Below, one piece after another: positions 1 to 64,000 of a stretch of 64,000 bases of DNA. The notes beneath the pieces were generated by a model that ran no database searches, was not told the DNA's origin, and saw only the letters and a list, made by a program, of their open reading frames with translations. The translations under genes were made by a program, and so were the position numbers. The stretch covers positions 124,001 through 188,000 of the forward strand of contig JAUIAH010000004.1 of NCBI GenBank assembly GCA_030425385.1, written 5' to 3'. The DNA comes from Verrucomicrobiia bacterium (GTDB lineage Bacteria > Verrucomicrobiota > Verrucomicrobiia > Verrucomicrobiales > DEV007). Within the stretch, counting starts at the first letter, position 1, and the number at the start of each line of letters is the position of its first letter.

Positions 1-69
1 AGCGAAATCTCTACGCGGGCTTCGATGCCGCTTCCTCCATCCTCCTTCCAAACCCTAGCGAAGACACCC

Positions 70-765
70 ATGAATAACGCAACGACTATCAAGCGCATTA
101 CCGAAAGTCTGCCGGATGAGACGCGAGAGCGGTTCCTTGCCATCTGCGATCACCTCCACACCGCGGAAGACGACGAAGAGTTTCTGCTCTTGCAAGGGAT
201 GGGGTTGCTCATGTCTGAGATGCGAGAGGTGCCCGAGGCCCTCGCAACGATGCTAGACGAAACCAAGCGGGGGCTCACCGAAGACCAAGCGACGCGTCTT
301 GGGAACCAGTTCTCGGAGATCCTGAAAGGCTCGCTGGAACTTCCGGCTTACCAAGACATGGAGCGGTTTCATCGCACCATGCGCGATGCCTCCGAAACCC
401 AGAAGCGGGAAACGAGCAAGCTCCGAGAGGAAATGCGATCAGCCCGAGTTGCCATCGGCAAATACGCTCGTGTGTTGCCAGTGCTGAGTTCGTCCGTGCT
501 CTCCAGCGTGATCGTGCTCGTCATTGGATCGATCATCGCGTGGTTCCTCGTGCCTTATCTGTTTCGCATCCAACGTGTTTCCGTGCCGGAGACGCTGTGG
601 CCTTACGTGGAATTGGAGCGGCAAGCGCGGCTGAGGCATCTCGACACCGAGGTAGACGGGATACGTGGCCGAGCGCTCATCATCGAGGACGTCGTCAATG
701 CCCGGCTTGATGGAAAGAATGCGTTCATCGTGATCGAGCTTCCCAACCCGGAGGTGGCTCAATGA
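70..765 (+). CDS. Single-pass membrane protein, unknown function
   Basis: I do not recognise the family. The 231-residue product has a soluble, acidic, charge-rich N-terminal half that is probably helical, then one clear membrane segment at about residues 137-160 (LSSVIVLVIGSIIAWFLVPY), then a 70-residue tail. That suggests a membrane-anchored protein; which side the tail faces cannot be told. An in-frame ATG at 25 would add 15 unremarkable residues; I prefer the ATG at 70, which starts the natural-looking sequence MNNATTIKR. The stop overlaps the next start as ATGA, so the two genes are translationally coupled. Both lie in the element whose right end is the tRNA fragment near 2.55 kb, so a role in the mobile element is possible but unproven. 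Confidence 0.6.
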   Translation: MNNATTIKRITESLPDETRERFLAICDHLHTAEDDEEFLLLQGMGLLMSEMREVPEALATMLDETKRGLTEDQATRLGNQFSEILKGSLELPAYQDMERFHRTMRDASETQKRETSKLREEMRSARVAIGKYARVLPVLSSSVLSSVIVLVIGSIIAWFLVPYLFRIQRVSVPETLWPYVELERQARLRHLDTEVDGIRGRALIIEDVVNARLDGKNAFIVIELPNPEVAQ

Positions 766-971
766 AATCTCAAACAGACGAAGCCTCCAGCAAGAGCGCT
801 GGGGCGGAGCTCATCAGCCGCGACCAACTGGCCAAGCGCTGGGGTGTTTCCAAGGAGACGATCAAGCGACGCGAAAGGGAAGGGCTTCTAACACCCCTAC
901 GTTTTAATCAGCGGCTCCTTCGGTACCGCATGGAAGATATTGTCGAGATTGAGCGATCGCTTTTGTGTTAG
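762..971 (+). CDS. Small MerR/excisionase-type helix-turn-helix protein
   Basis: The 69-residue protein has an HTH_17/MerR-like DNA-binding region at about residues 18-60: SRDQLAKRWGVSKETIKRRE forms the helix-turn-helix, followed by a short wing and a YRMEDIVEIE helix typical of excisionase-like small proteins. Proteins like this act as recombination directionality factors or small repressors. It overlaps the upstream membrane-protein gene by four bases and is convergent with the tyrosine recombinase about 80 bases away. That placement makes an excisionase or a regulator of the integrated element the best guess. The exact role is inference. Confidence 0.65.
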   Translation: MKSQTDEASSKSAGAELISRDQLAKRWGVSKETIKRREREGLLTPLRFNQRLLRYRMEDIVEIERSLLC

Positions 972-1050
972 CTGGCAAGCGATGACTCTGCAATGAGAGC
1001 GAGCGGTAGTGATTCCTCATCTAGCCGCCAGATCCGCCAGTCGATTGTGC

Positions 1051-2409
1051 TCATTCGTTCGACTTGAGGGCACTACCGATCCCTGAGCAGACCGGAACCT
1101 TTTTGTCGATGTAGAATGAAGCGGTCACACCGAGGTCAGCATGGCGGAGTGCTCTGGAGGCAATGTAAAGACCATGCTTCTGACAAATAACGGAGCCGAA
1201 CTCTTTCCGAAGCGCATGCAGGGGCTTCCTGTCGTCAACCCCTTTGGCCCTCAGCCAGCGGTAAAGGCTCACGAAGTCGTCTGCTGCCCGGCAGCAGGAA
1301 TAGGACGCATTCACGACTGGTTCGCGTAGGCTTTCGATGACGAAAGGACTATCAGAACGATTCTGAGCCGCCTCCAAATAAACGATCACTTCAGGATCAA
1401 GATCGACCACTCCAGTACTGTCCTCACTTTTAGGTTTGAGGTATTTGGTAGGATAGATTCCTACCTGTCCTCGCGCTAGATCAACTTGGCTCCACAGTAG
1501 CTTGTCGATCTCATTCCTTCTTAATCCAGCGCAGAGTGCTAGAACGAGGATCAAGAACTGTCGCTCCTCTGAGGTCGTTCCCAGCTCACCCTCAGATCCG
1601 CGTTTCTCCAATAGCGTTGCCCCTAGTTCGTCTCTAGCTGCAACTATGATTTCCTCAGCGTCTATTCGCGAGACATATCTGGTGCTTGAGCGTGGAAAGA
1701 ACTCAACGCCTTGAAATGGTAGGGGAGAGGGCATTCTGTTCTTCACGTCCGGGTTAAGATGCCGAAGCACTTTCTTTTCTGAGAAGAGCGATCTCGCAAG
1801 GCGAAGGTATGCATTCGCGCTGTTCCGGGCTGCTTTGTCGCGCTCAGGATCTCCACCGTTGGTTTTTGCATATTGGAGTTTCCATTTTTGAATGGCTGCC
1901 GATGTGAGTGAACTCAACTCGATGGCATCGACCTTTTTCAACCAGGCATCTCTTCCCCCTCTGCGGTAGTCGAAGCGTTTCGAGCTTTTCGAGATCTTGG
2001 CAATGTCCCCCACAATCCTCCTTAACGCGCGGGCATAATCCTCAAGCGTGCGTGAACTCACATCAGCCAACGCCGATGCTTCTTGAATGTACTCTCCAAG
2101 CGTTAGGCTTGAAAAGTTGCCGTCAGGTGATTCTTCTACGGGAGGGTGGCTCTCAAGTTCTGCCTCGTCGAATGCTTCCCAGCCCTGAGCTCTCAGTGTT
2201 AGGAATATATCCTTGGCTCGCGCTGCTGCCACAGCCTTGTTGGCAGTTCCGAGAGTGAACGTGCGCCGCCGCTTCTTGAATTGAATCTGAACGGCATAGT
2301 TCTTTGTTAGGTAAGTGGCTTCGGAAACCTGAGTCCGGGGTAGGTAGATCCGCTTTTCCCAGTAACGGACGTCCGTTTTTCCGAATCTTTGGTTCGCGAC
2401 TTTATGCAT
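1051..2409 (-). CDS. Tyrosine recombinase (integrase)
   Basis: This is a 452-residue phage-type integrase that would catalyse site-specific recombination between element and host attachment sites. The catalytic C-terminal domain shows the expected residues: the first Arg in CAGLRRNEID (about residue 298), the HxxR box in LHALRKEFGS, the second His in RALRHADLG, and the nucleophilic Tyr in ASFYIDKK near residue 433. The N-terminal part has the usual SAM-like core-binding region. It is transcribed leftward, away from a 3' tRNA-Arg fragment that begins 140 bases upstream of its start, the normal arrangement for an integrase at an att site. All catalytic residues are present, so the enzyme looks intact. 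Confidence 0.9.
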   Translation of the reverse strand: MHKVANQRFGKTDVRYWEKRIYLPRTQVSEATYLTKNYAVQIQFKKRRRTFTLGTANKAVAAARAKDIFLTLRAQGWEAFDEAELESHPPVEESPDGNFSSLTLGEYIQEASALADVSSRTLEDYARALRRIVGDIAKISKSSKRFDYRRGGRDAWLKKVDAIELSSLTSAAIQKWKLQYAKTNGGDPERDKAARNSANAYLRLARSLFSEKKVLRHLNPDVKNRMPSPLPFQGVEFFPRSSTRYVSRIDAEEIIVAARDELGATLLEKRGSEGELGTTSEERQFLILVLALCAGLRRNEIDKLLWSQVDLARGQVGIYPTKYLKPKSEDSTGVVDLDPEVIVYLEAAQNRSDSPFVIESLREPVVNASYSCCRAADDFVSLYRWLRAKGVDDRKPLHALRKEFGSVICQKHGLYIASRALRHADLGVTASFYIDKKVPVCSGIGSALKSNE

Positions 2410-2549
2410 TTTTTATGCGTTTTTTCGGTTCCATCGTGACCTCAAGGTTGGCCATGTAGAGAATCTTTGCAAGCGTAAAGCATTGATTTAGAAAGATTTA
2501 TGAACAAACTGTTCCTAGCCTTTCTCAAGTGCGCAAAACTGCGTTTTAA

Positions 2550-2594
2550 TGACTACGGATCAGAAGGTTAGGGGTTCGAATCCTCTCGGGCGTG
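2550..2594 (+). repeat. tRNA-Arg 3' fragment: attachment site remnant
   Basis: These 45 bases match the 3' half of a tRNA-Arg(ACG) gene. The anticodon loop CTACGGA (2553-2559) is followed by the 3' anticodon strand TCAGA, a five-base variable region, a perfect T-arm (AGGGG/TTCGAAT/CCTCT, one G-T pair), the 3' acceptor strand CGGGCGT and a G discriminator. The D-arm and 5' acceptor strand are absent, so it cannot make a tRNA. A 3' tRNA piece directly beside an integrase is the classical signature of an att site. Its orientation puts the intact tRNA gene and the body of the element to the left, outside the window. Confidence 0.8.
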
Positions 2595-2659
2595 CTTGAA
2601 GGAGGAGGGTGCCACGCTATCTATTGAGATGATGCGGAATGGCTGATCAGAGGGGCCCC

Positions 2660-5600
2660 CTACTTACCCTTGTATTTCTTGAAGTTCTCTGCTTGCTCAA
2701 AGATTTCCTTGTAGACCTCATCTCGGTCGACAGGCGGGTAGTCGTTCTTGGCGAGTAGAATGATGAGGTCCACTTTCAACTCAGCCTTGATGTCCTCGCG
2801 TTGGTTCCAGTCTGTGTACTTGGCTTTGTCGTCGACCACCGCTTTCACTTCTTTGGCAAGGTGGATGAGTTTGTCCTCTGGGTAATCGAAATCGTATTTG
2901 TGGGCGAGGGTTTTGAGAATGTCGTAGAAGGATTTCTCTTCCAGATTGATGCCCAATTCGCCGAAGGATTCTCGCTCCTTCTGGAGTGCGTGAATGAGTT
3001 CGATCATCTCCTCTGGAATGGTTTCGAGGAACGAACTGTCGAGCACGTCTTGCTCGTCGCGTTCGTTGTATTTGTTCACCAGTGCCTGGAACTGCTTGGT
3101 GAAGTCAACGCCTTTGACTTTGTTGACCTTCTGGAAATCCTCGATCGCCCGTTTGAGCAACTGCTGGAGCAGTTTGATCTTGGTGTTAGGGAGTTTGATC
3201 TTCTCCAATTTGGCGAGGTAGTCGTCGCCGAAGATGTCGATCTCGGAGGCGCCGTCTTCGCCGAGCTGGAAGATCTCTTCGATCCCGTCGCTGGCGAGGG
3301 CGTCGGCGATCATCTCGCGGACCTTGGCATTCATTTGGGTGCTGTCGGGGGCTTCGCCTTTGGTCAGCTTGGCGATGATGGAGCGGACGGCGAGGTAGAA
3401 GTGGATGTGGTCGCGTTCGCTCTCGGTGAAGACGTCGCTCCCGCTGCAGATGTCGTAGGCGGCTTTGAGGCGCTTCACGAGGAACATGACTCGCTTCTCG
3501 ATCTTGTCGGTGAGCTGGACGAACTCGGCGGCTTTGTTCAGGCACTCCAGTTGCTCGACGGGGGAGCCGCTGAAGTAGGGCGTGGTGTCGAACTGGTGGA
3601 AAACCCGCCCGAGCAGATCGAGGTGATCGCGCACCACGACGATGGAGGCCTCGATCTCTTCGATGTTGCTGCTGTCCGCCTTGGAGTAATGCGCCAGCGC
3701 GAGGTTCATCTGCTTCTTGATGCCGATGTAGTCGACGACGAGGCCCTTCTTCTTGTTCTCAAACTTTCGGTTCACCCGGGAGATGGTCTGGATCAGGTTG
3801 TGACGCTGGACCGGCTTGTCGATGTAGATGGTGTCGAGGAAGGGCACGTCAAAGCCCGTCAGCCACATGTCCACCACGATGGCGATCTTGAAGTTGGATT
3901 CGGCCTTCTTGAACTGGGTGTCGAACTTCTTGCGCTCGTCCTTGTTGCCGAGCAGGTCGTAGAGCGCCTTCTCGTCGTCCTTGCCCCGCGTCATCACCAT
4001 CTTGAGGCGCTCCATGGGGAGGATCTCCTTCTTCTGCTTCTCGGTCAGCTCCACGCCCTCGGCAGCGACGCGCACCTCGGCCCACTCGGGGCGCAGGGCG
4101 ATGACCTGCTTGTAGAAATCGTAGGCGATCTGGCGGCTGCTGCTGACGAAGATGGCCTTGCCCGCCACGGTGGAGCCTTCGGTGATGCGTTTCTCGTAGT
4201 GACCCACGAAATCCGCGGCCAGCGCCTCGATGCGTTGCGGATCGCCGAGGATCGCGCCCATGTTGGCCATCGTCTTCTTGCTGTCTTCGATCGCGTAGTC
4301 GCTCGCCCCGGCCTCGGCGCATTCGTCGTAGTATTTCTCGATCTCCTCCAGCTTGCTGTTGTCGAGGATCACCTTGGCGGCGCGGCCTTCGTAAACGATG
4401 GGCACGGTGATCTCGTCGGCGACCGACTCGGTCATGGTGTAGCTGTCCACCACCTCGCCAAAGACATCGAGGGTGGCATCGATGGGCGTGCCGGTGAAGC
4501 CGACGTAGGTCGCGTTGGGCAGGGAGTCGTGCAGATACTTGGCGAAACCGTAAGTCTTCTTCACGCCATCTTCCGTCACGCGAAGTTTCTGGTCCAGATT
4601 CACCTGGCTGCGGTGCGCCTCGTCGGAAATGCAGATCACATTGCTGCGATCGGTCAGCAGCTCGGTGTCTTCGGTGAACTTGTGAATGGTGGTGAGAAAG
4701 ACCCCGCCGCTGTTGCGGCCCTTCAGCAGTTCGCGCAGGTGTTCGCGGCTCTCCACGCTGATGATGGACTCGTCGCCGATGTAGCCCTTGGCATTGGTGA
4801 AAGTGCCCGATAGCTGATCATCCAGATCCGTGCGGTCAGTAATAAGAACAATAGTGGGGCTTGCTAGACTCACACTCTTCATCAGAAGACGCGTGAGGAA
4901 GAGCATGGTGAAGCTCTTTCCGCAGCCGGTCGCGCCAAAGTAGGTGCCGCCCTTGCCGTCGCCTTCCGGCTTCCGGTGCTCAAGGATGTTCTGATAGAGC
5001 TTCGTCGCCGCATAGTATTGCGGGTAGCGACAGAGGATCTTGTCTTCCTTGCGTGAAACGTCTGGCACATGCACAAAGTTCCGGATCACATCGATCAGGC
5101 GTTCTTCTTGGAAGAGTCCCTGAATCATCGTGTGGAGAGAATCGATGCCCTCCTTAGCCACCTGCTCAGTGCCATCGATCTTGCGCCAAGCGTAATAGAA
5201 CTCGTAGGGCGCAAAGAACGAACCCACCTTGTTGTTCACGCCGTCACTGATCACACAGAAGGCATTGTACTTGAGCAACTCCGGGATCGTTCGCCGATAG
5301 CGCGTGGTGATCTGCGTGTAAGCATCGTGAATCGTCGCTTCCTCCCGGATCGCGCTCTTGAACTCGAAGACCACCAACGGGATCCCATTGACATAGAGCA
5401 CCACATCCGGGCGGCTCTCTTCATACCCCACCACCGTCAGTTGACTGACGAGCTTAAAGATATTGTGGCGCGTCTTGTAGGGCGACGGTGATTCCGCCAC
5501 GACCTTACTGGCCGCCGGGATCACTACGCGTATCGCGTCCAATGCCGCATAATCGATCAATTGAATGTAGAGATCTTTCAGATCACGATCCTCGCGCTTG

Positions 5601-5875
5601 AGCAGGAAGCCATCCGAAACGAGTTTCATGATGTCCTTGTTGCTCTGATAGAGATCCGCCGAAGCGTAAGACTCCAGTTTGCGAATGACCGAGTCGATCT
5701 CGCTCTCCGTGATTCCCTCAGATCGATAATGCTTTGCGAGAAAGGCGCGTAGATCGTCCTTGATCAAGACCTCGTGAGGCTCGCGATCGATCTGCGCCCC
5801 AGCCACGTGCGGGTAGCCTTCATCGCCCAGGTGGGAAATGATGGCGGCTTCGAGTTTGGCTTCGGTGAATTTCAT
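2660..5875 (-). CDS. hsdR: Type I restriction enzyme, restriction/translocase subunit
   Basis: The 1071-residue HsdR is the DNA translocase and endonuclease subunit of a type I restriction complex, working with HsdM and HsdS. The N-terminal nuclease domain has a PD-(D/E)xK core (PDVVLYVNG then VFEFKSA at about 155-174). The SF2 motor follows, with Walker A ATGCGKSFT near residue 317, DEAH box ISDEAHRS near 418, motif III GFTGTPID, and motif VI region ISRVNRKF. The helical C-terminal domain completes a normal-length family member. Its ATG overlaps the stop of the RhuM-RAYT gene as ATGA, so translation depends on that fusion gene being read through. Its first ~195 residues have a diverged duplicate at 7.9-8.6 kb. 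Confidence 0.95.
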   Translation of the reverse strand: MKFTEAKLEAAIISHLGDEGYPHVAGAQIDREPHEVLIKDDLRAFLAKHYRSEGITESEIDSVIRKLESYASADLYQSNKDIMKLVSDGFLLKREDRDLKDLYIQLIDYAALDAIRVVIPAASKVVAESPSPYKTRHNIFKLVSQLTVVGYEESRPDVVLYVNGIPLVVFEFKSAIREEATIHDAYTQITTRYRRTIPELLKYNAFCVISDGVNNKVGSFFAPYEFYYAWRKIDGTEQVAKEGIDSLHTMIQGLFQEERLIDVIRNFVHVPDVSRKEDKILCRYPQYYAATKLYQNILEHRKPEGDGKGGTYFGATGCGKSFTMLFLTRLLMKSVSLASPTIVLITDRTDLDDQLSGTFTNAKGYIGDESIISVESREHLRELLKGRNSGGVFLTTIHKFTEDTELLTDRSNVICISDEAHRSQVNLDQKLRVTEDGVKKTYGFAKYLHDSLPNATYVGFTGTPIDATLDVFGEVVDSYTMTESVADEITVPIVYEGRAAKVILDNSKLEEIEKYYDECAEAGASDYAIEDSKKTMANMGAILGDPQRIEALAADFVGHYEKRITEGSTVAGKAIFVSSSRQIAYDFYKQVIALRPEWAEVRVAAEGVELTEKQKKEILPMERLKMVMTRGKDDEKALYDLLGNKDERKKFDTQFKKAESNFKIAIVVDMWLTGFDVPFLDTIYIDKPVQRHNLIQTISRVNRKFENKKKGLVVDYIGIKKQMNLALAHYSKADSSNIEEIEASIVVVRDHLDLLGRVFHQFDTTPYFSGSPVEQLECLNKAAEFVQLTDKIEKRVMFLVKRLKAAYDICSGSDVFTESERDHIHFYLAVRSIIAKLTKGEAPDSTQMNAKVREMIADALASDGIEEIFQLGEDGASEIDIFGDDYLAKLEKIKLPNTKIKLLQQLLKRAIEDFQKVNKVKGVDFTKQFQALVNKYNERDEQDVLDSSFLETIPEEMIELIHALQKERESFGELGINLEEKSFYDILKTLAHKYDFDYPEDKLIHLAKEVKAVVDDKAKYTDWNQREDIKAELKVDLIILLAKNDYPPVDRDEVYKEIFEQAENFKKYKGK

Positions 5876-7707
5876 GACTTCCCGGGAACGCCGACGTCCC
5901 CGTCGGCATCATTGTGTCCATTCCCGGGTGCACCGACGTCCCCGTCGGCACCACCTTCCCTGCCAGCCACTCGCCTCGCACTCGACCACCGCCAATCCTC
6001 TGCCCGCGCGCACAACTTCGCTTTCACAGGATTCTCATGAATGTACCGGATCACCTCACCACGGTGGGCGTCATCGCGCACATAACGATCCCAATAATCT
6101 CGCATCCAGAAATGCTTCATGCTTGGGATTCTCAAGTCCAGGAATTCGTTCTGATCCAGCGCCCATCGCCCCGTGTATGCCTTCCACCCTTGAACGATCG
6201 AAGCCAACGGAGTGGAAGCCAAGGGTTCAATCAACACGTGCACATGGTTAGGCATGATGCACCAAGCCAGCAGCGCATAACGTTCGCCATCGAAATGGAG
6301 GAGCGCATTCTCCACATAGGCTGCCACCTCTGGATGGCCCAATGCGCAACACCCCATGCCGGCATCCAGCCACTCCTCGATCCTCTTCCGGTGTTGTACG
6401 CTTCGCACTTCTTTAGGCTTTGCAGCAAGCTCTTCCTCTAGCTGCTTCAGTTTCTCTTGTGGCAGGCTATCGGCGAGCCGAAACGTAATCGACTGCAACA
6501 AGCCTGCCGCATCCAGATGAGGCAAGTAACCGCGCGAATACCATCCCCTGGGAACGCCGACGTCCTCGTCGGCATCATCCTCGATGCTGGGAACGCCGAC
6601 GTCCTCGTCGGCATCATCCTCGATGCTGGGAACGCCGACGTCCTCGTCGGCATCATGCTCCCCATCCAAGCCGACGGGGACGTCGGCGCTCCCAGCGATG
6701 GCCTCCAAATGCTCGATCGATTCGGCGGCGCCTTTCTCCTCTAGCGCTTTCCTTCGCCGTTCTTCAAACAACGCGTATTCCTCCGCTGCCTTCTCATCAG
6801 CTTCCGATTTGCTGACAGAACCCGCATCGGGCAGCACCTCCCGATCATTGAAACGCAGGAAGTCGTTAAGCTTCTCCTGCCATTGTTTCAGAAAAACCTG
6901 CTTCCGGCGCTTGGCCTGGTCTTCGGCAAAGTCGAGCCACATCACCACGATGCGATTCAGTTCGTCGATCTCCTCCTGCTGAAGATAGTTCTTGGCCACC
7001 GTGACATCGCTTTTACGCACCACCTCACCCTTCCACACCGTAAGGCCCATGTTAGGCTGTGAGGCATCAGCCCGTTCGGCGATCAACTCCGCCGCGGTCT
7101 TGCCGGTGGCGGCAAAGTGCAGCTTGTTCTGAATGATGCGGAAGAACTGCGTGGTGTCTTTGCGAGTGGGTTCGTAATCGGCAGCCAAGGCAAAGATTTC
7201 ACGCACACGCAGATACACCCGCCGCTCACTGGCCCGGATGTCCCGGATGCGGGCCAGCATCTCGTCGAAGTAGTCCGGAACGGCTGAGGTGCCTGAAATG
7301 TCAGGGTTCTTGAGCCGCTCGTCGTCCATGGTGAAGCCCTTGACGAGGTATTCCTGCAGGCGGGTGTTCGCCCAGCGGCGGAACTGCGTGCCTCGTGGGG
7401 ATTTCACCCGGAAACCAACGGCGAGGATCGCTTCCAGGTTGTAGTGCTCAATCTCTCGTTTCACCTCTCTGGTGCCCTCCATTCGAACTATCCGGAATTT
7501 CCGGATAGTTGCCGAAGCGCTGAGTTCTTCCTCCTCATAGAGGTTCTTGAGGTGCTCGTTGATGGTTCGGACATCTCGGTCGAAAAGCTCGCCCATCAGG
7601 GCTTGCGAGAGCCAGAGAGTCTCGTTTTCAAACCGGCACTCAACGCGAGTTTTCCCGTCCTCGGTGGTGTAGAGGAGGAATTCTCCAATAGGCTCGTCCG
7701 TATTCAT
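5872..7707 (-). CDS. RhuM-family protein fused in frame to a RAYT transposase
   Basis: This 611-residue protein is a two-part fusion. Residues 1 to about 330 are a RhuM (virulence RhuM/KilA-N-like) protein, a family often found inside type I restriction operons and of uncertain function; the start LLYTTEDGKTRVECRFENET and the segment NLEAILAVGFRVKSPRGTQF are characteristic. Residues about 339-386 are low-complexity DADEDVGVP repeats encoded by REP-like palindromes. From about 387 (RGWYSRGYLPHL) to about 590 there is a full-length REP-associated tyrosine transposase, with the HUH motif PNHVHVLIEP near 488 and the catalytic Tyr in VIRYIHENP near 554. The stop overlaps hsdR. An insertion of a REP-RAYT unit into the 3' end of rhuM that kept the frame is the simplest origin. 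Whether one polypeptide is made is unknown. Confidence 0.85.
   Translation of the reverse strand: MNTDEPIGEFLLYTTEDGKTRVECRFENETLWLSQALMGELFDRDVRTINEHLKNLYEEEELSASATIRKFRIVRMEGTREVKREIEHYNLEAILAVGFRVKSPRGTQFRRWANTRLQEYLVKGFTMDDERLKNPDISGTSAVPDYFDEMLARIRDIRASERRVYLRVREIFALAADYEPTRKDTTQFFRIIQNKLHFAATGKTAAELIAERADASQPNMGLTVWKGEVVRKSDVTVAKNYLQQEEIDELNRIVVMWLDFAEDQAKRRKQVFLKQWQEKLNDFLRFNDREVLPDAGSVSKSEADEKAAEEYALFEERRRKALEEKGAAESIEHLEAIAGSADVPVGLDGEHDADEDVGVPSIEDDADEDVGVPSIEDDADEDVGVPRGWYSRGYLPHLDAAGLLQSITFRLADSLPQEKLKQLEEELAAKPKEVRSVQHRKRIEEWLDAGMGCCALGHPEVAAYVENALLHFDGERYALLAWCIMPNHVHVLIEPLASTPLASIVQGWKAYTGRWALDQNEFLDLRIPSMKHFWMRDYWDRYVRDDAHRGEVIRYIHENPVKAKLCARAEDWRWSSARRVAGREGGADGDVGAPGNGHNDADGDVGVPGKS
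5884..5953 (+). repeat. Two REP-like palindromes at the RAYT 3' end
   Basis: Two copies of a GC-rich palindromic unit lie at 5884-5907 and 5926-5949. Each has a GGG-A/T head followed by CGACGTCCCCGTCGG, whose CCGACG and CGTCGG arms can form a hairpin. They are in the same + strand orientation and encode the last residues of the RAYT fusion, in frame with its stop codon. The same unit recurs at 6550-6693 on the other side of the RAYT domain, so the transposase is bracketed by its presumed substrate. Confidence 0.8.
6550..6693 (+). repeat. Three 39-bp tandem REP-like repeats plus one inverted copy
   Basis: Three direct units start at 6550, 6589 and 6628; the first two are identical 39-mers and the third diverges at its end. 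Each contains the palindrome CCGACGTCCTCGTCGG. A fourth copy in inverted orientation lies at 6670-6693. Because 39 is divisible by three, the units add 13-residue blocks (core DDADEDVGVP) to the protein without breaking the reading frame. A direct array with an inverted copy resembles the mosaic elements (BIMEs) associated with RAYT transposases. Confidence 0.85.
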
Positions 7708-7883
7708 GAGGCGCCAGCCACCTCCATGTCGGCTTCCATGCCGTTAGAAATTAGCCTCAATACCTCCTCTGCGTCTTTGCGTCTCTGCGCGAGGATAGAG
7801 TTGGGAAAGGTGACAGAGTGAGAGTGGTGTAAGAATCTCGCGCAGAGCCGCGGAGCCGCAAAGAATGGGAGTGCTAGAATCAT
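7704..7883 (-). CDS. 59-codon ORF formed largely by an inverted-repeat element
   Basis: An uninterrupted 59-residue ORF starts with an ATG that overlaps the stop of the hsdR'/hsdS' remnant as ATGA. It ends with a TGA that overlaps the RhuM start the same way. Most of it, including the segment LAQRRKDAEE, is encoded by the inverted-repeat element at 7766-7865. The tail MEVAGAS resembles the EEAGVS end of the preceding remnant. It has no recognisable domain. It may only serve to keep translational coupling along the operon, or be a chance product of the inserted element. Confidence 0.35.
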   Translation of the reverse strand: MILALPFFAAPRLCARFLHHSHSVTFPNSILAQRRKDAEEVLRLISNGMEADMEVAGAS

Positions 7884-7900
7884 GATACGCCAGCCTCCTC
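7704..7900. repeat. Inverted-repeat element flanked by imperfect 21-bp direct repeats
   Basis: The arms at 7766-7793 and 7837-7865 are inverted copies of a purine/pyrimidine-patterned word (right arm begins CTCGCGCAGAGCCGCGGAGC) separated by 43 bases. This CGCAGAGnCGCnnAGnCGC pattern is familiar as a dispersed element in many environmental genomes. The whole is flanked by two 21-base direct repeats, 7704-7724 and 7880-7900, that differ at three positions and each contain a TCATGA start/stop overlap. This looks like a small non-autonomous element, or a local duplication around one, within the operon. Confidence 0.65.
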
Positions 7901-8551
7901 GGTGTGTTGATTGGCTTCGGGAAGGCGGAGTTCGCCAGAGATAAGTGTTGAGGAGTAGGTGTCGCGCTGGTAGCGGATGGTCAGCTGCACGTAGGCGTCG
8001 TGAATCGTCGTCTCCTCGCGGATCGCGCTCTTGAATTCAGAGACAACCAGTGGCAGGCCGTTGATGTAGAGGATGCCGTCGGGGATGCGCTTCTCGTAGC
8101 CGGTGATCTCCAACTGGTTGACGATCTTGAAGAGGTTGTTGCTGGAGCCGTAGGTCGCTTCGTCCTCCGCGACGATGGAGGGCACCTGGTCGGGAGTCGG
8201 TTCGCGAAAGGCGATCAGTTCGGAGTAGTCGATCAGCTGGATGTAGAGATCTTTCTGGGTGTGGTCTTCGCGCTTCAGGAGGAAGCCGTCGCAGACCAGA
8301 TTCATGATCGCCTTGTTGCTCTCGTAGAGATCGGCGGCGGAGTAGGCTTCGAGCTGCTTGATGACCGCCTCGATTTCCTGCGGCGTGATGTCGTCGGCGG
8401 CGTATTGCTTGGCGAGGAAGGCGCGGAGGTCGGCTTTGATGAGGACTTCCTGCGGTTGGCGCTCAATCGCCTCGCCCAACACGTGCGGGTAACCCTCGGC
8501 TTCGAGAAGCTCGATGATGGCAGATTCGGGTTGGGCTTCGGTGAATTTCAT
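7880..8551 (-). pseudogene. Chimeric remnant: hsdR N-terminus joined to hsdS C-terminus
   Basis: Residues 1 to about 195 align with the N-terminus of the full HsdR at 2660-5875, starting with the same MKFTEA and keeping the nuclease residues (PDGILYING and SEFKSA). After LTIRYQ the similarity stops and the rest, RDTYSSTLISGELRLPEANQ, looks like the conserved end of a type I specificity subunit (the intact HsdS here ends RDTLLPKLISGELETI). The motor domain is missing, so it cannot be a working HsdR. It abuts the stop of the FRG gene and is joined by ATGA to the next ORF. The best explanation is a deletion between hsdR of one operon and hsdS of a second. A truncated nuclease-domain protein might still be made. 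Confidence 0.8.
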
Positions 8552-9352
8552 CTATTGGGCGTATGCCTGAAGCTCCATCTTTACCGCGTGGCCTAAGCCT
8601 GCGAGGTCACCGTAAACGCTTTTGCTGGTAATGTTAGCATTCCGCAATAGAGCGTAGGCCGTCGCGTAGAGGCTGCTGTCGATTATGTATTTAGTGACCT
8701 TTGCATCACCATAAATCGGATTTGCTATCGCTTGCTCGATAGTGGCCTTGCGATTGATCGAGGTGAGAAATGTCCCCGCCTGAAGATCGAGGCGCTTATT
8801 CATTCTTCTCGGTTCGGAAATCCAGATTAAGTCGAACGAGAAACGGTCTACAATCTCATCAAAAACCTCATCCTTCTTATCGTCCAACGAAATCCTGTCC
8901 TCCTTAAACTGGTTGTCCAACTCACGGATTTTCTCAATCGAACGCTCCATGATCGCACTGTAATCGAGGGCGTAGAGAGCAAAGTCCCTTCCAGCGGATG
9001 GTGAATAATTTTCTAAAGCGAAATAGAGTGCGAAGTATGGGCTTTCTGTGAAGTCAATCAACCGGGTCGGAGTGCCAAAATGTTGCATCAGCGATAACCG
9101 CTCAAACTTTGATTCCGGGGCTGAAGCGTGATCGGCATAAAGGTGAGACTTGCTGAAGAATCGTTTTAGTGAGAAATCTTCGAACTTTTTGATATCAAAT
9201 GTGTCTTCACTCCATCTCCCTTCGAGTAGTCGCTCAAGCGAAGACGTAAGGCCCCAAGCAGCGTCAGCCTGACCTCGGAAAATGAAGTGGTTTGGATATT
9301 TATTGAGTGCCTCGACAAGCTCCTCAGGGGTGGAGAGTTTTACTTTGTTCAT
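8552..9352 (-). CDS. FRG-domain protein
   Basis: The 266-residue protein carries an FRG domain: the founding FRGQ motif in HFIFRGQADAAWGLTSSLER near residues 18-38, and the second core QHFGTPTRLIDFTESPYFAL at about 90-110. FRG proteins are frequent passengers in defence and mobile loci; no biochemical activity is firmly established for the domain. The gene sits between hsdS and the hsdR remnant, four bases after the preceding gene and directly abutting the next start, so it is in the restriction operon. Its DNA is visibly more A+T rich than hsdM or hsdR, pointing to separate acquisition. An accessory defence effector is a reasonable inference. Confidence 0.85.
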   Translation of the reverse strand: MNKVKLSTPEELVEALNKYPNHFIFRGQADAAWGLTSSLERLLEGRWSEDTFDIKKFEDFSLKRFFSKSHLYADHASAPESKFERLSLMQHFGTPTRLIDFTESPYFALYFALENYSPSAGRDFALYALDYSAIMERSIEKIRELDNQFKEDRISLDDKKDEVFDEIVDRFSFDLIWISEPRRMNKRLDLQAGTFLTSINRKATIEQAIANPIYGDAKVTKYIIDSSLYATAYALLRNANITSKSVYGDLAGLGHAVKMELQAYAQ

Positions 9353-9356
9353 TTCC

Positions 9357-10187
9357 CTAGCTTCTAATGTTGTGGTAAAGCTCGATGAAAAGCTCCAATA
9401 TCTTTTTCGATTCTAACTGAGTGTCATCGAGTCGCCGTTTGACTGGATCGCCCTTCAAATGAACTGTTTCAGGCTTGCTCGATCTAGAACGCTTTATTCG
9501 TGCTGAAGCCTGGTTGCCTGTAGCCGCTGTGCTTTTAGATACCTCGGTAATAGTTTCAGAACTAAGGCTTTCTCCTTTGACGGTGGTTTTGCCTTCAGTG
9601 CCGTTCGCCTTTGATAGGTAGACTGACATCGGCTTTTGGAAGTGCTCGTCTGCATCAAATGGATTTGGACCTCCAAATGTAGCGGTGAACCTGTAGATCC
9701 TATGTGCGCTTGAGATTCGCTTGATGAAGCCGTCAGGATCAGGAATTGGTGCAACATCGACGCGAATCTCATTCATCAGGATTACCTCCGAGTTTGATAG
9801 TAGCTGCTCAACCTTCTCCGCTAGCTTGACAGTGTCCTGATTGAGGATCGATTTCTTGGCGATCACGAGGAGACCAAGTTCGGCGTCATAGAGGCAAGTC
9901 GTATTGGGGCTCTCTTCAAGTTCAGCCTCTTGGAAGTTCTTGGTCTCTTTGTCGAATAGCTCAACGGTTGCCTTGGAAGTTCTACCAATGGCGAACGATC
10001 CTGTGAGACGTGAGAATTTGCTGACGTTGCCAAGGTGCCAGGTGAACTGCTCCCGGTGGGTGTAAGATGGCCGCTCTTCCAGTGCTTCTAGAAAGAACTC
10101 CGATGGTGTCTTTTCTTGGTGCGTGAAGTCAGTTTGTTCAGGTTTGATGAACTTTATTCTGAAGAGACTGTATTCGGTATTGGCCAT
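9357..10187 (-). CDS. Unrecognised 276-aa protein within the type I RM operon
   Basis: I do not recognise this family. The protein has no signal peptide or membrane segment. It starts NTEYSLFRIKFIKPEQTD, has a mixed alpha/beta N-terminal ~200 residues, and a polar Ser/Lys-rich linker near residues 205-245 followed by a C-terminal helix. It starts 12 bases after hsdS and ends four bases before the FRG gene, so it is co-transcribed and probably paired with the FRG protein. Like the FRG gene it is A+T rich compared with hsdM and hsdR. Its position suggests an accessory or partner gene of a defence locus, but no function can be read from the sequence. Confidence 0.7.
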   Translation of the reverse strand: MANTEYSLFRIKFIKPEQTDFTHQEKTPSEFFLEALEERPSYTHREQFTWHLGNVSKFSRLTGSFAIGRTSKATVELFDKETKNFQEAELEESPNTTCLYDAELGLLVIAKKSILNQDTVKLAEKVEQLLSNSEVILMNEIRVDVAPIPDPDGFIKRISSAHRIYRFTATFGGPNPFDADEHFQKPMSVYLSKANGTEGKTTVKGESLSSETITEVSKSTAATGNQASARIKRSRSSKPETVHLKGDPVKRRLDDTQLESKKILELFIELYHNIRS

Positions 10188-10199
10188 GGCGATATCGAT

Positions 10200-11597
10200 C
10201 TAAATTGTCTCTAGCTCTCCAGAGATGAGTTTGGGAAGTAGGGTGTCGCGGAGTTTGCTGAGGTTCTGATTGGCTATCACGGCTCCTGAACACTTTTCGC
10301 GAGTCGGTTTTATGAGTGCGTCGAATGCCTTGCGAAGGTTGTCGGGTGGACAAGCCACTTCATACTGGGCCATATCTTTCCAGCTTGCCCGGGGCATTCT
10401 TGTGCCAGTGCTGCGAAGGTTTGCGTATTCAACGAACTCCGGCTCGAAGATTTGGCAGCCGACATATCCGGCATCGTCCTCTTGGTGTGGCCGTATCACC
10501 AGAATATCAGTCGAGCAGATTCCTTCGGAGATGACCTGGCAAACTTTGTGGAAGTAGGGTCGGAGCTTTCCAAAGAGGAAATCATCAGGTTTGAAGTGTG
10601 ACTTTTGGCTATCGACTTCAGCTGCGGTGCCCCAACGTGAGAGAGAAAGGCTTTGTTTATCAATATGCTCAAGACCGACGTAAGGGGTTTCCGCTGGCAG
10701 AGTCGTAGGATCAACACCCTCGCGAACGTTCTGCGCTAGATCGCCGAAGCCCTTTACTTCCCAGCCCTTCGGAATCCAGCCGATCTCTTCGGTGTATTGG
10801 AAGGCGGCGGGGAATTCTGGGAGGGATGGAGCTCCTGCTCCGTCCTTTTGCGATTTAACGCAGCTGGAGCTACGTTCTCCCAGGGCGTTCTTGCGGACTT
10901 CGGCGCGGAGGGCGAGTTCGTCGGGGACGGGATTGCCGGCGGCGAGGGCATTGTCGATCACCGGGTCAAAGTCCACAAACCAGCTTTTGAAGAGCGCCTG
11001 CGCCATCCCTTCCAGCGTCGCATTCATCCGCCGATTCAACTCAATCTTGTCATCCAAGGTGCCCAAGATGTGCGCGATCGCTTTTTGCTCGGGGAGGGGT
11101 GGGATTGGGATCGGGAGAGTCCGAACAGTGGACATGTTCAGCCGCTCGGCGACTGTGCCATCACGAAACGCGAGTAGGTAGTTCTGGAACGTGGCAGAGT
11201 TAATCCAAATACGTAGGAAGCTCGGGTCGATGATCTTGGATTTGGGCCTGATTAGAACCATTCGTTGACCGAGGCACACTTTGGTTCCTGGAGGAATTTC
11301 TGCGGCATCACCGAAGTAGGTGCCCTCACGACTAAACAAGATGTCTCCGGGTGACGGTTCGGCGCGCTTGATTCTCTCCTCGTAGGTTTCCTGTGAGACG
11401 AACACAGCATTCGAAGTATCAAAATACCCTTTCCGGATATCTTGAGTCCTAACCATGAAGATTCCCTCGTCCACGAGCTTGGGTGTGGAGTGCGGACAAT
11501 CGAAAACTCCATCGCAGATCGATTCGAGGGAGTGAATCTTCCAAGAGCTATCAACACCGACCAGCGGCGGCCCAACATACTCTTGCTCAGCGACCAT
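10200..11597 (-). CDS. hsdS: Type I restriction-modification specificity subunit
   Basis: The 465-residue HsdS recognises the bipartite target sequence for the HsdM/HsdR complex. Two target-recognition domains are visible: residues ~15-180, ending in the conserved helix region IPPLPEQKAIAHILGTLDDK, and ~265-440, ending LSKLRDTLLPKLISGELETI. Between them, residues ~237-260 include a segment encoded by a 67-bp imperfect palindrome. The start lies 11 bases inside hsdM, so the two are coupled. Target specificity cannot be predicted from sequence alone. The C-terminus serves as the reference for recognising the hsdS remnant fused to the truncated hsdR downstream. Confidence 0.93.
   Translation of the reverse strand: MVAEQEYVGPPLVGVDSSWKIHSLESICDGVFDCPHSTPKLVDEGIFMVRTQDIRKGYFDTSNAVFVSQETYEERIKRAEPSPGDILFSREGTYFGDAAEIPPGTKVCLGQRMVLIRPKSKIIDPSFLRIWINSATFQNYLLAFRDGTVAERLNMSTVRTLPIPIPPLPEQKAIAHILGTLDDKIELNRRMNATLEGMAQALFKSWFVDFDPVIDNALAAGNPVPDELALRAEVRKNALGERSSSCVKSQKDGAGAPSLPEFPAAFQYTEEIGWIPKGWEVKGFGDLAQNVREGVDPTTLPAETPYVGLEHIDKQSLSLSRWGTAAEVDSQKSHFKPDDFLFGKLRPYFHKVCQVISEGICSTDILVIRPHQEDDAGYVGCQIFEPEFVEYANLRSTGTRMPRASWKDMAQYEVACPPDNLRKAFDALIKPTREKCSGAVIANQNLSKLRDTLLPKLISGELETI
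10817..10883. repeat. 67-bp imperfect palindrome inside hsdS
   Basis: The outer arms CTGGGAG (10817-10823) and CTCCCAG (10877-10883) are perfectly complementary. The inner arms at 10827-10842 and 10859-10874 pair imperfectly around a 16-base loop. It lies in the linker between the two recognition domains of HsdS and is translated without breaking the frame. The CTGGGA head resembles that of the REP-like units at 6550-6693, suggesting a related REP family. Confidence 0.6.
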
Positions 11598-13149
11598 ACC
11601 CTAAGCCCTCCAAGTTTTTCCGAATCACCGCATCCAGATTCGCCGACTCCTCCATCTGCGCGTAGAGCGTCTGGCTCAGCTCGGTCATCTTGGATTCAAA
11701 GGGAATGCCATCATCCTCCAAGGCCGCGGCGCCCACGTAACGCCCGGGGGTGAGCACGAAGTCGTGCTTGCGGATGTCTTCGAGGGTGGCGGATTTGCAG
11801 TAGCCGGCCTCGTCTTGGTAGTCGCCGTCTTTCTTTTCGCCCCGCCAGGCGTGGTAGGTGCAAGCGATGGCGGCGATGTCGTCTTCGTCGAGTTCCTTCT
11901 GCGTCCGGCTGATCATGGAGCCCAGCTTGCGGGCATCGATGAAGAGGGTTTCGCCTTCGCGGTTTCGATAGTCGCGTTCGCTGTCGGCCTTCTTGTTTTT
12001 GGTCAGAAACCAGAGGCAGACCGGGATCTGGGTGGTGTAGAAGAGTTGGCCGGGCAGGGCGATCATGCAGTCGACGAGGTCGTTCTCGACGAGCTTTTGG
12101 CGGATCTCGCCTTCGCCCTTGGTGTTGGTGGACATGGAGCCGTTGGCGAGGACGAAGCCGGCGACGCCGTTTTCGGAGAGTTTGCTCACCATGTGGAGAA
12201 TCCAGGCGTAGTTGGCATTGCCGGTGGGCGGGGTGTCGTAGCCGTTCCAGCGTCCGTCGTGGACGAGTTCGTCGGGGCCGCGCCAGTCCTTCAGGTTGAA
12301 GGGGGGATTGGCCATGATGTAGTCGGCCTTGAGGTCGGGGTGTTGATCCTTGAAGAAGGTGTCGGCGGGGACTTCGCCGAGGTTGGCGGAGAGCCCGCGC
12401 ACGGCGAGGTTCATCTTGGCCAGCTTGTAGGTGGTGGCGGTGAACTCCTGCCCGTAGACGGAGATGTCTTTCTTGCTGCCGTGGTGGCTTTCGACAAACT
12501 TGATGGACTGGACGAACATGCCGCCGGAGCCGCAGCAGGGGTCGTAGATCTTGCCTTTGTAGGGCTCGATCATTTCGGCGATGAGATTGACGACGCACTT
12601 GGGGGTGTAGAACTCGCCCCCGAGCTTGCCTTCCGAAGCGGCGAATTTGCCGAGGAAGTATTCATAGACCCGGCCGACGGTGTCCTCCTCCTTGTCCTCG
12701 ACAGTGTCGATGTTGTTGATGGCATCGATGAGGGCGGAGAGCTTGCTGACATCGAGCCCGAGGCGGGAGAAGTAGTTGTCGGGCAAGGCGCCCTTGAGCG
12801 AGGCATTGCTCTTCTCGACGGCGGTGAGGGCGGAGTCGATCTTGAGGGCGATGTCGCCCTGCTTGGCCTGCTGCTGAATGTAGGACCAGCGGGAGGTCTC
12901 CGGCAGGTAGAAGACATTCTGCATGGTGTAGAACTCGACCATGTCGAGGTAGTCCTCCTTGCCCTCGGCCACGAGCTCGGCCCGGCGCTCCTCGAATTTG
13001 TCGGAGACAAACTTGAGGAAGATCAGCGAGAGGACGACGTGCTTGTATTCCGAGGACTCGACGGAGCCGCGGAGCTTGTTGGCGGTGTCCCAGAGGGTTT
13101 CCTCGAAGGATTTGGTGGGCTTTTTGGCGGCGGGTTTCGTTGTGGACAT
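11587..13149 (-). CDS. hsdM: Type I restriction-modification methyltransferase subunit
   Basis: The 520-residue HsdM is the N6-adenine methyltransferase of the type I complex. An N-terminal helical HsdM_N domain (ETLWDTANKLRGSVESSEYK) precedes the catalytic domain. The SAM-binding motif is YDPCCGSGGMF near residue 205, and the catalytic NPPF motif lies in DYIMANPPFN near residue 281. The length is normal and no key residue is missing. It is the first gene of the leftward operon; no Shine-Dalgarno sequence is evident before its ATG. The 364-base gap upstream, up to the rightward gene at 13514, should contain the operon promoter. Confidence 0.95.
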   Translation of the reverse strand: MSTTKPAAKKPTKSFEETLWDTANKLRGSVESSEYKHVVLSLIFLKFVSDKFEERRAELVAEGKEDYLDMVEFYTMQNVFYLPETSRWSYIQQQAKQGDIALKIDSALTAVEKSNASLKGALPDNYFSRLGLDVSKLSALIDAINNIDTVEDKEEDTVGRVYEYFLGKFAASEGKLGGEFYTPKCVVNLIAEMIEPYKGKIYDPCCGSGGMFVQSIKFVESHHGSKKDISVYGQEFTATTYKLAKMNLAVRGLSANLGEVPADTFFKDQHPDLKADYIMANPPFNLKDWRGPDELVHDGRWNGYDTPPTGNANYAWILHMVSKLSENGVAGFVLANGSMSTNTKGEGEIRQKLVENDLVDCMIALPGQLFYTTQIPVCLWFLTKNKKADSERDYRNREGETLFIDARKLGSMISRTQKELDEDDIAAIACTYHAWRGEKKDGDYQDEAGYCKSATLEDIRKHDFVLTPGRYVGAAALEDDGIPFESKMTELSQTLYAQMEESANLDAVIRKNLEGLGYGR

Positions 13150-13513
13150 AGGAGTGAGTCAACCAATCAAGCTCTGAGGCGATTGTGGTGGTGAGCGGCG
13201 CTCGTGGCGGAGCGGGTCGATGGGTCCGGGCTGGACGAAGGGCATTCCGTTCTGATGACAACCCCATTTCCTGCGGGCTTGTGAATCGTGACGAGCGGCG
13301 GTGTAATGTTTTCGCAATCCTAGCATCGGTGACAACCTTGGTTTTTCCAGTAAGGGGGAACCATGAGAAGTTCAATCAGCTCTTTGGCGATGGAGCCAGA
13401 GGTTTCTTCTCCGCGAGGGCATGTCATATCATGCCGAGGCACACGCGATGAGGGTGCCATGATGGGGGTTGGCGCTGGACGACGCTGCGTTGTACCCTGT
13501 AGGGTTCTGATCC
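13150..13513. other. Intergenic boundary between RM operon and divergent gene
   Basis: This 364-base stretch separates the leftward restriction operon from a rightward gene for a secreted protein. I find no convincing ORF, RNA gene or att-like repeat. It must carry promoters in both directions, but no clear pair of -35/-10 boxes stands out. Confidence 0.5.
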
Positions 13514-14224
13514 ATGATGTCGCCCATTGCTGTGTTTGTTGTATTCTTTTCCCTGACAGTGTTACAGGGATTCACGTCGCCGGTTCCGAAGGAGCTGAGG
13601 TTGTTTGCTGATGTTTCTCCTGAGGATGATGCGAGGCTCTTTCCATTGGGCTGGTCAGCGGACGGCGACAAGGTGGCGATGCTGATCGCCTACTCAGAGC
13701 AAGCCGCGGACGAACGACGATGGGAGGTGCGAGTCCTGGATTTGAAGGCTCGTAAAGCGGTTTTCTCGGAGTTCTATCGTGTGGACGCGCCTTTGGAAAT
13801 CGCGGGCGCGTGGGAGAGGATCGGTGACAAGATCGATGCGGTTTGCAAGACTTATGGGATGGTGAGGGGAGAGGCAGTGCTTCGGCCCTTTCCAATGTTC
13901 ACGGGCTCCCATCCTCCGGGCCAAGGGCCAGGCCGCTATCAAGCCGTCGAGGCTCATTTGTCGATCGAGCGCGGCAAGGACGCCGATCTCGGCTCTCTGG
14001 GCATCCGCAAGATGGAGGCCGTGGTTTCTGTTGGCGACGATCGCGATCAGGTCGTTGGCACAGAGGCGTGGGATTCATGGATTCCGATGGCTGCGGGTAT
14101 CGTGGGAGCGATTCCGAATCCGAAGGGGAACGGGATGGTGGTGGTGGTGTCAGTGGTCAGACGGGGATTCGAAGGGCCTCCGCATGTGAGGGATCTCTAT
14201 TTGTATGGCGCTTTGGTAGAATAG
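13514..14224 (+). CDS. Secreted protein of unknown function
   Basis: The 236-residue product starts with a signal peptide (MSPIAVFVVFFSLTVLQGF, residues 2-20) and is otherwise soluble, so it is exported. A short segment LGWSADGDKVAML looks like a beta-propeller (TolB/WD-like) strand pair, but no complete repeat set is present. There are two adjacent ATG codons at the start; either could be used. It stands alone between the restriction operon and the phosphatase gene, with gaps over 200 bases on both sides. I recognise no family and assign no function. Confidence 0.7.
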   Translation: MMSPIAVFVVFFSLTVLQGFTSPVPKELRLFADVSPEDDARLFPLGWSADGDKVAMLIAYSEQAADERRWEVRVLDLKARKAVFSEFYRVDAPLEIAGAWERIGDKIDAVCKTYGMVRGEAVLRPFPMFTGSHPPGQGPGRYQAVEAHLSIERGKDADLGSLGIRKMEAVVSVGDDRDQVVGTEAWDSWIPMAAGIVGAIPNPKGNGMVVVVSVVRRGFEGPPHVRDLYLYGALVE

Positions 14225-14448
14225 AATGGAATGGAGCCATAGTGGCCGTTGAAATCCTCGTCTCGTGATGGTGCGATTACGAGGATTCGATTTGGTTAGG
14301 GCTAGACTTGGAGGCAGGGTGTCAGGTGAGTTGTCCTGGCAGATAGATCACTAGCCGGAATGCGAGGGATGGACGTTCATGGGCGAGCGACGAAACCGTC
14401 ACCTCATGAGGCGGGAGCTCTGAGGTGGGATTTGGTCATCCTTAGCTG

Positions 14449-16671
14449 ATGAAACGTGCTGCTCTTCTTCCGCTGATACCCCTGATGGGACTTTCCTCTT
14501 TCGCTGGGACTAACGAAATTCACGGGCCGATTTGTTCTTGGCATCTGGATCCGCTCACGACTATGAACATCCAGTGGATCGAAGGTGTGGATGCGGCGGT
14601 CGATGCAGGCCAGTGGTATTTAGGAGAGGCCGGCTTTGGTTACGGCGACGACGATGATACCACGCGCCTTGAGATGGAGCAGAAGCACCGCGTGCTCTAT
14701 ATTCGTAAGGAATTTGATCTGAGGGCAGTGCCCACCGAGCGTCCCATCACGGTCTTTGGCGGGTGGACCGCGACGGCCAAACGAGCCGATGAAGGGAATC
14801 CCATCGAGCATCAATTTACCGTGGCCTACGATTTTCGTGAGCGAAAGTCGACGGCGACGTTGTCAGGGGAAGGCAATGAGGGCTCGGCCTTTTCCAAGCT
14901 TGAGTTAGCGGGCCGATCCGTTGAGTTTGAGTATGAGCTGATGCTAGGGGAAGAGAAGACGACCGTGCGTGTGAAAGCTGAGGCGCCCGGAGGTGATGAC
15001 GATCAATTGTTAGGCACCTGGCAGGCAATGGACGATCACGGCACTCCGGGAGAGAGCGGTGAATGGACGGCGAAGCTTACGGAGCCGCCTGCGTTTGGGA
15101 GGCGCGGGCGTGGCGGAAGAGGGGGACGAGGGCGCGGTCAGGGAGGAGGAGGCACTGGCGCTGGTGATGCCAATCTCAAGCTTGTCTTGCGTGCACGCTA
15201 TGACGATGGGTTCATTGCGTATCTCAATGGCGAAGAGATTGTGCGGGCAAACGTGGGAACTGGATCTGGTGAGGGGGCGAAAGACATCGCTGGACACGAC
15301 GCCAATGAGGTAGAGGAATTTGTGATCGATGAGGAAGAATTGGTGAAATTGTTGGGAAGAGGTCGCAACGTGATCGCGATTGAGGGGCACAACAACGCGC
15401 TCGATAGCAGTGATTTCACGTTGGATCCAACGTTTGGATATGAGGCCTTCGGGCGCTATCAGGATTTGGTAAAGGATGGCGATGAGTGGCAGTATTGGTT
15501 AGGCAGTCCGCAATCGGACTGGAAGACTGCTAGGATAGAGGCCGTTCAACCAGAAACCATTCCGAAGAATGCTTCGACGTTCCGTCTTCGTTACGCCAAG
15601 CGTGGTGGTGAGCTGGACCAAGTGGTGATGGCCGAGCGTCGTTTATTTGCGGATACGGGGAATGTCATCCATTCGGTGCTTTTGAAGGATTTGAAGCCTG
15701 GGACGAATTATGCTTTCGAGTTGGAACGTGTGGGAACAACGGAGCGTTTGCGGCGTTACTTCTTCCGTACGGCTCCGGAAACGGCTGCGGAGCCATTGGC
15801 CTTTGTGACTGGCGGCGACATGTATGGAACTCGAGAGAAATTGGATGCCATGAATGCTGAGGCGGGGCGCCATGAAGCGGCGTTTGCCTTGTTAGGCGGA
15901 GACCTGGCCTACGCCAATGGGCGCGACGCCAATCGCTGGTATGACTGGGTCGATTCCTGGGCGCGCTTTGCGATCACTCCCGAGGACAATTGCTTGCCTA
16001 TGATCGCGGTCATTGGAAACCACGAATGCAGCCAGAATCTCAATGAAGTGGCCGAGCGGGATCGCGCTAGTTTCGATCCTCTCCAATCGGCGAAGTTCTA
16101 CTATAGCCTCTTCCCGATGCCGGAGGGGAAATCAAACTTTGCGGTCGACTTCGGCGACTACATGAGTGTGGTTTGCCTGGATTCCTATCATACACAAACC
16201 CCGAAAAGCCAGGCAGTGTGGTTAGAGGAAACGCTTCGTGGGCGCACTCATCTGCCCAATTTATTCGTGTGCTATCATCGGCCAGCCTATGGCACTTTGG
16301 TGAAGAATGACATGGAGGAGATCCGCCAGCATTGGACGCCGATCATCGAGAAATATGGGGTGGACGCCGTGTTTGAGAACGATCATCACGTTTACAAGCG
16401 AACCTTGCCTCTCAAGGCGGGCAAGTTGGACCCTGAGGGCGTGGCTTATCTGGGCGATGGTGCTTGGGGAGTGGAAACGCGTGAGATTCCTTGGGAACGG
16501 GCGCGGCGATTGGGCTATGTGGTTCGCGGCGAGAAAGTGAATCACCTGATCAAAGTGACATTGGAACGCGAATTCCAACGCTTCGACGCATTGACGGCTG
16601 GCGGACTGCCCATCGACAATTATCTGCGCATGCGTCCTGCGGCAACCGCTGGTTCGACGGCGCTACGCTAG
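14449..16671 (+). CDS. Secreted purple-acid-phosphatase-like metallophosphoesterase
   Basis: The 740-residue exported enzyme starts with a signal peptide (residues 1-20). The C-terminal calcineurin-like domain has the metal-binding set: GGDMYG near residue 454, GGDLAYAN near 483, GNHE near 523, CYHRPAY near 608 and ENDHHVYKRT near 643, preceded by a purple-acid-phosphatase N-terminal beta domain at about 345-445. Residues ~215-238 are a Gly/Arg-rich tract, and ~240-320 form a beta-sandwich with the signature YDDGFIAYLNGEEI, a module also seen at the end of the Ser/Thr kinase at 42.9-45.6 kb. It probably hydrolyses phosphoesters outside the cytoplasm to gain phosphate; the substrate is unknown. 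It is followed by a convergent gene. Confidence 0.85.
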   Translation: MKRAALLPLIPLMGLSSFAGTNEIHGPICSWHLDPLTTMNIQWIEGVDAAVDAGQWYLGEAGFGYGDDDDTTRLEMEQKHRVLYIRKEFDLRAVPTERPITVFGGWTATAKRADEGNPIEHQFTVAYDFRERKSTATLSGEGNEGSAFSKLELAGRSVEFEYELMLGEEKTTVRVKAEAPGGDDDQLLGTWQAMDDHGTPGESGEWTAKLTEPPAFGRRGRGGRGGRGRGQGGGGTGAGDANLKLVLRARYDDGFIAYLNGEEIVRANVGTGSGEGAKDIAGHDANEVEEFVIDEEELVKLLGRGRNVIAIEGHNNALDSSDFTLDPTFGYEAFGRYQDLVKDGDEWQYWLGSPQSDWKTARIEAVQPETIPKNASTFRLRYAKRGGELDQVVMAERRLFADTGNVIHSVLLKDLKPGTNYAFELERVGTTERLRRYFFRTAPETAAEPLAFVTGGDMYGTREKLDAMNAEAGRHEAAFALLGGDLAYANGRDANRWYDWVDSWARFAITPEDNCLPMIAVIGNHECSQNLNEVAERDRASFDPLQSAKFYYSLFPMPEGKSNFAVDFGDYMSVVCLDSYHTQTPKSQAVWLEETLRGRTHLPNLFVCYHRPAYGTLVKNDMEEIRQHWTPIIEKYGVDAVFENDHHVYKRTLPLKAGKLDPEGVAYLGDGAWGVETREIPWERARRLGYVVRGEKVNHLIKVTLEREFQRFDALTAGGLPIDNYLRMRPAATAGSTALR

Positions 16672-16688
16672 TAACGTGTTCTGTTAGG

Positions 16689-17660
16689 TTAGAGACGAGC
16701 TTGGATCATCGTTTCTAGCTTCACGATGTCCTTGGCAAAGTTGCGAATGCCTTCGGCTGTCTTCTCAGTCGCCATGGCATCTTCGTTGAGCATCCAGCGA
16801 AAGGTGGATTCGTCCATGGCGATCTTGTCGAGATCTTTGGCTTGGGACGCGGCCGCGCTGAGCCTTTGTTCGATGGGCTCATAGGCATTCTGGAGTTCTT
16901 CTAACAAATTTGGCGAAATGGTTAGGAGATCGCATCCTGCGAGTTCGAGAATTTCGCCGATGTTGCGGAAGCTGGCGCCCATCACTTCAGTCTTGTAGCC
17001 GAACTTTTTGTAGTAGTCGTAGATCGATCGGACCGAGAGGACACCTGGGTCCTCGGCGGGTTCATATGTCTTCCCGGTTTCCGCCTTGTACCAATCCATG
17101 ATGCGCCCGACAAAGGGTGAGATCAAGGTGACCCCGGCTTCGGCGCAATGCACTGCTTGGGCCATGGAGAAGAGCAGGGTCAGATTGCAATGAATGCCTT
17201 CCTTCTCAAGCTCGGCAGCGGCGTTGATGCCTTCCCAGGTGGAGGCGATCTTGATGAGGATCCGATCTCGACTGATGCCATTGCGTTCGTAGAGCGCGAT
17301 GATGTCTCGCGCTTTCCTCATAGTGCCCTCGGTATCGAACGAAAGGCGGGCGTCCACCTCGGTCGATACCCGCCCTGGCACAATCTCAAGAATCTTGGTT
17401 CCAAAGCGCACGAGAAGGGCGTCGATGATGGCTTCAACTCGTTTCGTTTCGGGCAGACTGGAATCGTCCGCCTCTTTGATCGCGTCGTCCACGAGCCCTG
17501 CGTAGTCCTCCTTGGAGGCGGCTTTCAGAATCAGTGTTGGATTGGTAGTGGCGTCACGCGGCGCGTATTCTACGATCGATTGGAAGTCGCCTGTGTCCGC
17601 CACGACGGTGGTGAGGGCCTTCAATTGGTCGAGTTGTGAGGGTGAGGCGTCTGCAGTCAT
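16689..17660 (-). CDS. tal: Transaldolase
   Basis: The 323-residue cytoplasmic enzyme transfers a dihydroxyacetone unit between sedoheptulose-7-phosphate and glyceraldehyde-3-phosphate in the non-oxidative pentose phosphate pathway. The TalB-type signatures are clear: [10 protein letters not shown] near the N-terminus, the Schiff-base lysine in [12 protein letters not shown], and [20 protein letters not shown]. The length matches TalB. The same frame stays open far upstream, but the start is the ATG at 17660 ([11 protein letters not shown]), because family similarity begins there and upstream codons overlap the transporter gene. It lies 29 bases after the MFS gene and is probably co-transcribed with it and the dehydrogenase. 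Confidence 0.95.
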
Positions 17661-17689
17661 GGGAACAATTTGAAGCGTTTGGGAGCGAT

Positions 17690-18970
17690 TTAAACCACTT
17701 TCTGTTCGGGATGCTTGTTTGCGGACTTCGGCGGGCGTCGATAGACGATCATGGCACAAAGGAATGACAGGATGCCAAACGTGGCCACCGTCCAGCATAT
17801 GGTTTGGTAACGTTGTAAGAGTGCGGTCTCGGATTTGAAGAGGCCTCCCGCGTACATCAGAATCACATAACCGAGATAGCCCACGGTATCGGCCAGGTAC
17901 ATGAGGAACGCCATGTTCCCTTTGTCGCGCGTGAGAGCGACAAGGCGCTCGAAGACCGTCGTGTGGACGACCACGTAGGGCAGATATAATCCGAGCCCTG
18001 TCAGAACCATGAAGAGAAAGCCTGATAAGGTCCCATTCTGCAGACCGATCAGGGCGAAGGCGACGATCCCGAAACCCACGATGCCCATGGCTAGCGAGGT
18101 GAGGAGGGCGCGGTGATTGTTCTGAATGATGACTACGAGTCCGCTTAAGAGCGTCACGGCGACGGCGACGATGGTTTCTGATTTCGCAAAGATATCTGGC
18201 TCGCCCTCGGTGCCTAACGCTGTCCACAATTCGACAGCGAAATCGTCTCGCAGGGTTCTCAGGATGGTGATGAGGAGGAAACCGACGATGATGCATCCCA
18301 AGCCGAGACCGTGCCGTTGGATCCAGGCGAGCCGATCAGAGCGCGTCATGGGTTCTCGTGGGGCCCGATGAATGACATCCGCTTCGGTAGGATGCGGGAT
18401 CTGGGCTAACATGCCTACAAAGAGGAGGAGGGGAAGGAGAAAGATGAGGCCAGCAATGGCGGGCATCCAGGTCTCGGAGATGCCGGATTGGAGAAGCCAG
18501 GCGCCGACCGATTTCACAAAGCCCGAGGCAAAGATGAAACTGGCGCATAAGCCTGCGACGAAGGCTTCGGTCAGGCGGCGTCCTTCAAGGAAACCCGCGA
18601 CGAGTCCGTAAACCATCCCTAACGGAAGCCCATTGAGAAAGAGGCAGACGATCTTAAAGGGCTGCGGGACGAGGCCGAAGGCGACCAGGGCCAGTTCTGC
18701 TAAGCCGATCAATCCTAACAAGACCACTGCACGACGTTCGGCGGTCATCTCGGAAATGACCTTGATGCCGATGAACTTCGAGAGCATGTAGCCGAAGACC
18801 TGGGCGGCGACGAGGCTCGCCTTGACTCCAGGTTCAAAGGGATCCGTGTCGTAGGTGGCCGCGGTGAAGGGTTTCCGAAACCCGTACATGCAGGCATAGG
18901 TCCCGAAGGAGGCAGCCATGCACCAGATGGTGAGAAAGAGTGGATTGGTGAGCCAACGTTTGAGAGTCAT
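17690..18970 (-). CDS. MFS-type membrane carrier (DUF5690-like)
   Basis: The 426-residue integral membrane protein has about 12 hydrophobic segments and an MFS-like layout. Its start, [20 protein letters not shown] followed by [12 protein letters not shown], matches the DUF5690 family as I remember it. It sits between a zinc alcohol dehydrogenase (40 bases upstream) and transaldolase (29 bases downstream) on the same strand. Next to the divergent phosphonate-type HD oxygenase, it could import an organophosphonate or export a product, but the substrate cannot be read from sequence. Confidence 0.75.
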
Positions 18971-19010
18971 GGGAAGAGAATGGAAGAGGGGGTGACGGCT
19001 TGGCTTGATT

Positions 19011-20102
19011 TCATGGTGACAACTTTGAAGCGTTTGTCATGCCAGGGGCGATGGCGACTCGCGCCCAACGGCGATCTTGGGCGCAGGCAAAGGCGGCGTC
19101 CAGGGCCGTCAGCGGATGAGGTGAGGACACCAGCCGGTCCCACGGGTATTTGGCGGCGTGCTGCTCAAGGAAGGCGATGCCACGCTGCAAATGGGCTGGC
19201 GCGTAGTTATGGAGGCCAATCATGGTGAGGCACTTGCGGATGAACGTCTCGCCAGTGAGTTCCAGAGAGCTCTCGGGGTGCACGAGACCTGCGAGGGAGT
19301 AGAGCCCACCTGGGCGCAGAACGCGGACACCTTCGGCGATCACTGCGGGCGTGCCGGCCACTTCAATCACGGCATCGATCGACTGAGAAGGTATGCTAGC
19401 ACTAGTCGCATAGGTGGCCGTTGCCCCAAAGATGCTGGCGAGCTCGCGTCGGGAGGGTTCGGGGTCGACGACGTGAGCCCGGCGCCCCGAAGCCTGTAGA
19501 AGGCAGGCTCCATAGATGCCTAACAAACCAGCACCTTGGATGAGAATCTCCTCATGGGTATCAGTGAGGACATCCAGCACATTCACCATCGTTGCCAGGG
19601 CGCAATTGGCCGGAGCGGCCATCGCATCAGTCACCACGTCGGGGAGCGGTATGATCTTCGTGCCGTCCTGAAGATGAAGATGACTAGCAAAGCACCCATT
19701 CAGGCCTAACCTTTCATCGGCTGCCGCGTGGCCATATTTGAAGAGCCTCTCGCATTTCTGCGGGAGGGTCCACTCGTTACAAGCGGCGCAGTGGCCGCAG
19801 GAATCGGCCAGTGTCCAGGTGACTCGTTTTCCTAACAACGCCGGATCTCGCTCAGCGCCTAACTGAACGACATGCCCCACGCCTTCATGTCCCAGCACGG
19901 CAGGAGAAGGGGTCGAGCGACGTCCGCAGTAGGTGTGCAGATCCGATCCGCAAATGGTGGCGAGAGTCACGGCGACGAGCGCGTCTCTCGGTCCCAGGGC
20001 CATCTCAACGGATCGAGTGTCTAGTCGGAAGGGGCGTCCGGCGCCTTCGAACACCATCCGAGAGATGGGCAGGATTGTCTTGCCTAGGTTGTCACTTTGC
20101 AT
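19011..20102 (-). CDS. Zinc alcohol dehydrogenase, phosphonate-locus type
   Basis: The 363-residue medium-chain dehydrogenase has the catalytic zinc site (ATICGSDLHTY and GHEGVGHV), the four-cysteine structural zinc loop (CGHCAACNEWTLPQKC), and a Rossmann domain beginning ILIQGAGLLGIYGACL. It resembles the alcohol dehydrogenases proposed for phosphonate catabolism (TIGR03366 type). The ATG at 20102 is chosen because it leaves a short divergent intergenic space to the HD-oxygenase gene; the reading frame runs open further upstream. The divergent oxygenase supports the phosphonate link. The actual alcohol substrate is unknown. Confidence 0.8.
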   Translation of the reverse strand: MQSDNLGKTILPISRMVFEGAGRPFRLDTRSVEMALGPRDALVAVTLATICGSDLHTYCGRRSTPSPAVLGHEGVGHVVQLGAERDPALLGKRVTWTLADSCGHCAACNEWTLPQKCERLFKYGHAAADERLGLNGCFASHLHLQDGTKIIPLPDVVTDAMAAPANCALATMVNVLDVLTDTHEEILIQGAGLLGIYGACLLQASGRRAHVVDPEPSRRELASIFGATATYATSASIPSQSIDAVIEVAGTPAVIAEGVRVLRPGGLYSLAGLVHPESSLELTGETFIRKCLTMIGLHNYAPAHLQRGIAFLEQHAAKYPWDRLVSSPHPLTALDAAFACAQDRRWARVAIAPGMTNASKLSP

Positions 20103-20130
20103 GCGGCGATGAGCGGCTATCGTTTCAGGC

Positions 20131-20676
20131 ATGTCTGATGTCGTCGATACCATAGTGCGGCTCTTTGAGGAGCGGGGCGCGGGTCCGTACGGAGAAGAAG
20201 TCGTCACTCAGTTGCAGCATGCCCTGCAGAGTGCGGCACTGGCGGAAGAGGCGCAGGCGGGGGCCTCGTTGATCGCCGCGGCGCTCTTGCATGACATTGG
20301 CCACATCATGGAGGAAGCAGATACTCCAAGCCGCGGAGACAGTCTTGATGATGCCCACGAGTATCGTGCCCATGGTTGGCTGAGAGAGCACTTTGGTCAG
20401 CGGGTGGCGGAGCCTGTTCGTTTGCATGTGCTCGCCAAGCGCTACCTCTGTTCGGTCGATGAGGGTTATGTGAGGAAATTGTCGCCCACGTCGCATCAGA
20501 GTTTCCTCGATCAGGGTGGGCCTATGAATGCGGAGGAGCGTGAGGCATTTGAGGCGGAGCCTGCCTATGAGGATGCCCTTACGCTGCGGCGCTGGGACGA
20601 CCAAGCCAAAGATCCCAATGGTGAGCCACCTGCGCTCGCTCACTTCGTGCCCTATTTGCGAGAAGCGTTGATTTGA
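20131..20676 (+). CDS. PhnZ/TmpB-like HD-domain mixed-valent di-iron oxygenase
   Basis: The 181-residue cytoplasmic protein matches the phosphonate-degradation HD oxygenases, which use a Fe(II)/Fe(III) pair to cleave the C-P bond of alpha-hydroxy phosphonates. The key residues are at the right spacing: Tyr20, Glu23 and His30 correspond to the gating Tyr/Glu and first ligand of PhnZ (Tyr24, Glu27, His34). LLHDIGH supplies His54, Asp55 and His58, and further ligands lie at His76, near His99, and in RRWDDQAKDP. This pattern argues for an oxygenase rather than a phosphohydrolase. It is divergent from the dehydrogenase gene and convergent with alr. No phnY hydroxylase is in the window. Confidence 0.85.
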   Translation: MSDVVDTIVRLFEERGAGPYGEEVVTQLQHALQSAALAEEAQAGASLIAAALLHDIGHIMEEADTPSRGDSLDDAHEYRAHGWLREHFGQRVAEPVRLHVLAKRYLCSVDEGYVRKLSPTSHQSFLDQGGPMNAEEREAFEAEPAYEDALTLRRWDDQAKDPNGEPPALAHFVPYLREALI

Positions 20677-20682
20677 TGGGCG

Positions 20683-21834
20683 TTAGGCGTTCGTGAAGAC
20701 GACGCGTGGCACGCGTTTGGTGATGCTTGTGAGGATTTCCCACGGGATGGTGCCTGATTTCGAGGCGATCTCGGCGACGCTGATGGTCGCTGAGTGCTGT
20801 TGCCCGTAGACGACCACTTCGGTGCCAGGGGAAACGTCTGGATTGACCTGGCTGACATCGACCATGATCTGATCCATGGTCACTCGGCCTAACAACGGAC
20901 AGCGATGACCATGAATGAGGACGCTGGTCTCTCGTCCGCTCAGCGCTCGCGGGTAGCCGTCTCCATAACCGATTCCCAACGTCGCGACCGTCGTCACAGT
21001 GGGCGTGATGAACGTGCGCCCGTAACTGATCCCGCGCCCGGGTGGAAGGGTGCGAACGAGTCGGACGCGCGTCTTGAGCGTCAGGACGGGTTTGAGAGCT
21101 GGCTGATCCGCCGCTACGGGAGCGATGCCGTAGAGCATCAGTCCGGGGCGGAGGAGTGTCTTGTAAGACGGCGTTTGAGGATACCCCATCACGCCAGCGC
21201 TATTGCGAATATGTACGATTGGGCGCTCGTGCTCTGGCCAACATGTCAGGGCCTCTTCTATCAAATGCTCAAAGGAGGTGAGTTGTTCAAGGGTGAAATC
21301 CGTGTCTTCGTCAGCCGATGGCAAATGACTCGCCAAACCGCGAACGCGCAGGTGAGCCATGGCCTGCGCGGCTCGGCAGAGATTGGGGAAGGCCGTTTCC
21401 AAGCAACCCAGGCGTCCCATGCCCGTATCCACCATGAGGTGGACTTGGGCCTGGCATTGTTGTGCAGCGGCGACCTGTGAAGCGGTTTCGAGCTCTGAGA
21501 GGGTGGAAATGGATAGGTGCCAGCCTTGCTGGAGGATCTCTGGAAGATCATGGGGCAAGGCGGCGCCCATGAGAAGAATGGGGGGACAGGCCGTTCCGAG
21601 CGTTCGGTGTAAGGTGCGTGCTTCTGATAGGGTGGCGACGCCCAAGGCATCGACTTCTGCTGTCAGGGCGGAGGCGATCGTCTCCAAACCGTGGCCATAG
21701 GCGTCCGCCTTGACCACGGCCATGATGCCAGCGTGGGGTTGGCGTGCCCGTACGACGTTCAAATTATGGTCGAGGGCACCCAGGTCAATCTCTGCCCAAG
21801 TGCGCTCACGGGCCTGCTCCGCTGGGTCCGTCAT
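20683..21834 (-). CDS. alr: Alanine racemase
   Basis: The 383-residue PLP enzyme interconverts L- and D-alanine for peptidoglycan. The PLP lysine lies in the classical motif AVVKADAYGHG near residue 42, the catalytic tyrosine in ISYGRTFITP in the C-terminal beta domain, and the N-terminus reads RTWAEIDLGALDHNL. The length is typical. It follows the sulfatase gene by five bases on the same strand, forming a short operon with it, and ends only six bases from the convergent HD-oxygenase gene. Confidence 0.95.
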   Translation of the reverse strand: MTDPAEQARERTWAEIDLGALDHNLNVVRARQPHAGIMAVVKADAYGHGLETIASALTAEVDALGVATLSEARTLHRTLGTACPPILLMGAALPHDLPEILQQGWHLSISTLSELETASQVAAAQQCQAQVHLMVDTGMGRLGCLETAFPNLCRAAQAMAHLRVRGLASHLPSADEDTDFTLEQLTSFEHLIEEALTCWPEHERPIVHIRNSAGVMGYPQTPSYKTLLRPGLMLYGIAPVAADQPALKPVLTLKTRVRLVRTLPPGRGISYGRTFITPTVTTVATLGIGYGDGYPRALSGRETSVLIHGHRCPLLGRVTMDQIMVDVSQVNPDVSPGTEVVVYGQQHSATISVAEIASKSGTIPWEILTSITKRVPRVVFTNA

Positions 21835-21839
21835 GGATC

Positions 21840-23219
21840 CTAACGCTTTGCGAAGCGAGGTTTCGGCACGGGAGCCTGAACCGCTCCTCGCCAGGCCTTG
21901 AGTTGGGTGTGAAGGGCCTGCGCCTTCTCGGGATGAGCCTTGGCGAGATTCGTCGATTCACCGATGTCCTCACGCAAATGATAGAGTTCGAGAGCGTTGT
22001 CCTCGAAATACTCATGCAATTTCCAATCGCCCACGCGGATCACCCCGACGGGGCGGGAGCGGAACAGGGGATCGCGTTGCTCATCGTGCACGCCACGGTA
22101 CGATTGTAGGTAGGCGGGAAAGTGCCAGAACAGGGGGCGTTCCCCCAAGGTCTCGATTTCGCCTTTGAGAAGCGGGACGAGACTGATCCCATCCACGGTT
22201 TGGTCGGGCAGTGCTGCCTCGGCGAATGCGCACAGCGTGGGGAAGAGATCGACGCCGGTGATCGGTTCGGCGGTCTTTCCAGGGGCGATCACGCCAGGCC
22301 AATGCGCGAAGAAGGGGACGCGGATGCCGCCTTCGTAGTAGGTCCCCTTGTAGCCCTTCAAGGGAGCCATGTCGGTGGCGGGGCCGTAGCCGCCGTTGTC
22401 TGAATAGAAGAGAATCAGAGTTTTCTCACGGAGTTGAAGCTTCTGTAAGGTGGCTAGCAGTTTGCCGACGCCGTCATCGACGGCCTGGATCATGGTGGCC
22501 ATGGCTGCGTGCTGGTGCAGGGAGCCTTTCGCTTTGGCCTCATACTTCGCGAGGAGTTCTTTCTTTGCGTGCAATGGTGTGTGGACGGCAAAGTGGGAGA
22601 GGTAAGCCAGCCAGGGACGCTTGCCGCTGGATTCGATGAAGGCGATCACCTCGTCGGTGAGTCGGTCAGTGAGGTATTCGTCAGGGTTGGCTTCCTCCAA
22701 ACCGGGAGCCTTGGGATGGGGAGGGTAGTAGCCGCGGGGTGGGCTTCCCCGTTTGTCTCCCCCCACATTGACATCGAAACCGTAGGATTTGGGATCCTCA
22801 CTGAGATGCCATTTCCCGAAGATGCCTGTGCGATACCCGGTTTCCTGGATTTGCTGAGCCCAGGTACGGATGTTAGGGTCAAGCACGTCCACCCCGGGGA
22901 TGTGTTCAAGAAGGCGGTCTTTGGCTTTGCCGCGTGGGGTGGTGCCCACGTTGTAGACCTCGTGCCGGGGCGTGTATTGCCCTGAAAGAAGGCAGGCACG
23001 CGATGGGGCGCAATTGGCTGCGGCGGCGTAGGCATCGGTGAAGATCAAGCTCTCCGCTGCCAGGCGGTCGAGGTGTGGAGTCTCATAGAAATCTGATCCC
23101 ATGAAGCCCGTGTCCTTCCATCCCAAGTCATCCAAGTAGATGAAGAGGATATTCGGTTTCTCAGCGCAGGCGGAGCCGATGAGCGCTGCGAGCAGCCAGA
23201 GAATAAGTGATCGAATCAT
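21840..23219 (-). CDS. Secreted arylsulfatase-type sulfatase
   Basis: The 459-residue exported enzyme has a signal peptide (residues 1-19, ending GSACA) and a type I sulfatase domain. The formylglycine motif CAPSR lies near residue 70 in AANCAPSRACLLSGQYTPRH, which an anaerobic or FGE-type maturase would convert. The metal-binding start PNILFIYLDDLGW and the C-terminal FYSDNGGYGP are also present. It probably removes sulfate esters from polysaccharides, a common niche of verrucomicrobia, though no glycoside hydrolase is nearby. It lies 48 bases after the DUF3817 gene and five before alr. Confidence 0.92.
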   Translation of the reverse strand: MIRSLILWLLAALIGSACAEKPNILFIYLDDLGWKDTGFMGSDFYETPHLDRLAAESLIFTDAYAAAANCAPSRACLLSGQYTPRHEVYNVGTTPRGKAKDRLLEHIPGVDVLDPNIRTWAQQIQETGYRTGIFGKWHLSEDPKSYGFDVNVGGDKRGSPPRGYYPPHPKAPGLEEANPDEYLTDRLTDEVIAFIESSGKRPWLAYLSHFAVHTPLHAKKELLAKYEAKAKGSLHQHAAMATMIQAVDDGVGKLLATLQKLQLREKTLILFYSDNGGYGPATDMAPLKGYKGTYYEGGIRVPFFAHWPGVIAPGKTAEPITGVDLFPTLCAFAEAALPDQTVDGISLVPLLKGEIETLGERPLFWHFPAYLQSYRGVHDEQRDPLFRSRPVGVIRVGDWKLHEYFEDNALELYHLREDIGESTNLAKAHPEKAQALHTQLKAWRGAVQAPVPKPRFAKR

Positions 23220-23267
23220 GCGTAACGGTTTACCCTGAAGGCGAGGTGCCTGTCATCCCAACTCTAC

Positions 23268-23840
23268 CTACTTAGAGGAGATCATCTCCCAGACCATCCC
23301 GAAGTAGGGGATCGAAAGGAGTGCAACGCTTAGGCCCACAAAGAGGCGGAGGGGCATCGCGGCGAAGGCGAGCGCAAAGCCGCACGCCACGGCACCCGTT
23401 GTCCAGCAGAGTGAGGACTGGAGGAAGTGCGGGTCCATGGCTGGTGGAGACTGGCGAGCCAAGAAGACCGTCAGGCCTACGAGAAGAAGAGCGACGGCAA
23501 CGAGGATGGACACGAGAGCTTGAGGGAGCGATTTCCGGCTATGGGGGAGACGGTGATGAAAGAGGAAGGGACCGAAGGGAAGCACGGCAGAGAGCATGCC
23601 AAGAATGCCGGTCCCGGCGCTCAGATGCTTTGCACGGATCGCTTGGGCAAGCAGGAAGAGCAGCACCATGAAGAGGAGTCCGTGCAGCATGCCAACGATG
23701 GACACGGCCATGGGAAGCCCAGCGAAGTATTTCGCGGGCATGGCCGCACCGAAGAGAAGCAAGGTTGAGGTGCCTTCGGCGAGACCGAGCGACGGCAACC
23801 ACGAGAGGAGAGACTTTTCAGATCCTGAAGCGTCGGACAT
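23268..23840 (-). CDS. DUF3817-type integral membrane protein
   Basis: The 190-residue protein has five or six hydrophobic segments. The N-terminal part, GLAEGTSTLLLFGAAMPAKY followed by VGMLHGLLFMVLLFLLAQ, is the pattern of DUF3817 (YdzA-like) membrane proteins, whose function is unknown. The C-terminal ~80 residues add two or three more helices, making it longer than the ~100-residue family core. The ATG at 23840 is preferred over one five codons upstream (23855). It is the first gene of the leftward run with the sulfatase and alr. Confidence 0.7.
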   Translation of the reverse strand: MSDASGSEKSLLSWLPSLGLAEGTSTLLLFGAAMPAKYFAGLPMAVSIVGMLHGLLFMVLLFLLAQAIRAKHLSAGTGILGMLSAVLPFGPFLFHHRLPHSRKSLPQALVSILVAVALLLVGLTVFLARQSPPAMDPHFLQSSLCWTTGAVACGFALAFAAMPLRLFVGLSVALLSIPYFGMVWEMISSK

Positions 23841-23871
23841 GACGACCACTGGCATTGGAGTGTGCGGGTCT

Positions 23872-23894
23872 CAACCAGGGAGATGTTCTGGTTG
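23872..23894. promoter_or_regulatory. Inverted repeat in the divergent promoter region
   Basis: CAACCAG and CTGGTTG form a perfect 7-bp inverted repeat separated by nine bases. It lies in the ~180-base space between the leftward DUF3817 gene and the rightward ferredoxin oxidoreductase gene. The layout fits a dimeric regulator site, but no known consensus is matched. Confidence 0.3.
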
Positions 23895-24020
23895 CTGCGG
23901 AAATTGTAGTCGCCTGAAAGCTTATCCCTTCGCGGGAAGCGATTCCACTTGAGTTCCGAGCTGTCTTTCCGAAGTCTGGAGGCAATCGAATTCAAATCTA
24001 ATCCTAGCCCACCCGCTACT

Positions 24021-27000
24021 ATGTCTCAGGAAACTATTGATCCTCCCAATTCCCAAGGTGCTGACACCCAACAGCCTAAGTATCCTGGCATCCGCATCAC
24101 CTGCAACGGAAACACGCTCGTGGCCAAGTATGTGGAGACCCGTATCACAGAAGGGGGGGTCTTCTATCCGATCACGCCATCGACGGAAGGGGGCGAGCTT
24201 TACCAACAATCGTTTGCCCAGGGGGAACTGGATGTTTGGGGCAATCAGAAAGTGGCGATCGAGACGGAGGGTGAGCACGCGGCCCAGGGCGGAGCGACGG
24301 CGTTGGCGGTCACGGGGCGTCGCGTGGTGAATTTCACGTCGGGGCAGGGGTTGGCCTACGCCATGGAGCAGTACTATCACGCCCCGGGGAAGAGTTCGAC
24401 CATGGTGTTAGAAGTGGGCGCACGTGCCCTCACCAAACATGCCTTGAATGTGCACTGTGGGCACGATGACATCTATGCAGCGCTCGATACTGGATGGACG
24501 ATTCTCTTTGCCAAGGATGCGCAGCAGGCAGCGGACCAGGCGGTCATCCTGCGCCGTGTGAATGAGTTGGCGTTGAATCCTGGCATGAATGTCCAGGATG
24601 GCATGTTGACGACGCACTCGGAGCGCGCCTGGCTCATGCCGGAGGCGGACTTCCTACGCGAGTTTCTTGGCGACGCGCGCGATGAGATCGATTGCCCGAC
24701 GGAGACGCAGAAAGAACTCTTCGGACCCCGCAGGCGACGCGTGCCTGCGATGATGGATCTGAAGAACCCGCTCTTGTTAGGCCCAGTGCAGAACCAAGAG
24801 CATCACATGAATGGCGTGGTGGCGCGGCGGAACAATTGGAATGAGCCCATCCTGGATTTCCTGCAAGAGGCTTATGATAAATTCGCTGAACTGACAGGAC
24901 GTCGCTATGGGTTCATTGATCAGTATAAGTGTGAGGATGCGGATACGGTCTTTGTCAGTCTCGGCTGTGCAGCGGAGAACATTGAGGAGGCCTGTGACTA
25001 CCTGCGTGACCAACGCAATGCGAAGGTGGGCTCCATTCATGTCAATGTGATCCGGCCGTTCCCCGAGGCAGCCCTTGTCGAGGCGCTGCGCGGGAAGAAG
25101 CAGGTCATCATCATTGAGCGGACGGATGAGGGCATGGCAGGGGATAATCCGTTAGGGCGTGATATCCGCGTCGCCTTGACGAAAGCGGCGGAAGCACACA
25201 AGGGTGTCAACAACACGGTGGGGGCGATCGCTCCCGAGGACATGCCGCGTCTCTTTGGGGGTTCCTACGGGATTGGGTCTCGCGATTTCCGTCCTGAGCA
25301 TACTTTGGGTGCGTATGAATTTGCCACGGGCGCCACGGCGCGCACGGATGGAAAGAAAGCTTCGGATGGTGTGAATTACTTTGTGTTAGGGGTGGATCAT
25401 CCTTATGCTGTCATTTCCAAAGACACGCCTTCACTCCTGCCTGAAGGAGCCATCGCAGCGCGTTTCCATTCCATCGGTGGGTGGGGGATGATCACCACTG
25501 GAAAGAACCTTGGTGAAATTGTGGGGGAATTTGGGCAGATGCTCAAGGAGGAGAGCGGTCAAGAGAGTCTCTTCGTCAATGCGAATCCGAAGTACGGATC
25601 AGAGAAGAAAGGAGCGCCAACGAACTATTACTTGGTGGCAGCTCCAAGGCCCGTTCGCGTGAATTGCGAGCTGAACCACGTGGACATCGTCCTCTGCTGT
25701 GATCCGAAGGCTTTCACGCACACCAACCCTCTCGCGGGTTTGAAGCCGGGTGGGGCGCTCGTATGGGAGTCAAGCGAAGACCCTGAAATGGCGTGGAAAC
25801 GGATTCCCAAGAAATACCGTGATTTCGTGAAGGAGAACAAGATTCGGGTCTTCATCCTTCCTGGCTTTGCAATCGCCAAAGCGGCGACGGAACGGCCCGA
25901 CCTCCAATTGCGGATGCAGGGAAATTCCTTTCTTGGAGCCTTCTTCAAGGTGTCACCTTTCTTCAAGGTCTTCGGCATTGATGAATCTAAGTATGACGAA
26001 GTTGTTAGAGCGCAATATGTGAGGAAATTTGGTCGATTTGGTGACGCCGTGGTTGAGTCGAACATGAAAGTCATGCACGAGGGATTCAGCCGTGTGCAAG
26101 AGATCGCGTATGGTGAGATTGACGATGAGGATCGTTCGAGCATGCGATTGGATCCGCTCATGCCAGATGGTTCTCATGAGATCTTGCCAACGGCAGGTTG
26201 TGGCCTCCCGGGGTTGAGCCAGCTCAAGGCTCCTGGTGATCAGATTCCCAAGCACCCGGTGCAAACGTTAGCGAAGTTTGATGGGGAGTATCGCAATGGC
26301 TTGGGTTATCATCAGCCCGCTGGTGCGTTGGCTTCGGTCGGAGTGATGGCTGCGGGCACGGGAGCCACCGCTTCCAAGTACGTCGCTCGTCGCGAAACGC
26401 CTCTCTACATCCCGGAGAATTGCACGCAATGCATGGAGTGCATCACAGCTTGTCCGGACACCGCACTGCCGAATACAGCGCAGGAGGTATCGACCATTCT
26501 CACGACCATGGTTCGCAACTATGTGAAGGATGCGGACCAACGGAAGCTCATGATCAAGGCCTTGCCCGGCGTCGAAGAACGCGCGCGGGGGAAGATGAAC
26601 GCGGCGATCGAAGCCAAGGAGAAGACGACATTTCAAGAGATCATTCGCGAAGAGGTTACGGGACTGAATGGCGGCATTGCGCAGGAGGCGAAGGACGAGC
26701 TCTTTGCCATTCTTGAGCACGTGCCCATTGCCTACAACAAGGTCCCGGCAATCTTCAAATCTGTGGAGAAGAAGAAGCCTGGTCACGGGGGTGTCTTCTC
26801 GATCTTTGTCAGTGATCTGTGCAAAGGTTGTGGGGAATGTGTGGAACAATGTGGGGATCACGGGGCGCTTGTCATGGTGCCCGATACGGAAGAGCTCAAC
26901 CAGACCCTCACCAGTGCGCAAATCTTCTCGCGTCTCCTGCCCGATACGCCTCAGAAATATCTCGGACTCTATCAAGATGACGCCCCGGAAGATTCGCGTC

Positions 27001-28745
27001 CCGCAGCGTTGCGGAATCACCTCATGGTGCGGCGCAATTATGAAGCGCTCGTTTCCGGTGATGGGGCCTGTGCCGGCTGTGGCGAGAAGTCTATTCTTCG
27101 CGCCATTGCCTCGGTGACGGAGGCCTACATGCGCCCCATGTATCACAAGAAAGCGGATCGGCTCATGGCGCTTGCCAATCGGATCGAAGAGGAAGGTGCC
27201 GCGAAGCTTGCCGACCTCAAGGCGCGGGACGAAGAGGAGTATGCACTCTTCAAGCAGGCCGTGGCGCACATTCTCATGGGGCTCGGCGGAGAGACTGACG
27301 AAGACACCAAAGCGCGCATGGCAGCGAATGGCGAGATTTCTGACGAAGACATCCTCTCAGCCATCACCAGCGTCATGCGAGTGGATGCGTTTAATCACAA
27401 GCATCTGCAGGCGACTGATGGCCGTCTGGCCAATGGTATGAGCACCATGTTCATGGGCGCGTCGACGGGCTGCAATACGGTCTACGGCTCGACCCCGCCG
27501 TCCAATCCGCATCCGTATCCCTGGATGAATTCGCTCTTCCAGGATGGACCCACCATCTCGTGGTTGCTCGGTGAGAGTCACATGCTGCAGCACGCTCGCC
27601 GCTCGGTCGCGCCCGAGCGTTTGGCTAAGGCTCTGTTAGGCGACGAGAGCGCAGCGGACTCCGGCTCGGGGGTCATTGACGAGGGGGGCTATTGGGATCT
27701 CACTCATCTAACAGAGGTCGAGATGACGGACCAGGAGATCCGTGAGTTGCCCAAGGTCTGGATTGTGGGGGGTGATGGCGCTCTTGGGGACATTGGTTTT
27801 CAGAATCTCTCCAAGGTGATGCTGCAGAATCGCCCAAATGTGAAAGGAATCATGTTAGACACCCAAGTCTATTCGAATACGGGCGGGCAGAACTCAGATA
27901 GCTCGAACATGATGGGTGGCTATGACATGAACCAATTTGGCAAGGCGTCGCAGGGCAAGATGAATGAGAAGAAGAACGTGGCAGAAATTCTCACCAGTGG
28001 TCACGGCAGCCCCTATGTGGCGCAGGTGTCCATGGCGAACTCCGGCAAGCTCTATCAAAGTCTCCTTGAGGGCTTGGAATACCGCGGCACGGCCTTCTTC
28101 CAATCATACACCACTTGTCAGCCAGAACATGGCGTGGCTGATGACCAATCAGCCCACCAGGCCAAACTCGCGCGTGACTCACGCGGGATGCCCGAGTTTG
28201 TCTTCAACCCGCAAGGCGGTGAGTTCTCCGATGAGTGCTTCTCTCTCAAAGGGAATCCCAATCTCAATCGGGACTGGTATCAGGGCACTTACTCTGACAA
28301 GAGCAAATACAACTACACAGTGGCGCACTGGGCGACGACGGAAGCGCGTTTTCGTAAGCACCTCAAGGCGATCAAGGAAGAGGAAGCCGCCGAGTTCATT
28401 CATCTCGATGACATCCTCCCACTCATCACCCAGGACGATGTGGTCAAGCGGCGCGTGCTCGATCCCGAGCACCGTGCTTTCGTGCCCGACTTCGGTGTCT
28501 ACATCAAGGCTGAAGTGGGTGGCAAGATGCGCTACTTGTTAGTCTCACGCCAGACAGTGTTGTTCTGCGTCGAGCGTCGCAAGTCTTGGCGCATGTTGCA
28601 GAGCAAGGCGGGTCAGGAGAACCTCGATTACAAGGCTCAGAAGTCGCTCCTCGCCAAGGTCGACAAGGGCGAGATCTCCTTGGAGGACTTGCGTTCGAAA
28701 GCGGGAGAGCTTTACGCCGCAGAGTTGGAGGCCGCGAAGGGCTAA
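24021..28745 (+). CDS. nifJ: Pyruvate:ferredoxin (flavodoxin) oxidoreductase, extended form
   Basis: The 1574-residue enzyme should decarboxylate pyruvate or a related 2-oxoacid to the acyl-CoA and pass electrons to ferredoxin. The fused domain order is canonical: N-terminal pyrimidine-binding domain (ITPSTEGGELYQQ), gamma domain near residues 450-640, a ferredoxin insert with CTQCMECITACP near 800 and CKGCGECVEQCG near 934, then the TPP domain with CAGCGEKS near 1016, GGDGALGDIGFQNL, and YSNTGGQNS. Usual members have ~1170-1230 residues; this one has ~350 extra, including a stretched ferredoxin domain (about 134 residues between the two cluster motifs) and a C-terminal extension. The ATG at 24021 is preferred to an upstream TTG. 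A terminator follows. Confidence 0.92.
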   Translation: MSQETIDPPNSQGADTQQPKYPGIRITCNGNTLVAKYVETRITEGGVFYPITPSTEGGELYQQSFAQGELDVWGNQKVAIETEGEHAAQGGATALAVTGRRVVNFTSGQGLAYAMEQYYHAPGKSSTMVLEVGARALTKHALNVHCGHDDIYAALDTGWTILFAKDAQQAADQAVILRRVNELALNPGMNVQDGMLTTHSERAWLMPEADFLREFLGDARDEIDCPTETQKELFGPRRRRVPAMMDLKNPLLLGPVQNQEHHMNGVVARRNNWNEPILDFLQEAYDKFAELTGRRYGFIDQYKCEDADTVFVSLGCAAENIEEACDYLRDQRNAKVGSIHVNVIRPFPEAALVEALRGKKQVIIIERTDEGMAGDNPLGRDIRVALTKAAEAHKGVNNTVGAIAPEDMPRLFGGSYGIGSRDFRPEHTLGAYEFATGATARTDGKKASDGVNYFVLGVDHPYAVISKDTPSLLPEGAIAARFHSIGGWGMITTGKNLGEIVGEFGQMLKEESGQESLFVNANPKYGSEKKGAPTNYYLVAAPRPVRVNCELNHVDIVLCCDPKAFTHTNPLAGLKPGGALVWESSEDPEMAWKRIPKKYRDFVKENKIRVFILPGFAIAKAATERPDLQLRMQGNSFLGAFFKVSPFFKVFGIDESKYDEVVRAQYVRKFGRFGDAVVESNMKVMHEGFSRVQEIAYGEIDDEDRSSMRLDPLMPDGSHEILPTAGCGLPGLSQLKAPGDQIPKHPVQTLAKFDGEYRNGLGYHQPAGALASVGVMAAGTGATASKYVARRETPLYIPENCTQCMECITACPDTALPNTAQEVSTILTTMVRNYVKDADQRKLMIKALPGVEERARGKMNAAIEAKEKTTFQEIIREEVTGLNGGIAQEAKDELFAILEHVPIAYNKVPAIFKSVEKKKPGHGGVFSIFVSDLCKGCGECVEQCGDHGALVMVPDTEELNQTLTSAQIFSRLLPDTPQKYLGLYQDDAPEDSRPAALRNHLMVRRNYEALVSGDGACAGCGEKSILRAIASVTEAYMRPMYHKKADRLMALANRIEEEGAAKLADLKARDEEEYALFKQAVAHILMGLGGETDEDTKARMAANGEISDEDILSAITSVMRVDAFNHKHLQATDGRLANGMSTMFMGASTGCNTVYGSTPPSNPHPYPWMNSLFQDGPTISWLLGESHMLQHARRSVAPERLAKALLGDESAADSGSGVIDEGGYWDLTHLTEVEMTDQEIRELPKVWIVGGDGALGDIGFQNLSKVMLQNRPNVKGIMLDTQVYSNTGGQNSDSSNMMGGYDMNQFGKASQGKMNEKKNVAEILTSGHGSPYVAQVSMANSGKLYQSLLEGLEYRGTAFFQSYTTCQPEHGVADDQSAHQAKLARDSRGMPEFVFNPQGGEFSDECFSLKGNPNLNRDWYQGTYSDKSKYNYTVAHWATTEARFRKHLKAIKEEEAAEFIHLDDILPLITQDDVVKRRVLDPEHRAFVPDFGVYIKAEVGGKMRYLLVSRQTVLFCVERRKSWRMLQSKAGQENLDYKAQKSLLAKVDKGEISLEDLRSKAGELYAAELEAAKG

Positions 28746-28746
28746 C

Positions 28747-28794
28747 AAGAAGGGTTTCTTACCACATCTGCTCCGCGTGTGGCCTTCTTCTTTT
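28747..28794 (+). terminator. Rho-independent terminator after the oxidoreductase gene
   Basis: The nested stem pairs AAGAAGG with CCTTCTT and, inside it, CCACA with TGTGG, and is followed by CTTTTAA. It starts at the stop codon of the oxidoreductase gene and separates it from the next secreted-protein gene. Confidence 0.75.
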
Positions 28795-28840
28795 AATGGG
28801 CTTGCACGAGATCGCTGGCTTTTCGTAAAGTCCCAATCCT

Positions 28841-31800
28841 ATGCGATTGGGACTTTGCGCTTTTATCTGGTCGTTGGGAATGGTCATTCCTAACGTGAGC
28901 ATGGCTCAAGAAGTCACCGTGGGTGCCTTCACAGGAGCTGGAATCGATGATGGGATTGATCTGACCACCGATGATGGTGGCGAGTTCGTCTACGCCATCA
29001 ACATCGGAGGCGGTGAGATCCAGGTGGGTGATCTCCTCTTCACTAGTGGTGAATCGACCCCAGGCGCAACGGTTGATGCAGAGAACCAAATTCTGGAGTG
29101 GGAAGGGGTGAATGACTTTGGTACGGATCCCGATGACATGGCCTTGGCGACCGTGCTCCATTCCATCCGGTGGACCAATGTCCCGGGTAGTGTCACCGTG
29201 CGCTTGGAGAATGTGGAAGCAGGCGTACCGCATCGGTTGCAACTCATCACGGCGGAAAAGTGCTGCGATCGGGGATGGAACGTCATGGTCGATGAGGAAC
29301 TGATTGCCGAAGACTTCAGCGCTCGGGCTCTCACAGATGACGCGGACCTCACCAAAGGCGCCATCTTGACCTATGACTTCGTCCCTTTGTCCGATGAAGT
29401 CTTCATTGATCTCAACGGGGAGGCGACGGACTTCCCGGATCGCAATCCTATTCTGAGTGGGGTCACGTTAGAGAAATTGGGAGGCGTGGTCGATGATCCT
29501 AACCTGGTGACCTCTTCCCAACTGCGCTTTGGTCAAGTCGCCTCAACGCCTGCCTCTTCGCGGACGCTTACCTTGCGGAGTCTCGGAGCATCCCAGCCCG
29601 TCACGATCAGTGAGGTGCGCTGGTCAGGACCCGATGCAGAGCACTTCACGGCGTCGGCACCTCCTGCGACGATTCCTGTGGGAGAGACAGCCGAGTTGAC
29701 CGTCACCTTCGATGCGATGAATGCGAGTGGCCTCTTTCAAGGGACGCTGGAAGTGGTGTCCGATGATCAGAGTCAGCCTGTTCTTGGGATTGATGTCACC
29801 GCGAGTGTCATCAATCGCAACGGACCGGCGGCGAACTTCACCTTGGATGAAGCCGCCGATGCCGAGGAGGTCCGCGATGTGTCTGGCAATGACCGTCACG
29901 GGGTGATCGTCCCAGGAGCAGGGAGTGTGACTCCCGGGGTGGCATCTTTGGCGACGGGTACTGCTGTTCGCTTCGCGGATGGTGGGCATGTCAGGGTCGC
30001 TGGGAATCAATTTGGAGAACCTTTTGATAGCTTTGGCGTGTCCCTCTGGATGCAGCCGGAGGCCTTGCCGGAAGGCCTGCAGACGGTGTTTGGAAAAGGG
30101 GACTCGGAGACGCCTACCTTTGCGTTGTTGACCTTTGGATCGTCTCTTTCGTGGTTTACCGGTGGCGAAGCACCAGAATTTGTTAGTGAGCCCTTGCTCA
30201 CCACGGAAGAGAAGCAGCATGTGGCCGTGATCTACGACAACACCGTCGGGGCACGCACACTCACAGTGTTTCTCAACGGGGTGGCCGTCATCGAAGAGAC
30301 CGATCCTATTGAGATCATTGATAGTCTCGATTTCAATGTCGTGTTGGGAGCCTACAATGGCGCGCTTCCCTTCCATGGCGTGATCGATGATGTGCAGATC
30401 TATGATCGCTTGATCACTGCAGAAGACGTGGTCTTTCTCAAAGATAATCCTGGCGTGGCCCTGGGCAGCGGTGGTGCTGTTGATAGTGACGGTGATGGCC
30501 TGTTAGACGCAGCGGAAGTAGAAGCGGGGACAGATCCTCTCGTGGCCGACACCGATGGCGATGGCCTGGAAGATGGAGCGGAAGTGAACACGCATGGAAC
30601 GAATCCCCTTCTTGCGGACACCGACATGGACGGCTTTGGAGACGGCACGGAATTGCGCACGGGTAGTGATCCGATGGTGGCTAGTAGTGTGCCTGACAAA
30701 GCGCTCGAAGTGAGCACCTTCACGGGCGGTGATCCAGGGGAAGGGCTCGACATGGAAGGGGTATTTCAGTATGCCATCAACATCTTCGGTCCAGGAGGCT
30801 CCCGCGTAGGGGATGCGACCTTCAGTGACGACACGGTGGCTGGTTTCTCGGTAGAAGCCGTCAACAGCATCATCGATTGGCACGCGCCTAACTACGGTGA
30901 TTCTGAGAATGACAATGCGCTTGAGCTCGTGCTGCAATCCATCCGTTGGGACACGGCACCCGTGATCATGGAATTAGAGAATCTGACCGTGGGGCAGAAA
31001 TACATTCTCCAACTGCTCTTTGCTGAGAACTGTTGCGACCGCGGCTATGACATTGTCATCAATGGAGAACTCGAAGCCGATGAGTTTAGCCCGCAAGCCC
31101 TCCATGGGTCCTCGCCGACCATGGGCGTGGTGGCCAAGTACACCTTCACGGCGGAATCCGAGACCCTCAACGTCACCTTGGCCAATGACGATGCCAATTT
31201 CCCAGATACGAACCCCATCATCAATGGGCTTACCTTGGAGATTGTTTCGGATGGCCTTGGGGACAATGATACCTTGCCGGACCCTTGGGAGCAGCTCTAC
31301 TTCGGTGATCTTAGTCAGGCGGACGATGGCGATCCTGACGGAGATACCCTCACCAATGTGCAAGAATTGGATGCGGGCACGGATCCGACCAACCCCGATT
31401 CCGATGGCGATGGGCTGACTGATGCACGTGAGGTGAATGAGACCAACACCAATCCCAATCTGGCCGACAGTGATGATGACGGGGCGAGTGATGGCACGGA
31501 AGTCGTGACCTTGGCGTCTGATCCTAACAATCCTGATAGTGATGGAGATGGCTCTCCAGATGGCTTCGAAGCCTCTTTCGGGGGTGATCCTAACAATGGA
31601 GCAGTCCTGCCAACACCTGCGGTGACGGCCACGGCGTTCAGCGGAGGAGACTCTGGTGAAGGGCTCGATTTGGACGGCCAGTTTGTCTACGCCATCAACA
31701 TGTTTGGTGAGGGTGACCTTCAGATTCGCGACGCCTTATTCACGGATGATGCCGTCGAGGGATTCAGCTATGATCAACCAAACGCGATCATTGACTGGCA

Positions 31801-33418
31801 CTTTCCTGAATACGGTGATAGCCAGAACGACGACAACCTGGAGATCGTGATGCAGTCGATTCGTTGGAATGCCGGCCCGGTCAACATGACGTTCGACGGC
31901 CTGACGGCCGGAGGCATCTACAAGCTGCAATTGCTCTTTGCTGAGAATTGCTGCGATCGTGGCTGGGATATTCACGTTCAGGGCGGCAAGCTTCTCGACG
32001 ACTTCAACGCTCAGCAGACTCAGGGCGGTATCGCCGAGACCTCCATGGGAGCCGTCGTGACGGTCTCCGTGGTTTCCCCGGGCACGTCGCTGCAAATCCA
32101 ATTCATCAATGATGCCCCCGCGTTTCCTGACAACAATCCCATTCTCAACGGCTTGACGCTCGAGGAAGTCGCCTCGCTGGATGGCGATGGCGACGGGCTC
32201 CGTGATGACTGGGAAGAAACGTATTTCGGCAACACGGACTCAGGTGCAGAGGATGACCCCGATGACGATGGCCTGACCAATGCGGAGGAATTTGACCGAA
32301 ACACCGATCCTACCAATGCTGATGTTGATGGTGACGGTCTCAATGACGGTGACGAAGTGGCCGCTGGATCCGATCCTGGCAATGCCGATTCCGATGGCGA
32401 TGGTCTCCGTGATGGGGACGAAGTGAGCACCTACCTCACCAGTCCCATCTTGGTCGATACTGATGGCGACAATGTGAATGATAGCGTCGAGATCTTTCTC
32501 GGATCAGATCCTTCACAGTCTGGCAGTCTGCCCAGTGCGTTGCCTACAGCCACCGCTTTCTCCGGTGGCGATCCAGGAGAAGGGCTCGATCTGGAAGGTG
32601 AGTTTCTCTACGCGATCAATCTGCTAGGTGCAGGCGGCATGCAGATCGGGGATGCGCCGTTCACGGACGATCTCATTGATGGATTCACCTTCGATCAGCC
32701 TAACGAAATCATTGATTGGCATGCCCCAGAGTATGGCGATAGTGACAGTGATAATGCTCTGGAAATGGTCATGCAGTCCATCCGTTGGAATGCGGGACCT
32801 GTAAACATGGCCTTCGCTGGACTCACGCCAGGGCACGCCTATCGCTTGCAACTGTTGGCGGCGGAAAGCTGTTGCGACCGCGGGTGGGACATTCTTTTAG
32901 ATGGCTTCAAGGTCGTCGACGACTTCAATGCTTCCGTGACTCAAGGGGGCATCAACAACACGGCCATGGGAGCTGTGGTCACCGTGGTCTTCACGGCCTC
33001 TTCGGATACTCTGGCCATCCAGTTCCTCGATGATGCCCCTGCCTTTCCTGACAACAGTCCTATCCTCAACGGACTCACCTTGGAGAGCCTCGGGGAGGGC
33101 ATGCCTGGCGGTGGCGGAGAAGGCGATGCCGACAACGACGGTGTTTCTGATAGCGATGAAGCCATCGCGGGAACGAATCCTAACGATGCGCAAGACTACC
33201 TACGGGTGACGGAACTGGCGAACGACGTCAATGGCGTCGAACTCGTGTGGCCAGCCATTGATGGCAAGAGCTATGATGTGGAATACTCCGTCGATTTGGA
33301 GAATTGGGAGGTCATCGGCTCTGGCCTCCAAGCGACGGACGGCCTTGGGAGCTACAGCGATCCCGACGTGGATCGCACCTCGATGGAAGGGGCCTACTAC
33401 CGAATCGTCGTGCGGTAG
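28841..33418 (+). CDS. Large secreted protein with four CCDRG-signature domains, LamG and TSP3 repeats
   Basis: The 1525-residue exported protein begins with a signal peptide (cleavage near SMAQ, residue 23). Four copies of a ~170-residue beta-rich domain (about residues 27-215, 620-805, 930-1110, 1235-1415) each carry the signature AE-x-CCDRG-W/Y-x-I/V and end near FPDxNPILxGLTLE. Between copies 1 and 2 lie a choice-of-anchor-D-like domain (~225-320) and a LamG/concanavalin-like domain (~330-540). Calcium-binding thrombospondin-type-3 repeats (DSDGDGLLDAAE) link copies 1-2, 2-3 and 3-4. The C-terminal ~70 residues (SYDVEYSVDLENW) form a small beta domain common at the ends of verrucomicrobial exported proteins. 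It is probably a cell-surface or matrix glycan-binding protein. Gene-flanking terminators suggest a single-gene unit. Confidence 0.85.
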   Translation: MRLGLCAFIWSLGMVIPNVSMAQEVTVGAFTGAGIDDGIDLTTDDGGEFVYAINIGGGEIQVGDLLFTSGESTPGATVDAENQILEWEGVNDFGTDPDDMALATVLHSIRWTNVPGSVTVRLENVEAGVPHRLQLITAEKCCDRGWNVMVDEELIAEDFSARALTDDADLTKGAILTYDFVPLSDEVFIDLNGEATDFPDRNPILSGVTLEKLGGVVDDPNLVTSSQLRFGQVASTPASSRTLTLRSLGASQPVTISEVRWSGPDAEHFTASAPPATIPVGETAELTVTFDAMNASGLFQGTLEVVSDDQSQPVLGIDVTASVINRNGPAANFTLDEAADAEEVRDVSGNDRHGVIVPGAGSVTPGVASLATGTAVRFADGGHVRVAGNQFGEPFDSFGVSLWMQPEALPEGLQTVFGKGDSETPTFALLTFGSSLSWFTGGEAPEFVSEPLLTTEEKQHVAVIYDNTVGARTLTVFLNGVAVIEETDPIEIIDSLDFNVVLGAYNGALPFHGVIDDVQIYDRLITAEDVVFLKDNPGVALGSGGAVDSDGDGLLDAAEVEAGTDPLVADTDGDGLEDGAEVNTHGTNPLLADTDMDGFGDGTELRTGSDPMVASSVPDKALEVSTFTGGDPGEGLDMEGVFQYAINIFGPGGSRVGDATFSDDTVAGFSVEAVNSIIDWHAPNYGDSENDNALELVLQSIRWDTAPVIMELENLTVGQKYILQLLFAENCCDRGYDIVINGELEADEFSPQALHGSSPTMGVVAKYTFTAESETLNVTLANDDANFPDTNPIINGLTLEIVSDGLGDNDTLPDPWEQLYFGDLSQADDGDPDGDTLTNVQELDAGTDPTNPDSDGDGLTDAREVNETNTNPNLADSDDDGASDGTEVVTLASDPNNPDSDGDGSPDGFEASFGGDPNNGAVLPTPAVTATAFSGGDSGEGLDLDGQFVYAINMFGEGDLQIRDALFTDDAVEGFSYDQPNAIIDWHFPEYGDSQNDDNLEIVMQSIRWNAGPVNMTFDGLTAGGIYKLQLLFAENCCDRGWDIHVQGGKLLDDFNAQQTQGGIAETSMGAVVTVSVVSPGTSLQIQFINDAPAFPDNNPILNGLTLEEVASLDGDGDGLRDDWEETYFGNTDSGAEDDPDDDGLTNAEEFDRNTDPTNADVDGDGLNDGDEVAAGSDPGNADSDGDGLRDGDEVSTYLTSPILVDTDGDNVNDSVEIFLGSDPSQSGSLPSALPTATAFSGGDPGEGLDLEGEFLYAINLLGAGGMQIGDAPFTDDLIDGFTFDQPNEIIDWHAPEYGDSDSDNALEMVMQSIRWNAGPVNMAFAGLTPGHAYRLQLLAAESCCDRGWDILLDGFKVVDDFNASVTQGGINNTAMGAVVTVVFTASSDTLAIQFLDDAPAFPDNSPILNGLTLESLGEGMPGGGGEGDADNDGVSDSDEAIAGTNPNDAQDYLRVTELANDVNGVELVWPAIDGKSYDVEYSVDLENWEVIGSGLQATDGLGSYSDPDVDRTSMEGAYYRIVVR

Positions 33419-33437
33419 AGGCGCTCATGAGTCTTTC

Positions 33438-33466
33438 GGAGTTGGGGCGAATGGCGCCCCAACTCC
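33438..33466 (+). terminator. Hairpin terminator after the CCDRG protein gene
   Basis: A perfect 12-bp stem (GGAGTTGGGGCG / CGCCCCAACTCC) with a five-base loop begins 20 bases after the stop codon. There is no T-tract, so it may act as a terminator with help or as an mRNA-stabilising hairpin. Confidence 0.55.
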
Positions 33467-33522
33467 TGGACGAGTGGAAATGACTTGAATTGCCCAGCGG
33501 GTTCCCCACGTTCCCGCTCTTC

Positions 33523-34551
33523 ATGAGCAACGACAAGCCAACCTTTCAGGGCCATTGTGCCGGACTCGACATCGGGGGATCCACCGTCAAAGCCATGCTC
33601 GTCGACACGCACGGCGAGCAGGTGGGCGATCTTGTCGAGGTGAAGAGCCATGTCGATGAGGGCTATCCCAAGACCTTTGGCCAGCTCCGCCTGGCGCTGG
33701 ACACGCTGCTCAGCAATGCCTCGCTCACCATGGAGGCGATCACGGCGATCGGGCTGGATGTCCCGGCACCTTGTTCCAATGGGGTCATTTGGGGGAAAGC
33801 CAATCTCTCGCCCGACTGGGTCGGGACGGATATTCGCGAGGCGTTTTCCCAAGAGATCGAGCGCCCCATCTTCATGACCAATGATGGCAATGCGGCTGCC
33901 TATGGCGAATTTCTCATGCGACCCCAGCTGACCTCGGGGCTTCTCTTCGTGGCCCCGGGAACCGGCCTTGCGGGTGGTCTCGTGCTTCCTGGCGGTTATC
34001 TTTATGAGGGGGCCAATGGCCTTGCCATGGAGATCGGCGCGATCTCGGTGCCGTTTCGGGAAGGGAGTAGCTTGCCGCAAGATGCCAATGGGCGGGAAGG
34101 GTCTTTGGAAGCCTGGGTATCCCTGGTTGCCATTCGGCGACAATTGGAGGCGAAACTGCAGTCCAAGCGTCACGCATCGCATCCGCTGAATCAGCAGGAC
34201 CTGACGATTAAGGAGAAGGCATTTAAATTGCGTGATTATGCGGAGGATGGCGATGGCTTGGCTCTCGAGATCTTTCGCAAACAGGCGCAGGTGTTAGGGT
34301 TTGCTCTCGGGGACCAATGCAGTGAGTTGGATCCAGGGCTCATTGTCCTGGGCGGTGGCCTGGCAGAAACAAAGTTCCGTGACTGGTATTTGCAGGAAGT
34401 GCGCCGGGGATTCCAGCGCCGGGCTTCGCCATTCTATCAACAGAGCCCCATTCCTCCTCACGAAACCACCACGCGGTTCGAATGGGCCATCGGCGGGGAT
34501 GCTGCTGCGGCATTCGGCGTGGCGCGTAAGGCGCAGGTTGAATTGGCCTGA
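33523..34551 (+). CDS. ROK-family sugar kinase without the usual zinc motif
   Basis: The 342-residue ROK protein is probably a glucokinase-like sugar kinase. It has the phosphate-binding start CAGLDIGGSTVKAML, the catalytic Asp in MTNDGNAAAYGEF, the GTGLAGGLVLPGG loop, and the C-terminal IVLGGGLAETK. Canonical ROK kinases carry a CxCGxxGCxE zinc-binding loop; here the corresponding stretch reads ANGREGSLEAWVS, with no cysteine. The ATG at 33523 is chosen over an upstream TTG because family similarity begins just after it. The mscS gene follows after 58 bases. Confidence 0.88.
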   Translation: MSNDKPTFQGHCAGLDIGGSTVKAMLVDTHGEQVGDLVEVKSHVDEGYPKTFGQLRLALDTLLSNASLTMEAITAIGLDVPAPCSNGVIWGKANLSPDWVGTDIREAFSQEIERPIFMTNDGNAAAYGEFLMRPQLTSGLLFVAPGTGLAGGLVLPGGYLYEGANGLAMEIGAISVPFREGSSLPQDANGREGSLEAWVSLVAIRRQLEAKLQSKRHASHPLNQQDLTIKEKAFKLRDYAEDGDGLALEIFRKQAQVLGFALGDQCSELDPGLIVLGGGLAETKFRDWYLQEVRRGFQRRASPFYQQSPIPPHETTTRFEWAIGGDAAAAFGVARKAQVELA

Positions 34552-34609
34552 TGCCCTGAGGCTCCGGGGTTTCTTGTTGCGCCTCTTGGAGGTCCGCTGA
34601 GAGTGCGGG

Positions 34610-35854
34610 ATGATTCGCCTTATCGTCGTACTCTGGCTTCTCATCGTCGCGTTCATTGTGGGTGGGGGGCCGCTCTCCGCTCAAGAGACGCCACCGGAAT
34701 CCGCGGAGGCGCGTACCACAAGCGATCCGGGGATTGAGATCAAGAAGCTGAGTCTAACGCTGATGCCATTGACGGCGGAAGAATTGGCGGTGGAAGCCGA
34801 AGGGTGGATGACGTTGGCGAAAGAGCGGGTGCAAGCTGTCTCCGAGCTGGCCTTGCAAGGCGGCTCCAGTGGGAGTGCTGAGATGGTGGCTTTGCAAGAT
34901 TCGAAGACAGCGGTCTTGGAACGGTTTCGGGAAGTACTCGATGAGTGGGAACGGAAAGGCGGTGATGCTGATTCTTACCGAACGTACGCCAAAGCGGTAT
35001 CTGGAGTGCAAGTGGACGTCACCGATGCGGGGGCAACGTGGTCAGCCTTTTCCGGGTGGCTGCGCTCTAAGGAGGGTGGAATCAAATGGGGGCTGCGTTT
35101 GCTCCAGTTTCTTGTGATTCTCGCCGTCTTCTGGGGAATTGCGAGGTTTGTTAGGGGGGCGGTTCGGCGAGCGGCGGCAGCCAACGATACGTTTTCTGAA
35201 CTGTTCGAACAATTTCTCATCAAGATGTCGTTTCGGGCGGTCATGCTGCTGGGATTAATCGTGGCCTTGGGGACCTTGGACGTGAATGTGGGTGGTTTGT
35301 TAGCATTGATCGGTGGGGCTTCGTTCATCGTGGGCTTTGCCTTGCAGGACACGCTGGGCAATTTCGCGGCCGGAGTCATGCTGTTGATCTATCGCCCCTT
35401 TGATGTGGGCGACTCGGTGGAAGTAGGAGGTGTGAGTGGCAAGATCGATAATGTGAGTCTCGTCAGTACGACCATCCGCACCTTCGACAACAAGATCGTT
35501 CTCGTGCCTAACAAGACGGTGTGGGGAGAGGTCATCACCAATGCATCAGCCAGTGCCACGCGCCGGGTGGATCTGGTCTTCGGCATCAGCTATGAAGATG
35601 ACGTGGAGAAGGCACAGGCCATCCTCGAGAAGATTGTGGATGAAGATGAGCGCGTGCTGAAGAGCCCGGCGCCCACCGTGAGACTCCACGAATTGGCGGA
35701 TTCCAGTGTCAATTTCATCTGCCGACCGTGGACCAAGACTGCGGATTATTGGGGAGTCTATTGGGACACCACCGGGCGGGTGAAGGCGGAGTTCGAGAAA
35801 GCAGGAATCAGCATTCCGTTCCCGCAGCAAGAGCTGCATCTGCGCCGGGCGTGA
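34610..35854 (+). CDS. MscS-type mechanosensitive channel
   Basis: The 414-residue inner-membrane channel opens on membrane tension to release solutes during osmotic downshock. A signal peptide (residues 1-24) precedes a ~130-residue helical periplasmic region. Two membrane helices follow near 150-215, then the pore-lining TM3, rich in Gly and Ala (GGLLALIGGASFIVGFALQD near 225-245), and the MscS beta domain (YRPFDVGDSVEVGGVSGKID). The C-terminal domain is of normal size. It follows the ROK gene by 58 bases and may be co-transcribed. A run of ten G residues (35858-35867) lies just after the stop codon. Confidence 0.93.
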   Translation: MIRLIVVLWLLIVAFIVGGGPLSAQETPPESAEARTTSDPGIEIKKLSLTLMPLTAEELAVEAEGWMTLAKERVQAVSELALQGGSSGSAEMVALQDSKTAVLERFREVLDEWERKGGDADSYRTYAKAVSGVQVDVTDAGATWSAFSGWLRSKEGGIKWGLRLLQFLVILAVFWGIARFVRGAVRRAAAANDTFSELFEQFLIKMSFRAVMLLGLIVALGTLDVNVGGLLALIGGASFIVGFALQDTLGNFAAGVMLLIYRPFDVGDSVEVGGVSGKIDNVSLVSTTIRTFDNKIVLVPNKTVWGEVITNASASATRRVDLVFGISYEDDVEKAQAILEKIVDEDERVLKSPAPTVRLHELADSSVNFICRPWTKTADYWGVYWDTTGRVKAEFEKAGISIPFPQQELHLRRA

Positions 35855-35908
35855 GGTGGGGGGGGGGAAAGGCCAAGGAAACGTGATTGTCATCTTGGCG
35901 TCATGTTC

Positions 35909-35936
35909 TTGTCATTTGTCCGCTCTAGCGTGATAC
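35909..35936 (+). promoter_or_regulatory. Candidate sigma-70 promoter of the EF-hand gene
   Basis: A -35-like TTGTCA (35909-35914) and a -10-like TGATAC (35931-35936) are separated by 16 bases, about 46 bases upstream of the start codon. The match is moderate and it is the only such pair in this gap. Confidence 0.35.
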
Positions 35937-35982
35937 TCGTTCACCCACCGACTTCAAAACGAACCAACCAACAAAGACTCAA

Positions 35983-36372
35983 ATGAAACGTACAGTATGC
36001 ACACTCGTGGCCGCAGCCATGGCAACTTCTGCCTGGTTTGCTTATGCTCAAGAAGGTGGCGAACGCCAGCGCGGAGGCCGTGATCGTGGTGGCCGTGGCA
36101 ATTTCATGGCACGGTTGCCTCTCTACAAGGCCCTGGACAAGGACGAGGATGGCACTCTCAGCGAGGAGGAAATCAAGAATGCCTCCGCCGCGCTCCTCAC
36201 ATTGGACAAAGATGGTGACGGCAAGCTCTCTTCCGAAGAGATGATGCCCGCCTTCGGAGGTCGCCGTGGCGGTGATCGTCCAGGTGTCGGTGGCGCTGGT
36301 CGTCAGCGTGGTGGTGGAGATGGCGAACGTCCTCGCCGTCCTGATTCCGCCAAGGAAGATGCCGAGTCCTAA
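35983..36372 (+). CDS. Small exported EF-hand protein with RG-rich flanks
   Basis: The 129-residue product has a signal peptide (residues 1-23, ending WFAYA) and two EF-hand calcium-binding loops, DKDEDGTLSEEE near 48-59 and DKDGDGKLSSEE near 73-84. Arg/Gly-rich low-complexity segments flank them (GGRDRGGRGN and, at the end, GGRRGGDRPG). It is likely a calcium-binding periplasmic or surface protein; small EF-hand proteins of this type are common in planctomycetes and verrucomicrobia. It stands alone between its promoter and a strong terminator. No partner is evident. Confidence 0.8.
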   Translation: MKRTVCTLVAAAMATSAWFAYAQEGGERQRGGRDRGGRGNFMARLPLYKALDKDEDGTLSEEEIKNASAALLTLDKDGDGKLSSEEMMPAFGGRRGGDRPGVGGAGRQRGGGDGERPRRPDSAKEDAES

Positions 36373-36410
36373 GGGCTGCGCTGCGCATCATTATCCAACG
36401 AAACCATATC

Positions 36411-36445
36411 AAGCCTCTCTCCGATCCTCGGGGAGGGGCTTCTTT
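36411..36445. terminator. Bidirectional terminator between convergent genes
   Basis: AAGCCTCTCTCC pairs with GGGGAGGGGCTT through G-T pairs around a short loop, followed by CTTTAT on the + strand. It lies between the EF-hand gene and the convergent kinase gene and can serve both. Confidence 0.65.
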
Positions 36446-36458
36446 ATGGCGTCTCGGA

Positions 36459-37679
36459 TCAGCCGCCGCGGCGGATCTCTGACCCGCGAAACCGGATCGT
36501 GATGCGATAGACTTTCTTCTCGCGGCACTCAATGGCACCAGTTGTTAGGTTGACCTTCTTAGGCACCTCGATCCGATGCAGGTCCACCACAGCGTGGTAG
36601 CCGCGATCCGAGAAGATATCGATCAACATGGCCAGGGCGAGAGGATCGTCTAACAAAGTGTCTTCTCGGTTCACCATCGCTACCCCAGAAATGGCGTGCC
36701 GCACGACGATAGGCATGATCTTGCGGTCGATGAATTCGACGACGTCTTGGAAGAGGGCCGAATGATCAAATTCATAGTCATCAAGACGCCGGACGAGGTC
36801 TTGGCGGGCGTGCACGATGATTTCCCGGGCCAAGGGCAGATGGCGGAGGCGGTCGTAGGTTCTCGGATCGAGCTCTAGAGAACTCTGATAGTCCAGTTCT
36901 GCTTGAATGTTCTGTTCGACCTCCTCGACCGAGCCATTGGCATTGATAAAGTGATAGAAGAAGATCTCCTTGAGAGACTTCAAAGCTTCCCACGTCTGTT
37001 CTTTGAAGACCTTGTAACGCCGCTGGGCAGCACTGAGATCGAGGTCGGTAGCCCTGAGTTCAAGCTTCTCGCCCACACCAGTCGTCTCCACTTCCTCATT
37101 GTGAGCTTGAATCTCGCGCCCCCGCTTTAGCTGGCGTTCGATGCTGATCTTCTCATCCACGAAGAGCACCATGATATGAATGACAGGGTAACGGAAATAG
37201 CCATGGAGCGGCGTGTCGTAGAACTCTCTGCGAAGCTCCTGCATCTTCTCCACGAGGAGCTTGAGGCAATCGACTTGGACTTTGGTCCGGGGGAATCCAT
37301 CGAGAACGGCTCCGTCGCGATACTCTTCTTCTAACAACTTCCGAAAGACGAGATGCACCACTTCACGATCACCCACCAAGCCACCAGACTCCTTCACGGC
37401 CTTCGCTTCCGGAGTGTTGAGCAGATCGCTGACGACAATGGACGGGCAGGTGAGGCCACGCGACTTTAAGATGAACTGGGTATGCGTGCCTTTGCCCGAG
37501 CCAGGAGCACCGCCCAGGAGAATGATCTCTCTCGCAAAGCGCAAATACTCGTGGCCAAGATCATTCTCCAGATCCTCCCAAACTGTTTTGAAGATCAATC
37601 GCGCGTCTTCAGAGATATGGGTGAGCCCGGATTTGAGAGAGCGCCCTGGCGAGGGATTGAGTTTCAGGTCCATGGGCAT
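36459..37679 (-). CDS. Adenylate-kinase-like nucleoside monophosphate kinase with C-terminal extension
   Basis: The 406-residue cytoplasmic protein contains an adenylate kinase core: P-loop GGAPGSGKGTHT near residues 56-67 and the NMP-binding VLDGFPRT near 122. About 50 residues precede the core. After it come ~150 residues unrelated to adenylate kinase, including a part with VNREDTLLDDPLALAMLIDI. The normal enzyme is ~215 residues, so this is nearly double length. The canonical Arg-rich LID is partly replaced (RQLKRGREIQAHN). The ATG at 37679 is preferred; a second in-frame ATG lies two codons in. It is the last gene of an asd-ispA-kinase operon with gaps of about 20 bases. The substrate cannot be fixed from sequence. 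Confidence 0.8.
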   Translation of the reverse strand: MPMDLKLNPSPGRSLKSGLTHISEDARLIFKTVWEDLENDLGHEYLRFAREIILLGGAPGSGKGTHTQFILKSRGLTCPSIVVSDLLNTPEAKAVKESGGLVGDREVVHLVFRKLLEEEYRDGAVLDGFPRTKVQVDCLKLLVEKMQELRREFYDTPLHGYFRYPVIHIMVLFVDEKISIERQLKRGREIQAHNEEVETTGVGEKLELRATDLDLSAAQRRYKVFKEQTWEALKSLKEIFFYHFINANGSVEEVEQNIQAELDYQSSLELDPRTYDRLRHLPLAREIIVHARQDLVRRLDDYEFDHSALFQDVVEFIDRKIMPIVVRHAISGVAMVNREDTLLDDPLALAMLIDIFSDRGYHAVVDLHRIEVPKKVNLTTGAIECREKKVYRITIRFRGSEIRRGG

Positions 37680-37699
37680 GATGCTAGGATGGGGCAAAG

Positions 37700-38584
37700 T
37701 TAGAAGTCGCGGTTGAGCATGTGGTCGGCAATTTCCGCGAGGCGTGATTTGCCGAGTTGAATGTCTTTCAAGGCTTGGAGTGCCTGAGAGGTCAGCTTGG
37801 CGGCTTCCTTTCGGGATCCCTCCAAACCCAGCAGGGCAGGGAAGGTTGATTTGTCTACGGCTTCATCTTTCCCAGCGCTTTTCCCGAGCTTCTCTGTGGT
37901 CTGAGTGACGTCGAGGATGTCATCAATGACCTGGAACGCGAGCCCTAACGCATGACCAAAGCGGCTGATGGCGTCCAGCTGCTTGGGCGTGGCATTGGCC
38001 GCCATGGCGCCGAAGCGCAGTGAGGTCGTCAGGAGGGCCGCCGTCTTGCGTTCGTGGATCTGCACGACTTGGCGCTTCGTGAGCGGTTTGCCTTCTCCTT
38101 CCATGTCCATGACTTGACCAGCAATGAGCGCGTGGCTTCCGGCGGTCTGGGCCAGTTCCTCTAGCAGAGCACGCGTGTCATAGCGGGCCGTGCCTTTGCT
38201 GCGAGCGACCATTTCAAAACTGAATGCCTGAAGGGCATCGCCCGCCAAGACGGCCACGGCTTCTCCGTAAACTTTGTGGCAGGTCGGCTGACCGCGTCGC
38301 ATGTCGTCGTCATCCATGCTTGGTAGGTCATCGTGAATGAGGGAATAGGTATGGAGACATTCTACCGCACATCCGAGAGACAACGCTTGCTCCTCGTCCC
38401 CGCCGAGCGCTTCACAGGCGGCGAGAGTCAAGATCGGTCGGAGCCGTTTGCCCCCAGCAAAGACGCTGTAGCGCATGGCGCGGTGCAACGTCGTGGGGCG
38501 CGTGGCACCCGTGGGAAGAGCGGCCCGCAAGGCAGCGTCTACCCGTTTGGCCTGCCGTTTGAGATAGGGCTTGAGAGCACTCAT
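37700..38584 (-). CDS. ispA: Polyprenyl (farnesyl/geranylgeranyl) diphosphate synthase
   Basis: The 294-residue enzyme condenses isopentenyl diphosphate with allylic diphosphates to give C15 or C20 chains. The first Asp-rich motif is in LIHDDLPSMDDDDMRRG near residue 90 and the second in FQVIDDILDVTQ near 225. The start LRPILTLAACEALGGDEE matches the IspA-type short-chain synthases. The length is normal. It sits 18 bases after asd and 20 before the kinase. Chain length is not certain from sequence. Confidence 0.9.
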   Translation of the reverse strand: MSALKPYLKRQAKRVDAALRAALPTGATRPTTLHRAMRYSVFAGGKRLRPILTLAACEALGGDEEQALSLGCAVECLHTYSLIHDDLPSMDDDDMRRGQPTCHKVYGEAVAVLAGDALQAFSFEMVARSKGTARYDTRALLEELAQTAGSHALIAGQVMDMEGEGKPLTKRQVVQIHERKTAALLTTSLRFGAMAANATPKQLDAISRFGHALGLAFQVIDDILDVTQTTEKLGKSAGKDEAVDKSTFPALLGLEGSRKEAAKLTSQALQALKDIQLGKSRLAEIADHMLNRDF

Positions 38585-38602
38585 GAGCGGGGAGAACTCA
38601 GC

Positions 38603-39613
38603 CTAACCATCAATCAGCAATTCCGCAATCTGCACCGCATTGAGGGCGGCACCTTTGCGAACTTGATCACCGACTACCCAGAAAGAGAGCGCGTTCTCCA
38701 AGGCGAGATCCTCGCGGATCCGACCGACCATGCAGTCATCGCCGTGGGCAACATCGAGCGGCGTCGGGTAAGCAGGCGCTTCCCGGTCATCCATCAGCTG
38801 GATGCCAGGGGCGGCATCGATCGCTGCGCGAGCGGCGTCGACATCAGGCTTCTCCGTGAACTGGGCGGTGACGGAAATGGCGTGGGAGCGCATGACGGGT
38901 ACGCGCACACAGGTTGCTGAGGCAAGAATGTTAGGCGCTTCTAGAATCTTCCGGCTTTCATTCTGCATCTTCATCTCCTCCTTCGTGTAGCCATTCTCCA
39001 GGATCTGCTCCACTTGAGGAATCACATTGAAGGCAATCTGGCGAGGGTAGACGCTCACCTCTAACGGATCACCATTCGCATACGCCTTGATCTGTTGTTC
39101 GAGTTCGGCAATGCCCGGTGCGCCGCTGCCGGACACCGCTTGGTAGCTAGACGCGATGAGACGAACCGTTCCCCCGAACGCCAGATGCAGAGGGTGAAGC
39201 GCCATGAGGGTCACAATGGTGGTGCAGTTAGGATTGGCAATGATGCCGCGTGGCGTTTGGTGGGCCGCTTCTGGATTGATCTCCGGGACCACCAAGGGGA
39301 CGTCCGCATTCATACGGAAGGCGGAGGAGTTGTCGATCACCACCGCCCCGGCGGCAGCAGCCTTGGGAGCCATTTCGTTGACAATGTCAGAGCCCACGCT
39401 GAAGAGCGCGATATCGACGCCTGCGAATGCGTCTCCACGCATCTCTTCCACTGTTAGGGTGCCTCCCTGAAAGGGGAGCGTTCGCCCCGCGGACCGGGCA
39501 GACGCCAGGGCCCTAACCTCGGAAAAGGGGACCTTGCGTTGATCCAAACAGAGGAGAATTTCTTCGCCTACGGCGCCGGTCGCGCCAACAACTGCAATCA
39601 CTGGTTTCTTCAT
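38603..39613 (-). CDS. asd: Aspartate-semialdehyde dehydrogenase
   Basis: The 336-residue NADP enzyme reduces beta-aspartyl phosphate to aspartate semialdehyde for lysine/diaminopimelate, threonine and methionine synthesis. The nucleotide-binding start is AVVGATGAVGEEIL; the catalytic Cys lies in ANPNCTTIVTL near residue 131, after VVIDNSSAFRM. The length is normal. It is the first gene of the leftward operon with ispA and the kinase-like gene; its promoter must be in the ~200 bases shared with the divergent lipoprotein gene. Confidence 0.95.
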   Translation of the reverse strand: MKKPVIAVVGATGAVGEEILLCLDQRKVPFSEVRALASARSAGRTLPFQGGTLTVEEMRGDAFAGVDIALFSVGSDIVNEMAPKAAAAGAVVIDNSSAFRMNADVPLVVPEINPEAAHQTPRGIIANPNCTTIVTLMALHPLHLAFGGTVRLIASSYQAVSGSGAPGIAELEQQIKAYANGDPLEVSVYPRQIAFNVIPQVEQILENGYTKEEMKMQNESRKILEAPNILASATCVRVPVMRSHAISVTAQFTEKPDVDAARAAIDAAPGIQLMDDREAPAYPTPLDVAHGDDCMVGRIREDLALENALSFWVVGDQVRKGAALNAVQIAELLIDG

Positions 39614-39821
39614 AATCTCTGAGCGATCTGACAGGAGATGTCGCTGACCTTCACGGGCATCGGCACAAATGAAAGCAGATTTGTCCTGTTTCTAAGAGGG
39701 GTCCGGCACTCTTGGCGACCGCATAAATATTGATTGCAATTCTGTTGATCGCCATAGGTTGCCGCTGAGCCGTCGAAACGGCGGCTCCTTCGAAACAAAC
39801 ACTAAACGTTACCCGAATCAC

Positions 39822-39962
39822 ATGAAAGCGCTTAAAGCAATCGCTCTTGCAGCTACCGCTATTGGTCTTCTCTCCCTGGCTGCTTGCAGCTCGGCTCCAG
39901 ATCCCATTCCCGTTCCTGCTCCGGCACCGATCGGTGGTGGTGTCTACGTGCCTTCCAAGTAA
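39822..39962 (+). CDS. 46-aa proline-rich lipoprotein
   Basis: The ATG at 39822 opens a 46-residue ORF. It begins with a lipoprotein signal peptide (MKALKAIALAATAIGLLSLA) and a lipobox LAAC, with Cys at residue 22. The mature part is only ~25 residues, mostly Pro/Ala/Val (PDPIPVPAPAPIGGG). A strong terminator follows 28 bases later, which supports a real gene. Such mini-lipoproteins may act as membrane or wall spacers; the function is unknown. Confidence 0.75.
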   Translation: MKALKAIALAATAIGLLSLAACSSAPDPIPVPAPAPIGGGVYVPSK

Positions 39963-39990
39963 GGCGAGACCGCTACGTAGTAGCAATGCA

Positions 39991-40019
39991 AAGGCGATGG
40001 CCGAGAGGCCTCGCCTTTT
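39991..40019 (+). terminator. Rho-independent terminator of the lipoprotein gene
   Basis: AAGGCGATGGCC and GGCCTCGCCTT pair around GAGA with one bulged base, followed by TTTTC. It lies 28 bases after the lipoprotein stop and faces the convergent glycosylase gene. Confidence 0.8.
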
Positions 40020-40052
40020 CTTATGCCCAGACGGCGCGGGCACGGGTGCCGC

Positions 40053-40607
40053 TCAAGGCGCGGGTTTGCTAACATTGCCATTGCCACGGAGATAGAATCG
40101 CCACGGGCGCGCGGTCGCCCGAGAGATCCCGATTCGGGGCCCGGCCGTCAGGGTGCCCGTAGACGGTTGCTTCGCCAGGCGGAAATGGGCATGGAGGGAG
40201 GAGCCATGCTGCGTTGCATCCATGGCTAATGCCATGCTGAGTTTCCCCGGTCCGGAGCACAGGTCCGTCAGACGATCGCGACCGCGCCGTTCACGCATCT
40301 TGGCAATCCCGTCGACCGGTTCGAGTGCTCGGAGCAGGACGAAGCCATTGCCATCTGGCCCTTTCACCAGGGCGTTGACGAGCCAATGGACGCCGTAATT
40401 GAGATAGATGTAAGCCGTACCCGCGGCATGTTCCCTGACAAACGCACGCGTGCTAGGACGGAAGGACGTGTGGCAAGCGTCGTCCCCATGCTCAAGGTAG
40501 GCTTCCGTCTCAACGATGACCCCTCCGACACCCTCGTGGTGGAAGGTCGATCCAATGAGTTCCCGTGCGCAGGTGATGGGATCCTGCTGGAAGAATGCCG
40601 CATCCAC
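40053..40607 (-). CDS. mpg: 3-methyladenine DNA glycosylase (AAG/MPG family)
   Basis: The 184-residue enzyme excises alkylated purines in base-excision repair. The N-terminus carries CARELIGSTFHHEG and VIVETEAYLEHGDDACH, which includes the catalytic Glu. Further conserved parts are YIYLNYGVHWLVNAL, LCSGPGKLSMAL and, near the end, PRIGISRATARPWRFYL. The length matches bacterial AAG proteins. It follows an unrelated membrane protein gene by 11 bases. Confidence 0.92.
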   Translation of the reverse strand: MDAAFFQQDPITCARELIGSTFHHEGVGGVIVETEAYLEHGDDACHTSFRPSTRAFVREHAAGTAYIYLNYGVHWLVNALVKGPDGNGFVLLRALEPVDGIAKMRERRGRDRLTDLCSGPGKLSMALAMDATQHGSSLHAHFRLAKQPSTGTLTAGPRIGISRATARPWRFYLRGNGNVSKPAP

Positions 40608-40618
40608 GGCGGCAGGCT

Positions 40619-41017
40619 CTAACGCTGCGTCGCGAAGAGGAGGAGCGCGGCGTCGGTCTCTTCAGGAGAGAGGTCTTCCGCTCCAAGCAACCCTTCAAGA
40701 TGGATCAGTTCGTAGAGCTCAGAAACAGCCTCGTCGGAATAGCTGTCCAATTCCACAAGATCACTCTTCAAAGCCTCGCGAGACGAGAAGTTCAGGGCGA
40801 CCACGAGGAGGAGGAGCAAGGCCGCCGCCGCTCCCATGATAGCACCTGGTCCAAAGGCAGCGAATGGGACGACCTTAGACGACGTCTCATCATGCTCCTG
40901 CTCTGGCAGGTGACGGATCAGCGTCTGCGTGAAATCCTCACGCAGTTGCGGGTTCCGCCATCCATCTAGGAGGGCATCGATGCGAGCTTCTTGTTGAGTA
41001 GTAAGGTCCGTATTCAT
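40619..41017 (-). CDS. Small single-pass membrane protein, possibly anti-sigma-like
   Basis: The 132-residue product has an acidic cytoplasmic-type N-terminal part (~1-52), one hydrophobic segment near residues 55-77 (GAIMGAAAALLLLLVVALNF), and an acidic C-terminal part outside. This layout is typical of small anti-sigma factors in this phylum, but no zinc-binding HxxxCxxC motif is present and no sigma gene is adjacent. It is probably co-transcribed with mpg. The role is not known. Confidence 0.6.
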   Translation of the reverse strand: MNTDLTTQQEARIDALLDGWRNPQLREDFTQTLIRHLPEQEHDETSSKVVPFAAFGPGAIMGAAAALLLLLVVALNFSSREALKSDLVELDSYSDEAVSELYELIHLEGLLGAEDLSPEETDAALLLFATQR

Positions 41018-41136
41018 CCGTCGAAAGGTACAACTGCACCTACGTAGAAAAGTTGCGTGGTTTATCGTATTTCACCAATAATTGCGCAAATGACAATGAT
41101 AAATCGCGGATTCGCGTGACAAGCTTGTTTCCAACC

Positions 41137-42048
41137 TCACGCCTGGCGAATCAGACAGAGCAGCACCACGCCAGCGATTCCCAGCAGGGCTCCGATGAGT
41201 GAACGAGCCGACGGCACTTCGCGATCGATGACGAATGTCAGCACCATGAGGGCGATCGGCGACGTGGAGACCGTGGCTTGGACGAAGGCGCTATTCTGCA
41301 CCAGCACCAATCCCCACTGGAAACAGCTCACGCCAAAGACCGGACCGAATGTGGCCGCTCCGAGCAGCCAGGGAAGGAATGTCCTCACGGAAACGCGAAG
41401 GACTGGCCGCTGTCCGCGCCAGCGCTGCCACCACAAAAGGGTCGCGATCAGCAAGACGAACCAGCCCGCCGCACATCGCTGAAAGGCCTGAGCGAAAGGC
41501 GTCACCGCCTCCGGCGCCGCATGACTTTCCGCCAAGCGGGAAAGGACCGCACCGACGCCCTGACCGAGGCCAGCGAGGACGGCGAGGCAGACGCCTGTCG
41601 GATAACTGCGGGGCAGCCTGCGTTGGGACGGCTCTTGGCCCGTGATGGCTAAGCTTACCCCTAACAAGACCACCAGCATGGCGCCAAACTCGGCGACACT
41701 GATCGTCGTCTTGAGAATCAGCCATTCCCCACTCGCCGCAAATAAGGGGGCGAGGCAGAGGGCGATCAACAAGGTCAAGCGGGCACCCAAGCGAGCAAAG
41801 GCAAGAAAGAGGCCGATGTCTCCCACGCCAAAGCCCACAGCCCCGCTCAGGAGGAACCAGGGCAGGGCGGCATTGTGAATCTGCAAACCTCCCGCCACGC
41901 CCCAGGCCAGGATTCCTAGCAAACTGGTCGCTAGCGAAAGCCGCCAGAGATTCGCCCACATGGGGTCCATCATCGTGGTTGTGCGTTGCCCACACAGAGC
42001 CGATGTCGCAAAGAGCCAGGTAGCGAGAATCGGAGGGAGCCAGATCAC
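41137..42048 (-). CDS. EamA/DMT-superfamily permease
   Basis: The 303-residue integral membrane protein has ten hydrophobic segments in two EamA repeats. The second repeat ends with the typical VQATVSTSPIALMVLTFVID and RSLIGALLGIAGVVLLCLI. It belongs to the drug/metabolite transporter superfamily and probably moves a small metabolite. The substrate is not predictable and neighbours give no clue. It is divergent from the ECF sigma factor gene. Confidence 0.88.
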   Translation of the reverse strand: MIWLPPILATWLFATSALCGQRTTTMMDPMWANLWRLSLATSLLGILAWGVAGGLQIHNAALPWFLLSGAVGFGVGDIGLFLAFARLGARLTLLIALCLAPLFAASGEWLILKTTISVAEFGAMLVVLLGVSLAITGQEPSQRRLPRSYPTGVCLAVLAGLGQGVGAVLSRLAESHAAPEAVTPFAQAFQRCAAGWFVLLIATLLWWQRWRGQRPVLRVSVRTFLPWLLGAATFGPVFGVSCFQWGLVLVQNSAFVQATVSTSPIALMVLTFVIDREVPSARSLIGALLGIAGVVLLCLIRQA

Positions 42049-42187
42049 AGACGCGCATCATCATGGCCGACAGGTAGACGACGCAATCCTTTCCTTTCCG
42101 AAACGGCGCCTCACGCCTCTGGCGAAGCTGTCTTGGGTTGTCGGAAGAGACTCTCAAGTTAAGCTCTGCTAGATCCCTTCCCTATCC

Positions 42188-42916
42188 ATGACTCCTTTCC
42201 CCTCCCAAGGCCGTTTCCCAGAGACGCGTTGGACGCTCGTTCTCTCCGCGCGGGATGAGTCTAGCCGGGCAGGGCAAGCGGCGTTGGCCGAACTGTGTGA
42301 GCTTTACTGGCAGCCACTCTACTTCTTTGTGAGGCGGCGGGGGTATGGGCCGGAGGAGGCGGAGGATCTCACGCAGGATTACTTTCGTCATTTGCTAGAG
42401 AAAGGGAATTTGTCGGAGCCCGATGGGTCACGAGGGCGTTTGCGGTCCTTTCTTCTGGTGGGGTTGAAGCACTTTCTTGCCGATCAGTGGGATAAACGCC
42501 GGGCCTTGAAGCGTGGCGGCGGCGTGCCGACCTTGTCACTCGATCACGAGGCGGCCGAGAGACGTTATGGGACGGAGCCGGCGGACGACTTGTCGCCAGA
42601 TGTGCTCTATGAGAAGCAGTGGGCATCGACGGTCCTGGAGTCCATTCTGGAGCGCCTGCGAATGGAACAAGAAGCCGCGGGGAACGCACGGCTATTTGAG
42701 ATTCTGCAGCCCTACCTGGGGTGGAATGCGAGTGAATCAAGCTATGCGGAGGCGGCGGCGCAGTTGGCCATTAGTGAGAATGCCGCTCGTTTGAGAGTCA
42801 TGCGCCTGCGACGGCGCTATGGCGAACTGCTGCGAGAGTGCATCGCCGACACCGTCGCGTCGGAAGAAGAGTTGGTGAGTGAGATGGACTATCTATTTCG
42901 CATCGTTCGACGCTAA
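42188..42916 (+). CDS. ECF sigma factor of the planctomycete/verrucomicrobial kinase-linked type
   Basis: The 242-residue ECF sigma factor begins FPETRWTLVLSARD, a start typical of ECF groups found next to Ser/Thr kinases in planctomycetes and verrucomicrobia. Region 2 contains YWQPLYFFVRRRGYGPEEAE and LTQDYFRHLLE; region 4 contains YAEAAAQLAISENAARLRVM. No anti-sigma gene is adjacent. Its 3' end overlaps that of the convergent kinase gene by 24 bases, so the two are an obvious regulatory pair: the kinase may activate the sigma factor by phosphorylation. This is inference from known groups. Confidence 0.9.
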   Translation: MTPFPSQGRFPETRWTLVLSARDESSRAGQAALAELCELYWQPLYFFVRRRGYGPEEAEDLTQDYFRHLLEKGNLSEPDGSRGRLRSFLLVGLKHFLADQWDKRRALKRGGGVPTLSLDHEAAERRYGTEPADDLSPDVLYEKQWASTVLESILERLRMEQEAAGNARLFEILQPYLGWNASESSYAEAAAQLAISENAARLRVMRLRRRYGELLRECIADTVASEEELVSEMDYLFRIVRR

Positions 42917-45574
42917 CAAGCCTTCCACCGAGAGATCGAAGACGAGATCGGAACTCTTCCCATTGCATTGGTGCACTTGAGCCGTCAGGACATTCGTGGG
43001 CTTCAACAGGGAGGGATCGATCTCCAGACAGTAATAGAGCCGTTCCTCTATCCCACCCACTTCGCGCACAGCGAACGTGGTGGCGTCCGTTTCGTGAGCT
43101 GCCGGGAGATGGTGTCGCGCGATTTCCTGGCCATTTAGAGAGATCACGAGACCATCATCGCGCCGGACGCGAAGGCGCGCGGTGGAGAGCGCCTCACCAT
43201 CATAGGTGAACCGTGTGTGGAAATAGGCGGCAGCGTGTTTGGCGTCGGCGTCCTCACCAAAGGAGATGGTCTCCGCAATATCACTTTCACCATAACCCAA
43301 AGGAGCCTTGCCCTGTTGCCAGGTTGTGGGCTCGAAGGTGTCGTCCTGCCAGTCGCTGGGAGGCGCCGTGCCGTCACTATGATAGTGCCATTGCGACCCG
43401 CGAGGGAGCAGGGTAACGGTGGCTTCGCGTGGCCATGGGTGTAGCCCTTGCAGCTGACGCACCATCTCCATGGCGGCTTCGCGACTGGGAGCATTCTCCA
43501 GGCACCAGTTCGTGATGGCATGACTGTCCCCGAAAACCTGGTGGGCGAGGGGAAGGAGTTTGGGAGCCTCGGCAGTGCCTGCTTCGACTTGCCCATCGTT
43601 GACTAACATCTCGGCATAGCGATGCCAGCTCTCAAGGGTCTCGCGTGCATGCGGTCCCAAGACGCGTGCCCGATCATCCCAAGCTTCTTTGGCCGTGGCA
43701 ATGGCTTTCGTTTGGTTGCCGATTTCCCAATAGGCACCCGCAAGATCATGGCGCTTGTTCATGGTATCATAGCTGTCGCGCCCCATGAGTTGCTCATGCT
43801 TTTCCATGGAAGCGACGAGGATGGGAAAGGCCTTCTCAAATAGCCCTTGATTGGCGTAGCAAGCCCCGATGTTGTGTTGCACGGTCGCGTAGTAGGGAGT
43901 GCTCGTTCGGCCTAACGCAATGATCAATGCCTCACAACGCAGATAATGAGGCAGCGCCTTCGCAGGACGTCCTGAGTTCATGTAATTGCTGGCAATGCCG
44001 TCGTGCGTGAGGATCGCCTGCCGCTGATCTCCTTTGCCCACACCTTCGAGGTAGGCGAGGTAATCACGGTTGATCTTCTCGGCTTCGTCGTAGCGTCTGA
44101 GAAATGTGAGGGTGCGGGCGAGGAAGATCGTGGCGAGATGGGACGTATTGGCTTCCAAGCCTAAGTCGCGCTGCACGCTGGGAACCAAAGTCTCGAACAC
44201 CGCAAGCGCTTTCTGATAGTCCCGTAGTTTGAAATACGCGTAGCCGCGTTGATACTCGAAGTAGTAACCCTCCTCTTTGTGCTGCAGCCCTAACGTCTCG
44301 ATGAGAGGTTTTCCCAAGTCACAGACGGAGAGGACCTGGGGAAATTGTCCCGTGGTGGAATAGACGCGGAGGATCGTGAGGAGCAGTTCAAGCTTGATCT
44401 CGGGTTCGTCCTCGAAACGGCCTTCTAGTTTGGTCTGTGCCCGCTCCATCACCTCTCCAAGCTTCGTGTCCAAATTGTGTCCGTCGAAGAAAGGATCGCC
44501 AACACGCAAGACGTCTTCTTGAAGAAATGATAGGGTAGCCTCTGCTCGCGCCGCCTGGCGCTGAGCGCGGAGGGCCAGGACGCTGCTAATCACCGTCCCC
44601 GCAGCGAGCAGAAGAACGATACTTGTCGCGAAGGCGAGCGCTCCCCGATGGCGCCGGGCGAATTTGCCGACCAGATAACGCGTGGTCGGTGCGGCGGCGG
44701 TCACAGGTTCGTCGCGAAGAAAGCGCTCGATGTCAGCGACGAAGGCTCCGGCGCTATCATAGCGCTTGGTGGGATCCTTCTCTAGCGCTTTCATCACGAT
44801 CCAGTCCAGATCTCCTTTGAGAGAGGCGCTTCCTGTTCGTTTGCTAGGGCGCGGTGGATCCTCCTCACAAAGGATGGCTTCCAGCTCGGATAAGCTCGCT
44901 TTGGAGAGCCGCTCCTTGTCAAAAGGGAGCTTGCCGGTGAGCATCTCGTAGAGAATGACGCCCAGCCCATAGATGTCCGTGCGCGTGTCGAGATCGCTGC
45001 CGCTCACATCGAGCTGCTCCGGGCTCATGTAGGCGGGTGTTCCTAACACTTGAGCGTAGCTCGTGAGGAGGGTCTTCTCCGTCAGTTGGCCATCGCCACT
45101 CACGGCCTTGGCGATGCCGAAGTCGATGATGCGAGGCTGAGGCGCGCCGTCCGTGTCCACGATCAGGATGTTGGAAGGCTTGAGATCACGGTGAATGACG
45201 CCTTTCTGATGGGCGTGTTCCATGGCTCGTCCAATCGCGGTGAAGAGGTGAAGCTTCTGATCGAGATCGAGGGCGTGCTCTCGGAGAAAGGTATCCAAAG
45301 CTTCCCCTTCCACGCACTCCATGACGAAGTAGGGGCGTCCCTCCGCCGTCTCTCCGCCGTCTAACACCTTGGCGATGCCGGGATGATCCATGAGAGCAAG
45401 GGCCTGGCGTTCGGCCTCAAACCGTGCCACCACCTGCTTGGTGTCCATCCCTGCCTTGATGACTTTCAAGGCGACGGTCCGCTTTACGGGATTCTCTTGC
45501 CGAGCTTCATAGACGATTCCCATCCCGCCCTCGCCGAGCGGTCGGATCAATTCGTAAGGGCCAATGCTTTCCAT
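42893..45574 (-). CDS. Membrane Ser/Thr protein kinase with TPR and C-terminal beta domain
   Basis: The 893-residue protein has an N-terminal Hanks-type kinase (residues ~7-280): glycine loop LGEGGMGIVYEA, VAIK-type lysine in TVALKVIKAG, HRDLKPSN, DFGIAKA, GTPAYMSPEQ. A membrane helix follows (FATSIVLLLAAGTVISSVLA near 315-335). The extracytoplasmic region holds TPR-like repeats (~370-680) and a C-terminal beta-sandwich (~735-885) with RRDDGLVISLNGQEIARHHL, resembling the module in the secreted phosphatase at 14.4 kb. The external part probably senses a ligand. Its gene is convergent with the ECF sigma gene and overlaps it by 24 bases, supporting a sensor/sigma pair. Confidence 0.93.
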   Translation of the reverse strand: MESIGPYELIRPLGEGGMGIVYEARQENPVKRTVALKVIKAGMDTKQVVARFEAERQALALMDHPGIAKVLDGGETAEGRPYFVMECVEGEALDTFLREHALDLDQKLHLFTAIGRAMEHAHQKGVIHRDLKPSNILIVDTDGAPQPRIIDFGIAKAVSGDGQLTEKTLLTSYAQVLGTPAYMSPEQLDVSGSDLDTRTDIYGLGVILYEMLTGKLPFDKERLSKASLSELEAILCEEDPPRPSKRTGSASLKGDLDWIVMKALEKDPTKRYDSAGAFVADIERFLRDEPVTAAAPTTRYLVGKFARRHRGALAFATSIVLLLAAGTVISSVLALRAQRQAARAEATLSFLQEDVLRVGDPFFDGHNLDTKLGEVMERAQTKLEGRFEDEPEIKLELLLTILRVYSTTGQFPQVLSVCDLGKPLIETLGLQHKEEGYYFEYQRGYAYFKLRDYQKALAVFETLVPSVQRDLGLEANTSHLATIFLARTLTFLRRYDEAEKINRDYLAYLEGVGKGDQRQAILTHDGIASNYMNSGRPAKALPHYLRCEALIIALGRTSTPYYATVQHNIGACYANQGLFEKAFPILVASMEKHEQLMGRDSYDTMNKRHDLAGAYWEIGNQTKAIATAKEAWDDRARVLGPHARETLESWHRYAEMLVNDGQVEAGTAEAPKLLPLAHQVFGDSHAITNWCLENAPSREAAMEMVRQLQGLHPWPREATVTLLPRGSQWHYHSDGTAPPSDWQDDTFEPTTWQQGKAPLGYGESDIAETISFGEDADAKHAAAYFHTRFTYDGEALSTARLRVRRDDGLVISLNGQEIARHHLPAAHETDATTFAVREVGGIEERLYYCLEIDPSLLKPTNVLTAQVHQCNGKSSDLVFDLSVEGLLASNDAK

Positions 45575-45610
45575 TCAGAACCAGCCTAGCCGTGAATGCG
45601 TGGGTAGAGG

Positions 45611-45636
45611 CAAGAAATTGCCTCAAGAGTTGAGGC
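45611..45636 (-). terminator. Terminator of the giant secreted-protein gene
   Basis: A perfect 7-bp stem (GCCTCAA / TTGAGGC) with a three-base loop occupies 45620-45636, right after the stop codon. On the minus strand it is followed by AATTTCTTG. Confidence 0.65.
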
Positions 45637-45637
45637 G

Positions 45638-48600
45638 CTATTCGCCGATGAGATTGATGCACCAAGGGAGTGGAACGATGTAATCTGGCTTCGGATTGAG
45701 GTGGCGATAGTAGAAGCTACTACGATCCTTCGGAAAAATCGTCGTTTCAAAGTCCCGAGGCGCGAGAAATTCATCATCAGCATAGAGCCATCGAGGGGTT
45801 TTGAGATCCTGCGGCACAAAGAGGAAAGCACAGCGGAAAGAAGCTTGATAGGCTGCCGTGTCACTATCACCCAGCCAGAAGCAGACGGTATCGGAAGTCG
45901 CCGGGTCGTCGCTCCCATAGAAAGTGGTGTGATTCATATTCCGCTCGGCAGGTCCTTGAGAGATCGGGAATGGACTGGCCTGCAGGGACCACCCGTGACG
46001 CAACGGCATGGCGAAAGCATTCTTTCGGACGATACCGAGAGCCAAGAACGTCACTGTCGTTTCCTGAGGAGCGACGAAGAGTCCTTGATCGGGCGGAATG
46101 ACGGTCTTTCCGCGATTGGAGATCGTGGAATCGCCGTCAAGAGCCCAGTATGCGTTATGGTTTCCTGCATTGTTGTCATACAACCAATAGCTGTCCCAAT
46201 CCGCTGCGTATACATGAATGCGGTCTGCGGGGTGCCCCACGACAAAGGTGTGGGCTTGCGGTGTGAAGGCGCCCGACATGGGCGGAAAGAGGTCGTCTAA
46301 CGTCTGATGCTCCCGAAGCACAAAGGGGGCTCCAGCGAGCGTGGAAGGGACTTCGGATGCGGTGATCCGCGTGTTGTAGGGAGGGCCTGAATACAGGTCG
46401 GTGTCAGTGGCGATCGTGATCAAATGATCCTTGACCGCTGCGATGTCGAACCGGTGCCCAGCAAGATCTCCGTCAATGATCTCGATATAGTAAGATCTCA
46501 ATAGGGTGGAGAGTTCCGCTTCCAAGGGCACCCCGCCGGTAGCCGTGAGGACGTTGAGCTGATGCGTTCCTACCACAGCATCAATCGTTCCCGAGAGGAC
46601 CTCTGGCTTGTTGAATGGGTTGGCATAAGACTCCGTATGGCCCAATTCAATCTCCGTTTCTGTCCAGCCCCACACGGGCGTGTAGCTGGTTTGACTATTG
46701 AGTTGAACGGAAAGACGGATGAAACCGGACGAAAGGGAGAGGGGAGCAAAGTTCTCTAGATTGGTGACACGCACTTCTTCGATTGCATTGCCCAAATCAG
46801 TGACGGTGACGCCCGATCCCGATCCATCTCCTGGGATGGTGAGGATGGACGACCAGGTGTCGGAATCCAAGATTGGAAGATCAGCCCGGGCATCCACGAT
46901 GTAAGTGACGTCTCCGAGGCCTCCTTTCGGTCGATAAAACTTCGCCGTAATCTGAGTGCCATCGGTCTCGACGAAGAATCCACCAGGTCCAGGGAGTCCC
47001 GTGCCAGGGTGGAGACAGAGGGCATACTCAAGCAAATTATCATAAAGATCGTTGTCAGGATTGTCCTTGGGATCGGATTCGCTACCAAGGGACAAAGTGT
47101 AGAGATTCTTCCAAATCCCGTAGCCATCCTGCTTGCCGGGATCACGGAAATCGACATCGCGCAGCATCGGCGTCGCATTGTCGCCATTCGGGAGGAGGTC
47201 TCCATCTAGATCGCCCAGGGTTGCGGGATTGGGATCAAAGATCCGGTCATTCACATCCCAAAGGATCAATTCGGTATCGAACTCGTCATCAAGACCATCG
47301 CCGTCATCATCAATCATCGAGATGGTATGCACATTCCACCCATTCTCGTTGATATCTGGATCCCCATCGTTGTCTGAATCGGCATCATAAACGTCCGTTT
47401 GGCCATCTTGATCGCTGTCCACCGGGTTGAGTCCGCCCAGGTAAGCAGAGTCGAGCCCATTGTTCACCGGGCCAGCATCGCCGTTTGGCTCCACGTAGGC
47501 TGCAGTGGATTGAGCCTCCACATTGTCAGGAATCCCATCGTTATCGGAATCAATATCCAAATGATCCGGATAGCCATCGCCGTCAAAGTCGGCGGTCACC
47601 TCGCAGGTGAGATGGGTGATTTCGGCGGCCAGCGTGGAGGGAATGCCCCCAAAGTTGGCAACATTGTAGAAACGGCGAGGAATCGTCTGAGATCCCTCAG
47701 GATCAGTTAGGTTCTCATCAATGGCGCCGGTGTAGATTCCACCCGTAGAGGCAAGGGCGGCGGCGGCGGCATTGGCCTCTGCATCGCTGGGCGCCCATCC
47801 TGTATTGAAGCGAACAGAGGTGACGGTCATATTGAAGTCTTTCTTCAGATCGTTCATAAATTTGAACGGATCGCCCGGTGTGTTCGGATCAACGAGATTG
47901 CTATCTCCAAAGAGCGCCTTGGCGGCATCGGTCATAAAGAGGAGGTGGGTTTCTGCGCCCGGGGTATGCGAAAGCGTCGAGGTCGCCCCGCTCACACCCG
48001 TGCCGCTTCCACTGAGAGCATTACGTAGCAACTGAGCCGTGCGGTGAAGCTCATCTTGACCAATGCCACGCCTTTCAAAAGTCTTGGCCGCAATCGGATC
48101 CGTCGTGAAATCACTCTCAAGATAGAGGTAGGCATTGGTCGCGTCCCAGTCCGACCAATAGTGGGCCACGGCCATCTTGACGGAGCCGAATGATCCGAGT
48201 TCATCAATGACATCGCGGGTGAAGGCTGAGAAACTGTCCCATTCGGAGGCGCTGATGCTTCCTGAATTGTCCAATAAGAGAATAACTTCGACATCGGCTC
48301 CACAACTGCCCGTGGCGAAAGCTTCGTCCACATCAAGGATGCCATCGTCGTCATCGTCAATGTCGTCAATATCAGGGGCACCATCGCGGTCCGTGTCTTT
48401 CGCGTCGTCGTCGGTGATCGAGACGATCCCCGCATCATCGGCGAGAATGGCTCCTCCTGTCGGATTGCTCGCGACCACAAAGAAACTTTCCTGACCTTCT
48501 GGGAGATCATCTTCAATCAGCGAAATACTCACACTGACCGATGTAGAGCCTGCCGGAATCGTCACCGTGCCTGAGGTGGCGACATAGTCGAAGCCGTCCT

Positions 48601-51600
48601 GAGCCGTATTATTGAAGGCTTCATAGTCTACACTCACGGGAGTGGCATGGGTGGTTGTGAGACTGATGTCTACGATTGCTGTGCTGTCTCCCTCGGAGAC
48701 AATAGCATCCGCCACATTCACTCGCAACGGCCCCGTGGGGGGAGCTGCCAAGGCGCAGCGAGCCCCGTCGCTTGTCCAACCAGAAGGCGCTTTGGAAAAG
48801 AATTCCACATCGGGCTCAGTGGCCCCTGTCAATAGGTGGACATTGGCAATGCGATAGATGATTCCATTCTCCTCTCGCAATGCATAGAATGAGCCTAGAC
48901 CATCGCAATAGCTCGCCCCGAAGTAGCCAGAACCCCGGATGCCTTTGAGTTTCGCTAGTTTCGTGACCAGACCCGTGGACGGATCAATTCGGAAAAGTTC
49001 TTCGGTGCGATCAATGGTATAGAGTTTTCCGTCGATGGCATGAAAGGCCCAGTCACCCCACGAATCACTGTCTGATAGAGTGAGATCGGGCAAGACGGCG
49101 AGGTAATTGGGTGATCGTGGATTCAAATCCACACGGATCACCTGGGTGTCGAATGCTTTGCCCAGGTGGAGCACCCCATTAGCATCCACATCGCCTATAT
49201 GATAGCCATCGGCATTGAGACCTGGGATGACAAATTCATCCACAGAATAGTCAGGGTTGATTCGCACGACGGTGTTCCAAGGGGAGACCTGCTTGAATCC
49301 CCATAAGTAGTGATCCGCGCGATTGTATCCAATGCCATTGATTCTATAAGCAGCGATATTGGCCTGGAGCAAGTTGGTGTTCGCATTCTCGAAATCCACT
49401 CCATAAAGATCTGCGGATGCATTCTGAATCAAATAGGGCGTTTCATCGCATTCATTGTCGAGAATGGTCACGATTGCTTGGGCCTTGGTAAAGCTGCCTT
49501 GGCTTGAATTGGAGAAGTCGACGACGAAATCCTCGTTTCGCTCGAAATTGCCGTCATCCAATATAGTGATAGGGATGGTGAGCGAGGTGTCGCCTGCCGG
49601 GATGGTGAGCGTGCCAGTAGCGCTTGTGTAATCTTGAGACGCCACGGCGGTCCCATCGCTTGTGGCATAGTCCACGGTGATGTCGGAGGCGCTCGCATTC
49701 GATAAGAGAAGAACAACGTCGGCGGTTCCGGATCCCTCATTTGCCGCCAAATCAGCCACGCTGAGTTCCAAGGTGTCATTCTCCGTGATGGTCACGTCAG
49801 CGCTTGCCGTGCCCAGGCTTGCATTCGTGGGATTGCTCAAGTTGACCGAGAAGACTTCGTCGCCCTCTAACAACGCGTCGTCGAGCAAACTGATCGTGAC
49901 AGATTCTGAGGTGGAGCCCGCTGGGAATGTCACCGTTCCTGAGAGAGCGGTATAGTCGGACCCGGCCATGGCGGTGCCATCATTTGTGGTGAAATCAACA
50001 TGTACGTCGCTTGCTGCCGGATTGCTGAGATTGACCATTACATCCACACTGCCTGCTCCCTCATTCGCTGAAGAATCAGCGATTGCGAGCAAGGCATTGT
50101 CGTTATCAGATATAGTGATTGTCGCGTTGCCATCAGAGATGGTCGCCCCGGTTGGATTATTGAGAACGATCGTGAAGCTTTCGGGGCCTTCCGAAAGATT
50201 ATCTTCTAGCAACGGCACCGTGATCGTCCCTGTGGTGGCCCCCGATGGAATGGTGAGGGTCCCGTTGGTCAACGTGTAGTCGGAACCTGCAAGGGCCGTG
50301 CCATTGGAAGTGGTGTAGTCGACGGATACCGGGGAGGTGCTCGCAGCAGAAAGATTCACCGCGATCGTCGCGTGAGGCGCGCTTTCACTAACGCTTTGAT
50401 CGGAGACTGCCAGCGTCTTAATGGAGGCATTGATGGTCACAGCATGGTCCTCGACTTCGCCATACCCAGAGTAGTTTGTTGGTCCTGGATTGTTTGTCGA
50501 GGTGAGGCGGATACGCATATGAACGGATCCTGCCGCGGCTATGGTAGGCACATTGACGGGATAAGAGGCATTCCCTCCGACACCATCGGCAATCATCACG
50601 TTGGCGATCACATGGTCTGAAACGCCTCCATTGGTTTCGCCCAGAATCCCATCACCGTCCCAGTCAATCCAAGCATTGAGATAGGCTGGGGCTCCAGAGG
50701 AATTGACTCGATTGATCACGATGGATCCGCTGCTTCCTTCGGTGAGGCTAGCACTGATGAGGCCATCCTCGTCATCGGTTCCTGATAGATCATCCCCTGT
50801 CGCGCTGGCATTGACCACGGGAGAAGAATCGATATCGCCAATGGCGGAGCCCAGATGAAGGTTGCCAGACACCGAGGATGAGGCATCGGGAAAGAGTTGG
50901 GAATCTCCATAATCTGAAGCATCGGTGCATAACGTGCTTCCGCCCTCCCATAGAGGCAATTTCACGGCGATATTGCCGATGTAGTCCTTCACCATGATGG
51001 AACCCTCGTTGGCTCCCCCGTGTGCCTGGAAAGTCGCATGCGGGGCCAGGATACTCCCGTAGAGGGGACGATGAAGATTCACTGAAGTAGCTTCTGGAAA
51101 GTGCCAGAGAATCTTTGGGCGCAATCCAACATCACGCAACAAATTGATATTCTCGCCTGACCAATCGTAGTTGATAGCCGATCCAGAAAGATTGATGATG
51201 ATTGCGGAGGGATTCGTTCCATTGAGGTCAAGGTCAATCGTCTGAACGTTTCCATTGTGTAATAGGCTATTGCCGTCCAATTGGAAGACTGCTGGTGCGC
51301 CATCCGCAACGCCGCTGCCAACAGTAAGATAGGTGACGGCAGGTGATGTTGGGATAGTGACCGTTGAGTTGGCTGGCATCGAGGCATATATTGCCGATTC
51401 GTTTAGAATGCCGTCAAAGACGGATGAGAAGTCAAAGGCTGGTGACGTTACGAGCGCGCCCCCTCCAGAGAAGTTGACGGTTCGGCCATTCAAGGCTCCG
51501 GAACTTGGTGCCCAAAGGCTGCCATTCACAACATTGATGGAACCTCCTCCTGCTTCGACTCCATTCTCAACAGCCATTGTAATCGTGCCAGCACCAGTTA

Positions 51601-54600
51601 CGGCATGTCCTGTCGAGAAGGAATCCGAACCGATGATATTGTGGACGACAGAGCGTCCTCGTATATCGGATGGAGTAGACAGATCATTGGATATGATGGC
51701 GTTATAGATCGAAAGCTGGGAGGAACACGTCGTGGTGATCGTGACAAGATAGTCTTCGACTTCCCCAGAGCCATCGGCACCATCGGGACCTGGAGACGAA
51801 GTCGATGTCAAACGGACGCGGATTGGGATGGTTCCTTTTGCCGTCGCCGGTACGGTGAAAGGGAAGGTGAAGGGTCGATTCTGAACTGCGGACGAAGAGA
51901 CTGAGATTTCCGTTGCGGTGAGATGCTCATTGCTATCGTTGAGATCGCCATCTTCGTTCCAATCAGCCCACGCATTCAGATAGACGGTGGCACCCGTATC
52001 ATTGGTCACCATCGCCGTCGCGGATGCACTCTGTCCAGGAGTGAAGTCGCTGAAGGTGATGCCATCTTCATCGTCAGTGCCCCTCAGATCATCGCCGATG
52101 GCGGCGCCATCAGGTGTGGCTCCCAGTTCGGCGTCGATCTGCGCCCCAATACGGAGGTTGCTTGTCACATTACTGGAAGCTGAAGGGAGAGCGCTATAGT
52201 CGCCGTAGTCGGCCACGGGGAGTAGTTGAGGGCCTCCCGCCAAACAAATGTTCTGAGCAATCTCATCGAGTTGCGCAACGGTGAGATCAAAGACCGGGCT
52301 AGTGGTCATGAAGCGGGGCGTGCTCGCACTTCCGTCAGGATCTGCAGGATTGGGTTCCACGGCGCCCACGTAAGTTCCGCCAGCTGAAGCAATCGCGGCG
52401 GCGACGGGGGGACCTGCTGGATTGGTGGGAACGATCACACTGACAAATTTCGCGCCCCGGTTGTTCTTGAAGTCGGTGTAGTTCGCAAAGGCTCCCGCAG
52501 TGCCGACTCCAGGCGAGGCTGAATTGACGAGCCAACTTGAATTGTGTCCTCGAGTCGCATCGGTGAAGAGAAAGAGGATCAGCGGGCGACCCGATTGACG
52601 GGTTAAGGTCTTTTCCGGACTAAGGATTTGCGAGTCTGATAGGCCGTCGAGAGCTTTGCCAATGAGACCCACCGCTCCGTGGGCGTCATCTCCTGTATGG
52701 AGTGTGTTGGGGACCGACGTGGATCCGCGTCTCCAGGTGATCGATGCCTTCGCGACGTCCCTGTCCTCAGTAAAGTCTCCCTCGATCCAGACTTGGGGAA
52801 TGGGAGGAAAGTTTGATGTTCCTGCATACTCGGTAATGGCGATACGGCTTGCGGGGCTCTCTGCTTTGACGCGATCAATGATGCCGTGGATACTCGTCAC
52901 CATATTGGACCATTCTGTGCCACTGATGGAGCCGCTTTGATCGAGCAGAAAGATGATATCGGCAGCGCAATCAGAAATAGAGATGTTTGCCTGTGCGGTG
53001 GCGATGGTGGCGCCAATAGGATTGCTTACCTGAACTTGAAAGAATTCAAGTGGTTCGATGATGGAATCACTCAGAATGGGAATGGCAATCGTCGCCGAGG
53101 TGCTCCCTGCAGGAATGGTGACGGTTCCTGCGGTGTGGGTATAGTCGGATCCTGCTAGGGCACTGTCATTGAAGGTCGCATAGTCTACGCTCACGGGCGC
53201 TGAACTGAATGCTGAAAGGGAAACAGTGACATTGGCGAAACCATCGAGTTCACCCGCTGCATGTTCCTGGACGGAGACCGTGACTGGAACACCGAAAGGT
53301 TCGGGAAAGACTGGGCCCGCAAGGTCTCCAGGGGAGGTTGGAAGCCCAGTGTTCACATGGGAGGAAACGGCACTCGTAGTGAGATCCACCGTGTATAGCG
53401 GCGAATCCGCCACGACGGATTGAATGCCATATAAACGACCATCACCACCAATCTGCACTCCGTTCACTGGTGCACCACTGGTGATATTCTGGCGAGGTCC
53501 GCCTCCCAGAATATCATAACGGAAGACGGTGCCACTGATCGCATCAGCTCCATAGAGAATGCCATTGGTGCTGATTCCAAAGTCGCCCCAGGCCACAGGA
53601 GAGGCATCTCCGTTGATATCCGCGACTTTGATAACATCAGTGACGGCAGTGAAATCGACATTAAAAGTCACACGATAGAGATCATCGGTAGAATCGGTGC
53701 CCACATACATGGCGCCGTCATACCAGGCAGCAGCATCCGCTAGTCCAGCCGTGATCGGAGAGGTCCAACCACTGTCGGATAGATCACCGATGACGCCGAT
53801 CTCGGTATTGGTGGAGAGATCAAATTGATAGAGCTCGTAGCTAACATCATCAATATACCAGAGATGGTCGTTCGCTTCGTCAAACGCCAATCCGTTCATG
53901 CGTCCTGTCGCCGTTGTATTGGCAAGGACGGTGGGATCGCCGGTGTCGAGGTTGATGGTGTAGAGGGTATTGGTGTGTTGATGGATGAAGTAGGCGGTTC
54001 CCGGATCGGATGTGCATCCATCTAGGAAACTAGCTTCCAAAGCTTGGTCGAAGAGGGCCTTTCCCTCCGCTGTCAGAAAGTTTGTTGGGTCATTGAGATT
54101 GATTTGCGGCAGATAGTAGCCTGCGCCGTTCTCTGTGATGCCGTAATAGACCCGCCGGCCTGCGGCAACGGAGCTATCGGCCAAGGTGTCGCCCGCTTCA
54201 TAGATCCCATAGAGGAAGTAGGCGTTCGCTCCAGGTTGATCGACATCGTAGATTTCGACCTCGCCTCCACTGCCAGCGCCATTGGCAAAGACGAATACTT
54301 TGGAGGCTCCAGTGGGGCCAGCGCCTGCAACCGGCGGATTCATCAGGGTGACGGATCCGTTCGCCAGTCCGGTGGGGAGGAGAGGGGAAGTGTTGTCCTC
54401 AATCCAGACCGTATTGTCGCTAAAGTTCACGACGTGTCCGCTAGCAATGCCCATTTCCTCCACGGAGAGACCTTCCATGTATAAGATAGGAGTAGTCGTT
54501 GCCTTCAATGCGGTGGTCACCCCACCGAGGTCACCCGGCAACTCGCCATGTGCAGTGCCCGAAGCGATGATGCCCTGAAAAGCCTCCAATGGCTTGGTGA

Positions 54601-57600
54601 TGGCAGCCCCCGTCATAGGATCTTGCAATCCTGTCCCCGTGATGATGGCTGGCGTGATGGTATACCCTTTCCATACCAAATAGCCGATCACGCCGTGATC
54701 ATACGCATCCGCATTGGAACCCTTGGCTGAGCCGCAGAGATAGAGAAGATCGCCGCATAATGTCGCCGGTGAAGGGAGCGTGAATCCAAAGTCCACCGTC
54801 AAGTTTCCGTTGGCATCAATAGCGTCATCAGAGAGCGTGCCTTGGCCTGTCTCACTCCCACTATTGGAGGGCTCATCACCCACGGCTAAGCGAATGGAGG
54901 CGGAACTTATTCCAGTGGTGGCTGGGTGATGGGAATCAATCCCATTCTCGTTGGTATCGTCGTCTAAATCATCGGCAATATTCCAGTCGGGAGCGCCTTG
55001 ATTGCCTCCCGCTCCAGGCGTTGAGACATGCCCCAATAGATTTCCGCCACTTTGAAATTCCTCCGCGGGGATGTGGACGAAATAGTCTCCCGCAGAGAGG
55101 CCGGTAAATGTATAAAACCCGCCGCCTGAAGTGATCACGGTCGCTACGGGACTGCCGCCACCATTGGGATCGTCTCCAGCGCTCCATAGCTCTACCGCAA
55201 CTCCATTGATTCCGCTATCACCTGAATCATAGAGACCGTTTGCATTGGTATCCATGAAGACGAGGTTGCCGAGGGTCATCGTCGATGGAGAGAGTTCCAC
55301 GACCACATCGAAGGACTCCGTCGTGGTCGTCGATTGATATGTGTAGACGCCCTCGTTAAGCCCCAGCGAATTCAGCGTTTGCCCGCTGTAGGTTTGGCTG
55401 ATCGTCGAGAGATCAATACTTGGAGTCCCATCCAATAGATAGAATTCCCCCTGATGAACTTGGAACCCACTTTGGGTTGCACTACTTGGGCCTGGTGAAA
55501 GGCCCCCGCTTCCCCAAGGGCCAGGATCGGTCACCTGAAAACCGAGATAATTCCCCGACACTAAGTCCGCAAGCTGTGGAACATTCGGCTCAAGCCATGT
55601 CCCATCAGGTTTGACGTGCAACGGCGAACCAGGAGCATAGTGCGCCGTTTCGATCATCCCGACGCCACTCACCACCACATCACTGCCATTCTCTCGAATG
55701 TAGATTGTTGCGTTTTGAGCATTATTGTCTACGTGAGTGGCGGGCATTCCAGCCAAATCTCCCGGGCTTGCCCCGAGAGTTGTATTCGTCCACGGAGAGA
55801 CATCGCCTGTGGTGGCATTGATAGTGAACAATGGGATGGTTGTCGTCGTTTCGTCGATGCCCAAGAGATTGCCAGCGGCATCAAAGGTCAGCGCAGTGAG
55901 GCCGGTGGCTGACGCGATGGGTGCTATTGGGCCATTGGTGTGGAGATCGTAGCTAAAGACTGTTTCAGCTTGTACTCCATAAAGAATCCCATTGGTGGTG
56001 ATGGTGAAATCTCCCCAACTGTGCAAAGCAGTGTTTCCTTGCATGTCAGCGACTTTCACCACATCGGCGATGGCATTCTTCGTTGCGTTGAAAGTGACTT
56101 TGTAAAGATCGTCTGTCCAACTGGTGGCGATATAGTATGCGTCGTCGTACCAAGCTCCTGCTAGCACCGAACTCGATACGGGATGGGTCCAACCGCTCCC
56201 AAGATTGCCAATAAGATTCAATTCCGTGCCCGTTGCCACATCGAATTTGTAGAGGTTGTGGCTGGATTGATCCGTGTACCATAACGTGCCCGATGCCCCA
56301 TGGCTGGGATCCAGAGCAAGCGCATTCATATTCCACGTGTTGGTGGTCGATCCGACGGCAGCAGTATCGCCATTGGTAAGATCCACACTATAGATAGTGT
56401 TGTCATCTTCGCGCACGAAATAGGTGCCCGCTCCAGCGCCTACTGTGGCATCGCAATCGACGGTGCGTATACTGAAGTAGTAATGGGAGGTGCTGTGGGC
56501 ATCCGTCCCATCGCCAACGATGCGAATGCAAGAAACACTCTGATTCCCGCGATAACGGAAGACCACAAAGTCACGGTTCCCAGATTCCGCCGTGGCGGTC
56601 AACGTGACAGATGATCCACTGCCGAATGTGACGTCAGGAGCGCTCTGATCAGAGGCTGGCGTCACGCCATCTCCCGTGGTCCCAGGAGAGAGATCGCCAG
56701 ACATCACCAACGTCCAGTGATCATTGGGAATGGCGTTGCCGTTGGCGTCCAACGCTTCAAAAGTCACCACATCGCCTGTGACGACCAGCCCTTTGTCATC
56801 GATATCAAATAAATGAAGCTCGACTTCTTGGAGCGGTTCCGAGAAACAGATCTCCGTGGTGGTTACCCCCCCATTGGTTAGAACTCGATAAGTTTCTGCA
56901 GGATCCGTCGAGGTGATGCCCGTGAGGTCAAGGTAGAGAGGGTGGGTTACGATGGCGAAACTACTCCCGGGATGGAAATCAACATTCTCGATGCGTTGAG
57001 TGTTGCTTCCTGCGGTGTGAGTGAACGTCACATCGGCCGTGATGGATAACGCAGGTTCGAAGGCGGCAGCTGTCCATTCAAGTGATGCGCCGACCGGAAG
57101 GTCCAAAGGAATCGAGGGGCCTGTTAGATCATTGTTCAAATAGGCGAAGGTATCTGTGCACAAGCCTTCCAAGCAAGGGAACGTGAGATCCAAGGTCGGC
57201 ACATGCACGTCAGCCGTCGTCGTGAGGCTCTTCGCCGCAATGGAACCATCGATAGGTCCTCCCGTTGAGATATCAGCGAAGGGGGCAAGCGCGTTGCCGA
57301 GTAGGTTCTTTGATTGAAGATTGATCGACGTGGCTTCATAGAAATTCCAAATGACGAGGTCACGGACATTCAAATTCGTGAATCCCGCGGTCATGTCGGC
57401 GCCGTTATTCCAATCTATCGCCGTTCCGGAAACATTGATCACCGCAGCGGCCGCCCCATTGAGATTCATCTCAATTGCCGTGGCATTCACGTTTGAGAAG
57501 ACGTCAGCTGCGGACACATGAAAGACAGCCACTTCACCGGAGGCGGCGGCTCCAAGGAAAGTGACAGGGCCGGCAGTGGTGGGAATGGTGGCCCCGCTGT

Positions 57601-60013
57601 TTGTCGACATGCCAGTCATCATGGAGGATGCATTCTTCAATTGGGCTTCGATGGATCCCACACTCACCGAGGGATCGTTGGTGAGTGAACACGCCCCCAG
57701 AAGATTGATTACTCGACCATTATCCGTTCCTCCAAGGCGCACCCCCCCGAATGACACGCTCAGGGGATCCCCACCAATGATATCTCCCGCCACTATCAAG
57801 GTGTCTTCGCCACAAGTGGTAGCGGATTCTTGGAGTGCGAAAAGAGAAGTATCCGTTCCGGTGAGATTTCCGCCAACAAAAGTCTTACCCTCGATATCCG
57901 AGTTGGTGTGGAGATCCTCGAAGGTGATGACGTTGTAGCGCATCAAGGGGCCAATGTCCGAACACAGCACGCCGAGTTCGCCTCCTGATCCCAATCCATC
58001 CGCAAAGATCTCAAAGGTCAATTCGTGGCCACACAACTCTTCGGTCACATTGCCATCATCGTCTTCATCAAACGTATCGACTAATCCGCGGTCCCATTGG
58101 CAGGCAAAGGCGGTTGGGCTTTCGAGCCAGCCAAAGACACGCTGTTGATAGGTTCCCGTGCTAGCGGTGCTCGACACTTGCAAATCGAAGTCGATATTCG
58201 CTTCCACCCATTGCGTGTTGGGAATGATGGTGAGAGGTGTGGAACTATCCCAGACGAACTTTAATAGAGTGCGCCCCGATCCTTTCCAATTGGGAGTGGT
58301 CGTCACATTCGGCATGGGGGGGGCGAGAGCCCCACTTTGATTATCACTAATCTCAACGTTTCCAGCATACACGAGTTGCTCAGGTAGCAACGTTACCATG
58401 GTGGGATTCACCAGAGGATTGATGTTCGGGGGCGGTGATTGGGCGACCATCCGAACGCTTACCGTTTGGCCAGGGGTGTAGGGCCCCTGGGTTTGATAGC
58501 GCATTTCGAAGTCTGCGGTGGTCTGGGCGGCGTCGATCGTTGAGATGAGAAAGTCGGAGTCGGAGTAAGGAGTGGCTCCTGCGGTGGCGTTGAGAGTGGC
58601 CATCACGGTAGAGGTGTGTCCCGCGCTAACCGGGGTGCCTTCTCGATCATTCGCCACGCCTTTGGTGTATTGAGTCGTGACATCGCCGACGAACCAGAAC
58701 CACGCGCCATGGTCACGATGATAGTTCTCGCCAGCTGGCATACCGCTATCAAAGTCCAATTGCATCGCGGTCACATACTCATCAGTGTTGAGCGAGAGTT
58801 CTGACGCATGGCGTTGGGTGTCATCGTGAACTTCAATACTGCCTCCAGGCCAGTCGCGCCAGGTCGCGTTCTGATTCGTTTGATACCGGGCGGTGAACGT
58901 CACCACTCCTGGGAATGCGTCGCGATGATTGAAGTATTCAAAGATAAACTCTTTCCCGAAAGAGACTTCGATCACGTATGAGTCGAGGGGCGTGCCGCCG
59001 AGGCTTCCGTGGCTCACACCGTAGTATTGGCCGCCATCGATATGCACCAATCCTTCGCCTTCCCATAGATCGACAGACACGCCATTACTCAGCACCATTG
59101 GCGCGACGCCGTTGGTGGCCGTGACTTGCGTTGCAGGGCTGCTGGTCCGCGACTTCACCACGCCATCTTCGTGATAGGTGAGTGTCCCGCACATAAGAGC
59201 AGAATCGCCAGTTTCGGCATCGCTTGGAAAACGCGTCTCGACCAGGCATTCGCCGAAGAATCCTGTCGTGGGAAGAGACGCATTGAAGGTGAAGATGACC
59301 GAATGCGACTCGGAGTCGTACGTGCTTGACTGAATGTGAGGAGAATTGCCTTTGGAAAGATAGCGCACTTCAGGCGGAAGAGGGCAAACGAGCGTGGCTT
59401 CGCTATACGTGGGGCCCGATGGAAATCCATAGGTAAGCCGATAGGTGAAAGCCACTCCCGCATCCACGGTATCCGTGAGCCCATAACCAGAACCCGTATC
59501 CACCTGGGTATTGAGACTAGCACTGCCAGCGTGGGCGGCATTGGGATGGATCGCAATATCATCCACTATAAAGTTGTCCCCTGCGCTGGCTTGGGCGTAG
59601 ACGTGCACGTAGGCCGTTCCCGCGGGTGCGGTAAAGTTATGACTATAATTTGTGTAAGTGGTCGTTCCCGCGGGCAGGACAAACTCATGCTGAGCCAGCC
59701 AGGTATCACTAGCATCATACCAATGAAACATCACGCGACCATTTGCCGAGGCTCCAGGGGCCATCTTGCCGACTGCGGAAAGGTCATAAGCCATGCCTGG
59801 AACTACTGCGCGCACGGTTTGCGAGGTCCAGTCACCGTAGATCGCGAAGTTCCCAGTGTGCGCATCCGTGGTTGGAAATCCCCAGTCCCAAGGATCACGT
59901 TGGCCCGACTCGAAGCCACCATTCTGAATCAAATTGGAAGAGGCATACGAGGGGAGTGCCAGGCTCAAGAGAAGAACCAGAGATATAAGAATATTCACGC
60001 GACACGACTTCAT
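45638..60013 (-). CDS. 4791-aa secreted mosaic protein (Calx-beta, VWA, GEVED, SdrD_B-like, TSP3)
   Basis: The ATG at 60013 gives a signal peptide (residues 1-24) and 4791 residues. Modules in order, by rough residue: CBM-like NGGFE domain 26-160; DUF11-like 165-310; choice-of-anchor-A 690-960; propeller-like segment (YFVREDDNTIYSVD) 1193-1420; SdrD_B-like 1580-1690; propeller 2 2006-2235; Calx-beta 2238-2348; VWA 1 2348-2593 (MIDAS DQSGS); GEVED 2599-2762; anchor-A 2 2764-3025; GEVED 2 3031-3196; three Calx-beta 3200-3520; propeller 3 3523-3753; Calx-beta 3762-3870; VWA 2 3890-4130 (DNSGS); calcium-binding TSP3 repeats 4135-4330; TIGR02597-like C-terminal region 4430-4791. It is probably a calcium-dependent surface adhesin or matrix protein. 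Its promoter overlaps a CRP-type palindrome. No membrane anchor or sorting signal is visible at the C-terminus. Confidence 0.85.
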   Translation of the reverse strand: MKSCRVNILISLVLLLSLALPSYASSNLIQNGGFESGQRDPWDWGFPTTDAHTGNFAIYGDWTSQTVRAVVPGMAYDLSAVGKMAPGASANGRVMFHWYDASDTWLAQHEFVLPAGTTTYTNYSHNFTAPAGTAYVHVYAQASAGDNFIVDDIAIHPNAAHAGSASLNTQVDTGSGYGLTDTVDAGVAFTYRLTYGFPSGPTYSEATLVCPLPPEVRYLSKGNSPHIQSSTYDSESHSVIFTFNASLPTTGFFGECLVETRFPSDAETGDSALMCGTLTYHEDGVVKSRTSSPATQVTATNGVAPMVLSNGVSVDLWEGEGLVHIDGGQYYGVSHGSLGGTPLDSYVIEVSFGKEFIFEYFNHRDAFPGVVTFTARYQTNQNATWRDWPGGSIEVHDDTQRHASELSLNTDEYVTAMQLDFDSGMPAGENYHRDHGAWFWFVGDVTTQYTKGVANDREGTPVSAGHTSTVMATLNATAGATPYSDSDFLISTIDAAQTTADFEMRYQTQGPYTPGQTVSVRMVAQSPPPNINPLVNPTMVTLLPEQLVYAGNVEISDNQSGALAPPMPNVTTTPNWKGSGRTLLKFVWDSSTPLTIIPNTQWVEANIDFDLQVSSTASTGTYQQRVFGWLESPTAFACQWDRGLVDTFDEDDDGNVTEELCGHELTFEIFADGLGSGGELGVLCSDIGPLMRYNVITFEDLHTNSDIEGKTFVGGNLTGTDTSLFALQESATTCGEDTLIVAGDIIGGDPLSVSFGGVRLGGTDNGRVINLLGACSLTNDPSVSVGSIEAQLKNASSMMTGMSTNSGATIPTTAGPVTFLGAAASGEVAVFHVSAADVFSNVNATAIEMNLNGAAAAVINVSGTAIDWNNGADMTAGFTNLNVRDLVIWNFYEATSINLQSKNLLGNALAPFADISTGGPIDGSIAAKSLTTTADVHVPTLDLTFPCLEGLCTDTFAYLNNDLTGPSIPLDLPVGASLEWTAAAFEPALSITADVTFTHTAGSNTQRIENVDFHPGSSFAIVTHPLYLDLTGITSTDPAETYRVLTNGGVTTTEICFSEPLQEVELHLFDIDDKGLVVTGDVVTFEALDANGNAIPNDHWTLVMSGDLSPGTTGDGVTPASDQSAPDVTFGSGSSVTLTATAESGNRDFVVFRYRGNQSVSCIRIVGDGTDAHSTSHYYFSIRTVDCDATVGAGAGTYFVREDDNTIYSVDLTNGDTAAVGSTTNTWNMNALALDPSHGASGTLWYTDQSSHNLYKFDVATGTELNLIGNLGSGWTHPVSSSVLAGAWYDDAYYIATSWTDDLYKVTFNATKNAIADVVKVADMQGNTALHSWGDFTITTNGILYGVQAETVFSYDLHTNGPIAPIASATGLTALTFDAAGNLLGIDETTTTIPLFTINATTGDVSPWTNTTLGASPGDLAGMPATHVDNNAQNATIYIRENGSDVVVSGVGMIETAHYAPGSPLHVKPDGTWLEPNVPQLADLVSGNYLGFQVTDPGPWGSGGLSPGPSSATQSGFQVHQGEFYLLDGTPSIDLSTISQTYSGQTLNSLGLNEGVYTYQSTTTTESFDVVVELSPSTMTLGNLVFMDTNANGLYDSGDSGINGVAVELWSAGDDPNGGGSPVATVITSGGGFYTFTGLSAGDYFVHIPAEEFQSGGNLLGHVSTPGAGGNQGAPDWNIADDLDDDTNENGIDSHHPATTGISSASIRLAVGDEPSNSGSETGQGTLSDDAIDANGNLTVDFGFTLPSPATLCGDLLYLCGSAKGSNADAYDHGVIGYLVWKGYTITPAIITGTGLQDPMTGAAITKPLEAFQGIIASGTAHGELPGDLGGVTTALKATTTPILYMEGLSVEEMGIASGHVVNFSDNTVWIEDNTSPLLPTGLANGSVTLMNPPVAGAGPTGASKVFVFANGAGSGGEVEIYDVDQPGANAYFLYGIYEAGDTLADSSVAAGRRVYYGITENGAGYYLPQINLNDPTNFLTAEGKALFDQALEASFLDGCTSDPGTAYFIHQHTNTLYTINLDTGDPTVLANTTATGRMNGLAFDEANDHLWYIDDVSYELYQFDLSTNTEIGVIGDLSDSGWTSPITAGLADAAAWYDGAMYVGTDSTDDLYRVTFNVDFTAVTDVIKVADINGDASPVAWGDFGISTNGILYGADAISGTVFRYDILGGGPRQNITSGAPVNGVQIGGDGRLYGIQSVVADSPLYTVDLTTSAVSSHVNTGLPTSPGDLAGPVFPEPFGVPVTVSVQEHAAGELDGFANVTVSLSAFSSAPVSVDYATFNDSALAGSDYTHTAGTVTIPAGSTSATIAIPILSDSIIEPLEFFQVQVSNPIGATIATAQANISISDCAADIIFLLDQSGSISGTEWSNMVTSIHGIIDRVKAESPASRIAITEYAGTSNFPPIPQVWIEGDFTEDRDVAKASITWRRGSTSVPNTLHTGDDAHGAVGLIGKALDGLSDSQILSPEKTLTRQSGRPLILFLFTDATRGHNSSWLVNSASPGVGTAGAFANYTDFKNNRGAKFVSVIVPTNPAGPPVAAAIASAGGTYVGAVEPNPADPDGSASTPRFMTTSPVFDLTVAQLDEIAQNICLAGGPQLLPVADYGDYSALPSASSNVTSNLRIGAQIDAELGATPDGAAIGDDLRGTDDEDGITFSDFTPGQSASATAMVTNDTGATVYLNAWADWNEDGDLNDSNEHLTATEISVSSSAVQNRPFTFPFTVPATAKGTIPIRVRLTSTSSPGPDGADGSGEVEDYLVTITTTCSSQLSIYNAIISNDLSTPSDIRGRSVVHNIIGSDSFSTGHAVTGAGTITMAVENGVEAGGGSINVVNGSLWAPSSGALNGRTVNFSGGGALVTSPAFDFSSVFDGILNESAIYASMPANSTVTIPTSPAVTYLTVGSGVADGAPAVFQLDGNSLLHNGNVQTIDLDLNGTNPSAIIINLSGSAINYDWSGENINLLRDVGLRPKILWHFPEATSVNLHRPLYGSILAPHATFQAHGGANEGSIMVKDYIGNIAVKLPLWEGGSTLCTDASDYGDSQLFPDASSSVSGNLHLGSAIGDIDSSPVVNASATGDDLSGTDDEDGLISASLTEGSSGSIVINRVNSSGAPAYLNAWIDWDGDGILGETNGGVSDHVIANVMIADGVGGNASYPVNVPTIAAAGSVHMRIRLTSTNNPGPTNYSGYGEVEDHAVTINASIKTLAVSDQSVSESAPHATIAVNLSAASTSPVSVDYTTSNGTALAGSDYTLTNGTLTIPSGATTGTITVPLLEDNLSEGPESFTIVLNNPTGATISDGNATITISDNDNALLAIADSSANEGAGSVDVMVNLSNPAASDVHVDFTTNDGTAMAGSDYTALSGTVTFPAGSTSESVTISLLDDALLEGDEVFSVNLSNPTNASLGTASADVTITENDTLELSVADLAANEGSGTADVVLLLSNASASDITVDYATSDGTAVASQDYTSATGTLTIPAGDTSLTIPITILDDGNFERNEDFVVDFSNSSQGSFTKAQAIVTILDNECDETPYLIQNASADLYGVDFENANTNLLQANIAAYRINGIGYNRADHYLWGFKQVSPWNTVVRINPDYSVDEFVIPGLNADGYHIGDVDANGVLHLGKAFDTQVIRVDLNPRSPNYLAVLPDLTLSDSDSWGDWAFHAIDGKLYTIDRTEELFRIDPSTGLVTKLAKLKGIRGSGYFGASYCDGLGSFYALREENGIIYRIANVHLLTGATEPDVEFFSKAPSGWTSDGARCALAAPPTGPLRVNVADAIVSEGDSTAIVDISLTTTHATPVSVDYEAFNNTAQDGFDYVATSGTVTIPAGSTSVSVSISLIEDDLPEGQESFFVVASNPTGGAILADDAGIVSITDDDAKDTDRDGAPDIDDIDDDDDGILDVDEAFATGSCGADVEVILLLDNSGSISASEWDSFSAFTRDVIDELGSFGSVKMAVAHYWSDWDATNAYLYLESDFTTDPIAAKTFERRGIGQDELHRTAQLLRNALSGSGTGVSGATSTLSHTPGAETHLLFMTDAAKALFGDSNLVDPNTPGDPFKFMNDLKKDFNMTVTSVRFNTGWAPSDAEANAAAAALASTGGIYTGAIDENLTDPEGSQTIPRRFYNVANFGGIPSTLAAEITHLTCEVTADFDGDGYPDHLDIDSDNDGIPDNVEAQSTAAYVEPNGDAGPVNNGLDSAYLGGLNPVDSDQDGQTDVYDADSDNDGDPDINENGWNVHTISMIDDDGDGLDDEFDTELILWDVNDRIFDPNPATLGDLDGDLLPNGDNATPMLRDVDFRDPGKQDGYGIWKNLYTLSLGSESDPKDNPDNDLYDNLLEYALCLHPGTGLPGPGGFFVETDGTQITAKFYRPKGGLGDVTYIVDARADLPILDSDTWSSILTIPGDGSGSGVTVTDLGNAIEEVRVTNLENFAPLSLSSGFIRLSVQLNSQTSYTPVWGWTETEIELGHTESYANPFNKPEVLSGTIDAVVGTHQLNVLTATGGVPLEAELSTLLRSYYIEIIDGDLAGHRFDIAAVKDHLITIATDTDLYSGPPYNTRITASEVPSTLAGAPFVLREHQTLDDLFPPMSGAFTPQAHTFVVGHPADRIHVYAADWDSYWLYDNNAGNHNAYWALDGDSTISNRGKTVIPPDQGLFVAPQETTVTFLALGIVRKNAFAMPLRHGWSLQASPFPISQGPAERNMNHTTFYGSDDPATSDTVCFWLGDSDTAAYQASFRCAFLFVPQDLKTPRWLYADDEFLAPRDFETTIFPKDRSSFYYRHLNPKPDYIVPLPWCINLIGE

Positions 60014-60033
60014 AGAGTGATAGGTATGGTGTA

Positions 60034-60049
60034 TGTGATAATTATCACA
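60034..60049. promoter_or_regulatory. CRP/FNR-type palindrome TGTGATAATTATCACA
   Basis: This is a perfect 16-bp palindrome that fits the CRP consensus TGTGA-N6-TCACA exactly, and it is close to FNR-type sites. It overlaps the -10 box of the giant-gene promoter, 21 bases upstream of the start codon, a position that would normally give repression. Which CRP/FNR-family protein binds is unknown. Confidence 0.65.
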
Positions 60050-60067
60050 AATATATACAACTATCAA
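60039..60067 (-). promoter_or_regulatory. Sigma-70-type promoter of the giant secreted-protein gene
   Basis: On the minus strand TTGATA (60062-60067) and TAATTA (60039-60044) are separated by 17 bases, in an A+T-rich stretch directly upstream of the start. The implied leader is only about 20 bases and contains no Shine-Dalgarno sequence. Confidence 0.6.
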
Positions 60068-60225
60068 ATTTCTCTCGTGTTCCGCTCGAAATGTGGGCGG
60101 CTAGAAAGCCATCGACGTCAGAAATTAGAGACGCTCTCATTCTCGAAACGCATCGTTGCTGAAGAATCGGTGTCAGCAGCGAGTCCCTGGCGCATCCTTG
60201 CATCCCTCTCCTCTTATGAAAGGAA

Positions 60226-60300
60226 TGGCTCCTGCAGTTGGATTCGAACCAACGACCTAGTGGTTAACAGCCACCCGCTCTACCGCTGAGCTATGCAGGA
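60226..60300 (-). tRNA. tRNA-Asn (GTT), CCA encoded
   Basis: The minus-strand sequence folds as a complete tRNA. The acceptor stem is TCCTGCA/TGCAGGA with G discriminator and an encoded CCA (60226-60228). The D-arm contains AGCTCAGCGGTAGAGC, the anticodon loop CTGTTAA has anticodon GTT, and the T-arm is GTTGGTTCGAATCCAAC. All stems pair. It lies in the gap between the giant gene and the helical membrane-protein gene; no integrase is next to it. Confidence 0.97.
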
Positions 60301-60399
60301 TTTGACCATCCGGTGGGCGCTAGAATGGCGGGTGGATGACTGATTTCAAGCGATAATTTCATCCGAAACGCGTCAAATTTCTCGGGGATCAAGGATTCC

Positions 60400-61554
60400 T
60401 TAGAACCCCTCCTGCTCACGCTTGAATCGCGCTGTTGCCTCAAGCGCGTCACGTGTCTTGGGATCCGAGATGCGCGTCGTCCATTTCAGGGCTCGGTCCA
60501 GATCGCGGACAGCCGCGCCGCGAATGAAACTGGGGAGAACCTGATCGAAGAGAGGGCTGCCCTCAAGTGTCGCAAGCTGTCTCTCCGCGGCATCGAGGTC
60601 TCCCCGAGATGCCCATCGCAACATGATCTCAGGCGAAATCCTTTGGATGTGATGTTCCGATCGTTGCGTGAGTAACCATTCAAAGGCCATCTCAGGAGAG
60701 GACTGACCCGCTTCGACAAGCATTGCCGTGATGGCTTCTTCTCTCCCTGGCGTGCCGACAGGGAGTTTCTGAACGAGGGCGGCGCCGGCCTGAAATCCTT
60801 CCATGTGGAGAGTGGCCGTTAGCAATTCCTCGCAAGCCTGCTGGGCAAGCTCAGAAGAACCGATGGCGCAGAGCTGCTCATAGAATCTCCATCGAGCATC
60901 GCCGTCCCTCAAGAGGTGCATCGGCCCTTCAAGCATCGACTCCCATTCGGTGCGGACCGAGTAGCTCTGAGTTTCCGTGAACCAGTCTGCCATCTCGTGA
61001 GGGGCGTGTCGTGCAAGATCAAGGGTGACGCTCGCCATCATCACGGTCAGATCGTTGCCTACTTGAGCATGATTCTTTAAAAGCCATCGCCGCGCTTCGT
61101 CACGATTGGCTCTAGCAAGCTGATTAAAGGCTTCTCGACGAGCACTCCAGTGGTTTCCCAGACTTCCTTGCTGCAACGGATCTGCGAGAGGATGTGTCAG
61201 CGCCCGCATCGGGTCCTTCTCCTTGAGAATGAGGAAAGCGATGCGGGCGTACTTGCCACTGAATTCACCATGCTCCGGTGAGGTTGCGTCGATAAGGTGC
61301 TCAAGGGCATGAGTGGGCATCATTGATAGGGCCCGGACGAGAGCGATGGTCTCACGAGCGCTTTCTTCTGGAGTGCGATCTTCTTTACGGAAACGGCTTT
61401 CCCAGGCTTCCAGGTCGAAGGTGCTCCAGGAGCTTCCCGCCTCATGGGAGTTCTCTATCGATGCGGTTGTCGTGGCGACGCCATGGTTAGGCCAATGTGC
61501 CAGGAGGCCGAAGATCACGGCGATGGCTGCTGTGGCAATCCACCAGTGAATCAT
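60400..61554 (-). CDS. Membrane-anchored helical-repeat protein coupled to the sigma fusion
   Basis: The 384-residue protein has an N-terminal membrane helix (WWIATAAIAVIFGLLAHWP, residues 4-22) and a long alpha-helical extracytoplasmic region of roughly 40-residue units rich in WL and AxR patterns (MAFEWLLTQRSEHHI, EARRWLLKNHAQ). These units resemble those in the C-terminal part of the upstream sigma-fusion protein. Its ATG overlaps the stop of that gene (ATGA), so the two are made together. It may be a partner of the receptor part; no enzyme motif is visible. Confidence 0.7.
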   Translation of the reverse strand: MIHWWIATAAIAVIFGLLAHWPNHGVATTTASIENSHEAGSSWSTFDLEAWESRFRKEDRTPEESARETIALVRALSMMPTHALEHLIDATSPEHGEFSGKYARIAFLILKEKDPMRALTHPLADPLQQGSLGNHWSARREAFNQLARANRDEARRWLLKNHAQVGNDLTVMMASVTLDLARHAPHEMADWFTETQSYSVRTEWESMLEGPMHLLRDGDARWRFYEQLCAIGSSELAQQACEELLTATLHMEGFQAGAALVQKLPVGTPGREEAITAMLVEAGQSSPEMAFEWLLTQRSEHHIQRISPEIMLRWASRGDLDAAERQLATLEGSPLFDQVLPSFIRGAAVRDLDRALKWTTRISDPKTRDALEATARFKREQEGF

Positions 61555-63491
61555 GGTTCGATAGAGAGATTGATTTCAGAGAGATCCCACTCCTGATGCT
61601 TTGGGTTGAGGAGGGGAAACACGCGTCCCAAGTGATCCTGGGCCCGCCCCTTGACGGCGGTGTCCTGTATTTGCGATAGGGACTCCTTCGCCTGTGCAGG
61701 ATTGCGACTTGAGAAATGATGCACCATTCCTAACAAGGCGTGATCACGTAGGATGGAATCCTGAGGGAATGTGGCAATCCAGTCGTTGAATGCATTTCCC
61801 TGACTCGCATAGCGACTGGCAAGGCTTTGGACAGCTCCAGGGTGGGCGGATTCGGGGAGGTTCTCAAGTAGCCAGCGAGCTTCTTGAGCATAGTTTCCCT
61901 CGCGATCGATGACGCCTTCCACAAGACTTAGCATAGACGCGGTAAGGATGTCAGGTTCGTTTCCGTAGATCGACGTGATAATGGTAGCGCCAGCGTCGCG
62001 AAGAGAGGCATCTGCTAGGTGCATGATCAGTCTCGTAGCAAGCTCGCGAGATGACGTATGCGTGAGCTTCTCTTTAAGATAGTGATAGACTTCTGTCGGG
62101 TCGACACCATTCTGAATCATTGTCACTCCGAGATGAGCCAAGAAAGCATCCCGCCGCTGAGGTTCCACTCGCTCTAGCAGAGCGAAAGCGTGTTCCTGAT
62201 CGACACGGATGAGAGCAGCGGCGGCTATTCGAATGAGGATAGACTTCCGGTTCATGGGTGAAGCACGTCCCCAGGTTTCAAGGGTGCCTTCCTTGTCCTG
62301 TCCCTCTAGCCAATGTGCAGCCTGGACAGGATGCATTCTAAGCCACGACCGATAGGCTGTGATCAACCCCAGACCTCGATTGAGGGCCAAGTCACAGGCG
62401 AATTCGGGATCTCGTTGGGCAAGGGCCTGTATTACGCTCCCTGGTGCGCCATTCTTGAGATTGATTGGAACGGGGGACGCATCGATTTCATCGAGTAGTG
62501 CTAGTAGCCGATCGCGGCTTGACTGCGATAGGAGGGTCAGCAGCCATTCACGCCCTCCTTTGCCTGTCCACATGTCTTCGAGACCAATGCGAATCAGTGC
62601 ATCCGCGGTCCATTCGTCAGGATGCCACTCTAGCAGAGAGAGAAGGTCCGACTCGTCACGGCGTGCTCGCGTTAATGGGAGTGACTGCTGAGGAGCGGCT
62701 TGACTCGCCGCCATTTCGCGATGGACGTGTGGCCTGCTTTGCGCCGTGAAGGCGAATAGGGTGCAGCCCATGGCCGTGACACAAAGAGTGGATGCGAGGC
62801 GTGCAGGTTCGGCGAGGACGCGTTCAAGAATTGGAAGACTGTCTCTGTCCGAGAGGCTCTCCATGATTGTGGAGGCCATGCTTGCAAAGGCGTCGGGAGC
62901 GCACGCTTGAGCGAGGCCCGAGCCAACGACGGTCGCACTGACTTTGTAACCGCGATTCTGAAACCACCGTGATACTTTGCTCAAGGCGCGACTCGACTGG
63001 GTCCGGCACGCGGCCTCGGACTTCTCAAGGAGGTGAGCGATCTCTCGGAATGAGCGCCCTTCGACAAAGTGGAGCAGGAGCACTTGGCGATCCTGCGCCT
63101 TGAGGGCGGTAGCGAGGGCTTCGTCGAGTAGGGAACGGCTCTCGCATGTCCATTCGTTAGGGGATTGTTCTCGAATCTTCATGTCGTCGGCCAAAGCACG
63201 TGCCTTCAATGCCTGGCGACCCTCTGCCCGCTGTAGCCGACGTGTGAGGAAATGAGTGGTTTTGTGAAGCCAAGCGAGCGGTGCCGGATGGGACTGCAGC
63301 GTCTTGGCTTTCCGAGCCAGCAAGGAGAATGCTTGCTGACACACATCTTCGCTCCGTTGAACATCACCAAGTCGCCGATACGCAGATTGATAGATGAGTT
63401 GCAGATGCCGATCAACCAAAGTGCGAAAAGCCTTTTGGTCTACGGATTTGGCGTAGCGAGCGAGGAGTTCCTGGTCTGAAAGGTGTTCCAT
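61551..63491 (-). CDS. ECF sigma factor fused to a membrane-anchored helical sensor-like domain
   Basis: Residues 1-180 form an ECF sigma factor. Region 2 has DQELLARYAKSVDQKAFRTL and QLIYQSAYRRLGDVQRSEDV; region 4 has LLHFVEGRSFREIAHLLEKS. A linker with a hydrophobic segment near residues 240-262 (LASTLCVTAMGCTLFAF) probably spans the membrane. About 370 further residues of helical repeats, outside if that helix inserts, follow (AAHWLEGQDKEG, ARWLLENLPESAH). ECF sigma factors are normally ~180-200 residues, so this 646-residue form builds sigma factor and possible sensor into one chain. It is coupled to the next helical-repeat gene by an ATGA overlap. How the sigma part would be freed is not evident. 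Confidence 0.8.
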   Translation of the reverse strand: MEHLSDQELLARYAKSVDQKAFRTLVDRHLQLIYQSAYRRLGDVQRSEDVCQQAFSLLARKAKTLQSHPAPLAWLHKTTHFLTRRLQRAEGRQALKARALADDMKIREQSPNEWTCESRSLLDEALATALKAQDRQVLLLHFVEGRSFREIAHLLEKSEAACRTQSSRALSKVSRWFQNRGYKVSATVVGSGLAQACAPDAFASMASTIMESLSDRDSLPILERVLAEPARLASTLCVTAMGCTLFAFTAQSRPHVHREMAASQAAPQQSLPLTRARRDESDLLSLLEWHPDEWTADALIRIGLEDMWTGKGGREWLLTLLSQSSRDRLLALLDEIDASPVPINLKNGAPGSVIQALAQRDPEFACDLALNRGLGLITAYRSWLRMHPVQAAHWLEGQDKEGTLETWGRASPMNRKSILIRIAAAALIRVDQEHAFALLERVEPQRRDAFLAHLGVTMIQNGVDPTEVYHYLKEKLTHTSSRELATRLIMHLADASLRDAGATIITSIYGNEPDILTASMLSLVEGVIDREGNYAQEARWLLENLPESAHPGAVQSLASRYASQGNAFNDWIATFPQDSILRDHALLGMVHHFSSRNPAQAKESLSQIQDTAVKGRAQDHLGRVFPLLNPKHQEWDLSEINLSIEP

Positions 63492-63553
63492 GGCACAGTG
63501 CTTTCCCTTCTATCCCCGGTGCTGCTACCAATGTGACAGCATTCTTCGTTTCG

Positions 63554-64000
63554 CTAACGAAAGACGACCGCGACCCCTTCTTGTCCCTCGGCGACGGGGA
63601 TGGGTTCCGATTCCTTTCCATTGGGCCATCGGACGGTGACCGTACGGGCGATCTCGGAACCCAAACTGAGAACGGGAGTGCTGGAAGATTGCGAGAGATA
63701 CCCGCTGCCGAGATGGACCTCGTGAACGCGTTGCGCTCCTGAGGCAAGCGAGACCGTCACGCGAGCGCCTGCCTCAGGGCCGTCGAGATCGATGCGGAGT
63801 CGGTTCCCATGAGGGGCGGTGTTTTCGAAGGTGAGGAGCGGACCGTCATTCTGAGCGATGATGAGGTCCCACCGGCCATCACGATTGAGATCAGTGTAAG
63901 TCGCAGCGGTGGCGTCCCCAGGGATGAGAAGTCCGCTAGTATCAGGAAAGCACGGCTCGAAGCCGCCCTGGCCATCGCCAACTAACAGAAGGCCTAATCC
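63554..64000 (-). CDS. 3' end of an FG-GAP/ASPIC-UnbV repeat protein (partial)
   Basis: The reading frame enters from beyond the right window edge and ends at the TAG at 63554, so only the last ~148 residues are visible. They show an FG-GAP/VCBS-type blade (TDLNRDGRWDLIIAQNDG) and then an ASPIC/UnbV domain (VTVRWPNGKESEPIPVAEGQ), the standard C-terminal arrangement of CRTAC1-like exported proteins in this phylum. These are thought to be secreted beta-propellers of unknown ligand. The start and full length are outside the window. Confidence 0.8.
   Translation of the reverse strand, partial: GLGLLLVGDGQGGFEPCFPDTSGLLIPGDATAATYTDLNRDGRWDLIIAQNDGPLLTFENTAPHGNRLRIDLDGPEAGARVTVSLASGAQRVHEVHLGSGYLSQSSSTPVLSLGSEIARTVTVRWPNGKESEPIPVAEGQEGVAVVFR

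Follow-up and report, generated by a model that had tools for sequence, protein, structure and literature searches.

A 4,791-residue mosaic protein of a Verrucomicrobiales bacterium, its C-terminal tail and a family of small secreted-type partners

To our knowledge, the means by which bacteria of this group export very large proteins and retain them at the cell surface are an open question, and the gene described here raises it. The window (the 64,000-nucleotide stretch of a Verrucomicrobiales genome that was analysed) contains a single minus-strand frame, 45638..60013, that encodes 4,791 amino acids from its ATG with no internal stops (45638..60067 when read from the first TTG). The product begins with MKSCRVNILISLVLLLSLALPSYASS, a typical Sec signal peptide as judged by eye, and its mature form has a mass of 500 kDa and a calculated pI of 4.07. 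The body of this giant is an ordinary though very large mosaic of surface modules. Its unusual part is a C-terminal tail shared with other giants, together with the small partner of that tail.

Architecture and assembly of the giant gene

The giant gene and its modules are confirmed as real. The initial annotation had proposed a 14.4-kb gene for one mosaic protein with five Calx-beta and two VWA modules, and both the open frame of 4,791 codons and a Pfam scan of the whole protein agree with it, the scan finding Calx-beta in five stretches (E 7e-86), VWA, GEVED and the anchor-A type family PF20597 in two each and SdrD_B in one. TIGR04215 (choice_anch_A) also matches two stretches (1e-67), with 228.5 bits against a cut-off of 29. 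Scanned alone, the first VWA module scores 29.8 bits, over the Pfam cut-off of 23.8, and the second 23.0 bits, just below it. A MIDAS had been claimed for both, and the DxSxS motif, the one part of it that was looked at, is present at residues 2358 and 3915. Propeller-like segment 3 is a match to DUF6923 (6.9e-22), to which segment 1 is weakly similar (1.3e-5, below cut-off). The proposed module list stands for anchor-A, GEVED, Calx-beta, VWA, SdrD_B and the propellers and is weaker for TSP3, where DxDxDG motifs (at 3873, 3886 and across 4142-4235) are accompanied by weak profile matches (E 0.025). The features of the locus are as follows.

60226..60300, minus strand: tRNA-Asn, upstream of the giant
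45638..60013, minus strand: giant gene, 4,791 aa; ATG at 60013, stop 45638-45640
59939..60013, minus strand: signal-peptide-like N-terminus, aa 1-25, read by eye
59549..59938, minus strand: CBM_4_9 / NTTRR-F1-like, aa 26-155; both matches below cut-off
57998..59572, minus strand: aa 148-672, sharing 40% identity with the C33 N-terminus (own-genome paralogue)
57200..57940, minus strand: choice-of-anchor A / PF20597 copy 1, aa 692-938 (Pfam, NCBIfam)
55748..56422, minus strand: propeller-like segment 1, aa 1198-1422, 46% to segment 2
55067..55276, minus strand: SdrD_B-like, aa 1580-1649 (Pfam)
53993..54775, minus strand: aa 1747-2007, Pfam and NCBIfam families all below cut-off or absent, no match in PDB or the 20 other giants
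53315..53992, minus strand: propeller-like segment 2, aa 2008-2233, opens block copy 1 (self-comparison)
52979..53281, minus strand: Calx-beta 1, aa 2245-2345 (Pfam and self-comparison)
52313..52969, minus strand: VWA 1, aa 2349-2567, DxSxS at 2358, closes block copy 1 (Pfam)
51740..51982, minus strand: GEVED 1, aa 2678-2758 (Pfam)
50894..51715, minus strand: choice-of-anchor A copy 2, aa 2767-3040; the half collinear with paralogue C6 (2765-4791) opens here
50414..50812, minus strand: GEVED 2, about aa 3068-3200 (Pfam and self-comparison)
49466..50416, minus strand: Calx-beta 2-4, aa 3200-3516 (Pfam and self-comparison)
48728..49441, minus strand: propeller-like segment 3 (DUF6923), aa 3525-3762, opens block copy 2
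48425..48730, minus strand: Calx-beta 5, aa 3762-3863 (self-comparison)
47675..48304, minus strand: VWA 2, aa 3904-4113, DxSxS at 3915, closes block copy 2 (23.0 bits)
47294..47590, minus strand: aspartate-rich TSP3-like repeats, aa 4142-4240 (motifs, weak profile match)
46724..47158, minus strand: 'LLEYAL' module, aa 4286-4430, matches no library family
45641..46708, minus strand: divergent TIGR02597 tail, aa 4436-4791, extreme C-terminus
42893..45574, minus strand: Ser/Thr kinase with TPR, 893 aa, downstream gene (Pfam, NCBIfam)

Two stretches of the body had been left for later profile annotation. In residues 148-672 neither Pfam nor NCBIfam has a match that clears its cut-off, and the stretch at about 310-690 likewise gained none, although own-genome C33 is 39% identical over residues 300-700. 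The stretch at about 1750-2000 stayed blank, residues 1745-2015 matching neither a Pfam or NCBIfam family at its cut-off, nor a PDB sequence (up to E 1), nor any of 14 own-genome and six other giants.

Near the giant, the window also encodes an ECF sigma factor carrying a long extension at its C-terminus (61551-63491, minus strand) and, after it, a 384-aa protein that matches no family (60400-61554, minus strand). An ECF sigma factor and a Ser/Thr kinase adjoin both the window giant (window 42188-45574) and its paralogue C38 (L043 761-4423), and other tail loci have either an ECF or a kinase gene beside the giant. We considered these neighbours as a specific link and rejected it; given 41 matches to that ECF family in the genome, the adjacency is probably not specific.

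The initial annotation read the order of modules as serial duplication of larger blocks. A chunked self-comparison with direct comparison of the blocks recovered the order propeller, Calx-beta, VWA twice (whole-protein self-BLAST showed the self match alone). Residues of about 2006-2567 and 3525-4113 align as one segment of 562 residues at 28% identity (E 3e-38), and propeller segments 1 and 2 are 46% identical. Block copy 2 shares 63% identity with its counterpart in paralogue C6, where the comparison showed a single block of this kind and no copy 1, whereas copy 1 and the C6 block share 28.5%. This far greater closeness of copy 2 to C6 indicates that the duplication is old, and a recent origin in place is ruled out. 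The proposed duplication of blocks is supported. Residues 2765-4791 are collinear with C6 over its entire mature length (frame residues 62-2191) in two overlapping segments of 53 and 60%, the alignment being split because the Calx-beta arrays differ. Similarly, residues 3421-4791 are collinear at 60% with a 3,642-aa frame from another Verrucomicrobiales MAG (L095), and residues 148-672 at 40% with the C33 N-terminus. Large portions of the giant therefore occur as, or in, separate proteins, and in these comparisons concatenation is a stronger pattern than block duplication. The body may have been assembled by both, the concatenated units being paralogous surface proteins.

The same comparisons bear on the caveat, raised by the initial annotation, that the giant is an assembly artefact or a chimera of several genes. 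The assembly is a draft of 74 contigs, and the collinear long frames back the joins in the second half of the giant, support for those in the first half being less direct. Such an origin is nevertheless very improbable for the gene as a whole, given 4,791 codons in one open frame and frames of up to 8,624 aa, stop-free within the match, in other genomes. An artefact is unlikely in the second half in particular because that half is collinear with an intact paralogue of the same genome (C6, 53-60%) and with a frame of another MAG (L095, 60%).

A C-terminal tail common to a family of giants

The last ~500 residues of the giant form a tail that consists of the LLEYAL module and a divergent TIGR02597 domain. 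The last 506 residues have 20 matches in the giant's own genome, 17 of which, the window giant included, are at E 1e-17 or better. These 17 comprise 15 large frames, a 701-aa frame (C30) and C21 (L039 6378-6704), a 128-aa frame that corresponds to the last ~110 tail residues, is 66% identical to the window's tail and appears to be a decayed or partial tail copy. The 15 giants have frames of 1,118-7,695 aa with the tail at the C-terminus and, by eye, a signal-like start (in the printed frame of C2 no ATG precedes the signal-like stretch). Their tails are 27-63% identical to that of the window giant and fall into more and less similar groups. All 105 pairs of tails match each other, while 41 of the 105 pairs of bodies match and 64 do not; as the set was picked by its tail, the figures for the bodies are the informative ones. 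Across 56 loci, 45 rows score at least 80 bits against the tail model (15 seeded the model, two genes are counted twice and rows below 80 bits were dropped), and in 44 of the 45, 0-5 residues separate the end of the match from the stop, against 29 in the other. The end often reads P-x-P-W-x-P. On this evidence, the LLEYAL module and the divergent TIGR02597 domain would constitute a transferable tail of a giant family whose bodies are often different.

The initial annotation had named a TIGR02597-like end. Homology to that family holds, hhalign aligning the tail with five canonical own-genome members at 99.1% over 284 columns, and the curated cut-off of 50 is missed (40.2 and 40.8 bits). That the tail is common to a whole family of giants was not visible from the single gene. 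The LLEYAL module matches no family in Pfam or NCBIfam. With 150 of 215 candidates scored, it has at least 100 own-genome matches, and it is where the protein terminates at no fewer than three loci (L026, L027, L028). Other large own-genome frames, of 2,439, 3,200 and 2,292 aa, end in a TIGR02597 domain that scores over cut-off (C59:124180, C55:730597 and C40:68676, respectively). Own-genome C5 also holds a 6,012-aa frame (L046-L047) of another sort of giant, which begins with an LEPRLLLSADG-type stretch, matches Calx-beta and gives no match to the tail.

When the tail was modelled with AlphaFold at lengths of 506 and 356 aa (seven sequences each), mean pLDDT was 55.6 and 55.1, respectively, and such poor models give no backing from the fold for an anchor or a translocator; Foldseek matches of the 506-aa model had low scores, were largely antibody chains and were set aside. 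Neither the tail nor its profile matches PDB sequences up to E 1, and no relatives were found in the viral contigs searched. Among titles and abstract openings, a scope lying outside preprints and most subscription papers, we found nothing on the tail or the partner, nor, in a search reaching few subscription papers and no preprints, a paper naming TIGR02597 or Verru_Chthon; the peptides FELGTF, LLEYALG and NLLEYALG were likewise found in no paper, preprints again being out of reach.

The distribution of the tail was surveyed in 387 genomes of the phylum, with the best five or fewer candidates scored per genome. The profile matches 63 of these genomes at E 1e-3 and 23 at 100 bits or more, a line chosen after the table was seen, and at that level the tail is on giants in 16 sampled genomes besides the own. 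Outside the own genome, 30 of 36 tails of at least 100 bits are on frames of 800 aa or more (median 2,953), compared with 7 of 62 tails below 100 bits. Four genomes (G292, G140, G260 and G088) carry tails of at least 100 bits solely on frames of 341-359 aa; frames with TIGR02597 over cut-off are mostly of about 330-500 aa. The largest tail-type frames elsewhere reach 8,624 aa.

Small partners encoded beside tail genes

The flanks of own-genome giants contain a family of small secreted-type proteins, mostly of ~230-390 aa, that we refer to as partners. They share an N-terminal domain with a FELGTF-like stretch and conserved W positions, which in the seven partners scanned matches no Pfam or NCBIfam family. 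Three of the seven pass TIGR02595 and two of these also pass PF07589, the third falling 0.5 bits short. The family has two forms, one with a PEP-CTERM end and the other ending in an LLEYAL-type module, and at several loci both are present, the PEP-CTERM form preceding the LLEYAL-type form. A partner gene is directly downstream of own-genome giants C33, C73, C2, C18a, C18b and C42, and near C5 it is on the opposite strand with an exosortase in between. At that locus the exosortase gene (L045 1941-3533) is directly downstream of the tail giant, and the PEP-CTERM partner converges on it. The own genome has five exosortase matches over cut-off; with the C5 exosortase as a single query, which diverged ones could escape, a second was not found at the loci examined. 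In other genomes a partner is downstream of the tail gene at L095, L096 (Haloferula rosea, of a genus belonging to Verrucomicrobiales), L097, L098 (Cerasicoccus frondis) and L100, and was not found for the tail gene of L099. Partner domain and tail are fused in one frame in C30 (701 aa) and G234:C35 (5,672 aa), the second fusion having been checked on fetched DNA. One giant is followed by four consecutive partner genes (L153, G240:C1:333500-338500).

We searched the stretches downstream of 30 tail giants in other genomes (5 kb each, one of 3 kb), using a partner profile to which none of the 30 contributed a seed. A partner was found in 16 of the 30, always on the strand of the giant; L137 and L096 are the same DNA, 5 kb of G277 being identical to Haloferula rosea. 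The phylum sample places G277 in one order with the window genome, which makes Verrucomicrobiales the most likely order of the latter as well. The same profile found none in 2,087 control frames (400 kb, made up of 20 pieces of 20 kb taken from the own genome and eleven of those tested). Across the phylum sample, with the best ten or fewer candidates scored per genome, the profile finds partners in 19 of the 387 genomes. Each of the 19 belongs to the 23 genomes whose tail reaches 100 bits, and the other 364 have none (Fisher p 1.2e-28, uncorrected for kinship). Drawing the tail line at the looser E 1e-3 changes the counts to 19 of 63 and 0 of 324. G292, G140, G260 and G088 are the four genomes with a strong tail in which the profile finds no partner.

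Proximity gives a similar picture. Among the 49 partner matches listed, 46 are inside or within 3.5 kb of a tail gene and 43 within 1 kb, gene spans being computed from tail position and frame length; by hand count, leaving out the 11 profile seeds, 35 of 38 are near or inside one. The three of the 49 without a nearby tail gene are on C59, C49 and G234:C47. On own-genome C59 the tail gene is absent from the 12 kb read around the partner gene (L189 6921-7862). On own-genome C49 two tandem partner genes (L190 2933-4051 and 5497-6498) are each preceded by a frame with a similar C-terminal sequence, and no tail is among the matches listed for that contig. Partners are downstream of, upstream of or divergent from tail genes, in seven family codes. 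Upstream or divergent cases were checked on fetched DNA at G187:C7, G199:C17, G190:C22, G240:C13 and G336:C2; the G254 partner is a profile match alone.

Counted by giant, a partner is near 7 of 15 in the own genome and 21 of 31 elsewhere, or 20 of 30 without G234:C35, which was added because a partner match fell in its frame. The ten giants elsewhere without a partner are all in G187, G190, G199 and G234, which have one family code. In the own genome none is near the window giant or 7 of the 14 others; the closest paralogue, C6, also has none nearby, and no partner gene was found within the window. The remark in the initial annotation that no dedicated export genes are adjacent holds for the neighbours scanned here, whereas elsewhere the tail is often flanked by a secreted partner and once by an exosortase.

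The role of the tail and comparison with known systems

We consider that the tail most likely serves, in concert with the partners, as a C-terminal module for display or anchoring, with a probability of about 0.5. Co-occurrence, adjacency and fusion show that tail and partner are associated; export, surface location, binding, anchoring and adhesion are inferred. In this scenario the giant would be exported by Sec and act as an acidic mosaic adhesin of ~500 kDa, displayed or anchored at the outer surface by its tail together with small secreted partners. Partners with a PEP-CTERM end would be sorted by exosortase and the others would end in their LLEYAL-type module; the window giant, with no partner nearby, may use partners encoded elsewhere in the genome. 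More tentatively, these genes could represent a previously undescribed Verrucomicrobiota display system, in which partners, one kind of them exosortase-sorted, recognise the tail and carry or hold giants of up to ~8,600 residues, the window giant being a client without its own partner gene.

The LLEYAL module common to some partners and giants, and the two fusion frames, which fit any direct complex, would also suit a tail that is a further binding domain, with the partners as co-adhesins or subunits of one extracellular complex whose genes adjoin through a common target and not through tail sorting or anchoring. We regard this as somewhat doubtful, since a tail that is C-terminal in 45 rows and kept while the bodies change behaves as a domain for sorting or anchoring would be expected to. 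It is unlikely that the tail reflects mere ancestry, that is, paralogues of one gene with shuffled bodies and partners carried along by operon inheritance. The grouping of own-genome tails (27-63% to the window's) and the 41 of 105 related body pairs are in keeping with common descent, and the association statistics ignore genome kinship, but partners are found downstream, upstream, divergent and fused in seven family codes, and inheritance of a fixed operon alone would not rearrange the pair and yet keep it. For the display or anchoring role that we prefer, the tail and a partner present solely in tail-carrying genomes of the sample reduce the question of display to two or three genes.

Known export systems were compared with the giant and its tail. 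SprA_N of the T9SS has no match in the own genome, and the control genomes were likewise without a match. The Verru_Chthon cassette was considered as exporter and found no support, Verru_Chthon_A passing its cut-off in 8 of the 387 genomes and in 5 of the 17 with tail giants of at least 100 bits (two or fewer candidates per genome); no outer-membrane export route for the giant was found among those looked for. The body modules are the same as those of choice-of-anchor A proteins (TIGR04215) and large Calx-beta/VWA adhesins, from which the giant differs in its end, a TIGR02597-like tail that matches no sorting-signal model of Pfam or NCBIfam.

In organisation there is a likeness to PEP-CTERM/exosortase sorting, in that a common C-terminal region is carried by diverse bodies and some partners have a PEP-CTERM end. 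PEP-CTERM is defined by a short motif, a helix and a basic end, and a C-terminal module kept on differing bodies is the pattern described for it (PMC1569441). The giant lacks the motif, helix and basic end given there (PMC1569441), ending instead in a domain of ~360 residues that has no match to the PEP-CTERM models TIGR02595 and PF07589. TIGR02597 itself is an NCBIfam entry of kind 'paralog' with no function given, and is homologous to the tail over the 284 columns. Canonical members and the giant tail alike reach the C-terminus in the cases read; members over cut-off are mostly frames of ~330-500 aa, whereas the tail subfamily is on giants and below cut-off. The pairing of tail and partner gives this family without function a likely setting.
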